39,973 nucleotides of DNA, from the NCBI GenBank assembly GCA_024682995.1, contig JAIKYR010000030.1:1-39973 (forward strand). Direction: 5' to 3'. The stretch is from Bacteroidales bacterium (GTDB lineage: Bacteria; Bacteroidota; Bacteroidia; Bacteroidales; WCHB1-69). The notes under the pieces are model-generated. The model was not told the DNA's origin. It saw nothing but the letters and a program-made list of their open reading frames with translations, and did no database searches. Below, one piece after another: positions 1 to 39,973 of the stretch; positions within the stretch are counted from its first letter, which is position 1, and each line of letters begins with the position of its first letter. The position numbers were made by a program, and so were the translations under genes.

Positions 1-46
1 AAAGACTGTCAAAAAAAGCCTCTGGAATAATTTGTTTTTTCTCCAT
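1..46 (-). CDS. Partial CDS, start of an unidentified gene running off the left edge
   Basis: An ATG at 46-44 opens a frame that stays open for the remaining 15 codons and begins MEKKQIIPEAFFDSL. It starts one base after the TAA of the Rad50-like ATPase gene (stop at 50-48). That spacing implies translational coupling and a shared transcript. Too little is visible to name a family. By context it is a partner of the ATPase, as in the ATPase-plus-effector pairs of SMC-type defence loci, but that is only inference. Confidence 0.55.
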   Translation of the reverse strand, partial: MEKKQIIPEAFFDSL

Positions 47-47
47 A

Positions 48-2027
48 TTATTTGTTGTTTAGTGCGTGTTCGATATTATGATATACCCTATCAAAAAGGA
101 ACTCTCCTTCTTTTTGAATTACAGACAGATCTGTCCAATCAAGCATTCTTTTAAATTTCATTTTATCATTGCCACATAGTTCAGCCATAGAAATTAAAAG
201 TTGAGAAGCATTAATATTAGCTGTCATAATAATGTTTTGTTTGTACTCTAAGATGAAATTTGCAAACATTTTTCCAACTCGATTTTCGTATGCAATATCC
301 AATGATCCTTCCGGCGTGTCAATCAGCATAAAAGCAGGATTGGTTGGGGTTGCAAGATAAATTGCAATGGCCATTCGTAAAGCAATATCTAAAAAGAATC
401 GTTGACTTTCTGATAATTGGAAAGATTCTGTTCGGGCACTATTCTGAAGTTCCAAAACAAGTTTTTGAATTTGTTTGTCTCTTTGTAGTTTTATGTCTAA
501 ATCTAAACCAATAAAACTTTTTGCTAAATCCTTAAAAATTGGCACAAATATCGATTCTGCCTCTGAATATGCATTTTCAATCCTATCTTGTAATTTTTTA
601 AGCGTTTTATATAATTCATCTCTTTTAGAATACGATGCTTTTGATTGTTTGATAGCTTCATCTCTTTCTTTCTCGTATAAGCCAATTAGGTAGTCTACAC
701 CTTGATTGCCAGTGCTATCAGACGATAATAGAGGGTTGCTTTCTAGTAAATTGTTCAGTTTCTTTTCTAATTGTAAAAAATCAAATTCTGCTTTCTCGAC
801 TTGAATTTTTTTCCACTCTATTTCTTTTGCCAAAACATCTATCTCGTTATTTTTTGACGATAGACATCTATCATTCTCTTCTATTAATCTAACTAGATTT
901 TCACGTTCCTCTTCCGAAAATGAATCTTTAATAGAAGTGCCACACATAGGACATTTCTCGGTTAAAACGTTTTTTTCTATATTTTCCGCAATAATATCTC
1001 CTTTTGCGCCACAAACACAGCACTCTTTTTTCTCTATAGAATGACTAATATAGGGATTTAATAACAATTTTGATCTAGGTTCTGAATATTCGGAAAATAA
1101 TTTAGTTCTCTCTTGTTTCTTGTACATTAATTCAGAATGAAGTACACTAAGATTTTTTAACAGTGTGTTATATTCAGTTTTTACATTATTATATGTCCTT
1201 GTCGCTTCTTTTAGCTCTTCGCTTAATACTTCAAATTCTTTTTGTTGACTATCTATGTCAGGATAATATTGTTTTTTTTCTGATAATTCTTTTATTTTTT
1301 TATTTACTTGGGTTGCCTGCCAACGATAATTTCGCCCGTAAGAATCAAGTTTTTCAATTTCTCTCTGAAGTGAAATAAGTTTTTCGGAATCTTTAATATC
1401 AGTATTAAAAGCAATTGCTAAAGCATGCGATGATGCTCTATCATCCCAAAAGACCATACGCCTGTTTTCATCAAAAGTAAAGACATATAATTGCAAAAAA
1501 ACAAAATAGTCAAAATTATTTATTCCAATAGTTGATGCCAACTCATTTTGGTATATTTCATTTAATTGTTTAGGACTTTTTTCCGTGTTGTCTAATAATG
1601 TAATCATCTGATTTTTGTTTTTTACAAAAATCTCTAATGAACGTAACGTTTCTGGTTCAAAAAAACCTCTACACAATTTGAAATATTTGCCATTTACGCT
1701 AAATAGTATTTCAATCTCTGAAAATTCTTTTTCACTTTCTTTTATTCTACCTACAAAATAGCGTTCGGTATATTTTTTATTGTTAATTCTTATTTGTGAA
1801 GGATCGTAGACTTCCTTATCTGGTGCTAGAACAATGCCAGTTAATCCATAATTTATAGCATTTAGAAAAGTGGTTTTGCCAAGTCCGTTTGCTCCTGCTA
1901 AACAATAAATACCATCAATAATAGATTCATTAATTTCTTGAATCTGGCCGTTTTTTTTATATAGACTAAAATTCCGTATAACTATTCTCTCTATTTTTAT
2001 GAAATTATATTTCCCTCGCATTTGCAT
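48..2027 (-). CDS. Rad50/SMC-like ATPase with zinc-hook-like cysteines
   Basis: This 659-residue protein has the split ABC ATPase layout of Rad50/SbcC/SMC proteins. A Walker A motif, GANGLGKT, lies at residues 45-52. A long, charged, coiled-coil-like region fills about 215-530, and an LSESQRFFLDIALR signature lies near 540. A Walker B motif with catalytic acid (FMLIDTPEGSLD) follows near 568. In the middle of the coil, near residues 336-362, sit two CxxC pairs (CVCG and CPMCG). They could form a zinc hook or zinc ribbon; Rad50 itself has only one CxxC per chain. Proteins of this build load on DNA ends or act as sensors in phage defence systems (Lamassu LmuB, ABC-3C, DndD-like). I cannot assign one of these. 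It ends one base before the next gene. The DNA is visibly AT-rich compared with the region beyond 7.7 kb. Confidence 0.8.
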   Translation of the reverse strand: MQMRGKYNFIKIERIVIRNFSLYKKNGQIQEINESIIDGIYCLAGANGLGKTTFLNAINYGLTGIVLAPDKEVYDPSQIRINNKKYTERYFVGRIKESEKEFSEIEILFSVNGKYFKLCRGFFEPETLRSLEIFVKNKNQMITLLDNTEKSPKQLNEIYQNELASTIGINNFDYFVFLQLYVFTFDENRRMVFWDDRASSHALAIAFNTDIKDSEKLISLQREIEKLDSYGRNYRWQATQVNKKIKELSEKKQYYPDIDSQQKEFEVLSEELKEATRTYNNVKTEYNTLLKNLSVLHSELMYKKQERTKLFSEYSEPRSKLLLNPYISHSIEKKECCVCGAKGDIIAENIEKNVLTEKCPMCGTSIKDSFSEEERENLVRLIEENDRCLSSKNNEIDVLAKEIEWKKIQVEKAEFDFLQLEKKLNNLLESNPLLSSDSTGNQGVDYLIGLYEKERDEAIKQSKASYSKRDELYKTLKKLQDRIENAYSEAESIFVPIFKDLAKSFIGLDLDIKLQRDKQIQKLVLELQNSARTESFQLSESQRFFLDIALRMAIAIYLATPTNPAFMLIDTPEGSLDIAYENRVGKMFANFILEYKQNIIMTANINASQLLISMAELCGNDKMKFKRMLDWTDLSVIQKEGEFLFDRVYHNIEHALNNK

Positions 2028-2051
2028 AATTATTTTGTTGTATTGTGTTTA

Positions 2052-2059
2052 CAAAGATA
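2052..2059 (-). promoter_or_regulatory. Putative -7 box (TATCTTTG) for the ATPase gene
   Basis: On the minus strand the sequence TATCTTTG matches the Bacteroidetes -7 consensus TAnnTTTG. It lies about 25 bases upstream of the ATG at 2027. No clear TTG -33 element is found at the usual spacing. This suggests that the ATPase pair can be transcribed separately from the nuclease genes upstream. Confidence 0.4.
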
Positions 2060-2084
2060 TATTTTATTTAACAAATTGTCTTAA

Positions 2085-2957
2085 TTAATACTTCTGCCTC
2101 CCCGGTATCACCCCTCTCACTCCGCCTTTCGGATTCTCCACATCGCCTTTGTAACGAGGTATCAGGTGGATGTGGACGTGTGAAATGCTTTGTCCTGCGG
2201 CTTCGCCTATGTTGATGCCGACATTGAAGCCATCTGGATTGTAACGTTCCGTCAAAATCTTTTTGCAACGGTTCACCATAAGCCATAATGCCCGTTGCTC
2301 GTGAATGGTAAGTTCAAAGTAGTTGGCAACATGGCGTTTGGGAATTATTAGCGTGTGGCCTTTACTCACTGGGTAGCCATCGAAAAAGGCTACGGTAGTA
2401 GCTGTTTCGCTCAACAATTCCACTTTTGGATTCAAGTTGCAGAACGGACAACCTTTGGCAATCTCGTATTTCCTTTTGTAGTCGGTTTTGTTGTAGTGCT
2501 TGTACTCGTAGATTTCGCAATTCTCGTTTGCAAAAACGCTTTTGTTCGGCAATACCACATTGCATTGATATGTGGGTTGCTTGTGCACAAAGTGCGTGCG
2601 GAATCCTTCGCTTTTCAAGTCACGTCTAACTGTAAAATATGCTGTACCTGTGGGCTTTAGCAGTTCTGAAACCGACATCAGCACTTCGGCTTGTTCTTCG
2701 GGTTCAAGAACATTGAGAACATAATTGCAAATTATTGTGTCAAAGCGTTTTGTTGGATATTCGGGACGGTAATAATTGTCGTAACCGATAATATTAAAAC
2801 CTTCTTTTTGCAAATGGTCTGTGTCAAAACCGAATCCACAGCCAAAATCCAAAATATCACCTTTCAGCAAATTGTGTTCTTTGAGCCATCGGGTTGGGAA
2901 CGAAACGGAAGTGCGTTCTTTAGCGGTTAAGTGTGGATTGTTTTTTATTTTTTTCAT
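2085..2957 (-). CDS. Methyltransferase-HIT domain fusion protein
   Basis: This is a 290-residue two-domain protein. The N-terminal half is a class I SAM-dependent methyltransferase with motif I DFGCGFG at 37-43 and an acidic D60 after the second strand. The C-terminal half is a HIT domain. It has a CPFC pair at 170-173, the histidine triad HVHIH at 260-264 (H262 would be the nucleophile that attacks a nucleotide alpha-phosphate), and a GGVRGVIP tail typical of HIT hydrolases. I chose ATG 2957 over the in-frame TTG at 2966 because 2957 gives a perfect ATGA overlap with the stop of the HNH gene (2956-2954). The substrate is unknown. Both domains are recognisable; pairing a nucleotide hydrolase with a methyltransferase in a nuclease operon suggests nucleotide or nucleic-acid modification, which is inference. 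Confidence 0.85.
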   Translation of the reverse strand: MKKIKNNPHLTAKERTSVSFPTRWLKEHNLLKGDILDFGCGFGFDTDHLQKEGFNIIGYDNYYRPEYPTKRFDTIICNYVLNVLEPEEQAEVLMSVSELLKPTGTAYFTVRRDLKSEGFRTHFVHKQPTYQCNVVLPNKSVFANENCEIYEYKHYNKTDYKRKYEIAKGCPFCNLNPKVELLSETATTVAFFDGYPVSKGHTLIIPKRHVANYFELTIHEQRALWLMVNRCKKILTERYNPDGFNVGINIGEAAGQSISHVHIHLIPRYKGDVENPKGGVRGVIPGRQKY

Positions 2958-4006
2958 CTTTTCCAAAATTTATATCCCATATTTTCAGCAATTTGAACCA
3001 TTGGCGAAAAAGTTCTCTTGAAAACATTATAAAAATCAGTTTCAGAGAGATTTACCAAATCAGTAACAGAATCGTGAATGATCAGATAATCTTCCAGAAT
3101 GGAATTGTTCGGATTTTTCTCATACAATGTTGTCAGTGCACGCTGATGGATGTCTGCAAATGGCCGCAAGTATCTGTCTAACAACGGGAGATTGTTGCTT
3201 TTCGATGAATTGATGCTCGGATCGGCTGGAATCAGATTCCACAAAAGATTGTGAGACACAAAGCTCCACGGCACAAAATGGTCGAGGTCGTATTGTTTTG
3301 CAAATAATTGTTTGCCTGTGTAAATGCAGTTTATACTTCCAACATATTCAATGTACGTATCCCAAAACTTATGCTGCTTTGTAAGCGAGTCGCGCAAAAT
3401 CGGTTTTATGAGTTTTGACGGCACATCAGGTACATTGGGGTTGCGTTTTTGAAGAAATAGGGTCAGGTTCCAAAAAGCGAAATCGCGCAGAATTGAGTAG
3501 TGCTCGTTCAGATATTCAATCCAATTGTCGTTGATTAAAATCTCATCGCCGTATATAGCATAAAGACAATTGTTTTCAAAACGTTGTGATTTAGCCACCA
3601 CATCTTCATCGTAGGTGTATTTTATCCACGGCGAGAGGAATCGATATGGCACATTGAGGGTGAAAACTCTTAAAAATTTCTTTGTATTATTTAGATTATC
3701 AAGTAAATATTTTTTAATTTTCTCTTTGTCTGATTCTATTGAAATCTGAAATGCTTTTTGGATTTCAATTGATTTGTCGAACAGCGAATCGGACTTGCCG
3801 AACGAAAGCTTAAAATAATGAATCGGATACCACGATTCAGCCACCATTCCAGCAATGATTTCCCAAAATGAGATTCGGGTTTTACGCTCTTTCACAACGA
3901 TATCCAACAATGCCACAAACCAATAGAACTTGTATGTGGCAGTTGTGTTGCTGAATATTCCTGCAAGGCTGGAAATCTGAAGTTTTGTGTTCTGTGGCAG
4001 GGTCAT
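2954..4006 (-). CDS. HNH endonuclease domain protein
   Basis: This 350-residue protein carries a C-terminal HNH nuclease module. It has C227 in CIYTGKQL (the usual second Cys is T230), the DH pair at 242-243 in YDLDHFVPWS, N257, and a terminal SINSSKSNNLP segment supplying the last N/H position. The N-terminal 200 residues are rich in aromatic residues and resemble no domain I can name; in related proteins such a region recognises the target or a partner. I start it at ATG 4006. A longer frame from a TTG at 4060 would overlap the upstream nuclease gene by 23 bases and cannot be excluded. It sits between a PD-(D/E)XK nuclease and a methyltransferase-HIT gene, overlapping the latter by ATGA. 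Restriction-like DNA cleavage is the likely role. Confidence 0.75.
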   Translation of the reverse strand: MTLPQNTKLQISSLAGIFSNTTATYKFYWFVALLDIVVKERKTRISFWEIIAGMVAESWYPIHYFKLSFGKSDSLFDKSIEIQKAFQISIESDKEKIKKYLLDNLNNTKKFLRVFTLNVPYRFLSPWIKYTYDEDVVAKSQRFENNCLYAIYGDEILINDNWIEYLNEHYSILRDFAFWNLTLFLQKRNPNVPDVPSKLIKPILRDSLTKQHKFWDTYIEYVGSINCIYTGKQLFAKQYDLDHFVPWSFVSHNLLWNLIPADPSINSSKSNNLPLLDRYLRPFADIHQRALTTLYEKNPNNSILEDYLIIHDSVTDLVNLSETDFYNVFKRTFSPMVQIAENMGYKFWKR

Positions 4007-4037
4007 AATGCTATTCTTAATATGTGTCTTACTCTGG

Positions 4038-5168
4038 TCATTGTTGTTCTTCGCTATCAAGTTCTAATTCTATATCTTCCATTTGTGGCAAAGCCGATTC
4101 TACATCCGCAAAAAGTTTTTCCGTTTCGTATTGGGCAATACCAAGAGGTTGCGTTACACCACGCAAGGCGAATTTTGCTTTTGTGTCGCTTTTGGTGCGA
4201 CAAAGCAACAAACCTATTGTTGGATTGTCCTCCGATGTCTTAACATATTCATCCACAGCCGATATGTAAAAGTTCAGTTTGCTGACGAATTCGGGAATGA
4301 ACTCCACTGCTTTAAGCTCAACAACCACATAGCAATGCAGTTTCAGATGATACATCAAAATGTCAAGGTAATAATCATCGCCATCAACTGTCAGATGATA
4401 TTGCCGACCTACGAAAGAAAATCCGCGCCCCATTTCAAGCAGGAAATCCGTAACCCTTTTTGTCAATTCTTTTTCGATGCTACGTTCATTCTGCAATGCG
4501 GCAGAACCAATGAAGTTGAAATTGTAAGGGTCTCTGAATGTGTATTGTGCCAAATCTGATTGAATTGGCGGCAATGTATTTATGAAATTGTTGATGGATT
4601 TTCCTTTGGCGTATATGTAGCCATTGGCGATTTGTGCCAACATAACATCACGACTCCAGCCTTCTTGCTCTGTAGCCAGGATATAAAATGCACGTTCAAC
4701 TATATCCTCAACTTTCGGAATTAGTGATATATGGTGATACCAAGTGATTTGAGTGAGAGGCACTTGAATATAATCTTTGCCTTTTTCTATCATTTTGGCA
4801 AGTGGCACTTGCCAAAATTCAGAATTTTCCAATTTGGCAAGTGGCACTTGCAGAATTGGAAAATCAGGATAGGCTTCAGCAAAACGCTTCATATTTCTCA
4901 AATTTCTATCTGAGAACCCCTTGTCATCGGGAAATGCTGCAACCAAATCTTTCGATAGCTGGGCGATAACTTGTGTCCCCCAGCCTTGTTCTTTCTGTTT
5001 TTTAATGATGTCGGTGCCAATCTTCCAATATAGAGCCAAAAGTTCGGCATTAACGTTGAGCACAGCCTTGTATTTTGCCTGTGCTATCAATGTTACAATA
5101 TCCTGCCGCCAGTTTTCGTAGCCTTCGGGCATAAAACCAGATTTTATTATGTTCTCTATATCCTTCAT
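4038..5168 (-). CDS. DUF1016/YhcG-family PD-(D/E)XK nuclease
   Basis: This 376-residue protein matches the YhcG family: an N-terminal helical DUF1016_N domain (about 15-155, with typical YWKIG and LSKDL stretches) and a C-terminal nuclease domain. The nuclease core shows D269 in YYLDILMYH and the E284-x-K286 pair in VVVELKAVEF. The family is annotated as a putative DNA nuclease and is common in defence islands and next to type I restriction genes. An odd feature is the hexad QVPLAK/QVPLTQ, present three times at 107-140, from a 39-bp tandem duplication in the DNA. The start ATG 5168-5166 overlaps the stop (TGA 5167-5165) of the degraded reading frame upstream, so it was once translationally coupled to it. 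Confidence 0.85.
   Translation of the reverse strand: MKDIENIIKSGFMPEGYENWRQDIVTLIAQAKYKAVLNVNAELLALYWKIGTDIIKKQKEQGWGTQVIAQLSKDLVAAFPDDKGFSDRNLRNMKRFAEAYPDFPILQVPLAKLENSEFWQVPLAKMIEKGKDYIQVPLTQITWYHHISLIPKVEDIVERAFYILATEQEGWSRDVMLAQIANGYIYAKGKSINNFINTLPPIQSDLAQYTFRDPYNFNFIGSAALQNERSIEKELTKRVTDFLLEMGRGFSFVGRQYHLTVDGDDYYLDILMYHLKLHCYVVVELKAVEFIPEFVSKLNFYISAVDEYVKTSEDNPTIGLLLCRTKSDTKAKFALRGVTQPLGIAQYETEKLFADVESALPQMEDIELELDSEEQQ
4794..4851. repeat. 39-bp-period repeat inside the YhcG-like gene
   Basis: A 19-nt block starting TTTGGCAAGTGG occurs identically at 4794-4812 and 4833-4851, with a degraded third copy around 4758. Each block contains the palindrome GGCAAGTG-G-CACTTGCC or nearly so. 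The 39-base period equals 13 codons, so the reading frame is kept and the protein gains copies of QVPLAK. Confidence 0.8.
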
Positions 5169-5634
5169 CGCTTCATTTTCTTATTTAGTATTTCAAGCAG
5201 TGCGCAGATTTCCGCATTGCTGTTGCCCGAAAGTATCGCGCTTATTTTGGCCTCCAACTCCGAAACTCGCTTTTTGTCCTTTTCGAGCAGAATGTATGTC
5301 TTCGTTCTGATGCTTGTTCCGCCATTCGTCACCATATCAAAAGAATAGGCGACATCGCTGTCTGAAAGTGTCTTCTTTGCCAGTGTTTTTTATCAAATAG
5401 GTAATCGGCAATCCAACCAGTTTCCGCATCTTTGTTCAATCCGAAAGCCTTGTACCAATATCTGACAGCGGCAACCATATTCTTGCCCACACCCAAATGG
5501 ACAACTGCTTCAGGTGCATTGAAATCTTTTTCGGCATTTACAAAATCATACCCCTTTTTAAGCCACAACGTTTTGCAGGGAAACGATTCGTGACCGGAAA
5601 AGGTGTATTGTTTTTTATCTACATTTTTTGCCAT
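5165..5634 (-). pseudogene. Broken DUF4007-type gene
   Basis: The frame from ATG 5634 begins MAKNVDKKQYTFSGHESFPC and continues with LWLKKGYDFV, VVHLGVGKNMV and RYWYKAFGL. These are the hallmarks of the DUF4007 N-terminal domain found in phage-defence and phosphorothioation-type operons. After DYLFDKK the frame runs into an unrelated-looking 13-residue tail and stops at 5329. A second frame, 5389-5165, reads KTLAKKTLSDSDVAYSFDMV and on to a lysine-rich end, and its TGA overlaps the ATG of the YhcG gene. Adding one A to the A6 run near 5388-5393 would join the two frames into one protein of about 155 residues. Full DUF4007 proteins are about 300 residues, so an internal deletion is also likely. 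Either a sequencing error or a real frameshift is possible. Confidence 0.65.
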
Positions 5635-5656
5635 TATACAATATACAATAAGGTTG

Positions 5657-5689
5657 CAAAAGTACATTTTTTTCTATTATTCTCCGCAA
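5657..5689 (-). promoter_or_regulatory. Putative Bacteroidetes promoter of the defence-like operon
   Basis: The minus strand carries TACTTTTG (5664-5657), a match to TAnnTTTG, with a TTG (5689-5687) 22 bases upstream. The start codon of the DUF4007-like frame follows about 23 bases downstream. It is the natural promoter for the DUF4007-YhcG-HNH-methyltransferase genes. Confidence 0.55.
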
Positions 5690-5697
5690 TAGTTTAG

Positions 5698-5963
5698 TGG
5701 AAGAGTCATACCCCATCCGCTATCGGGAACGGCAAGGGGGCACCTGGGTTTTGCCGAACTTGAGCCCCGGCAGGGGTTCGGGAAGAGCAATGGGCACAAT
5801 ATACCATCCGTAGGACGCAATGCAAGGAGCCTCTACCGCCAATCAAAGGATAGCAAAATCCCCCGCATCATTCCACACGTTTCCCCGCCCAATTCCTTCT
5901 CCAGAAACTCGGTGGTGCTGCGCTGTATCAGCTAGTCCCGTTGTGTTTGTGTGGTGTAATGCT
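5698..5963. other. Gene-free decayed stretch
   Basis: About 270 bases without a credible gene. They contain a GC-rich hairpin core (CCCC-GGCA-GGGG near 5773-5784). A short minus-strand frame ending in RGILLSFDWR near 5835-5935 reads like the C-terminal end of a lost gene, but I could not assign it. Together with the Fic remnant beside it, this looks like the eroded edge of the island. Confidence 0.4.
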
Positions 5964-6417
5964 TTAGGCTAATGAATAGGTTCTGTTTTTGTTCGCTCCG
6001 TGCGCCACTATCTTCCCTTCTTGCAACAATTGGTAAAGATATGCCTTGGTCTGGGTAGGCTTGAGTCCGAGCAAAGCCGACAATTCTGCCGTCTTGCAAC
6101 TGCTCTTTCCTTTGAGATAAGTCAAAATTATCGTCGGTTTGTCGTCGGTTATCATCGATCGTGTATCATTTATCGTCGGTAGCATTCCAGCCTTCCGGTG
6201 CGTTAATGAGCATTGAACGGTTCTTTAGCTCATTTTGCTCGTCCAGCAGCAGATTTCGGAAGAAGTTTTCAAGGAAGCTGATATCATAGTCAATGCCAAG
6301 ACGGACATTCTTGTAGTTAGCACGGACCAAGGCGTTGCGGAAATACCAGAAATGGTCCTTGAACAAGTCACTGGTTACATCGTAGCCCATAGAACGCAGA
6401 TATTGTATGGTAAACAG
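5964..6417 (-). pseudogene. Remnant of a Fic-family protein (C-terminal part)
   Basis: The minus strand shows two overlapping frames that belong together. The first (about 6417-6166) reads LFTIQYLRSMGYDVTSDLF and on through KDHFWYFRNALVRANY to RNLLLDEQNELKNRSMLIN. I recognise this as the end of the Fic/DOC fold region of Bacteroidetes Fic-family proteins. The second (6185-5964) is a 73-codon winged-helix-like tail (TAELSALLGLKPTQTKAYLY). The two frames differ by one position at 6166-6185, where a short duplicated ACCGACGA-type motif occurs. The catalytic HPFxxGNG motif and the whole N-terminal half are missing: upstream of 6417 the sequence changes to a short tandem repeat. It cannot make a working AMP-transferase. 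Confidence 0.6.
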
Positions 6418-6419
6418 AG

Positions 6420-6433
6420 ACCAGTGACCAGTG
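6420..6433 (+). repeat. Tandem 7-mer ACCAGTG x2 at the Fic breakpoint
   Basis: ACCAGTG occurs twice in a row (6420-6426, 6427-6433), followed by a related AACAGAGAAC. It sits exactly where similarity to the Fic protein ends, so it may mark the deletion or insertion junction. Confidence 0.5.
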
Positions 6434-6541
6434 AACAGAGAACAACGCCCAACAAATTGCCTTAACTCTTTAGTTTCTTAACTTCTTAACTATAGTTTCA
6501 ACCCCCAATCGCTAACGGCCAATAGTTAACGGAATTTTCCG

Positions 6542-6549
6542 TATCTTTG
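6542..6549 (+). promoter_or_regulatory. Putative -7 box of the MarR gene
   Basis: TATCTTTG matches TAnnTTTG and lies 23 bases before the ATG at 6573, a normal distance for a short Bacteroidetes leader. No convincing TTG is seen at -33. MarR regulators often bind their own promoter, so an operator may overlap here; I see no clear palindrome. Confidence 0.5.
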
Positions 6550-6572
6550 CCCCCACTTATTCGTGTCGCATC

Positions 6573-7010
6573 ATGCTATTGTCCAAAGAAATCGCCGTGT
6601 ATATCAATCTGGCAGCCTGTAGGTTGAAACAGTACACCTCCGCCATGCTGAAACAGTATGACCTGGGCCTCACGCCTGAACAGTTCCTGCTGGTGGACAT
6701 CCTCTGGAACCAGGGCCCGATGTCGCAGCAGAGTCTGGCCAACAACATGCAGAAGGACAAAAACTCCGTCACCAAACTGGTGGATGCACTGGAAAAGAAA
6801 TCCTTTATTGCCCGGCGCAAAAACCCTAATGACAAACGTTCCAATATCATCGTGCTCACCCCCAAAGGCGAGCAGATGAAACAGGAAGCCAAACAGTTCG
6901 GTATCTCCATGCTCGACAAGGTCCTCGCCGGCATCAGCGAGGATGAACTGCGCAACTTCCTGAATACCTTAGATAAGCTGTCGGAGAACATGTCGCAACC
7001 ACTCCCGTAG
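6573..7010 (+). CDS. MarR-family transcriptional regulator
   Basis: This 145-residue protein has the size and order of a MarR winged-helix dimer. N-terminal helices (about 1-35) are followed by a helix-turn-helix that includes LTPEQFLLVDILWNQGPMSQ and the recognition helix around DKNSVTKLVDALEKKSFIAR. The wing contains RRKNPNDKRSNIIVLTPKG, with the conserved D-x-R pattern, and a C-terminal dimerisation helix closes it. Such proteins repress efflux, stress or catabolic genes and release DNA on binding a small ligand. The gene stands alone: the sulfonolipid operon is convergent to it and 670 bases away, so its target is not evident from position. It is intact while the sequence on both sides is decayed. 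Confidence 0.9.
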   Translation: MLLSKEIAVYINLAACRLKQYTSAMLKQYDLGLTPEQFLLVDILWNQGPMSQQSLANNMQKDKNSVTKLVDALEKKSFIARRKNPNDKRSNIIVLTPKGEQMKQEAKQFGISMLDKVLAGISEDELRNFLNTLDKLSENMSQPLP

Positions 7011-7211
7011 GAAGGGCGTGTAGTCCTGTGGAAGGTCTTGATGGTTTTTTGGTGTAATAGACAAAAATAGTTGGTAAAAACAGGTGTTAAAATCCTGTAT
7101 ATCAACAGAATATTCTAACTTTGAAGAAATGTTTTCATCAAAGTTATTTTTTGAAACGATATAGAAGTTGACCCGAAGTGACAAATTTATACCATTGCTA
7201 ATCAACCTTGT

Positions 7212-7225
7212 GGCACCTTGGTGCC
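7212..7225. repeat. Short hairpin GGCACC-TT-GGTGCC
   Basis: A perfect six-base inverted repeat with a two-base centre, just upstream of the REP-like element at 7240. It may be part of that element. Confidence 0.4.
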
Positions 7226-7239
7226 GCACGAAGCCCATT

Positions 7240-7279
7240 CCCCTTCTTTTTAAGAAGGGGTGGCCGCAGGCCAGGGTAG
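7240..7279 (-). repeat. REP-like palindromic element, copy 1
   Basis: This contains a perfect hairpin with 9-base arms (CCCCTTCTT, loop TTT, AAGAAGGGG at 7240-7260), then a GC-rich tail to 7279. Read on the minus strand, 7279-7253 matches 7481-7507 on the plus strand at 21 of 27 positions, counted by eye. The two copies are thus inverted relative to each other. Confidence 0.65.
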
Positions 7280-7480
7280 TAATATAAAGCATCAGAATAC
7301 CTTGTGAAAGAAAGAAACAATCATCATCATCGGCATCAGAATCAAGGACCGTCGTGTCCATAATCTACCAGTGAACTGCAGGGTTATGCCCGCAAGAACC
7401 GCAAGGTGGGCAATTTGGCGGAAATTTCCATGAATCTTTAATTTAAAAAGGATGGCCTGACGGCCAATCTCTCATATTAA

Positions 7481-7530
7481 CTACCCCGCCTTTCAGGCAC
7501 CCCTTCTGAGAATCAGAAGGGGACTTTTTT
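7481..7530 (+). terminator. Hairpin terminator inside REP-like element, copy 2
   Basis: A perfect stem of ten pairs (CCCCTTCTGA at 7500-7509, loop GAA, TCAGAAGGGG at 7513-7522) is followed by ACTTTTTT. This is a textbook intrinsic terminator on the plus strand. The preceding 7481-7507 is the inverted partner of copy 1. It may end transcripts from the MarR side before they reach the convergent cysteate synthase gene. Confidence 0.7.
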
Positions 7531-7531
7531 G

Positions 7532-7555
7532 TTGTCCGCACGACTGTGCGGACAA
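7532..7555. repeat. Second perfect hairpin, ten-base arms
   Basis: TTGTCCGCAC (7532-7541), loop GACT, GTGCGGACAA (7546-7555). It lies directly after the terminator T-run and has no T-tract of its own on the plus strand. It could act with the neighbouring hairpin or form part of the same repeat family. Confidence 0.6.
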
Positions 7556-7656
7556 GGAGAATTATGTGAATCTACTTGTCAATAAAGAATTTGGATGCAA
7601 CAAGTGTGGTCTGACTATCCGGCCCCAAGCATCTGGTCAACTTCTATATCGTTGCC

Positions 7657-7678
7657 TTAAAAACAGCTTGGAAAAGCT
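7657..7678 (-). terminator. Weak terminator candidate at the end of the sulfonolipid operon
   Basis: On the minus strand, AGCTT (7678-7674), loop TTCC, AAGCT (7669-7665) is followed by GTTTTTAAGG. It lies directly after the stop codon of the cysteate synthase gene. The stem is only five pairs, so this is tentative. Confidence 0.3.
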
Positions 7679-8962
7679 TTAGAACAACGCGCTCACCTTC
7701 TCGATGATGGTCTCGGATGGCAGGTCCGGCGAGAGGATGAGGTCGGGTTCCTTGAAGACGAAACCCTTGCTCATGGCGGTGAGAGAGCCGCCGCCGGTGC
7801 AGTTAAGCATGATGTATTCCTCCTTCTTCACCACTTCCTCTTTGACGGCTTGCGCCAGCGCGCTCACGGCCACGCAGGCGGCGGGCAACAGGTCGTAGCC
7901 CTCCAGGTTACGGTACTGCATCATCCAATACATGATGTCGTTGTTGTCGGCCAGGAACACGTCGCCGTGGCTTTCCGTCAGCGTGTCGAACAGGCCGCCG
8001 GCAAGGCCATAGGGCGGCTTGCGGTTGGAGAGCACCTTGGCGAGGATGACCTCGGCCTGACGGCGTCCCTCTTCGGCGGAGAGCTCGGGCAGGGCCCTCG
8101 ATTGGGCTTTCCAGGCATCATACATGAGGGTGAAAGGCTTGTTCTGGGCCACATACACGCGCATGTGGTTGTTGCCGAAGCGTCCGTCGGCCTCCAAACG
8201 GCAGGCGTTCTCCCAGGCGGCGATGGCTCCGGTGCCGGAACCTACGGCCTGGAAATAAGCGTCAGGGATGCGCTGCATCTGTTCCACACAGCTCAGCACG
8301 GTGGTGCCCATGCCGTCGCGGCGTGCCACGTTCTTGGCCCCGCCTTCTAAGAAAAAGCGATGGTCTTCCGCCAGCTTCTCGCCAACGGCGATGGCGTCGT
8401 AGTAGTCGTACCCGTGGGGCACGGCCACCAACTTGACGCACTTGTCCAACTTCTTGCTGAACCAGAGGTCGTGGAGGTTGTCATAAGGCACGCACAGCAC
8501 GATGGGGATGTGGTTGTCGGAACACACCTGTGCGAAGGCGCGCGCCGTGTTGCCGGCAGACTGTACCACGAGGATGCGGTTCTCGTTGCGCGGGATGCGG
8601 GCCAGCACCGAGTAGGCCTCCGTCTCCTTGAAGGAGCAGGTGCGCATCTTGGCTCCGATCTTCGGGCACCAGCCGGAGAAGGTGATGTAGAGGTTGTCCA
8701 AACCCAGGAATTTGGCCAGTCCCTTGGACTTGTAGGTGACGGGGGCGCAGGACTTCTTCAGTGTGCGGTTGATGGGCATCCAGTCCGCATAGCGGTAGAT
8801 ACCTTTCAGGTCCTCGCGCGGGGTGAAGAGGATGTTCTTATACATGGCGCGGATCAGCGACGGCTTTTTGCCGTCGGGGTCGCTCAGGGTCCAGCCTTTG
8901 TCTTCAAAGGTATGGCCGTTCTCAACGTTGACGAGAAGGTATTGCGTGGGTTTGAATCTCAT
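7679..8962 (-). CDS. Cysteate synthase (PLP-dependent, threonine-synthase-like)
   Basis: A 427-residue fold-type II PLP enzyme. K112 in CSFKETEAY is the expected Schiff-base lysine, QSAGNTA (134-140) the substrate/asparagine loop, and GSGTGA (241-246) the phosphate-binding loop. Overall it resembles the cysteate synthases first described in methanogens, which evolved from threonine synthase and make L-cysteate and phosphate from O-phospho-L-serine and sulfite. In Bacteroidetes the same activity supplies cysteate for sulfonolipids (capnine, sulfobacin). It is the last gene of a nine-gene minus-strand operon, 36 bases after the Hdr-like membrane gene. The acyltransferase and ketoreductase of the same pathway are at the other end, which strongly supports this call over plain threonine synthase. 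Confidence 0.8.
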   Translation of the reverse strand: MRFKPTQYLLVNVENGHTFEDKGWTLSDPDGKKPSLIRAMYKNILFTPREDLKGIYRYADWMPINRTLKKSCAPVTYKSKGLAKFLGLDNLYITFSGWCPKIGAKMRTCSFKETEAYSVLARIPRNENRILVVQSAGNTARAFAQVCSDNHIPIVLCVPYDNLHDLWFSKKLDKCVKLVAVPHGYDYYDAIAVGEKLAEDHRFFLEGGAKNVARRDGMGTTVLSCVEQMQRIPDAYFQAVGSGTGAIAAWENACRLEADGRFGNNHMRVYVAQNKPFTLMYDAWKAQSRALPELSAEEGRRQAEVILAKVLSNRKPPYGLAGGLFDTLTESHGDVFLADNNDIMYWMMQYRNLEGYDLLPAACVAVSALAQAVKEEVVKKEEYIMLNCTGGGSLTAMSKGFVFKEPDLILSPDLPSETIIEKVSALF

Positions 8963-8998
8963 AATCGTTATGGTTTTTAAGGGTGAATTATGGTTTGG

Positions 8999-10828
8999 TT
9001 ATTGATTTTCTTTCTGGGTGGATGAGGATTGTGCGTCGATGATTTCCGCCAGGTCGCGCACGGGCCGGTCGGAGTAGCGGGCGAAGGTGGCGAGGCAGAG
9101 CGGGCAGGCGGTGGCGATGGCGTCGGCGCGGCTGGTGTAGAGGTTATCCAAGGCGGCGCGTGTCATCTCCTCGCGCTGGGCGAAGCTCAATGTCAGCGAG
9201 CCTAACGAGCCGCCGCAGCAAATGCTCTCCTCACGGTTCTTTTCGGCCTCCGCAATGCTGGCCGACTTGCCGATGAGCTTTCGTGGCTCGTCGTAGATGC
9301 CGCATCCGCGCCCCAACTCGCAGGGATCGTGGAACACATAGCACAGGTCGCTCTTCTCCAGACGGATCTTGTCTTGTTGCACCAACTCGCTGAAATAGTG
9401 ACTGTAATGGACCACGCGAATGCCCGGAAGGTGGTATTCTTCCGTGAACATCTTGTAGCAGATGGGGCAGCTCACCAGCAGGGTGTCGGCACCGCTGCCC
9501 AATATGATTTCCTCGTTTTTGTGCATCAGCTCTTTGGCCGCTTCGGCACGCCCGGCGGTCAGCAGCGGCCGTCCGCAGCAGAGGCCGCCGTCGCGGTCCA
9601 TCCACACGTAGTCCACGCCCGCTTTCTTGAGGATGGATTCCACGCTCTGTCCGATGGCGGGGGTGAGCTGGCTCATGCAGCCGCTGAAATAGAGCACCTT
9701 GCCATGGCTGGCGGTTTCGGTCAGGGGCTGTGTGTCGATGTTCGAGTAGTCGGGGGAGAGGTTGTAATGGCGGCGCGAGCGTTCCATGATGCGCAGTTGA
9801 GGGCCTTCTACTTGCACTTGGCACACGGTGTGGCATTTGCCACAGAGGAGGCATTTGTCGGAGATCTCCTCAATGCGTTTCTCGTTGCCGCGGCGCATCT
9901 GGCGGGTGAGATAGACGGTGCAGTCTTTGAGGTTTCCGCGGTTGACGCTCATCGGGCAGGCATCGATGCATACGCCGCAGTTGGGACAGCTATAGACCTG
10001 CAGCTTGGCGAAACCCTTGCGCGAGTCGCGGATCTTGATGCCGGCGTTGCGCATGGGTATGAGCATCATCTCCGCCGGGATGTGCATGTAGCGCGTGAAG
10101 GGCAGCACGCACATGAAGACGCAGAGGGCGATGGAGTAGGCCCACCAGGTGGGGAGCATGTTGAGGTCGTTGCCGAGGAACTGGCGGAAGATCCAGTTGG
10201 CGGGGATGGTCAGGAAGGAGCCGCCGCTGATGTGGGCGGTGAAGCTCTCGGCCAGCAGTCGCAGCGGGAAGATGGCCCAAAGGGCATAGAGGCCGATCTG
10301 GTTCAGCAGGGAGGGCCGTGCCGTGCGCCTCATGCCGAAGAAGCGGGAGTGTACCCGCTTGATCATGGCTAACACGATGCCGCTGAGGATTATCAGCAGG
10401 AAAAAGTCCATCAGGAACATCAACAGAGAACCTTGTATGGTCATATCCGGCCCTTCCGCCACGAAGTAATTGAAGAAGATGGGGTAGTAGAACATGTGGA
10501 TGCGGTTGGGCACGAAGAGGAATACTTCGATGTGGCCAAGCAGGATAATCATAAACCATCCGAAGGCGATGCTGGAGTGCATATAGCCCAAAAGCTTGTT
10601 GCGTTTCCAGAGTTTGACGTGGATGAGGCAGTCGCGGAAGATTTCCCATACGTTCTTCACGATTATCTTGGGGTTGATGAGGGAGAGCAGGAATTTACGA
10701 ACATCCTGCTTGGGGAGCTGCCACAGGATCCGCACTATCCCGAAAAGGCAGTAGGAGAGTACGAAGATCATGCCGAAGAGGAAGGGCAGCACGAACGGGT
10801 GAAAGCCGGAAGGTATTCTATCGATCAT
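8999..10828 (-). CDS. Membrane-bound HdrD/DsrMK-like iron-sulfur reductase subunit
   Basis: A 609-residue fusion. About five membrane helices (12-35, 84-106, 134-157, 178-198, 228-248) form an N-terminal NarI/DsrM-like anchor. Two [4Fe-4S] motifs follow (C281, C284, C287, C291; C326, C329, C332, C336). Two CCG domains then follow: C384, C417-C418, C454/C457, and C503, C537-C538, C575/C578. CCG domains of HdrB/HdrD bind noncubane [4Fe-4S] clusters that handle disulfide or bound-sulfur chemistry. Both domains have a full cysteine set, so the site should be active. The anchor suggests exchange of electrons with the quinone pool. Heme-ligand histidines may lie in the anchor (H84, H99) but I cannot be sure. 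The gene overlaps the small HdrC gene by 11 bases. Confidence 0.8.
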   Translation of the reverse strand: MIDRIPSGFHPFVLPFLFGMIFVLSYCLFGIVRILWQLPKQDVRKFLLSLINPKIIVKNVWEIFRDCLIHVKLWKRNKLLGYMHSSIAFGWFMIILLGHIEVFLFVPNRIHMFYYPIFFNYFVAEGPDMTIQGSLLMFLMDFFLLIILSGIVLAMIKRVHSRFFGMRRTARPSLLNQIGLYALWAIFPLRLLAESFTAHISGGSFLTIPANWIFRQFLGNDLNMLPTWWAYSIALCVFMCVLPFTRYMHIPAEMMLIPMRNAGIKIRDSRKGFAKLQVYSCPNCGVCIDACPMSVNRGNLKDCTVYLTRQMRRGNEKRIEEISDKCLLCGKCHTVCQVQVEGPQLRIMERSRRHYNLSPDYSNIDTQPLTETASHGKVLYFSGCMSQLTPAIGQSVESILKKAGVDYVWMDRDGGLCCGRPLLTAGRAEAAKELMHKNEEIILGSGADTLLVSCPICYKMFTEEYHLPGIRVVHYSHYFSELVQQDKIRLEKSDLCYVFHDPCELGRGCGIYDEPRKLIGKSASIAEAEKNREESICCGGSLGSLTLSFAQREEMTRAALDNLYTSRADAIATACPLCLATFARYSDRPVRDLAEIIDAQSSSTQKENQ

Positions 10829-11138
10829 AAATTCTGTAAAGGGTCAAAATGAGGTGACGGGTGTTGATGGCGCGGGGGCACACCATGGTGCATTTGCCGC
10901 TGAGCATACAGTTGGATAACATGGGGCGCACATCCTGGTCGCGCTGGAGGGCGAGGATGACCTTGCGGAGGCTCATGCCGCTGAAGGATGCGGCGGTGCA
11001 GCTCGCACTGCAAGAACCGCAGCTCATGCAGATGCGGGCGTCCGGCTCCATGTCGCAGAGCTTCTTGTAGAGGGTGGTGTCCACCGTGTCGAGGTTGATG
11101 GTGGAGCTTTTGCTGAGAGAGAATCCGAAATCCATCAT
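10818..11138 (-). CDS. Small HdrC-like 4Fe-4S protein
   Basis: A 106-residue two-cluster ferredoxin-type subunit like HdrC. The first motif is complete (C37, C40, C43, C47). The second reads C77-x2-S80-x2-C83-x3-C87-P: the usual second cysteine is a serine, so this cluster may be 3Fe-4S or altered in potential. I take ATG 11138, which overlaps the stop of the HdrA-like gene (TGA 11137-11135); a second ATG follows at once at 11135. A longer frame from 11222 would lie inside the HdrA-like gene and is rejected. HdrC subunits pass electrons between flavin HdrA and the CCG subunit, here the membrane protein encoded next. Confidence 0.8.
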   Translation of the reverse strand: MMDFGFSLSKSSTINLDTVDTTLYKKLCDMEPDARICMSCGSCSASCTAASFSGMSLRKVILALQRDQDVRPMLSNCMLSGKCTMVCPRAINTRHLILTLYRIYDR

Positions 11139-12148
11139 GCCTGTGTCAGATAATGGTGAATACTGAGCACGGCGGCGCGGGCCTCGGCCACGGTCTCCGG
11201 CACGGTCTTGGTGCCCGTGCACGCGCCGGCGTAGAAGATGCCCGGTCGGTTCGACTCCATGATGGTATAGACGTTGTCCTTGCTTTTGAGAAAGCCGTCG
11301 TCGTCGATGTTGAGGCCAATCATCTCAGCCAGCTCGTTCGTGCGCGGGTTGCACACCATGCCCGACATGAGCACGAGCAAGTCGAGGGTGACCTTCAACG
11401 GCTTGCCGGTGAGCGTGTCCTCCGCTTTCACCTGCACGCGGTTGTCAATGGTCTCGCCCACCTCCGACACGCGGCCACGGATGAAGTGCACGCCGAAGTC
11501 GCGCTGCGCGTTGATGTAGAAGTCTTCGTATTTCTTGCCGAACAGACGCAGGTCCATGTAGAAGCAATAGACCTCTGTCTCGGGGAATATCTCCTTGATT
11601 TCGATGGCCTGCTTGATGGCGGTTGTGCAGCACACCTTGGAGCATTGGCTGTTGCCGGCCTTCAGGTCGCGCGAGCCCACGCAATGCACGAAGCCCACCG
11701 CTTTGGGGTGCTCGGGGATGCGGGCGTCGGCACGCTTGTTGAACCAGGCTTCCAGATCAGCGTTGGTGATGACCCGGTCATACACGCCGTAGCCGTATTC
11801 CTCCTTCTTGGCGGCATCAAAGAGATGGAAACCACTGGCAACAAGGACGGCTTTGGCCACGATGTTGACACCGTTGTTTAAAATCACATTATAACTGTCT
11901 CCCAATGCGTTGATGGAGTTTACCTTGGTCTCCAGAAACACGTTGGCATCCTTGATCTGGTTGGACAAACCGTCGAGCAGCTCGTGCGAGGAGGTCATGT
12001 CGGGGAACAGCTTGTGCCATTGTGACACATGGCCGCCGAGGTGGTCCTGCTGTTCGATGATGATGGGGTTGTAGCCGAGTACGAGAAGCTGCTTGGCTGC
12101 CTCCATGCCGGCTATGCCGCCACCGATGATTACGATGTTTTCTTTCAT
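11135..12148 (-). CDS. HdrA-like FAD protein (short form)
   Basis: A 337-residue flavoprotein. The FAD Rossmann motif GGGIAG begins at residue 9, with the acidic E32 closing strand two. The HdrA-specific cysteine patch lies at 156-174 (HCVGSRD, then C169, C173-C174). Methanogen HdrA is about 650 residues with extra ferredoxin domains. This one is about half that length, matching the short HdrA of the sHdr complex of sulfur oxidisers. It would be the flavin hub that links an NAD(P)H or other donor/acceptor to the HdrB/C subunits. It follows the HdrB-like gene by four bases and overlaps the small HdrC by ATGA, so the order HdrC-HdrB-HdrA-HdrC-HdrD is translationally coupled. Confidence 0.85.
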   Translation of the reverse strand: MKENIVIIGGGIAGMEAAKQLLVLGYNPIIIEQQDHLGGHVSQWHKLFPDMTSSHELLDGLSNQIKDANVFLETKVNSINALGDSYNVILNNGVNIVAKAVLVASGFHLFDAAKKEEYGYGVYDRVITNADLEAWFNKRADARIPEHPKAVGFVHCVGSRDLKAGNSQCSKVCCTTAIKQAIEIKEIFPETEVYCFYMDLRLFGKKYEDFYINAQRDFGVHFIRGRVSEVGETIDNRVQVKAEDTLTGKPLKVTLDLLVLMSGMVCNPRTNELAEMIGLNIDDDGFLKSKDNVYTIMESNRPGIFYAGACTGTKTVPETVAEARAAVLSIHHYLTQA

Positions 12149-12152
12149 AATG

Positions 12153-13223
12153 CTAACAACATTTTATAGATTTAGGAAGCTCAGGACGCATAATATCTTC
12201 TTTGTTCATGCCTAAATACTTGGCTTTCGGGTCGTATTCCACGCCGATTTTGTCTAAGAAAGGTTCCACAGCCACCTGGTGCAGTTGCAGACCGAGGTCC
12301 CAGGGATCGTAGCCGAGGATGATGCCGGCCATTTCCTCGTAGGTGAATACGGGAATGCCGAAGCCGTCCTTGCCGTAGGTCTTGCCTGTCTGCTCGGCGA
12401 TGACGTACTGCCAACGGTCGAGGAAGTAGGGGCATCCGGGACAGTTGGTGATGATGGCGTCGGGATGGAAGGGCTCCATGGATTCGAATTTCTTGTGGGT
12501 GTTGGAGACGCTGTAGCCCCGGTTGGCCTTCACGTGGTATTGGCGGAAACCGTAGCCGCAGCAGTGGCGCCGCTCAGGGTAGTCCACCACCTGTCCGCCC
12601 CAGCTCTCTACCATGCCGGCCAGCACATAGGGGTATTCTGCACCGCCCACGCCCTTGCTGGGGAACATCTTCGCATAATGGCAGCCGATGTGCTCCACAA
12701 TCTTCAGAGGCTCGCCGGTCTCCTTGTTGACGAGATGATGTTTGGCCTTGGCGGCAATGGCATTACGCCAATGATAGATGAGGTCGCTGGTGTGCGCCAG
12801 ATACTTGGGCTTTTTGAACTCCCGTTTGCAGGCTTTCCACAGGTTCTCGCGGATCTTGGCCTCCAGCTCGGGAAACTCGTGCCATGTCTCTAAAATTTCG
12901 CAGTAGTTGCCGAAGGAGGTGATGCAGCTGGGCACGTAGTTCTCGTAGCCGGCCTCCGTCATCAGGGCGAACTGCCGCGCCACGATGGTCATGACTGTCT
13001 CCTGGGGAATGGTGTCGCAGTGGTAGGCGATGCCCCCGCAGGTGGTGTGATGAGGAGTCTCATAGAGGTCCTTCCCCAACACTTTTTGCGTGATTTCCGT
13101 GAACATCTTCTCACTGGCGGGGAAGAAATTCTGCCGGATGCAACTGCGTACGTAATACCAGTGGTCATCGGGGATTTCCTTCTGGTAGTCGCTCCATATC
13201 TTTTGTTTGCCTTCTGTAATCAT
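12153..13223 (-). CDS. HdrB-like CCG-domain protein
   Basis: A 356-residue soluble subunit. Its second CCG domain is complete: C181, C221-C222 and C261-P-G-C264. The first is degenerate: C62 alone in TCGG, C69, C100 and C108, without a closing CxxC. A single noncubane cluster is therefore likely. HdrB is the catalytic subunit of heterodisulfide reductase, and its homologues in sHdr work on protein-bound sulfur. The protein ends in KCC, an unusual cysteine tail. It lies six bases after the HdrC-like gene and four before the HdrA-like gene. The extended length relative to HdrB (about 300) and the WHEFPELEAKI insertion may serve contact with the operon-specific partners. Confidence 0.8.
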   Translation of the reverse strand: MITEGKQKIWSDYQKEIPDDHWYYVRSCIRQNFFPASEKMFTEITQKVLGKDLYETPHHTTCGGIAYHCDTIPQETVMTIVARQFALMTEAGYENYVPSCITSFGNYCEILETWHEFPELEAKIRENLWKACKREFKKPKYLAHTSDLIYHWRNAIAAKAKHHLVNKETGEPLKIVEHIGCHYAKMFPSKGVGGAEYPYVLAGMVESWGGQVVDYPERRHCCGYGFRQYHVKANRGYSVSNTHKKFESMEPFHPDAIITNCPGCPYFLDRWQYVIAEQTGKTYGKDGFGIPVFTYEEMAGIILGYDPWDLGLQLHQVAVEPFLDKIGVEYDPKAKYLGMNKEDIMRPELPKSIKCC

Positions 13224-13229
13224 AACGGA

Positions 13230-13946
13230 TTAATGGTTAAAATGTTTGTCCGAGCAGTACTCGAATGCCTGTCTTTCGTATTCTTCCATATCCATGCCCA
13301 TCTCTTCGGCCTTGGCTTTGGAGTATTCCTCCACGATGCGGATGCGTTCGGTGCCGCCGGTGACGTCGAAGATGGCCTTGAGTTCGTCCAAGGACTCCTG
13401 CGGGATCTTGCGCAGGATGCCGGGACCATCGCCCATGTAGTTGGCACCCTGACGGGCGAGGCTTTGCTCGAGATGCTCGGTATGCCACTTCCAGACGGGA
13501 CCGGATTCCTTATGGTCTTCCCATTTGAACGATTTGGGATGGACGCAATAGCCGTAGTTGAGGATGTTGCCCGTCATGATGTGGGTGAGGGGCAGCAGCT
13601 GGCGGCCCTTCTCCGATTCGGTGAAGTAGCCGAGGCGTGCGCTGAGGTCGCGCAGGGCGATGATGACGAGGCCGGGCCCGTTCTTGCGCGGGCATCGGGT
13701 GACGCAGCTCATACACTCGCCGCAGTACCAGATGGTGTCGGATTTCAGAAGTTCCTCAATCTGCTGGTCATCGCGCGTCTGTACGATGCTGACGATTTTC
13801 CGGGGATCATATTTGTAAAACTCCGCCGCTGGACATATCGCCGTGCAGGTCCCGCAGTTGATGCACGTGTGGAAACCCTCTTTGAAACGGTAGTCCTTGC
13901 AGAGCTCCTCGTATAGGTTCTTGGGTTTGTTGTCTTTGTTGTTCAT
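13230..13946 (-). CDS. HdrC-like 4Fe-4S subunit
   Basis: A 238-residue protein with two complete [4Fe-4S] motifs: C28, C31, C34, C38-P and C75, C78, C81, C85-P. The C-terminal helical domain is longer than in typical HdrC (about 190 residues). It is followed after six bases by the HdrB-like gene, the normal HdrC-HdrB pairing. Its own ATG directly abuts the stop of the SDR gene (13947). That adjacency ties the redox module to the lipid genes in one transcript. Its role should be electron transfer within the Hdr-like complex. Confidence 0.85.
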   Translation of the reverse strand: MNNKDNKPKNLYEELCKDYRFKEGFHTCINCGTCTAICPAAEFYKYDPRKIVSIVQTRDDQQIEELLKSDTIWYCGECMSCVTRCPRKNGPGLVIIALRDLSARLGYFTESEKGRQLLPLTHIMTGNILNYGYCVHPKSFKWEDHKESGPVWKWHTEHLEQSLARQGANYMGDGPGILRKIPQESLDELKAIFDVTGGTERIRIVEEYSKAKAEEMGMDMEEYERQAFEYCSDKHFNH

Positions 13947-14744
13947 TTACATGGGTTTTATTCGTTTGGCAATACGAGCACACAGGCCTGGGAAAAACCG
14001 TTTTACATATACCATGATGAGTTCCTTGCGTCCCACGAGCACCTCGCGTTTGCCTTTGTCAATGGCCTTCTGGATTATTTTCGCGGCCTGGTCGGGGGGG
14101 AGTCCTCCCCCTTGGCCGGGATCCATCTTGCCGTGGGGCTTGCCGCCCTTGTCTAAGGCGCGGAGCGAGATGTTGGTCCGCACGCGTCCCGGGCACACGA
14201 TGGTCACACGGATGTTCCGATCCGAGTATTCAGCCTGAAGGGTCTCAAAAAACCCGTAGAGGGCATGTTTGGAGGAACAATAGCCGCAGCGCAGCGGGAA
14301 CCCGAATTTTCCGGCGATGGAGGTGGTCACGGCGATGTGGCCGCCACCTGCCTCCAGCATCTTCGGCAGCACGGTCTTGGCGATGGCCACCGGGGCGAAG
14401 TAGTTGATTTCCATAAGCTGGCGTATCATCCCCATGGAGGTGTCCTCCACCGTGGTGCGCTGGCTGATGCCGGCGTTGCAGTATAGGATGTCAATGCGGT
14501 TGAACGCGTTCCAGGCTTCTTCGGCTAGTGCCTCGATGCCGTCCGGTTGCTGCAAGTCGTAGGGCAGGGCATGGACTTTCGCGCCAAGGTCACGGCATTT
14601 GGCCACCACCGGCACCAGCTCTTCCGCTGTCAAGGCGGTTAGGACCAGGGAGGCGTGCTCCGCTGCATAGCGGTATGCACACGCCTCCCCGATACCGGAG
14701 GAAGCCCCTGTAATCCAGATTACTTGTCCGTTTCGATCTGTCAT
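13947..14744 (-). CDS. Short-chain dehydrogenase, probable 3-ketocapnine reductase
   Basis: A 265-residue classical SDR with the TGASSGIG cofactor loop (12-19), NAG (90-92), S142 and the YCSSK catalytic pair (Y155, K159). The C-terminus has a hydrophobic and basic stretch (VYVKRFFPGLCARIAKRIK) that may rest on the membrane, as in 3-ketodihydrosphingosine reductases. It sits 27 bases after the cysteate acyltransferase gene, whose product is a 3-keto sulfonolipid base. Reduction of that ketone by NAD(P)H to capnine is the obvious role. The specific substrate is inferred from context, not from the sequence. Confidence 0.75.
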   Translation of the reverse strand: MTDRNGQVIWITGASSGIGEACAYRYAAEHASLVLTALTAEELVPVVAKCRDLGAKVHALPYDLQQPDGIEALAEEAWNAFNRIDILYCNAGISQRTTVEDTSMGMIRQLMEINYFAPVAIAKTVLPKMLEAGGGHIAVTTSIAGKFGFPLRCGYCSSKHALYGFFETLQAEYSDRNIRVTIVCPGRVRTNISLRALDKGGKPHGKMDPGQGGGLPPDQAAKIIQKAIDKGKREVLVGRKELIMVYVKRFFPGLCARIAKRIKPM

Positions 14745-14771
14745 GATATCGGTTTGTGTTGTATGATGCCG

Positions 14772-16031
14772 TTAAAGAGCCATGTTGGGGATCTCGTGGT
14801 CGTAGTCGCCCTTCGCCAGGCGCTCCTTGATGTCGCGGAAGGCATCCAGGGTGCGGTCCACGTCTTCAATGCTGTGTGCGGCGGTAGGGATGATGCGGAA
14901 GATCAGCATTCCGGGAGGAATGACCGGGTAGGTGACGATGGAGCAGAAGATGTTGTAGTTCTCGCGCAGATCGACGGCGATGTTGGTGGCCTGGTTCACG
15001 CCGCATTTCAGATGCACAGGCGTGACGCATGCCTCCGCCGGCCCGATTTCGTAGCCGAGGTCGCGGAAGCCCTTCTGGAGCCGGCGGGTGACCTCCCACA
15101 GGTGGGCACGACGGGCATCGCCTTCGGCACTGCGGATGATTTCCAGACGTTTCAGACAGCCTTCCACGATGGGCATCGGGAGCGATTTGGCGTACATCTG
15201 CGAACGCATGTTGTATTTCAGATAGTCGATGATGGCCTTCTCCGTGGCGACGAAACCGCCGATGGTAGCCATGGACTTGGCGTAGGCACCGATGTAGATG
15301 TCGATGTCGTCCATCACGCCGAAATGCTCGGAGGTGCCGCGTCCGTTGGGTCCCATCACGCCGAAGCCGTGTGCATCGTCGATGAGGATGCGGAATTTGT
15401 ATTTTTTCTTCAGGGCGGCAATCTGGTCCAGGATACCTAACGCGCCGGTCATGCCGAAGACGCCTTCGGTGATGAGCAGCACCCCACCGCCGTTCTGGTC
15501 AGCCACCTCGGTGGCATGGGCCAACACGCGGTCGCAGTCCTCGATGTTGTTGTGGCGGAATTTGTATTTGTGGCCCAGATGCAGACGGATGCCGTCCAGC
15601 AGGCAGGCGTGTGCCTCCGCGTCATACACGATGACATCGTGGCGGTTTACCAACGAATCAATGGTGGAGAAAATGCCCTGGTAGCCGAAATTGAACTCGA
15701 AGGCGGCCTCTTTGCCCTCGAACTCGGCCAGCTCGCGTTCCAGCTTCTCATGCAAGGCCGTTTGCCCCGTCATCATACGGCTGCCCATCGGGTAGGCCAT
15801 GCCCCAGCGGGCCGCAGCCTCCGCGTCGGTCTTTCTGACCTCCGGATGATTGGCAAGACCCAGATAGTTGTTGAGGCTCCAGCAGAGCACTTCTTTGCCG
15901 TTGAAACGCATGTGCGGACCCAATTCGCCTTCCAGTTTCGGGAAAGTGAAATAACCTTCCGCTTTATCACGGTATTGCCCGATAGGGCCGCCCGTGGATT
16001 GTTTGATTCTTTCGAAAATGTCTTTTTGCAT
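14772..16031 (-). CDS. Cysteate fatty-acyl transferase (alpha-oxoamine synthase)
   Basis: A 419-residue PLP enzyme of the alpha-oxoamine synthase family (KBL, AONS, serine palmitoyltransferase). It has H141 (ring-stacking His), DDAHGFG (218-224) and the PLP lysine K252 in AYAKSMATIGGF, where KBL and AONS have a TFSK-type sequence. The family condenses an acyl thioester with an amino acid and releases CO2. In sulfonolipid-making Bacteroidetes the homologue uses cysteate to give 3-ketocapnine. The neighbours, a cysteate synthase and an SDR, favour cysteate as substrate over serine or glycine. A serine palmitoyltransferase function is the main alternative. It is the second gene of the operon, 23 bases after the VOC gene. 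Confidence 0.8.
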   Translation of the reverse strand: MQKDIFERIKQSTGGPIGQYRDKAEGYFTFPKLEGELGPHMRFNGKEVLCWSLNNYLGLANHPEVRKTDAEAAARWGMAYPMGSRMMTGQTALHEKLERELAEFEGKEAAFEFNFGYQGIFSTIDSLVNRHDVIVYDAEAHACLLDGIRLHLGHKYKFRHNNIEDCDRVLAHATEVADQNGGGVLLITEGVFGMTGALGILDQIAALKKKYKFRILIDDAHGFGVMGPNGRGTSEHFGVMDDIDIYIGAYAKSMATIGGFVATEKAIIDYLKYNMRSQMYAKSLPMPIVEGCLKRLEIIRSAEGDARRAHLWEVTRRLQKGFRDLGYEIGPAEACVTPVHLKCGVNQATNIAVDLRENYNIFCSIVTYPVIPPGMLIFRIIPTAAHSIEDVDRTLDAFRDIKERLAKGDYDHEIPNMAL

Positions 16032-16054
16032 AATGTTATAAATGGGTTTGTTAA

Positions 16055-17140
16055 TTAATTGTCTGATTTGCTGATCTTTTCACGGGATACTAAGCCCATG
16101 GCCCTGAACAGGAATTTGGGTAGGGGCTTTTCCCGTTTCCGGTTGATGAGGTCGATGAACCAACCGAGTTTCTTGATGACGGGAATCTTGTGGGTCTCCA
16201 CAAATTCTATCAGGGTGCCGTCCGGGTCTTCAATGTAGGTGAAGTGGCCGGAGGCATCGCCCATGTCAAAGACCTCGTTGTCGGGACAGCTGTCCACGGT
16301 GAAGGGATGGCCTTTCGAGGCGCAGAACTCACCCAGCTTTTTCATGTTGGTGATGTCGAAGCAGATTTGGATGAACCCCGGGTCACCCCAGTAACGTCCT
16401 TCATAAATCTTCCTTGGTGTGCGGTCCAATGCCTGTACCAGCTCAATGCTGCCTTTCGGCATAATCTCGGACAACGGTCCTTTGGGCTTGGAGGGGTCTT
16501 TGAGCAGCACGCGACGGTACTGTTCGCCGGAGCCGGGCATGATCTGCCAGTCATCGAACCGGCCGGTTTCATCGTAAATCACCTGCTCGTAGCCCAGCAC
16601 TTCACGGTAAAAACGCACGGAAGCATTCATGTCGGTGACCCCGATGACCGCGCCCGCCACACCACCGGTGAGACAACGCTGTTCAATGTATATGTCGGAT
16701 TGCTCCACCACCTGGAGACAATTGCCGTACAGGTCACGAATGTACAGGCAGGGCGTCCCGTCGGGTAGGGCGGATATGGCGCCGCAGTCCGGCCATTTCG
16801 AGGATGCGTATGCATGAAATGCTTTCACGTTGCGGCATTTGATCTTGGCGGCGAAAATGCCAAGGTCACCCACGGCGATGTCAAAGGCCACCGGTACGGG
16901 CGTGCGCTCGCTGTACTGCCAGATCTCCAAACCGCCGCCGCCCTGCAGGTTCACGGCAATGCAGGCATGCCGCTTCTGCGGCTGGTTGCCCGTGTAGGGG
17001 AGCATCCGCTCCGCCACCGTGTCGTCTTCCAAAATCTTGATGTCAATATTGAACATGTCGATGTACCAGTCCCACGACTTCCGCATATCTACGGTTCCTA
17101 CACCAACTTGTTGAATGCCGGAGATAAAAAAATCATTCAT
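16055..17140 (-). CDS. Divergent two-domain VOC family protein
   Basis: A 361-residue protein with two vicinal-oxygen-chelate halves. The first starts GIQQVGVGTVDMRKSWDWY and the second GAVIGVTDMNASVRFYREVLGYE, ending GHFTYIEDPDGTLIEFVE. The layout resembles 4-hydroxyphenylpyruvate dioxygenase. However, the metal-binding histidine at the start of each half is a glutamine (first) or absent (second); only the glutamates in GGLEIWQY and TLIEFVE positions remain. Either the metal site is remade or the protein is a binding protein. It is the first gene of the sulfonolipid/Hdr operon. A role in modifying the lipid base or binding an intermediate is only a guess. Confidence 0.7.
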   Translation of the reverse strand: MNDFFISGIQQVGVGTVDMRKSWDWYIDMFNIDIKILEDDTVAERMLPYTGNQPQKRHACIAVNLQGGGGLEIWQYSERTPVPVAFDIAVGDLGIFAAKIKCRNVKAFHAYASSKWPDCGAISALPDGTPCLYIRDLYGNCLQVVEQSDIYIEQRCLTGGVAGAVIGVTDMNASVRFYREVLGYEQVIYDETGRFDDWQIMPGSGEQYRRVLLKDPSKPKGPLSEIMPKGSIELVQALDRTPRKIYEGRYWGDPGFIQICFDITNMKKLGEFCASKGHPFTVDSCPDNEVFDMGDASGHFTYIEDPDGTLIEFVETHKIPVIKKLGWFIDLINRKREKPLPKFLFRAMGLVSREKISKSDN

Positions 17141-17172
17141 AGATGGTAAAAGCTTTTACTAATTTTAGGCTG

Positions 17173-17180
17173 CAAAGATA
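17173..17180 (-). promoter_or_regulatory. Putative -7 box of the sulfonolipid/Hdr operon
   Basis: TATCTTTG on the minus strand matches TAnnTTTG and lies 33 bases before the VOC start codon. It is the only good -7 box seen upstream of the nine genes. The internal gaps are at most 36 bases, so a single transcript is likely. Confidence 0.5.
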
Positions 17181-17260
17181 ACAAAAGATATTGCTATCTC
17201 GGAATTTTTGGGTGGAATAATGTGATGAAATGTCTGTTGCTAACGATAAGGTTTTGAAAA

Positions 17261-18055
17261 TCAGAGTATTCTCTTGATAATTCGAAGGGTATGGGTATAG
17301 CGGCCCATCGATTGGTTGAATATGCCGTTTTCGTCTAAGGTATTGATTTGGACGAATCCGGAGGCGTGGAGGATTTGCTGGTGCCCGCACACGATGCCCG
17401 TGTGAACGATCAAGCCTTCGTCGTTGGCGAAGAAGGCCACGTCGCCGATGCGTGCCTCTTCCACGAAGTCCACCACCTCGCCGTGCGATATCTGCTGGGA
17501 GGCGTCGCGGGGTAGGTTGATGCCAAGGCTGCGGAAGACAATCTGCACGAAGCCGGAGCAGTCGATGCCGGCAGGTGTGCGTCCGCCCCACAGGTAGGGA
17601 GCGTTGAGGTAATGGAAAGCGAAAGCGAGCAGGTCGTCTTGTTGTGGGGTAAGGCCTTCGTGATGGAGGGGCTCGGCGGGAGCGGGCAGCTCCACGCTGA
17701 AGTTTTGTCTGCCCAATGTGAACCGCCCGTTGTCCGGCATGGGGAAGGAACTCCCGATGCATACCGGGAAGGCGATGTGGGTGGCTGCATTGCGTACATA
17801 CAGGAAGGTGTCGCGCACAAAATAACGGGGCGTGTTCTGGAGCAGTTCCAGCTCCTCATCTGTCAACGGCGTGTGTTGCTTGCGGGGCAGCCAGCCTTCG
17901 TAGGCGCAGTCGTGCGTGCTGATTTTGAGCCATTCGTCGGCACACTCCACAACCGAATAGGTCTCGCCGAACAGCAGTTGGGAAACCATTTCGGAACGGT
18001 GGGAGGCCTCAGCTCTCAGGGCCGCCGACATCCAGGTGCATACACCATGTTCCAT
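17261..18055 (-). CDS. NlpC/P60 cysteine peptidase with SH3-like domains
   Basis: A 264-residue cell-wall peptidase. Residues 1-130 look like two bacterial SH3-type modules (for example DEWLKISTHDCAYEGWLP). Residues 135-262 are the NlpC/P60 domain, with catalytic C166 in DCSGF, H218 in VHTGI and H230 in LHASG. It resembles gamma-D-glutamyl-L-diamino acid peptidases (dipeptidyl-peptidase VI, YkfC) that trim or recycle peptidoglycan stem peptides. I see no N-terminal signal peptide, so a cytoplasmic recycling role fits. It is the last gene of a minus-strand run behind DUF3127, MCE and amidase genes. Confidence 0.85.
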   Translation of the reverse strand: MEHGVCTWMSAALRAEASHRSEMVSQLLFGETYSVVECADEWLKISTHDCAYEGWLPRKQHTPLTDEELELLQNTPRYFVRDTFLYVRNAATHIAFPVCIGSSFPMPDNGRFTLGRQNFSVELPAPAEPLHHEGLTPQQDDLLAFAFHYLNAPYLWGGRTPAGIDCSGFVQIVFRSLGINLPRDASQQISHGEVVDFVEEARIGDVAFFANDEGLIVHTGIVCGHQQILHASGFVQINTLDENGIFNQSMGRYTHTLRIIKRIL

Positions 18056-18094
18056 AATTCCGGAATCTTGGATGAATATTTCAGAAGATGGGGT

Positions 18095-18541
18095 TTAGAA
18101 CGGCAGGTCGTCGCCTATTCCGTTGTCGGTGAACGTGTCGCCAGCCGGCTCCAGGTCGGGCAGCTGCGTGTTGGCGGGATTCACCGTATGCTGCGGGGCA
18201 GGGTTGAAGTTGGGCTGGGAGGAGTAGGAGAAGTCTCCGCCTTGGGGAGGCATGGGGACACCTACTTGCGGACGCTCCAGTTTCCAGGCCTTCACATCCG
18301 TGTACCATCTGCCGTTGAACTCCCGGGATTCCAGGTCAAAAGAGACTTTTATCAGGTCGCCGATGTTGTACTGGTTGAGCTGGTCAATCTTGTCGCCCCA
18401 GAGGTTGGCGCATATTTTTCTCGGATACTGGTCTTCGGTTTCAATGACGAATTCCTGTTTCTGCCAGGTGTTCCCCTTGGAACTGGTTCCACCTACAGGG
18501 TTCATTTTTTGGATTAATTTTCCTGTTATTTCTAATGACAT
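18095..18541 (-). CDS. DUF3127 OB-fold protein with SSB-like C-terminal tip
   Basis: A 148-residue protein. The first ~95 residues (MSLEITGKLIQKMNPVGGTS and on to VKAWKLERP) match DUF3127, a small OB-fold-like family of Bacteroidetes. The rest is a flexible Pro/Gln/Asn-rich linker ending in GDDLPF. That end copies the acidic DDxPF tip of single-stranded DNA-binding proteins, the docking site for replication and repair enzymes. The architecture therefore suggests an SSB-like protein, although DUF3127 has no proven function that I know of. It lies 40 bases upstream of the NlpC gene and 21 bases downstream of the MCE gene. Confidence 0.8.
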   Translation of the reverse strand: MSLEITGKLIQKMNPVGGTSSKGNTWQKQEFVIETEDQYPRKICANLWGDKIDQLNQYNIGDLIKVSFDLESREFNGRWYTDVKAWKLERPQVGVPMPPQGGDFSYSSQPNFNPAPQHTVNPANTQLPDLEPAGDTFTDNGIGDDLPF

Positions 18542-18562
18542 CTTGTAAAATGTAAATATGTG

Positions 18563-19552
18563 TTATTGTGAATCTTTTTTCTTGTCTTTTTTGCCAAAAA
18601 CGGTGACGTTGATGTATTTTGACGGGTGGGCCTTGAGGTCTTTCACGAGTTCGTTGAGGCTTTCCAAGGTCTTGTTGATGTTAGAGTAGAGGGTGTCGTT
18701 GTTGATCAGCTGGCCGGCGGTGCCCTCGCCTGATTCTATCTTGGCGGTGATGGCGTTGACGTTGGCCATTGTCTTTCCGGCATCGTTCATCAGGGCGTTG
18801 ATGTTGGCTTTTGCCAGCGAGTCGGAGATATGGTCAAGGTTCTGGATGATAGCGTTGATTTGCGGTGAGGCGTCGCTCAGCGTGTTGCTTAACGTGCTCA
18901 GCTTGTTGACAATGTCGTTGACGGAGCTTTCGTTGGCGGCGAGGATCCGGTTGAGGTGGCGGGTGGAGGCCTCAAGGTTCACGAGAGTGGCTTTCAGCAT
19001 AAGGGCGCCGTTCTCTTCATCGGTCGGCAGGAAGGCCGTCTTGACCGTCTGGCCGATGGTGTCCACGGAGGCCATGACACTCTGGAGTTGCACGAGGATG
19101 TCGTCCAGACCGTCCAACATGCCGCCCGCCACGGAGCAGGCCAGCGTGTCGCCGCTGTGGGCCATCTTGGACGAGGTGCCCAGCAGGATGTTGACGCCGG
19201 TGCCGCCCAGCACGTCGGTCTGCACCACTTCAAGACGGGAGTCCGACGGAATATCCACATCTTCCGTGACGAGGATCTTGGCGCAGATGCGCACAGGACG
19301 GGAGCTCAGCATGGTGAGCTGGCTCACCTTTCCGATGGGGAACCCGTTCAGGGACACGGTGGTGCTTTCGTGCAGACTGCCGATGTTGTCGAATACGGCG
19401 TAGTAATAGGTTTTTTTGCCGAAGACGTTGATGCCTTTCAGAAGGCTGGCGCCAAAGTAGAACACGATCATGGCCGTAATACAGAAGATGGCCACTTTCA
19501 TGTTGCGGATGTTTTTTTCCGAATATTCCTGTTTATCTTTCTTATCGCTCAT
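18563..19552 (-). CDS. MCE/MlaD-family lipid-transport protein
   Basis: A 329-residue protein anchored by one N-terminal helix (about 18-36). An MCE domain (about 45-125) contains VSLNGFPIGKVSQL and a DVLGGTGVNILLG loop. A long helical, coiled-coil-like tail (about 140-300) is the periplasmic needle part. MlaD-type proteins form hexameric rings that move phospholipids between inner and outer membrane with an MlaEF ABC transporter. No mlaE or mlaF lies nearby in this window. It follows the amidase gene by 27 bases. The tail ends in a lysine-rich KKDKKKDSQ. Confidence 0.85.
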   Translation of the reverse strand: MSDKKDKQEYSEKNIRNMKVAIFCITAMIVFYFGASLLKGINVFGKKTYYYAVFDNIGSLHESTTVSLNGFPIGKVSQLTMLSSRPVRICAKILVTEDVDIPSDSRLEVVQTDVLGGTGVNILLGTSSKMAHSGDTLACSVAGGMLDGLDDILVQLQSVMASVDTIGQTVKTAFLPTDEENGALMLKATLVNLEASTRHLNRILAANESSVNDIVNKLSTLSNTLSDASPQINAIIQNLDHISDSLAKANINALMNDAGKTMANVNAITAKIESGEGTAGQLINNDTLYSNINKTLESLNELVKDLKAHPSKYINVTVFGKKDKKKDSQ

Positions 19553-19579
19553 GCGGCATATTTTGGAGGCGCAAAAATA

Positions 19580-20794
19580 TCATTTTTTCTGCAATTTCAA
19601 AGCCTCCTTCTCGCTTATTTTTTTGCCGTTTTGGAAAGCGATGACAAATGCGTCCGGGAATTTGCGTTTCACTTCGGTGAGAATTTCACGGATGGCCTCG
19701 TGGGAGGTCTCGTTGCCGGCGGTGTATTTCCAGAGGTTGTTTTCAAAATAACGGTCCACCTTGGGCAGGTTGCGGAAACGGCTGTCGGTGAGGGGGAGTT
19801 TTTCCGGCGAGGCCAGGAACTGCACTTTGAAGCGGATGACGTTGCTGTCGGGGACCACCTCCTCGGCGATGGCTTGCAGCTTCTCCTGCTCCTGTTTCTC
19901 CGGTTTTTCCGGCTTGGGTGTGACAGTTCCGGTGGGCACGTTTTCCTGCGGGATGTTCTCTTTCACGGTCATGGGCTTCGGGGTGGCGGGCGTGACGGCC
20001 TCGTGCGCGTGCGGCTGGCTGTTGGTGACGGCGGCCAGGTAGTCCACAAAGGCGTTGTATATGCTGGCAGCCTCCTTCTTGCGGTTCTCCGTTGAGGAGA
20101 GGAAAGCCTCGTCGTTCTTGTTGCTCAGGAAGCCCATCTCGATGAGGATGCTGGGCATGGCCACCTTGTAGAGCACCCAGAAGCCGGCCTGCTTCACGCC
20201 GCGGTTGACAAGGTGCGTGCTGGCGATGAGGTTCTTCTGCACCTTGTCGGCCAGCATCACCGAGTTCTTCAGGTAGGCGGAGGAGTAGAGCGAGAAGAGC
20301 ACGTTGGCTTCCGGCGAGTTGGGGTCGAAGCCGTCGTAGTTGTTCTTGTAGTTCTTCTCTTTCAGCATGGCGGCGTTCTCGGCCCGCGCCACCGCCTGGT
20401 TGGCCTCGCTCTTGTGCAGGCCCATCACCCATGTTTCGATACCGTTGCCGATATGGTCCTCTGAAGCGTTGCAATGGAATGAGATGAACAAATCGGCGTG
20501 CTCGGCGTTCGCGATCTGCGCCCGACGGTACAACTCGACGAACACGTCGGTTTTGCGGGTGTAGATCACCTTCACCTCCGGACAATGGTCGCTGATGAGC
20601 TTGCCCACCATGAGGGCGATGTCCAGACTTACATCTTTTTCCTTCAGATGACTGCCCAGACAGCCGGAGTCGTGACCGCCGTGTCCCGCGTCAATAACCA
20701 CTTTGAAGGTTTTCTCCTGCGCCTGCATGCATAGGGGCGAAACAAGAAAAAGTGCGAGGAAATATACGAATATCTGTTTTTTCAAGTTCATCAT
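19580..20794 (-). CDS. N-acetylmuramoyl-L-alanine amidase with SPOR-like C-terminus
   Basis: A 404-residue secreted amidase. A signal peptide (1-25, ending CMQAQ) precedes an Amidase_3 domain (about 30-260) with zinc ligands H38 in DAGHGGHDSG, E52 in LKEKDVSLD and the later SFHCNAS histidine. A Pro/Glu/Lys-rich linker follows, then a C-terminal segment (about 315-395, IRFKVQFLASPEKL to VIAFQNGKKI) that resembles a SPOR peptidoglycan-binding domain. Such enzymes cut the amide between MurNAc and the stem peptide during daughter-cell separation. The gene is divergent from the lptD-like gene, with only 72 bases between the two starts. It heads the minus-strand run down to the NlpC gene. Confidence 0.9.
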   Translation of the reverse strand: MMNLKKQIFVYFLALFLVSPLCMQAQEKTFKVVIDAGHGGHDSGCLGSHLKEKDVSLDIALMVGKLISDHCPEVKVIYTRKTDVFVELYRRAQIANAEHADLFISFHCNASEDHIGNGIETWVMGLHKSEANQAVARAENAAMLKEKNYKNNYDGFDPNSPEANVLFSLYSSAYLKNSVMLADKVQKNLIASTHLVNRGVKQAGFWVLYKVAMPSILIEMGFLSNKNDEAFLSSTENRKKEAASIYNAFVDYLAAVTNSQPHAHEAVTPATPKPMTVKENIPQENVPTGTVTPKPEKPEKQEQEKLQAIAEEVVPDSNVIRFKVQFLASPEKLPLTDSRFRNLPKVDRYFENNLWKYTAGNETSHEAIREILTEVKRKFPDAFVIAFQNGKKISEKEALKLQKK

Positions 20795-20809
20795 TTTGGA
20801 GATTTTGAT

Positions 20810-20817
20810 TATTTTTG
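20810..20817 (+). promoter_or_regulatory. Putative -7 box of the lptD-like gene
   Basis: TATTTTTG matches TAnnTTTG on the plus strand, 49 bases before the first possible start. It overlaps the leader of the divergent amidase gene. Confidence 0.4.
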
Positions 20818-20832
20818 CCGATTTTAAAATCG

Positions 20833-20840
20833 CAAAGGTA
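20833..20840 (-). promoter_or_regulatory. Putative -7 box of the amidase gene
   Basis: TACCTTTG on the minus strand matches TAnnTTTG, 38 bases before the amidase ATG. A TGTT sits 19 bases further upstream at the -33 position, a partial match. Its spacing from the plus-strand box (20810-20817) makes the two promoters face each other. Confidence 0.5.
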
Positions 20841-20866
20841 CTTTTATTGTATTTATTATAACAGGT

Positions 20867-23470
20867 TTGTCTGGAAAATTATACACAATAGTTTTTTCAT
20901 ATTTCGGGAGATTGATTATGCTCTTCATTTTCAGTCTCTTGACGGTGTGTGCGACAGCCCAAAATGTGCATGGGCGAAGGCCTGTTAGACAGACGCAGGA
21001 CACGTCGGTTTATTCCCAACAGCCGGTGAAAATGGATTCGCTTGTGCGCGATTCTGTCGTCCGGCATCCCAAGCGCATCTCCCAAAATGCGGTGAAATCC
21101 GTCGTCTTCTACAGCGCAAAGGACTCCACCGTCAACGACCTAAACCGCCGATACACCTATCTTTTCGGGGATGCGGTGGTGAAATATGAGGATCTGGAAC
21201 TCCGTGCCGATTATATTGAGATAGACTTCAAAAACAGCGAGTTGTATGCTTCTGGGGTGGCCGATTCCAACGGCAACGTGCATGGCAGTCCGCTCTTCAT
21301 CCAGGGTGAGTCCCGCTACCGTGCCCACGAAATCAAGTATAATTTCACCACCCAGAAGGGCAAGATTACCCACGTGATCACCACGCAGGACGAGGGTTTC
21401 ATTCATGGGGAGCAGATCAAGAAGATGGGCGACAATGTGGCTTTTCTTAAGAACGGCAAATATACGACCTGTGAGCTGGACCATCCTCATTACGAGATTG
21501 ATTTCACCAAGGCCAAGCTGATCCAGCACGACAAGATCGTCATCGGGCCCGCCTACCTGAGCTTCACGGGGGTACCCACCCCGCTGGCAGTGCCGTTCGG
21601 CTTCTTCCCGCTGGACAAGGGCCGTCGCTCCGGCTTTGTGATGCCCTCCTTCGGCCAGTCCTCCAACCTCGGCTTCTACCTTCAGGACATTGGCTACTAC
21701 TTCGCCATCAACGACAACCTTGATCTGCTCCTTGGTGCCGATGTCTATACGCGAGGCAGCTGGGGCATCAAGGCGAAATCCAACTACGTGTTCCGCTACA
21801 TCTGCACGGGCAATGTGCATCTGGAGTTCGCCCAGACCCGCGTCGGCGACAAGTTGGATTCCACTTACCGTTGTTCCAACAACTTCAAAATCTATTGGGA
21901 CCACAAGCAGGATATCAAGTCCCATCCCACCACGCGTTTCAATGCCCACATTGATATTGTCAGCTCCAATTACGCCAAATACAACCTCACCTCGACACAA
22001 GATTACCTCTCCAACCAGTACAGTTCCTCCATCAACGTGTCCACCTCCGCGCGTGACATCTTCTTTTTGGATGCCACGCTTTCCTACTCCCAAAACACGA
22101 GAACCCAGGAAGTGAACTTCAAACTGCCGGATATGAACATGTCGGTGGTGCAGTTTTATCCGTTCCGGAAGAAAAACAAGGCGGGCATGCTGAAATGGTA
22201 CGACAACATCTCGTTGAAGTGGTCTTCCCAGTTCACCGGGCAGATTGACACCTACGACTCGCTGTTCCTGAAACCCGAGACGTGGGAGTCAATCAATGTG
22301 GGTATGCGTCATGTGATTCCCCTTACCATCCCCATCAAGATCGCGAAGCTTATCAACTGGAACACCACAGCCACACTGACGGAGAAATGGTATCTGCAGT
22401 CCTACACCCGCGACATGACCATCGACACGCTGGATGATATACCCACCGTGATGTATAACCAGTATTTCCATCGGGGTTTCAAGATGTTGCACGACTTGAA
22501 TCTATCCTCGTCGCTCTCCACGAAAATCTATGTGATGTACAGCTTCAGGAAGGGTGGGCTGCAGGCCATCCGCCACATCGTGACCCCGAACCTGAGTTTC
22601 ATCTACCGTCCGAATCTGTCGGGCGGCACCATGGCCCACTATTTCAACCCGATCACAGGCGAACAGGTCGAGTATTCAATGTTCGACAACGCCATCTTCG
22701 GAGGAGTTACGACGCAGACGCAGGCGCTGGCGCAGCTCTCCTTCGGCAACAATGTGGAAATCAAGGTGCGATCGCGCAAGGATACGATCACTGGTTTCAA
22801 GAAGGTGCCGCTGATCGATAACCTGAACCTGAGTATGTACTACAACTTCGCCGCCGACTCACTACGCTGGTCCAAGTTGACGCTTAACGGCCGGAGTACG
22901 CTCTTCAAGCAACTTTACTTGACCTACAATTTTGCCTTCGACCCTTATGTCATCGGGGAGAACGGCAACCGGGTCAACCGATTCGAGGTCAAGGAGAACC
23001 ACCGTCTGTTCCGCCTGTCATCCACCGATTTCAGCTTGGCCCTCAATTGGCGGTTGGACCAGAACACCTTCAAATCCAAAAAGAAGAAAGAGGAGGTCAA
23101 GCGACTGCCCTGGTCGCTGACGCTGAATTACACCTTCACCTACGGCATCAATGACAATATATATTATTATATGCGGATGGACACCCTCCTCTACAAGCAC
23201 AACATGGTCCACACCCTCAATGTGGTGGGTGATTTCCACATCACCAAGAAGTGGCGGGTGGGCTTCACCACGGGGTACGATTTTGTGCAGAAGAAGCTTT
23301 CCTACACTTCCATCGACATCCATCGCGACATGCACTGTTGGGAGATGAGCTTCAACTGGGTACCCTTCGGATACCGCAAGGGATGGGCATTCCAGATCAA
23401 CGTCAAGGCCGCCGTGCTCAAGGATGTGCTCAAACTTCCGTTGCATCAGGATTACCGTGATAATCTGTAA
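20867..23470 (+). CDS. lptD: LptD-like LPS-assembly outer-membrane protein
   Basis: Up to 867 residues. After a signal peptide ending near CATAQ, an OstA/LptA-like jelly-roll (about 85-190: GDAVVKYEDLELRADYIEID, FIQGESRYRAHEIKYNF) leads into a large outer-membrane barrel rich in alternating aromatic strands to the C-terminus. This is the Bacteroidetes form of LptD, which inserts LPS into the outer leaflet. LptB is encoded at 29449-30180. The first start in this frame is a TTG at 20867; an ATG at 20918 gives MLFIFSLLTVCATAQ, a very short signal lacking basic residues. The longer start keeps a basic GRL before the hydrophobic core, so the true start is uncertain. Confidence 0.85.
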   Translation: MSGKLYTIVFSYFGRLIMLFIFSLLTVCATAQNVHGRRPVRQTQDTSVYSQQPVKMDSLVRDSVVRHPKRISQNAVKSVVFYSAKDSTVNDLNRRYTYLFGDAVVKYEDLELRADYIEIDFKNSELYASGVADSNGNVHGSPLFIQGESRYRAHEIKYNFTTQKGKITHVITTQDEGFIHGEQIKKMGDNVAFLKNGKYTTCELDHPHYEIDFTKAKLIQHDKIVIGPAYLSFTGVPTPLAVPFGFFPLDKGRRSGFVMPSFGQSSNLGFYLQDIGYYFAINDNLDLLLGADVYTRGSWGIKAKSNYVFRYICTGNVHLEFAQTRVGDKLDSTYRCSNNFKIYWDHKQDIKSHPTTRFNAHIDIVSSNYAKYNLTSTQDYLSNQYSSSINVSTSARDIFFLDATLSYSQNTRTQEVNFKLPDMNMSVVQFYPFRKKNKAGMLKWYDNISLKWSSQFTGQIDTYDSLFLKPETWESINVGMRHVIPLTIPIKIAKLINWNTTATLTEKWYLQSYTRDMTIDTLDDIPTVMYNQYFHRGFKMLHDLNLSSSLSTKIYVMYSFRKGGLQAIRHIVTPNLSFIYRPNLSGGTMAHYFNPITGEQVEYSMFDNAIFGGVTTQTQALAQLSFGNNVEIKVRSRKDTITGFKKVPLIDNLNLSMYYNFAADSLRWSKLTLNGRSTLFKQLYLTYNFAFDPYVIGENGNRVNRFEVKENHRLFRLSSTDFSLALNWRLDQNTFKSKKKKEEVKRLPWSLTLNYTFTYGINDNIYYYMRMDTLLYKHNMVHTLNVVGDFHITKKWRVGFTTGYDFVQKKLSYTSIDIHRDMHCWEMSFNWVPFGYRKGWAFQINVKAAVLKDVLKLPLHQDYRDNL

Positions 23471-23516
23471 GTTAGCGTAATCTTTCTTTTTGTTGAAAAA
23501 AACTGTTTGGGCTTGA

Positions 23517-23546
23517 TTGTTTCATGCTACAATTTTTGTATATTTG
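23517..23546 (+). promoter_or_regulatory. Consensus Bacteroidetes promoter of secDF
   Basis: TTG (23517-23519), exactly 19 bases, then TATATTTG (23539-23546): both elements and spacing match the TTTG/TAnnTTTG consensus of Bacteroidetes sigma-ABfr promoters. The start ATG is 63 bases downstream. This is the best promoter in the window. Confidence 0.75.
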
Positions 23547-23608
23547 CAACCTTGAAATTTTTATGTCGAAATTTATATAAATTATTAAAAATCAAATAAA
23601 TAAAAGAG

Positions 23609-26600
23609 ATGAAAAACAAAGGACTTGTATTATTCTTTACGATTCTCCTTGCGCTTGTTTGTTTGTACTGTCTGTCTTTCTCCTTCGTCACGTGGCGTGT
23701 GGAGAAGAAGGCTGACGCGTATGCACACAACGAGGCCGCCATTGCAGAGGTGAAGAAGGCAGCGAACGGTGATTTGATGTTGGAGAAGCATCTGATTGAC
23801 TCTTTGATTGATGCACGGAAGCTTCAGTATCTGACCAACATGAACGATTCCACCGTGTTCTTGGGAAACACTTACAAGAAGTGTAAGTACAAAGAGTTGA
23901 ACTTGGGTTTGGACTTGAAGGGCGGTATGAACGTTACCCTCGAAATCTCCATGCCGGATGTGGTGCAAAGCTTGGCCGTCAACAAGGACGACGAGCTGTT
24001 CAAGACGGCTTTCGAGCAGGCTGAGAAACAGTTCGCCAACACGACGAACGGCGATTTTATCGATATCTTCGTGGACAATTTCAACAAGCAGAAGAGTGCG
24101 CTGAAGCTGAACAATGCGAACCTGCGCACCTACTTTGGCGAGCGTTCCGGCATCAAGAATGCCTCTGACGCCCAGATCATTTCCTGGTTGAAGAAGGAAT
24201 CCGGCGAGATTGCGGACCGTACGTTCAAGATTCTCCGCACCCGTATCGACCGTTTCGGCGTGGCCCAGCCCAACCTGCAGCTGCTCCAAGGCGGACGTAT
24301 CCTCGTGGAACTTCCCGGCGTGAAGGAGCCTGAGCGTGTCACCGACCTGTTGAAGAGCACCGCCAAGCTGGAGTTCTGGGAGGTCTATAACGACATCGTG
24401 GGCGGACGCTCCATCCAGCAACGCTTCTTCGAGGCGGATGCCAAGTTGGCCGAACAGCTGAAAAACCAGAAAGAGAACACCACAGAGACTGTTGCCCAGG
24501 ATTCCGTTGCTGACGCACTGGGTCTGGCAGATGCTGAGGTGGAAGAGGATGAGGACGAAATCGAAGACATTGATGTCACCACGGGTGCCATCATGAGCAA
24601 GGCGGTTGCTGTCCCCGGCAGCTTCGTGATCGGCTACTTCAAAGAGGCCGACATGCCCGCCATCAACGGCATGCTCCCGCAGTTGCAGCGCATCCTCGGC
24701 GACAACAGCGTCGTCTTCTATTGGGGTGCCCCTGAGAAGGAATACAACAACGCTTTCCCGCTCTATCCGTTGAAGAAGAAAAACGACCGCATCGGACCGC
24801 TCTTGAGCTCCGAGACCATCGGCGGTGCACGCGTGGTGCGCACGGCCCGTCAGGATGTCGATCAGAATAACCGCGTGGTTGTCAACATGTCCATGGAAGA
24901 CCAGGCCGCCGATGTGTGGCGTAAGATCACCAAGGAGGCTGCCGACAACAGCGCCACCAAGCTGACGGCCATTGCCATCGTGCTTGACGAGTTCGTCTAT
25001 TCCGCTCCTACGGTGCGTTCCGAAATCCCCAACGGCAACTCCGAGATCTCCGGCCATTTCACCGTGGATGAGGCCAAGGACCTCGCCACCGTGCTGAACT
25101 CTGGTAACCTGGAGGCGCGCGTCAATGTGGTGCAATCCGAAATCGTGGGTCCTACCCTTGGTAAGGAATCCATCCGTTCCGGTTTGCTCTCCTTCCTCGC
25201 CGCTTTCATTTTGGTGGTCATCTACATGTTCTTGTACTACAGCCGTGCCGGTCTCGTTGCCGACCTGGCTCTGTTCTCCAACGTGTTCTTCATCGTGGGC
25301 GTGCTCGCCTCCATGGGTGCTGTGCTCACCCTGCCGGGTATCGCCGGTATCGTGTTGACCTTGGGTATGGCCGTTGACGCCAACGTGATCATCTACGAGC
25401 GTGTGCGTGAGGAAGTGCGCGCCGGCAAGGGTATCCGCGTCGCGGTGGACGAAGGTTTCAAACACTCTTACTCCGCCATCATCGACGGTAACGTGACCAC
25501 CCTTATCACCGCTATCGTCCTTTATATCTTCGGTTCCGGTCCTATCCAGGGTTTCGCCACCACGTTGATCATCGGTATTCTCTCCTCCCTGTTCACCGCC
25601 ATCCTGCTGTCCCGCCTTGTCATCGAGGCTCGTCTGAAGAAAGGCAAAACCCTTGAGGTGGGTAACCGCGTGACGTTGAACGCTTTCACCAACACCAGTG
25701 TCGATTTCCTCAGCAAGAGAAAGATATTCTACTGCATCTCGCTGGCGTTGATTTTGATTTCCACGATTTCCTTCTGCACGTTGAAGCTGCAACCCGGTAT
25801 CGATTTCACCGGTGGCCGTTGCTATGTGGTGCGTTTCGACAAGGATGTCACCACCAAGGATGTGCGTGCGGCTGTGATTAAGGAGTTCGGCGGCAATCCG
25901 GAAGTCAAGACTTTCGGTGCCAACGACCAGATCCGTATCATCACCAACTTCAGAATCGAAAGCAACAACCAGGCGGATGATCAGCTCTGCGAGAAGAAAC
26001 TCTACAACTGCTTGAAGGGCTTCTACGGTAAGCAGGATCTCACCGAATATGACTTCACGCACCTGACCAACGATGTGCGTGGTATCCAGTCTTCCCAGAA
26101 GATCCAGCCTACCATCGCCAAGGAATTGTTGATGAAGGCTGTTTGGGCCGTCTTGGTTTCTTTGGTGTTGATTTTCATCTACATCGCCTTGCGTTTCCGC
26201 AACTGGCAGTTCGGTGTGGCGGGTGTGTGCGCCCTGTTCCACGATACCTTCCTGACGGTGGGTATGTTCTCCCTCCTCTATAAGGTGATGCCGTTCTCCA
26301 TGGAAATTGACCAGAACTTCATCGCCGCCATCCTGACGGTGATCGGTTACTCCATCAACAACAACGTGGTGATTTTCGACCGTGTTCGTGAGAACTTGGC
26401 CCTCTATCCGAAGCGTACCAACTACGATAACTTCAACAACGCTATCAACCAGACGCTCGGCCGTAACATCAACACCGCCGGAACCACGTTGGTGACGCTG
26501 CTCGTGATCTTCCTGTTTGGCGGCGAGGTGATCCGCGGTTTCGTGTTCGCCATGTTTGTGGGTATCCTCGTCGGTACCTACTCCGGTATCCTCGTTTCCA

Positions 26601-26671
26601 ACCCGTTCGCTTTCGACCTCTTCAGATTGTCTGGCGACAAGGTGAAACGCGCCAAAACCACTGTTGCATAA
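23609..26671 (+). CDS. secDF: SecDF fusion, protein translocase accessory subunit
   Basis: A 1,020-residue single-chain SecD-SecF. The SecD half has an N-terminal membrane helix, the DLKGGMNVTLEI motif, a periplasmic P1 domain and helices 2-6 with GLVADLALFSNVF and GMAVDANVIIYERVREE. The SecF half begins near residue 700 with LQPGIDFTGGRCYVVRF and ends with GYSINNNVVIFDRVREN. Both halves keep the acidic and arginine residues used for proton-driven pulling of exported chains. The P1 region contains an acidic insert (about 306-325, EVEEDEDEIEDID) not seen in textbook SecD. It will aid export of the LptD, amidase and adhesin products nearby. AAAAGAG lies just before the ATG. Confidence 0.95.
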   Translation: MKNKGLVLFFTILLALVCLYCLSFSFVTWRVEKKADAYAHNEAAIAEVKKAANGDLMLEKHLIDSLIDARKLQYLTNMNDSTVFLGNTYKKCKYKELNLGLDLKGGMNVTLEISMPDVVQSLAVNKDDELFKTAFEQAEKQFANTTNGDFIDIFVDNFNKQKSALKLNNANLRTYFGERSGIKNASDAQIISWLKKESGEIADRTFKILRTRIDRFGVAQPNLQLLQGGRILVELPGVKEPERVTDLLKSTAKLEFWEVYNDIVGGRSIQQRFFEADAKLAEQLKNQKENTTETVAQDSVADALGLADAEVEEDEDEIEDIDVTTGAIMSKAVAVPGSFVIGYFKEADMPAINGMLPQLQRILGDNSVVFYWGAPEKEYNNAFPLYPLKKKNDRIGPLLSSETIGGARVVRTARQDVDQNNRVVVNMSMEDQAADVWRKITKEAADNSATKLTAIAIVLDEFVYSAPTVRSEIPNGNSEISGHFTVDEAKDLATVLNSGNLEARVNVVQSEIVGPTLGKESIRSGLLSFLAAFILVVIYMFLYYSRAGLVADLALFSNVFFIVGVLASMGAVLTLPGIAGIVLTLGMAVDANVIIYERVREEVRAGKGIRVAVDEGFKHSYSAIIDGNVTTLITAIVLYIFGSGPIQGFATTLIIGILSSLFTAILLSRLVIEARLKKGKTLEVGNRVTLNAFTNTSVDFLSKRKIFYCISLALILISTISFCTLKLQPGIDFTGGRCYVVRFDKDVTTKDVRAAVIKEFGGNPEVKTFGANDQIRIITNFRIESNNQADDQLCEKKLYNCLKGFYGKQDLTEYDFTHLTNDVRGIQSSQKIQPTIAKELLMKAVWAVLVSLVLIFIYIALRFRNWQFGVAGVCALFHDTFLTVGMFSLLYKVMPFSMEIDQNFIAAILTVIGYSINNNVVIFDRVRENLALYPKRTNYDNFNNAINQTLGRNINTAGTTLVTLLVIFLFGGEVIRGFVFAMFVGILVGTYSGILVSNPFAFDLFRLSGDKVKRAKTTVA

Positions 26672-26708
26672 TAACAGGTCGTTATACGACGATTTTTTAT
26701 AAAAAAAT

Positions 26709-26745
26709 AATTCGGGATGGTGTTAAAACTATCCCGAATTTTTAT
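26709..26745 (+). terminator. Intrinsic terminator after secDF
   Basis: Thirteen-pair stem with one G-T pair (26709-26721 with 26728-26740, arms AATTCGGGATGGT and ACTATCCCGAATT), six-base loop, then TTTATTATTTT. It separates secDF from the OmpA-family gene. Confidence 0.7.
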
Positions 26746-26788
26746 TATTTTAGCGGCCCAATTATTATAAGGTAAAAAATCATTAAAA

Positions 26789-29314
26789 ATGAAACTATAC
26801 AAACTGTCTCTGTTTCTTTTATCTATTTTAATAACAGTTACTTGTACCGTATCGGCACAGGGTCCTGTGTTGCGTGATGCCGACAACCTGTTTCGGGATT
26901 GCCAGTATGAAAAATCCTTGGAACAATATAAAAAAGGTATAAAGAAGTTGCAGGGCAACCGCGTGGAGATCCAGCGCGCCACTTTCCAGATCGCCGAATG
27001 TTACCGTATCATGGGCGATTTGAAGAAGGCCGAACAGCAGTATCTCCGTTTGGAAAAGAAGAATTACCAGAAGGACAACCCCATTATCCTTTTTCATCTT
27101 GGTAGCATCTACAATCTTCGTGGGGAATATGACCAGGCCTTGAAGTATTACAACAGCTTCAAGAAGCGTGCTCCCGAGGATTCGCGTGCAGATGCCCGCA
27201 TTGAGGGCTGTAACAACGCTAAGATGTGGACGGAGAACCCCACCCGCTACGAGGTGGAGAACCTCAAGAAATTCAACACCCGTGAGGATGAGTGGGCACC
27301 GCGCTGGGGCAATGATGAGAAGCGCAACTCCATCATCTTCACCTCCAACCGTGAAGGTTCCAAGGGCAAAGGCACCGACCAATGGACGGGTGTCAACTTT
27401 TCCGACATTTATGTGACCAACAAGCCGAAAAGCAAGAATACCGACTGGCCGGGTGAGTGGTCTCCGGTGACGACCTTGGACGAAGGTGAGACGCTGAACA
27501 CGGGTGTGAATGAAGGCGAAGCCTCCTCCAACCGCAAGGGAACGGTCTATTATTTCACCAAGTGTCCGCAAGACAAGAAGAAAGTGCAAGGCTGCTATAT
27601 CTACAAGTCGATGAAGAAGGGCAAAGCCTGGGGCGAAGCCGAACTGGTATATATGGGAGACTCCGCTTATAATTATGTGCATCCTTTCATCTCCGGCGAT
27701 GAGCTGACGATCTATTTCGCTTCCAACCGTCCGGGTGGCCATGGCGGCTATGATATCTGGATGGCTACACGTACGAAGAAATCGGCTAAGTTCTCCAACA
27801 TTACCAACCTCGGTCCCAATGTGAACACCGCCGGACAGGAGGTGTTCCCGAGCCTGCGCAACGACCAGGAACTCTACTTCTCGTCGGATGGATGGCCCGG
27901 TATGGGTGGCCTTGACCTGTTCGTCTCCCACAACAAGGGGGGCGCATGGCAGAAGGCTGAGAACCTGATGGTGCCTATCAACTCCTGTGGCGATGATCTT
28001 GGCATTATCTTCGATGAAAATGAGGCTATTGACCCTAAGTCCAAATCACCATATCTGGCCAAAGGTTATTTCTCCTCCAATCGTACTGGCGGACGTGGTG
28101 GCGACGACATCTACTACTTCCTTCTCCGTCCGTTGGTCTATACTATTTCAGGTTATGTGCGTGACAAGAACAACGGTCAGTACATGGATGGTGTGGAAGT
28201 GGAAATCGAGGGCTCGGATGGTACCAGCTACAAGACCACCACGGATGTGAAGGGTTATTATCATTTCGATAAAACGAAGATCCTTGGATCCACTACATAT
28301 AATTTGAAAGTGAAGAAGACCGGCTATTGGGAGAATGGTAATACCGCCCAGCAGACGACTGTCGGTTTGACGGAAAACACCGACCTCAAACAGGATTTCT
28401 CGCTGGAGCCTATCCCGAAGGAGCCGATCCTGCTGCCGGAGATTTTGTATGATCTGGCCAAGTGGGACCTCAAACCTCAGTATAAGGACTCTTTGATGTA
28501 CCTATATAATATTATGGTAAAGAATCCGACGATTGTCATCGAGTTGCGTTCTCACACCGACTCGCGTGACACGGAGGAGAAGAACGACATTCTGTCCCAG
28601 AACCGTGCCCAATCCTGCGTTGACTTCCTCGTGAATGAGATGGGCATCGCCGCTGACCGTATTGTGGCCAAGGGTTATGGTGAGCGTGTCCCCAGAAAGC
28701 TGGAGAAGGACATGTACTCCACCTATAACGGGAAGAAGTATTTCTTCGCCAAGGGTACGGTGCTGACGGAGGCTTACTGCGAATCCTTCCCCACGAAGAA
28801 CGAGAAGGAGGCAGCCCACCAGCTCAACCGTCGTACGGAGTTCATCATCCTGCGTGACGACTATGTGCCGAGCAGCGATAACATTGACAGCGTGCGTCGT
28901 GGCGGCGGTATCGCCCTGGTGCAGGAGCGTACGGTGCCCGTAACCATCGTCGGTGATGATGTGAAGGGTACCTGTTTCGCTAACAGCAAGTCGATGGATT
29001 TCGTGATTGGTAACAAGAGCGACGAGATCTTCATGAACTATGCGGATGCTACCCGTTTCCTGAAAGAGTCCATTATCAACCTGGATGATTTCGAGGAGAA
29101 AGCTGCCGCCATCAAACAGGAGGACGGTAGTATTATTGACGGCGTGGTGCTCTATCTGCAGGAGATTCGTGTGGGTGATGACTATGCCGAGAATGTGAAG
29201 GTGACGGTGAAGAAGAACCTGCCCGCCGCTTTTGTGATTGGTGATGGCTTCATCCAGAACGAATGGGGCAACTTCACCATCGACAAGTCGCGCAGCTTGC
29301 TGATTTACAGATAA
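26789..29314 (+). CDS. PorE-like OmpA-family protein with a retropepsin-like tail
   Basis: An 841-residue exported protein. Order of parts: signal peptide (1-24, ending VSAQ), TPR-like helices (about 28-140, YEKSLEQYKKGI, YDQALKYYNSFKK), PD40/WD40-like propeller (about 165-445, repeated IYFASNRPGGHGGYDIW, LYFSSDGWPGMGGLDLF, GYFSSNRTGGRGGDDIY), a carboxypeptidase-regulatory-like domain (about 450-535), then an OmpA peptidoglycan-binding domain (about 550-690, with RSHTDSRDTEEKNDILSQNR). This is the PorE layout of the type IX secretion system. PorE is a lipoprotein, but I see no clear lipobox here. The last ~150 residues look like a clan AA aspartic protease, with VIGN where the catalytic DTGA should be. 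Confidence 0.8.
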   Translation: MKLYKLSLFLLSILITVTCTVSAQGPVLRDADNLFRDCQYEKSLEQYKKGIKKLQGNRVEIQRATFQIAECYRIMGDLKKAEQQYLRLEKKNYQKDNPIILFHLGSIYNLRGEYDQALKYYNSFKKRAPEDSRADARIEGCNNAKMWTENPTRYEVENLKKFNTREDEWAPRWGNDEKRNSIIFTSNREGSKGKGTDQWTGVNFSDIYVTNKPKSKNTDWPGEWSPVTTLDEGETLNTGVNEGEASSNRKGTVYYFTKCPQDKKKVQGCYIYKSMKKGKAWGEAELVYMGDSAYNYVHPFISGDELTIYFASNRPGGHGGYDIWMATRTKKSAKFSNITNLGPNVNTAGQEVFPSLRNDQELYFSSDGWPGMGGLDLFVSHNKGGAWQKAENLMVPINSCGDDLGIIFDENEAIDPKSKSPYLAKGYFSSNRTGGRGGDDIYYFLLRPLVYTISGYVRDKNNGQYMDGVEVEIEGSDGTSYKTTTDVKGYYHFDKTKILGSTTYNLKVKKTGYWENGNTAQQTTVGLTENTDLKQDFSLEPIPKEPILLPEILYDLAKWDLKPQYKDSLMYLYNIMVKNPTIVIELRSHTDSRDTEEKNDILSQNRAQSCVDFLVNEMGIAADRIVAKGYGERVPRKLEKDMYSTYNGKKYFFAKGTVLTEAYCESFPTKNEKEAAHQLNRRTEFIILRDDYVPSSDNIDSVRRGGGIALVQERTVPVTIVGDDVKGTCFANSKSMDFVIGNKSDEIFMNYADATRFLKESIINLDDFEEKAAAIKQEDGSIIDGVVLYLQEIRVGDDYAENVKVTVKKNLPAAFVIGDGFIQNEWGNFTIDKSRSLLIYR

Positions 29315-29334
29315 GTTCCGACGAAAGAACAAAC

Positions 29335-29367
29335 AAAAAAGGATGACGTGATGTCATCCTTTTTTTT
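29335..29367. terminator. Bidirectional terminator between convergent genes
   Basis: A-run, GGATGAC (29341-29347), loop GTGAT, GTCATCC (29353-29359), T-run. With A6 before and T8 after, it can end transcripts from the PorE-like gene on plus and from the lptB gene on minus. Confidence 0.8.
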
Positions 29368-29448
29368 GTATGGAAAGGCTTGCACATGCCAAAAACCAAC
29401 AGTAGGTCGCAAATCGAAAACCGCAAACCGCAAACCGCGCGAGGATGG

Positions 29449-30180
29449 TTATTTCCTCAATTCGAAATTGGAACCCAAATAGACCTTCTTGACTATCGGG
29501 TCGCTGGCCAGCTCCTCCGCGGTGCCCGACTTGAGCACACGTCCCTCGTACAACAGGTAGGCACGGTCGGTGATGGAGAGCGTCTCGTGGACGTTATGGT
29601 CGGTGATGACGATGCCGATGTTCTTGTCCTTCAGCTTAGCCACGATGTTCTGGATGTCCTCCACGGCGATGGGGTCCACGCCGGCGAAGGGCTCGTCCAA
29701 GAGGATGAATTTGGGGTCGGAGGCCAGGCAGCGGGCAATCTCCACACGACGGCGCTCGCCGCCGGAGAGGTTGTTGCCCTTGTTCTTCCGCACCTTCTGG
29801 ATATTGAACTCCGAGATGAGGCTCTCCAGCTTGTCCTTCTGCTCCTCTTTGCTCTTGCCGCTGAACTCCAGTATGGCCTTGATGTTGTCCTCTACAGTCA
29901 GCTGGCGGAACACGGAGGCCTCCTGCGGCAGGTAGGCGAGGCCCAGCTGCGCACGGCGGTACATGGGCAGGTCGGTGATCTCCTGATCGTTCAGGAAGAT
30001 TCGGCCCGAATAGGGCTTGATGAGCCCCACAATCATGTAGAAAGAGGTGGTCTTGCCGGCACCGTTAGGGCCGAGCAGCCCCACAATCTCCCCTTGGGTG
30101 AACTCGATGGAGACTTCGTTCACCACCGTCCTGTTCTTGTATTTCTTGACTAATTTTTCCGTTCGGATATGGTATTCCAT
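29449..30180 (-). CDS. lptB: LptB, ATPase of the LPS export ABC transporter
   Basis: A 243-residue ABC ATPase with Walker A GPNGAGKT (37-44), a Q-loop region, signature [13 protein letters not shown] and Walker [14 protein letters not shown] followed by the switch region [17 protein letters not shown] and DHNVHETL are specific for the LptB branch. LptB drives LptFG to pull LPS from the inner membrane onto the LptC-A-D bridge. The gene starts one base before the end of the SRPBCC gene upstream, so the two are co-transcribed. Confidence 0.95.
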
Positions 30181-30181
30181 G

Positions 30182-30586
30182 CTAGCTCCTTTCTATAACT
30201 TCTTTTAGTTTGCCCATGACGCTGCCCATCATCTGCTCCATCGGACCTTTGAGCATGGCCTGGATCCAGAAGGGCATGTCGGCCTCCGCCTCCACTTGCA
30301 AAGTGCTCTCCGTACCCATGCTTTCAATCCGGAAATGCACATTGGCCGATACGCTCTTGTCGGTGTCCAAATGATAGATGACATATTGGTAAGGAACCGC
30401 ATCGGCCAGACGCATATTGCAGGTAATCATGTTCTTGATGGTGAAGGAACACCCCTGCTCGTCGGCGTGCCAGTCGGTGATGTCAGGGATGGGGGGAGCC
30501 TGCGTGGTCTGGATCAGATGGCAGAGGAAATCGTAGGTCTTCGTCGCACTGGCGGCAATGGTCTCCGTGTTGCTTGTCAGCTTCAT
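30182..30586 (-). CDS. SRPBCC/START-like small protein
   Basis: A 134-residue protein beginning [20 protein letters not shown], with the pattern of SRPBCC (polyketide cyclase/START-like) helix-grip proteins: an early [12 protein letters not shown] helix region, antiparallel strands ([25 protein letters not shown]-type, [10 protein letters not shown]) and a long C-terminal helix ([17 protein letters not shown]). These bind hydrophobic ligands in the cytosol. I start it at ATG 30586; the upstream TTG at 30613 falls inside the -7 promoter box. It directly precedes lptB, so a link to lipid handling is possible but unproven. Confidence 0.75.
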
Positions 30587-30610
30587 AGATTTTATCTTAA
30601 AAAAGTTGTG

Positions 30611-30618
30611 CAAAGATA
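30611..30618 (-). promoter_or_regulatory. Putative -7 box for SRPBCC-lptB
   Basis: TATCTTTG on the minus strand, 25 bases before the SRPBCC ATG. It lies only 12 bases from the plus-strand -7 box of mscL, so the two RNA polymerase footprints must overlap. Confidence 0.55.
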
Positions 30619-30630
30619 TGCTTTTTTTTG

Positions 30631-30638
30631 TACTTTTG
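30631..30638 (+). promoter_or_regulatory. Putative -7 box of mscL
   Basis: TACTTTTG matches TAnnTTTG. A TTG at 30606-30608 lies 22 bases upstream, as in other promoters of this window. The mscL ATG is 38 bases downstream. Confidence 0.55.
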
Positions 30639-30675
30639 CGGAATAAAAATCAGTATTAACCTAAATCGCATTATT

Positions 30676-31110
30676 ATGAAAAAGTTTTTACAAGAGTTCA
30701 AAGACTTCGCCATGAAAGGTAATGTCATGGATATGGCGATTGGTGTCATCATCGGCGGCGCTTTCGGTAAAATCGTCACCTCTTTGGTGAACGATCTCCT
30801 CATGCCCCTCGTCGGCGCCTTGATCGGCAATGTGGACTTCACCACCCTGTCCGCCACGCTGCGTGCCCCCAAATTGGGCGAGGGCGGCGAGGTTATCAAA
30901 GAGGCTGTCACGCTGAATTATGGTAACTTCATCCAGACGACGGTGGACTTCCTCATTGTGGCACTCTGTATCTTCGGTGTCATCAAGCTCATCAACAAGG
31001 CTACATCTTTGGCCAAGAAGAAAGAGGAAGAGGCTCCCGCACCCGCTCCCGAACCGACCAAGGAGGAAGTGTTGCTGACCGAAATCCGCGACATCTTGAA
31101 ACAAAAATAA
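30676..31110 (+). CDS. mscL: Large-conductance mechanosensitive channel MscL
   Basis: A 144-residue channel subunit. An N-terminal amphipathic helix ([16 protein letters not shown]) is followed by the pore-lining TM1 with the conserved [22 protein letters not shown], then LLMPLVG. A periplasmic loop and TM2 ([16 protein letters not shown]) follow, then a charged KKKEEE-Ala/Pro linker and the C-terminal helix ([14 protein letters not shown]). It opens under membrane tension to release solutes during osmotic downshock. I take ATG 30676; the frame extends upstream only into the promoter. Confidence 0.97.
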
Positions 31111-31130
31111 AAACCTTTTCTGACAATAGG

Positions 31131-31160
31131 AGAGGGGACCGCAGGGTTCCCTCTTTTTTT
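31131..31160 (+). terminator. Intrinsic terminator after mscL
   Basis: Stem GAGGG-G-ACC (from 31132) with GGT-T-CCCTC (to 31152), loop around GCAG, followed by T7. It lies 21 bases after the mscL stop. Confidence 0.75.
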
Positions 31161-31404
31161 GTGCGATAGATGTTGATCTACGAGGGCGATTTAATGGTGG
31201 GGTAGTAAAGAGATTGAACAATAAATCATCGCCTCGGAGAGGCACAACGCACTCAGTGCAATTAACTCCACACAAGCCGTCAGGCGCAGTGTGGGGTGGT
31301 GGTGTGCGTGTACGACCACTCGCGGTGCAGGTGTCGCTTGCACCGAAGGATTGAACCTTCCCGCCGCGAAAGTCACACACTATCAATATGTGAAAATGAT
31401 GAGA
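31161..31404. repeat. Gene-free stretch with nested palindromes
   Basis: No gene is visible. There are two hairpins. One is nested: CCACAC (31268-31273), GCC (31276-31278), GGC (31283-31285), GTGTGG (31289-31294). The other is CGGTGCA (31323-31329) with TGCACCG (31339-31345). The core GCCGTCAGGC at 31276-31285 is the reverse complement of GCCTGACGGC at 7455-7464. This suggests a dispersed REP-like intergenic repeat of this genome. Confidence 0.5.
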
Positions 31405-31437
31405 TTGCAAGACTAAACGAGAAAAACAGTATCTTTG
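31405..31437 (+). promoter_or_regulatory. Putative promoter of pyrC-xseA
   Basis: TTG (31405-31407), 22 bases, then TATCTTTG (31430-31437). The leader to the pyrC ATG is about 85 bases, long enough for leader control, but I see no recognisable attenuator. Confidence 0.55.
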
Positions 31438-31529
31438 CCGCACAAATATAAAAAACATAAATAAATAATGTGCAGAGTATGAGAGATTAGAGGTGACAGA
31501 GCAATGATTTAAGAATAAAAACAGAAATT

Positions 31530-32705
31530 ATGATATTTTCAAAAGTACACATCATTGACGACACTTTGGACACGCTCGCCAATCTGGTCATAGAGAACGG
31601 CCTGATACAGCGGGTTGACATCCTGGACGGCACGCCGGACCCGTCGCTACCGGTATATTTGCCCGCCTTTACGGACTTGCATGCGCATTTCCGCGATCCG
31701 GGCCTCACCTATAAGGAGGATGTGGAGTCGGGTAGCCGTGCTGCCGTGCGTGGCGGCTACACGGCCGTGAACCTCATGCCCAACACCCTGCCGGTGGTCA
31801 GCAGCGTGGCGCAGGCCCGTGACGTGGAAGACCGCATCACGAAACTGGATCTGATACAGGCCAATCAGGTGGTGAGCATGACACTGAACGAACAGGGCCA
31901 GGACTGCTCGCATCTGCGCGATATCCCCGCGGGCACCATACCCTTCGTCTCCGACGACGGCAAGGGCGTGAACCGAGACGACGTGATGGAAGAGATCTTT
32001 AACATCTGTAAGGAGAAGGACTTCCTCATCATGGCTCATGAGGAGGACGCCCGTTACAGTCCGCAGGATTTGCGCATGGCCGAGAACGCCATGACATTCC
32101 GCGACTTGGCCCTTTGCGAGAAAACGGGCGGCAGCATCCATTTCTGCCATGTCAGCACAATAGAGGCCATCACGGCCATTGCTGAGGCCAAGGCGAAAGG
32201 CTTGCGCGTGTCGTGCGAGGTGTGCCCGCATCATATCTATTTCAATGCGGAGCAGGCCAACTACTACCGTGTGGCCCCGCCGTTCCGCAACAACGAGGAC
32301 ATCGCCGCCCTCATCAAGGGGATGCAGGATGGCACGGTGGATGCCATCAGTACAGACCACGCACCGCATACGCCCGAGGATAAGGCTAACGGGGCTAATG
32401 GTATCTCTGGCATTGAGACGGCTTTCGCGCTCTGTTATACGAAGTTGGTGCGCGGAGGATTCCTCACTATCAACCAGTTGGTGAAACTGATGTCCACCAC
32501 GCCATCGGCGATGATGCGCGTCCTCAAGGGAAGCTTCAAGGTGGGCATGCGGGCTGATTTTGTGAAGGTGGACTTGAATACTCCGTATGTGATCCGTTCG
32601 GAGGAGTTCGCCTCGCGCGGGAAGAACACGCCTTTCGATGGCCAGCAGGTGTATGGACGCGTGCTCGAGACCATCAAGGCAGGCAAAACGGTTTATAAGG
32701 CATAA
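31530..32705 (+). CDS. pyrC: Dihydroorotase (class I type)
   Basis: A 391-residue amidohydrolase that closes carbamoyl-aspartate to dihydroorotate in pyrimidine synthesis. It has the metal-binding DLHAHFRDPG (H51, H53), NLMPNT, the later ligands in HFCHVST and CEVCPHHIYF, and the catalytic D in ISTDHAPHT. It follows the long, class I form found in Bacteroidetes rather than the short E. coli type. The next gene, xseA, starts two bases after its stop, so the two form one transcript. Confidence 0.93.
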   Translation: MIFSKVHIIDDTLDTLANLVIENGLIQRVDILDGTPDPSLPVYLPAFTDLHAHFRDPGLTYKEDVESGSRAAVRGGYTAVNLMPNTLPVVSSVAQARDVEDRITKLDLIQANQVVSMTLNEQGQDCSHLRDIPAGTIPFVSDDGKGVNRDDVMEEIFNICKEKDFLIMAHEEDARYSPQDLRMAENAMTFRDLALCEKTGGSIHFCHVSTIEAITAIAEAKAKGLRVSCEVCPHHIYFNAEQANYYRVAPPFRNNEDIAALIKGMQDGTVDAISTDHAPHTPEDKANGANGISGIETAFALCYTKLVRGGFLTINQLVKLMSTTPSAMMRVLKGSFKVGMRADFVKVDLNTPYVIRSEEFASRGKNTPFDGQQVYGRVLETIKAGKTVYKA

Positions 32706-32707
32706 CG

Positions 32708-34096
32708 ATGGAAACCAAGCGGGAGACATTTCAGGATTATCCGGTATATTCGTTGTCGGAGATTGCGTTCAGCCTGCACAAGGTGGTGGAGCGCACCTAT
32801 CCGCAGCCCTATTATATCAAGGCGGAGATCTTGAAGCTCAATTATTATCCTCATAGTGGGCACTGTTATCCCGAACTAGTTGAAAAAGAGGGAAATACTA
32901 TAAAAGCGGAGATGCGGGCCGTGATCTGGGCCTCCCACTACCAGCGCATCAACGAGCGTTTTATCCAGATTACGGGCAATCCTTTGAAGGAGAATATCAG
33001 CATCCTCTGTCTGGCCAATATAGAGTTCAGTCCGAAGCATGGCCTGGCACTTCATATTCAGGATATTGAGCCGAGCTACACGTTGGGCGAGATGGTGAAA
33101 AACCGTAATGCGGTCATCGAACGCTTGAAGAAAGAGGGGGTGTTTACGGCCAACAAGCGTTTGGAGATGCCGTTGCTGCCCAAGCGCATCGCTGTGATTT
33201 CGGTGGAGACCAGTAAGGGCTTCAGCGATTTCATGACCACATTGAACGGAAACCGTTATGGTTACCGTTTTGAGACGGAACTCTTCCCGTCCATCTTGCA
33301 AGGCGACAAGGCCATCGTGGGCATCACGGGTCGTCTGGCGGAGATTGAGATGCGGCGGCAGGAGTTTGATTGTGTGGTGATTGTGCGCGGCGGCGGAGGC
33401 GATGTGGGCCTTAGCTGTTACGATGATTACGAGATGGCGCGTTGCGTGGCTACGTTTCCATTGCCGGTGCTTACGGGCATCGGACACTCCACCAACCTCA
33501 GTGTCACCGACATGGTGGCGCACACCTACAATATCACGCCCACGGATGTGGCCTTTGCACTCATTGGCTATTTTCAGACTTTTGATGAACAGGTGCAGGA
33601 GTGTCAGAAACGTTTGGTGGAGGTGGCAAAAGTCCTGCTCGCCGATGAGCAGGTGAAGTTGGTGGAGCTGGATGCACGGCGCAAAATCGCCGTCCCGAAG
33701 GTGATCAGTCAAAGCCGCAATCGGCTTATCCAGTTGTCGCAGGACATTGCTTTGAAATCGAAGGGATTGTTGATGTTTCAGCGAACCCTTCTCCAAAATG
33801 CGAGTGCTGGCATGGAGCGTCTGTGTCAGACGCGTATGTCGGGCGAGCGCAAGGAACTGGAGCGTTTGTCCGAAAGTCTGAAGACATTGGGACCGCTCTG
33901 TCTGTCACGGCAAAACGAACGGGTTGGCAATCTGGAAGATAAGATCCAATTGCTGCATCCCGACAACATTCTCCGGCGTGGTTTCAGCATCACGCGTCAC
34001 AACGGCAAGGCTGTCACCGAAGCCTCACAGTTGACATCTGGCGACGAGATTGTCACGCAGGTGTATGCAGGTGAGGTGAAGAGTAGGGTGGAGTGA
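32708..34096 (+). CDS. xseA: Exodeoxyribonuclease VII large subunit
   Basis: A 462-residue protein with an N-terminal OB-fold (about 10-110: YPVYSLSEIAFSLHKVVERTY, IKAEILKLN) and the catalytic domain from about 130. The latter includes AVISVETSKGFSDFMTTL, VVIVRGGGG and GIGHSTNLSVTDMVAHTYNITPTDVA. The family usually shows GHETD; here it is GHSTN, a Bacteroidetes-like variant. A long helical region (about 290-430) binds the small XseB subunits. No xseB follows in the 700 bases downstream, where it is often found. The enzyme degrades single-stranded DNA. Confidence 0.92.
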   Translation: METKRETFQDYPVYSLSEIAFSLHKVVERTYPQPYYIKAEILKLNYYPHSGHCYPELVEKEGNTIKAEMRAVIWASHYQRINERFIQITGNPLKENISILCLANIEFSPKHGLALHIQDIEPSYTLGEMVKNRNAVIERLKKEGVFTANKRLEMPLLPKRIAVISVETSKGFSDFMTTLNGNRYGYRFETELFPSILQGDKAIVGITGRLAEIEMRRQEFDCVVIVRGGGGDVGLSCYDDYEMARCVATFPLPVLTGIGHSTNLSVTDMVAHTYNITPTDVAFALIGYFQTFDEQVQECQKRLVEVAKVLLADEQVKLVELDARRKIAVPKVISQSRNRLIQLSQDIALKSKGLLMFQRTLLQNASAGMERLCQTRMSGERKELERLSESLKTLGPLCLSRQNERVGNLEDKIQLLHPDNILRRGFSITRHNGKAVTEASQLTSGDEIVTQVYAGEVKSRVE

Positions 34097-34532
34097 TTTA
34101 CAATACTGTAATGCTGCCTTTTGTTTTGCGTGATTTTCCGTCAATATTGCGGTTTAATTATTACACATTTGTTTTATAAAATAGTGTTTTATTTATAAAA
34201 AACAAAGAAAAAATTATTAAAATACCCCTTGTTATCAAGATATTTTTTAAAATATAATTTTATTAATATTGTTTTGTTTTTAATTTTTAGTGTAATGATT
34301 GACGGTGAATGATGAGCGATGGTGGGCGAGCAAACCCAGCTAATTCCGACCGATCTAACAGCCTGCCACCCAAACCTATAACCCTCTAAACCATTATTAA
34401 CACCCTTTGTTAACATATTTGTTTAACTAGTTGACAATTATGATTATACTGATGAGATTTGGAGGTGTTTATTCTGTTGATAACTTTTAAAACGGAAGTG
34501 TAATACGGTTAATAATTATATTTAATTTTTAT
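34097..34532. other. AT-rich gene-free stretch
   Basis: No credible gene. The first half is almost pure A/T with runs such as TTTTATAAAATAG. A patch of normal composition lies at about 34310-34390, followed by another AT-rich stretch. I see no clear hairpin terminator for xseA. It forms the upstream region of the adhesin gene. Confidence 0.5.
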
Positions 34533-34540
34533 TATCTTTG
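34533..34540 (+). promoter_or_regulatory. Putative -7 box of the adhesin gene
   Basis: TATCTTTG in an AT-rich context, followed by GCG as at other starts here. It would give a leader of about 275 bases before the ATG at 34823, by far the longest in the window. Confidence 0.5.
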
Positions 34541-34546
34541 CGCTTC

Positions 34547-34822
34547 GTTCTGTGTGAAAACCATACGGGTGGATTGTGTCTGCTGGTTTTCTACTTAACG
34601 TATTTTAAATTAATGGTTTAACCAAACTCTACCATTGGGTGAAACACGCTTTTTATAGAATGAAAGAGTCTCATGTGGGGACGGATTTTTGGGGTTTTCC
34701 GCCGTTTTGGGTGGAGGGTGCTCTGTGAGCCGTTTCCGAGCCAGTGGTAGGGGAGGGTGCTGTAAGCGCCTGTTGTGAACGAAGGAGATAAAAGTAAAAA
34801 AATAACAAAAAAATCTAGATTT
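34547..34822 (+). promoter_or_regulatory. Long structured leader of the adhesin mRNA
   Basis: Between the -7 box and the ATG there are about 275 bases. An inverted repeat GAAAACCA (34556-34563)/TGGTTTTC (34584-34591) opens it. A GC-rich, G-tract-rich middle (34675-34770) follows, which contains a possible 22-codon ORF from ATG 34660 to TGA 34728. Then come AAGGAGAT (34780s) and an A-rich run up to the start. I match it to no known riboswitch. A translational control element is possible. Confidence 0.4.
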
Positions 34823-37800
34823 ATGAAACAAGTTTTACCTTTAACAATGAAAAATCAAAACAAGCGGGTGACCCTGCTGCCCGCCATCCTCACCCTCGTC
34901 CTGCTCATCGGCGTGGGAAGCGCGTGGGGACAGACGTGGGAACATAAGGATTTTTCGTCTACCCAAGACTGGAGTATTCCTGTTGGTACAACAAAAATTG
35001 TTATTGAAGCAATTGGTGGTGGTGGTGGTGGTGGTACTGCATATAATCCAGATTATTTTTGGGGCGAATTGCGTTTTAGCACGGGCGGTGGCGGCGGCGG
35101 CGGCGCCTATGCGCGCTTGAAGGAATATTCGATTACATCTGGTACGTTGAACGTGACCGTAGGCGGTCAAGGTCAAACGTCATCTGTAAAACTCAATAGT
35201 ACAACAACGCTTATTTCTGCAGGAGGTGGTTCTGCAGGAGGTAATGGCAAAAATAGTGCAGGAGGAGCTGGTGGTGGTGGAACATACTCATCAGATTTAG
35301 GTACTACTTATTATGACGGTGCTAATGGATCTTCAGGTAGTTCAGGCACACATATTAATGGTAATAACCAAGCTGATAATAATAAAGGTGGTGCTGGCGG
35401 TGCTTGTGGTAAATTGTCGTCGTCAATTAAAAACCCTAATGGAGGGGAATTAATATGCAATGAATATTCTGGAGCAGGAGGAGCTGAAACAAATGGTTCT
35501 AGTGGTTGGAGTGCTGGTAATGGGGGATCTGCTTATGGCGGCGGTGGTGGCGGTGGACGAACACAGAGAGCTGGTGGGGGAACTGGCCGTGGCGATAAAG
35601 GCGGTGGAACAGGCCATCAAGGTTTTGTTCGTGTATGGTATTATCGGGCTGTCAACATCACTTTCGATGCGAACATGCCGCAGCGGGATGTGAACATGAA
35701 CGCTGCCATCCCGGCCAACACGACAATTACTTACGGTTCAGCCTTTGGCAATAAGCTGGACTGGCAGAATGATTCCTACAGAACAAGTTACCGTAGAGGC
35801 TATACCTTTGGCGGCTGGTACTTAAACGCAGAGTGCACAGGCACAGAAATCAAGAGTACTTCAACCAGTAACTTCACCACCGATCAGACCTTGTACGCAA
35901 AGTGGACACCGGTGAGCATGACCGTGCAATACCATAGAAACGGCGGCCAATGGGCCTCTGGTCATACCCCGACTCCATCCAACGCTACCTATACCGTGTC
36001 CTACGGTTCTACATATAGAGAGCAGATGACCGGATTTGACTGGACCTTGCCGGTACGTTCCGGCCATGTCTTTATGGGCTGGAATACGAAACAAGATGGT
36101 ACAGGCCTGTTTTTCGGACCGGATGCTCATGTGGGCCTGACCACAGATCATCACCTTTATGCCTATTGGGTGGAGGAGGAAAACCTGCCCCCTGCCATTA
36201 CAACTTGCTTTGAGGGTACCTCCCAGTTGTGCGCCCCTTCAAACTATTCAGGTTACACATGGTCTCCTGCTGTGGGCTTGAGCAGCACAACAGGCAAGTG
36301 CGTTACGCTTACATCAGCCAATATGTCTTCAAATAATGTGACCTATACTTGCACATACGCAAAAGGCAATGTGGCCAACTTCGATTTTTCGCAGGGCAAT
36401 GCGGGCTTCTCGTCCGATTATGAGATTGTGACTGACGAAGCCGATAGAAACAATGAGTTGCAGCCGGAGCGTGCTGTCAGTGTAACAGACTGCTGGCATC
36501 ATGTCCATGGCTCTTTGGACCCGGATTGCTCATTGACAAGTTACGAAGATGGCGCAGCCGGCAAATTCCTTGCGGTCAATGGTGGTGCAGTGGCCAATGC
36601 GGTGGTTTATGAGCAGACCATAGCGGTAACTCGTAATACAAATTACAGGTTGTCGGCTATGTATGCCAACGCGGCAGGAACGGGTGATATTACTTCTGCT
36701 ACCGCCCGTTTGATGTTCTTCGTGAATGGTGTGCGAGCTTCCGCTGCAACGGATACGGCATTTGCTAATGAACATGCATGGAAAGAGATGTATACCACGT
36801 GGAACAGTGGTTCCAATGACTTTGCCACTATCCAGATCCGTGACTTCGCCACAGCGACTCAAGGCAATGACTTTGCCCTGGACCACATCTTATTTGAAGC
36901 TACAACAGGAACGCAGAGCGGTACATATACAGTAACGGTTACCCGTCGCCAGCAACTGAACCCAGGTGCCATTACCCCAGAGACAGAGACCATTACCCGT
37001 GGGCAGACATTTTCCAAGACCGTAACACCGTCCACCCCCACAGGTGGCGATGGCCAATACAAGTACCAATGGTATGTGAACGGCACTGCCATCAGCGGTG
37101 CCACGGGTGCCAGTCTTGCCATCCCGACGGATCCGTACACCAATGTGCCCGGAACATACGAGTTCAAGCGTTTCGTCTATGACGAGAGCGACTGCGGTCA
37201 GGTCTATTCCACTGGAAGTTACACTCTTACAGTGTTGAACAATCTGGCTCTCACGCTCGATTGTCCCACCGCATCAACAGGCAATTGCTACAGTTTCCCG
37301 GATGCAACCTTTGAAGGCTATGCCACCCATGTTACGGTCTCCTTCAGCGATATCCCGGCGGCTGGAAGCAGCCTGAACCTGCCGTCCTATGTTACAACAG
37401 CGAACGGGTTTGAGAGAGTGGACATCACCCCCTATTCCAAGAAGATTGTTTTGCCGGAAGGTTATACCTCTGCTCAGATCCAGCAACTTATCCGCGACAT
37501 CACTTTCTGCATTCCTGCGGGCACGCATAGCAGCGTCCGTATCGGTGCCGACATGGCCGCCTCCGAGAGTGACATCTACTACTTCTCAGGTAACGACCAT
37601 TATTATAAATATGTACCTTATACCACTGCAGACGTAGGTCATGAAACCTGGGTCTCCAGCTATGAGAAAGCCAAGAACAGCACCCTTTATGGACGTAAGG
37701 GCTATCTGGCCACCCCGACTACTTACGAAGAGGACATCTTCCTCACTAAAGTATCCCAGTCGGTAGCTTGGCTTGGCGCCACAAGATTGCTTAACACAGG

Positions 37801-39973
37801 CGTGGATCCCAACAACGACCAGTATTACCTGGGCTTCAATATCAGTGAAACTGCACAAACGGTTGCTGGTGGAAACCAGACGTGGTATTGGGCATGCGGT
37901 CCTGAAAAAGGACAGATGCTTGTGGATAGAGCTACGGCTTGCCAAAGTTTCCACGATCATAGCTCGACCTCATTGGATAATTTGTACGACTATTTCTATA
38001 ATAATCTTCACATATACTCTAATTGGAACGGTCATGGTCAAGGAGAACCTAACGGAGGAAATAACTTCACAGGTGATCCCTCTATTGAATGTCAATATGA
38101 TAACACTCATGTAGAGTCCTGTTTGACCATTCTCCAAGTGGGTGGTGATGCTTCCAATGACTATTATACAGGTCGTGGCCATCTGCGCAAAGCAGATACT
38201 ACCCACTTCTCATGGAATGATATTGGGTATGATAAAATCGGTTCCAGCTCCAGCTATACCGCCCGCGGCTATATCATTGAGTACGGCGACCAGACCTTCA
38301 GCAACAGCACGGATGACGTGTTCGACGCCAACGAGATGGTGCAGGCCGTGGGTAATATCGGCACCTTCGAGCTGACGGCCGAGACACCGATATGCAGTGG
38401 CAGCACCTCTACGCTCACGGCTACCCCGACGTTCCCGCCCTACAAATGGTATGAGGGCTCCACTGCTACCGGCACGCCTGTACAGAGCGGCAGCAGCAAT
38501 ACTTATACCACCGCTGCACTGACAGCTGACGCTACCTACACCGTGGTGGCCAACGACGACCAGTGTGCTCAAACCAAAACGGTGACGGTTGTCGTTACCC
38601 CGAACCTCACCGCCCCGACGACCATCACCTACGACACGAACATCTGCAATGGTGACGATGTGACCTTCACCGCCACCGGCGGCACCGGCTCCGATGACGA
38701 GATTTTCTGGTCCGAGACAGGCTGCCCCGAAGCTGCGTTCTTTGAGGACTTTAAGACCATAAAGAGTGGTTATACACCTAAAAACACAACTCTCTATGTC
38801 AACGATCAAGGTAATCTGGTGGTTACTGCTACGGGTTCCGATCCGTGGATTAACATGTATAGTCTTGGCAGCTTTGACCCCAGTGCATACAGATACTATC
38901 AGATGCGTTACAAGGTCCTTTCTGGCACGGCTGGTTCTGCCGAATTTTTCTTTGCCAATGGAGTCAACAATTCTGCCACGACGTATTATTCTATTCCAGT
39001 GTCACTTAATAGTGATGGAGAATGGCATATAGCTACATTCAATACGGCTAATGCAGCACAAAGTGGTTCTTGGCTCTCTGGTGGAAACATCACTGGTTGG
39101 CGTTTCGACTACAGCAGTTCATCGGATGTCACCATGGAGATTGACTACATCGCTCTCACCAACGCCCCACATGTGGGCAGCACCTACACCATGACGGGCC
39201 CCGCCGCTGGTACGCACACGGTTTATGCCGATCGTCTATCGGGATGCCACACCGGCACCTGCTATTCGAAGAACTACACCATCCCCGAGCCGCTCACCAT
39301 CACCCAAGTTGACACTACAGTCAATGCCAAGTGTAAAGACGATGAAAACGGCGAGTTCAAGTTCACCGTCTCCGGCGGCACACCGAACTACACCGTCTCC
39401 GTGAAGAAGGGCACTGTCGATGTGCCTGCCGCAAACATTTCCAACAGCGGCAACACCTACACGGTGAGCAATCTTTCCGTCGGCACCTATACCGTGTCCG
39501 TTACTGACGCGCACTACTGCACGGCCACCGGCACCACGAGTTATGAGGTGACCGAACCTGCAGAGACGCTTACCGCCACCGCCGCCCTCGTCAATCCGGA
39601 TTCCTGCCAGGGCAACAAGGGCAAGGCTACGGTGACCCCTGCCGGCGGTAACGGCAGCTATGAGTTCCGCTGGAGCGACGAACAGACCAGCCAGACGGCT
39701 ACCGGCCTCAGCTCCGTTACCAACAGCGGTGCTTACACCGTCACCGTGACCGATGCCAAGGGCTGTACGGCAAATGCCTCCGTGACCGTCACCCTATACA
39801 ACCCGTTGGCCATGAACGATATTACCGGCCCGACCATCTGTACCGGCAACGAGTTTGTGATCACCCCTGCCAACGTCACTAACGGTGTCATACCCGATGG
39901 AACCACCTACTCTTGGCCGGCACCCGAGAATGTGCCCGACTGTGTTACGGGCTCTGGTCTCAATGCCATGGTC
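34823..39973 (+). CDS. Giant SprB-like cell-surface adhesin, runs off the right edge
   Basis: An open frame of 1,717 codons without a stop to the window edge. I followed the frame line by line at many points. Parts in order: signal peptide (1-37, ending GSAWGQ); Gly-rich region (about 60-270); two InlB/Listeria-Bacteroides repeats (about 277-362 and 364-450, each ending in GGW...L+A+W); Ig/PKD-like segments; a jelly-roll-like domain (about 516-692); a C-type-lectin-like domain (about 934-1156, with WVSSYEKAK, WYWACG, GEPNGG, ARGYIIEYG); a second jelly-roll-like domain (about 1306-1443); and SprB repeats from about 1490 (VSGGTPNYTVSV, VGTYTVSVTDAHYC). SprB proteins are exported by the type IX system and move along the cell in gliding. 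The C-terminal sorting domain would lie outside the window. Confidence 0.85.
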   Translation, partial: MKQVLPLTMKNQNKRVTLLPAILTLVLLIGVGSAWGQTWEHKDFSSTQDWSIPVGTTKIVIEAIGGGGGGGTAYNPDYFWGELRFSTGGGGGGGAYARLKEYSITSGTLNVTVGGQGQTSSVKLNSTTTLISAGGGSAGGNGKNSAGGAGGGGTYSSDLGTTYYDGANGSSGSSGTHINGNNQADNNKGGAGGACGKLSSSIKNPNGGELICNEYSGAGGAETNGSSGWSAGNGGSAYGGGGGGGRTQRAGGGTGRGDKGGGTGHQGFVRVWYYRAVNITFDANMPQRDVNMNAAIPANTTITYGSAFGNKLDWQNDSYRTSYRRGYTFGGWYLNAECTGTEIKSTSTSNFTTDQTLYAKWTPVSMTVQYHRNGGQWASGHTPTPSNATYTVSYGSTYREQMTGFDWTLPVRSGHVFMGWNTKQDGTGLFFGPDAHVGLTTDHHLYAYWVEEENLPPAITTCFEGTSQLCAPSNYSGYTWSPAVGLSSTTGKCVTLTSANMSSNNVTYTCTYAKGNVANFDFSQGNAGFSSDYEIVTDEADRNNELQPERAVSVTDCWHHVHGSLDPDCSLTSYEDGAAGKFLAVNGGAVANAVVYEQTIAVTRNTNYRLSAMYANAAGTGDITSATARLMFFVNGVRASAATDTAFANEHAWKEMYTTWNSGSNDFATIQIRDFATATQGNDFALDHILFEATTGTQSGTYTVTVTRRQQLNPGAITPETETITRGQTFSKTVTPSTPTGGDGQYKYQWYVNGTAISGATGASLAIPTDPYTNVPGTYEFKRFVYDESDCGQVYSTGSYTLTVLNNLALTLDCPTASTGNCYSFPDATFEGYATHVTVSFSDIPAAGSSLNLPSYVTTANGFERVDITPYSKKIVLPEGYTSAQIQQLIRDITFCIPAGTHSSVRIGADMAASESDIYYFSGNDHYYKYVPYTTADVGHETWVSSYEKAKNSTLYGRKGYLATPTTYEEDIFLTKVSQSVAWLGATRLLNTGVDPNNDQYYLGFNISETAQTVAGGNQTWYWACGPEKGQMLVDRATACQSFHDHSSTSLDNLYDYFYNNLHIYSNWNGHGQGEPNGGNNFTGDPSIECQYDNTHVESCLTILQVGGDASNDYYTGRGHLRKADTTHFSWNDIGYDKIGSSSSYTARGYIIEYGDQTFSNSTDDVFDANEMVQAVGNIGTFELTAETPICSGSTSTLTATPTFPPYKWYEGSTATGTPVQSGSSNTYTTAALTADATYTVVANDDQCAQTKTVTVVVTPNLTAPTTITYDTNICNGDDVTFTATGGTGSDDEIFWSETGCPEAAFFEDFKTIKSGYTPKNTTLYVNDQGNLVVTATGSDPWINMYSLGSFDPSAYRYYQMRYKVLSGTAGSAEFFFANGVNNSATTYYSIPVSLNSDGEWHIATFNTANAAQSGSWLSGGNITGWRFDYSSSSDVTMEIDYIALTNAPHVGSTYTMTGPAAGTHTVYADRLSGCHTGTCYSKNYTIPEPLTITQVDTTVNAKCKDDENGEFKFTVSGGTPNYTVSVKKGTVDVPAANISNSGNTYTVSNLSVGTYTVSVTDAHYCTATGTTSYEVTEPAETLTATAALVNPDSCQGNKGKATVTPAGGNGSYEFRWSDEQTSQTATGLSSVTNSGAYTVTVTDAKGCTANASVTVTLYNPLAMNDITGPTICTGNEFVITPANVTNGVIPDGTTYSWPAPENVPDCVTGSGLNAMV
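35015..35035 (+). repeat. (GGT)7 tract in the adhesin gene
   Basis: Seven GGT codons in a row give poly-glycine, and a second run of GGC/GGT codons lies at about 35080-35105. Slippage would change the number of glycines in steps of one without breaking the frame. Confidence 0.8.

Follow-up and report, generated by a model that had tools for sequence, protein, structure and literature searches.

A row of nine genes in a draft Bacteroidales genome joins sulfonolipid synthesis to five genes of the heterodisulfide reductase (Hdr) type, and the best reading of these five, which we regard as somewhat probable, is that they encode an anaerobic complex like the sulfur-oxidising sHdr complex that makes sulfite for the lipids. 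That a membrane-linked relative of sHdr is encoded within a sulfonolipid gene row suggests self-made sulfite as the source for lipid synthesis in anaerobes without the usual sulfate route. The row lies in the window, by which is meant the whole stretch of DNA analysed, 39,973 nucleotides long (Table 1).

Table 1. Features of the operon and its surroundings, with the nine operon genes listed in order from first to last
Feature	Position	Strand	Basis
Possible promoter element TATCTTTG, ahead of operon	17173..17180	-	Read from sequence
VOC-fold protein, 361 aa, first gene	16055..17140	-	Pfam Glyoxalase 42.9 bits; predicted fold pLDDT 86
Cysteate fatty acyltransferase (CFAT/SulA), 419 aa	14772..16031	-	7u7h 568 bits, 28eh 546 bits
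SDR, likely 3-ketocapnine reductase, 265 aa	13947..14744	-	adh_short 171.5 bits
HdrC1, 238 aa, two [4Fe-4S]	13230..13946	-	Profile match
HdrB (B1 type), 356 aa	12153..13223	-	HdrB models 124 and 123 bits, under their cut-offs
Short HdrA, 337 aa, FAD type, without ferredoxin insert	11135..12148	-	6tjr match, trees
HdrC2, about 106 aa	10818..11138	-	Weak Fer4_8 and HdrC model matches
HdrD with N-terminal membrane domain, 609 aa, EtfD-like	8999..10828	-	Motifs, predicted fold
Cysteate synthase (CysS), 427 aa, last gene	7679..8962	-	TIGR03844 417.8 bits; PDB 9k3c 475 bits
MarR-type regulator, convergent, candidate regulator	6573..7010	+	MarR 67.8 bits

The sequence-only reading had described a nine-gene operon at 7679-17140 with gaps of at most 36 bases and some overlaps, and the gene calls and the sequence bear this out. 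All nine genes are open and run in one direction on the minus strand, with gaps of 23 bases (VOC-CFAT), 27 (CFAT-SDR), 0 (SDR-HdrC1), 6 (HdrC1-HdrB), 4 (HdrB-HdrA) and 36 (HdrD-CysS) and overlaps of 4 (HdrA/HdrC2) and 11 (HdrC2/HdrD). Profile and PDB matches likewise uphold its account of the contents, with cysteate synthase last, the cysteate acyltransferase and the SDR near the start and five Hdr genes between. The start of HdrC2 is most likely at 11138 and not at the GTG at 11222. The possible promoter element presumably resembles the Bacteroides -7 box TAnnTTTG; scans of the sequence gave 10 promoter sites, against 6.8 (sd 3.3) in shuffles, and 5 terminator sites, against 11.4 in shuffles, and no conclusion was drawn from either. 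In 11 of the 80 closest relatives, too, CysS is followed within about 2 kb by a convergent MarR gene. The VOC gene has 28 near-full-length copies across the loci of these relatives; the PDB neighbours of its predicted fold are glyoxalases and dioxygenases (TM-score by query length at most 0.56 among the 50 matches listed), and neither the sequence searches nor the predicted structure pointed to a function.

The assignment of CysS as a cysteate synthase follows from its score against TIGR03844, which exceeds the curated cut-off of 324.9 bits, and its PDB match 9k3c is an entry named 'Cysteate synthase'. CFAT matches 7u7h and 28eh (the latter named cysteate-C-fatty acyltransferase) far above the serine palmitoyltransferase (SPT) 3a2b, at 220 bits, and its PLP lysine K252 is invariant, as is K282, in all 41 rows having those columns. 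SulA is marked by a lysine at position 281, where SPT has alanine (PMC9304779), and CFAT carries this lysine as K282, the correspondence of the two positions being read from the common SQ-YAKSLPMP stretch. The SDR is likely the 3-ketocapnine reductase, a role judged from its gene place and from one report (PMC11211663). The operon therefore has a cysteate synthase, a CFAT and an SDR, like the sulfonolipid pathway of Alistipes and Chryseobacterium (Cys, CFAT/SulA, KCR); among the papers searched by term, none joined that pathway to Hdr.

The Hdr proteins keep the residues expected to hold their cofactors. The eight ligand cysteines of HdrC1, together with C134, are invariant in 109 rows. HdrB has one full CCG motif (C181/C221-C222/C261-C264) and a reduced N-terminal set (C28/C62/C100), both invariant in 113 rows, and C156, C169, C173 and C174 of HdrA are invariant in 111. 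The best near-full-length PDB match of HdrA is 6tjr (203 bits), which we take to be sHdrA of Hyphomicrobium. In HdrD, two CCG motifs and two ferredoxin sites are kept at 0.99-1.0 and H70/H84/H249 at 1.0 in about 100 rows. Its predicted model (pLDDT 81) has the overall fold of the EtfD type, a single chain with membrane, ferredoxin and CCG regions; the best PDB match, which covers most of the chain, is Mycobacterium smegmatis EtfD (9ojn), with a TM-score of 0.71 by query length and 16% identity. EtfD serves ETF, and proteins of its type hand electrons to menaquinone; the operon has no EtfAB.

The kinship with sHdr that had been proposed holds in the HdrA tree, in which the operon HdrA group is sister to the two sHdr-type references included, with 99/95 support, and stands apart from Qmo-type and long HdrA, as befits a short HdrA of the sHdr kind. 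The Qmo-type rows (L204 and L205, named so for the sizes and arrangement of their genes) lie outside the HdrA group, which speaks against a QmoABC. Nor is this a methanogen-type HdrABC, since HdrA has 337 aa, against about 650 aa in long HdrA, and scores 182.9 bits, against a curated cut-off of 1400.

Of the sHdr-type gene order that had been proposed, the part C1-B-A-C2 stands and the full type does not. Type I sHdr genes are syntenic as shdrC1B1A-H-C2B2 (PMC11582611); in the operon no H lies between A and C2, and a membrane HdrD takes the place of B2. Type I systems also encode the lipoate-binding protein LbpA, with few exceptions (PMC10332631), and LbpA is essential for sHdr in Hyphomicrobium (PMC6067878, PMC10332631). 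The earlier observation that the LbpA and DsrE partners are missing extends to 140 loci (112 centred on Hdr and 28 on CysS or CFAT): LbpA/GcvH had no match in these or in the window, the controls L202 and L203 being matched, and DsrE had none in the 140. Nine of 11 genomes lack TusA. One GcvH-like gene lies elsewhere in each of 11 genomes and may be a carrier. With no LbpA or sHdrH, mostly no TusA and a membrane protein in place of B2, this is not a strict sHdr-LbpA system. Type II sHdr has C1B1AHB3 and etfAB in one cluster (PMC11582611), and profile searches found no ETF gene among the nine operon genes.

Three known Hdr arrangements come close. The type I system of Hyphomicrobium denitrificans (shdrC1B1AHC2B2-lbpA) shares the C1-B-A-C2-B-type order and a short HdrA without the ferredoxin insert, but differs in the partners just named, in having no membrane-fused HdrD as B2, and in the lipid synthesis genes that stand alongside in the operon. 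The type II-like systems with EtfAB (L202, L203) share the HdrC1-B1-A block and a nearby membrane CCG protein; unlike the operon they have EtfAB, GcvH/LbpA-like and weakly DsrE-like genes, and their HdrA is just 33% identical. A plasmid block of Picosynechococcus PCC 7003 (L201) has the same C1-B1-A-C2-B2 order, its HdrA (44% identical; HdrB 41%) grouping with Bacteroidales HdrA, but its B2 is soluble and short and no lipid genes occur in the stretch. It adjoins a gene for a weakly sulfide-quinone-reductase-like FAD protein (83 bits, cut-off 525), which was counted for the sulfur-oxidising reading.

The arrangement is beyond chance because it recurs among relatives. Across the 80 closest relatives, CysS directly follows the Hdr block in 65 of the 70 with room for it, and all nine genes are found in 22. 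The Hdr block adjoins CFAT in at least four other families (L116, L117, L138, L139, L140), including places where the putative cysteate-forming enzyme differs; random placement in 84 genomes would put Hdr beside CFAT in about 0.5, and at least 5 were seen, the genomes not being independent. In L116, L117 and L140-L142 a PLP enzyme, a candidate cysteate synthase, is encoded near CFAT. In the HdrA tree the linkage needs at least two origins, a single clade being rejected (p-AU 0.027). The gene link proposed from one genome is thus found in several families and has more than one origin. No linkage was found in 77 of the 85 genomes having both CFAT and Hdr, a count taken among the CFAT matches listed, so that the number of linkages is a minimum. 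In the 27 Hdr loci that were not selected as linked, no family other than Hdr recurs beyond two loci; outside the linked families, then, the neighbours are uninformative. Nineteen 19-kb stretches around cysteate synthase from other parts of the order held neither Hdr nor CFAT. In another class of the phylum (cysteate synthase in 8 of 394 genomes, 35-38% identical) no match to either was found in the stretches read, one of them only 4 kb, arguing that the link is not general to cysteate synthase.

Co-occurrence was counted in 295 genomes of the order, of which 243 reach 90% completeness or more and do not exceed 5% contamination, so that gaps may account for some absences; the match counts depend on the E-value limits (1e-40, 1e-90, 1e-15). 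A refutation test named in the sequence-only reading, that the Hdr genes occur mainly in genomes without cysteate synthase, goes against that reading when taken literally: TIGR03844 CysS is found in 81 genomes, Hdr in 91 and both in 33 (p 0.034), leaving 58 Hdr genomes without it, and just 3 of the 33 are linked (G000, G401, G614). Cysteate synthase alone was therefore rejected as a weak marker of the link. CFAT is the better marker, being held by 85 of the 91 Hdr genomes (124 of the 204 others).

The pattern with APS reductase lends the sulfite-supply idea indirect support. Of the 209 CFAT holders, 191 have APS reductase or Hdr; of the 86 other genomes, 23 do. Among genomes without APS reductase, Hdr occurs in 29 of 47 with CFAT, spread over 17 families, against 2 of 65 without CFAT; APS reductase is missing in 7 of 8 genomes with a linked block, against 22 of 77 in which no linkage was found among the matches listed. 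Conversely, 124 of the CFAT holders have no Hdr, and 106 of these have APS reductase. APS reductase also occurs in 56 of the 85 genomes that have CFAT and Hdr, so Hdr is no mere substitute for it, and within families the inverse relation gave no signal (observed 29, mean 29.1). The 18 CFAT holders with neither point to another sulfite source there, or to incomplete genomes. Neither APS reductase nor siroheme sulfite reductase had a match in the draft genome of the window, and the latter is missing in all 11 linked or same-genus genomes.

The reading that best fits these observations is a membrane-anchored relative of sHdr that would oxidise sulfane sulfur to sulfite without oxygen. Its substrate would be a persulfide, carried by a protein or a small molecule and formed from sulfide or cysteine. 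Electrons would pass from HdrA (FAD), HdrC1 and HdrC2 to HdrD, and through its membrane part to menaquinone. Cysteate synthase would then combine sulfite with phosphoserine to give cysteate, CFAT would condense this with acyl-ACP, and the SDR would reduce the product to capnine. The direction of the reaction, the sulfite product, the persulfide substrate, the menaquinone acceptor and the union of the parts in one complex are all our inference; the Hdr/APS reductase relation favours this supply of sulfite, and the lack of a strict sHdr weighs on the other side. That the complex is dedicated, a lipoate-free, membrane-bound, sulfur-oxidising system making sulfite from persulfide solely for sulfonolipids and passing electrons to menaquinone, is conceivable, though we would lean slightly against it.

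A general menaquinone-linked Hdr complex, concerned with redox balance or sulfide handling, whose genes neighbour those for sulfonolipids but have no direct tie to them in metabolism, is an unlikely but serious alternative. It would fit the many genomes with CFAT and Hdr in which no linkage was found among the matches listed, the 58 Hdr genomes without TIGR03844 CysS, the unlinked loci without a recurrent neighbour, and the Hdr system of Black Sea strains, ascribed to sulfide relief (PMC11129491); the repeated, independent linkage and the near restriction of Hdr to CFAT holders where APS reductase is missing (2 of 65 otherwise) argue against it. Rather improbable is a different redox step of sulfonolipid making, acting on a thiol, disulfide or thiosulfonate intermediate instead of forming sulfite. 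HdrB and HdrD do bear CCG sites of the kind used in disulfide chemistry, the CFAT linkage persists where the putative cysteate-forming enzyme differs, and LbpA has no match and TusA is mostly missing, but most CFAT holders manage without Hdr and tend to APS reductase instead, and for the four steps that lead from phosphoserine to sulfobacin B, the part of PMC11211663 available names the ketoreductase as the sole redox enzyme.

The complex might also run the other way, consuming sulfite and, with cysteate synthase, removing a toxic compound at the expense of menaquinol. Such a sink could be useful in the 11 genomes without siroheme sulfite reductase. We consider it highly improbable, given that the HdrA kin are oxidising sHdr, that EtfD-type proteins pass electrons to menaquinone, and that a sink would not be predicted to be most frequent in genomes without APS reductase as a source.

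The sulfonolipids that human gut bacteria make have been connected with inflammation and immunity (PMC11211663). Their sulfite source in anaerobes looks undescribed in the literature searched, where no paper on it was found, and the linked operon names a candidate. Sulfite supply by the Hdr complex would offer a reason for the pathway in genomes where no sulfate route was found and, if true, would shift Hdr-type sulfur oxidation from the energy metabolism of sulfur bacteria to lipid building in the gut; a dedicated complex would couple membrane lipid synthesis to anaerobic respiration in strict anaerobes without a sulfate route.

The possibility that the window is a contaminant contig was judged unlikely, because two of three same-genus genomes carry a CFAT with 86% identity and in all three the counterpart of the flanking amidase shows 58-61% identity (elsewhere at most 46%, with a single short fragment at 49%). 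The Hdr-CysS block itself seems to have been acquired, because HdrB is 59-63% identical to the same-genus copies and 81% identical to that of G401, from another family.

The operon joining sulfonolipid genes to Hdr genes, as a sequence-only reading had proposed, is real (see the table), and Pfam and NCBIfam models identify its parts, in order, as a VOC protein, an alpha-oxoamine synthase, an SDR, HdrC1, HdrB, a short HdrA, HdrC2, an HdrD-type protein and cysteate synthase. The lipid half is well supported by its sequence matches, since the cysteate synthase scores 417.8 bits against its model (cut-off 324.9) and has PDB 9k3c, a named cysteate synthase, as its closest structure (475 bits), and since the alpha-oxoamine synthase matches cysteate fatty acyltransferases (CFAT) best. 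Its top structure is 7u7h (568 bits), which we take to be the A. finegoldii SulA of PMC9304779; 28eh, a named cysteate-C-fatty acyltransferase, reaches 546 bits, and serine palmitoyltransferase falls far below both (220 bits). In aligned rows, the enzyme also carries the lysine that PMC9304779 gives as distinguishing SulA. The VOC protein recurs alongside sulfonolipid genes, even in a locus that lacks Hdr (L151); the known sulfonolipid pathway has no step assigned to it.

Features with coordinates (L, loci examined; G, genome of the comparison sample)
Feature	Location	Positions	Strand	Remarks
Nine-gene operon	window	17140 to 7679	minus	gaps of 36 bases or less, two overlaps
Two-part VOC protein	window	16055-17140	minus	
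MarR-type regulator	window	6573-7010		convergent, beyond cysteate synthase
Threonine-synthase-like PLP enzyme	L116	15449-16669		near CFAT
Threonine-synthase-like PLP enzyme	L117	11411-12640		near CFAT
Threonine-synthase-like PLP enzyme	L140	5977-7197		near CFAT
Threonine-synthase-like PLP enzyme	L141	1421-2689		near CFAT
Threonine-synthase-like PLP enzyme	L142	6908-8146		near CFAT
Two Qmo-type HdrA-like frames and an HdrC-like match	L112 (G417)	811-5563		directly adjoin Hdr block

The sequence-only reading had suggested looking for Hdr genes beside cysteate synthase in sulfonolipid-producing Bacteroidetes, and close relatives have them there. Searching named genome contigs for HdrB gave at least 574 relatives; among the best 80 (81-95% identical), cysteate synthase directly follows HdrD in 65 of the 70 that extend far enough past HdrB on the downstream side (the exceptions being loci L034, L038, L048, L050 and L085), CFAT lies upstream in 26 of the 70 with enough upstream DNA, and all nine genes occur in 22 of the 80, many contigs being short. 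CFAT was absent upstream in all nine Cryptobacteroides-titled loci with upstream room, and in genomes G401 and G614 it sits elsewhere in the genome.

An evenly drawn sample of 295 genomes of the order contained HdrB in 91, the TIGR03844 cysteate synthase in 81 and CFAT in 209; 183 genomes had APS reductase (TIGR02055, E up to 1e-15). The overlap of Hdr with TIGR03844 is weak (33 genomes, p 0.034), and the two are linked only in the window's own genome, G401 and G614 (two families). Hdr occurring mainly without cysteate synthase, which the sequence-only reading had named as evidence against itself, is, taken literally, what the order as a whole presents (58 of the 91 Hdr holders lack a TIGR03844 synthase). 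The overlap with CFAT is strong (85/91 Hdr holders vs 124/204 others, p 1e-9), and no more than 10 kb separates CFAT from the Hdr block in G473, G575, G499, G434 and G532, from four families (loci L116, L140, L117, L138 and L139), three of these loci also having SDR and VOC genes. With the window's genome left out, random placement would yield about 0.5 cases of this kind among 84 genomes; the probability of five or more is 1.7e-4, or 0.003 counted by families, the genomes not being independent. Other Hdr loci have varied neighbours: among 27 not selected for linkage, no non-Hdr family recurred in more than two. The linkage is real, and wider than the earlier reading saw. Four of the five loci encode a PLP enzyme that shares just 20-23% identity with the synthase of the window; in the two tested, threonine synthase scores (183 and 149 bits) exceed those for cysteate synthase (121 and 108), all below cut-off. 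The threonine-synthase-like PLP enzymes near CFAT in L116, L117, L140, L141 and L142 may represent another kind of cysteate synthase. One family in a different class of the phylum (L090-L097) has a second-type cysteate synthase, 35-38% identical, with no Hdr or CFAT match found nearby.

APS reductase was not found in the window's draft genome (88% complete) or in three same-genus genomes, and none of the 11 linked or same-genus genomes showed a siroheme sulfite reductase domain. As no route from sulfate was seen, the sulfite used to make cysteate would derive from reduced or imported sulfur. Of the 209 CFAT holders among the 295 genomes, 191 have APS reductase or Hdr, vs 23 of the 86 others. 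Where APS reductase is lacking, Hdr occurs in 29/47 genomes with CFAT vs 2/65 without; where it is present, the figures are 56/162 and 4/21 (p 0.22). Among CFAT holders, APS reductase is missing from 29 of the 85 with Hdr vs 18 of the 124 without (p 0.0012), from 12/44 Hdr-majority families vs 3/51 at the level of family majorities (p 0.005), and from 7/8 linked-block genomes (six families, the window's included) vs 22/77 unlinked ones. Within families no inverse relation of Hdr and APS reductase was seen, nor any relation across all 295 genomes with CFAT disregarded (p 0.37). Hdr is richest in CFAT genomes without APS reductase, and supply of sulfite by the Hdr complex, as first suggested from the sequence, is the best supported reading and in our judgment a slightly favoured one; its direction and product we infer. 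When APS reductase, CFAT and Hdr occur together, 19 of 22 genomes tested lack a siroheme sulfite reductase domain, so that this APS reductase may serve sulfonolipid synthesis rather than sulfide assimilation, a hint that sulfite goes to lipids in these genomes too.

The tree of HdrA proposed earlier (45 rows) unites the short Bacteroidales HdrA with one from a Picosynechococcus plasmid; the sister of this group is the HdrA encoded by sHdr-type operons in two genomes (support 99/95), and Qmo-type and long HdrA lie apart. The two reference operons carry EtfAB, GcvH/LbpA-like and weakly DsrE-like genes. The plasmid locus (L201) has the same C1-B1-A-C2-B2 order as here, and the next gene encodes an FAD protein weakly resembling sulfide-quinone reductase. 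LbpA and DsrE queries, which matched sHdr controls, found nothing in the window, as the earlier reading had stated, or in any of the 140 loci searched, 112 of them around Hdr and 28 around cysteate synthase or CFAT. All 11 linked or same-genus genomes have one GcvH-like gene, outside the Hdr locus, and two have TusA; in G614 (L169) a TusA match adjoins an HdrA/QmoA-like frame. Type I sHdr is defined by C1B1AHC2B2 (PMC11582611), and LbpA is described as essential to sHdr (PMC10332631). The proposed likeness to sHdr holds for HdrA kinship; by the full type I gene order and by LbpA, the window's complex is not a member of the type I sHdr-LbpA group, yet it may well act as that system does.

Linked blocks fall at two places in the HdrA tree, and a single linked clade is rejected (p-AU 0.027, 38 rows). 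The window's HdrA groups with Cryptobacteroides-type blocks, and that of the three same-genus genomes, where no Hdr-CFAT linkage was seen, with the second linked clade; because the genus is so divided, the window's block joining Hdr to cysteate synthase was probably acquired. In a phylum sample of 198 genomes, HdrA relatives outside the order (E up to 1e-20) were all in other classes.

The metal sites are well kept: C28, C62, C100, C181, C221, C222, C261 and C264 of HdrB in 113/113 rows (one full CCG motif, the first half reduced), C156, C169, C173 and C174 of HdrA in 111/111, all eight iron-sulfur cysteines of HdrC1 (109 rows), and both CCG motifs and eight ferredoxin cysteines of HdrD in 99-100% of about 100 rows. 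The long N-terminal part of HdrD, named by no Pfam or NCBIfam model, retains H70, H84 and H249. The predicted HdrD model (mean pLDDT 81) best matches the fold of M. smegmatis EtfD (TM-score 0.71 by query length, rmsd 7.0), with LutA and HdrB of methanogens ranking after it. Electrons from EtfD go to menaquinone.

No paper in the open-licence literature was found with both sulfonolipid and heterodisulfide reductase, or joining cysteate, sulfonolipid, sulfite and anaerobic; PMC11129491 covers capnine and heterodisulfide reductase separately, and PMC13232883 mentions sulfonolipid and APS reductase in a different sense. A convergent MarR gene within about 2 kb past cysteate synthase, as in the window, also occurs in loci L010, L012, L017, L022, L025, L027, L029, L039, L047, L051 and L069, and a MarR homologue in L099, L145 and L151.
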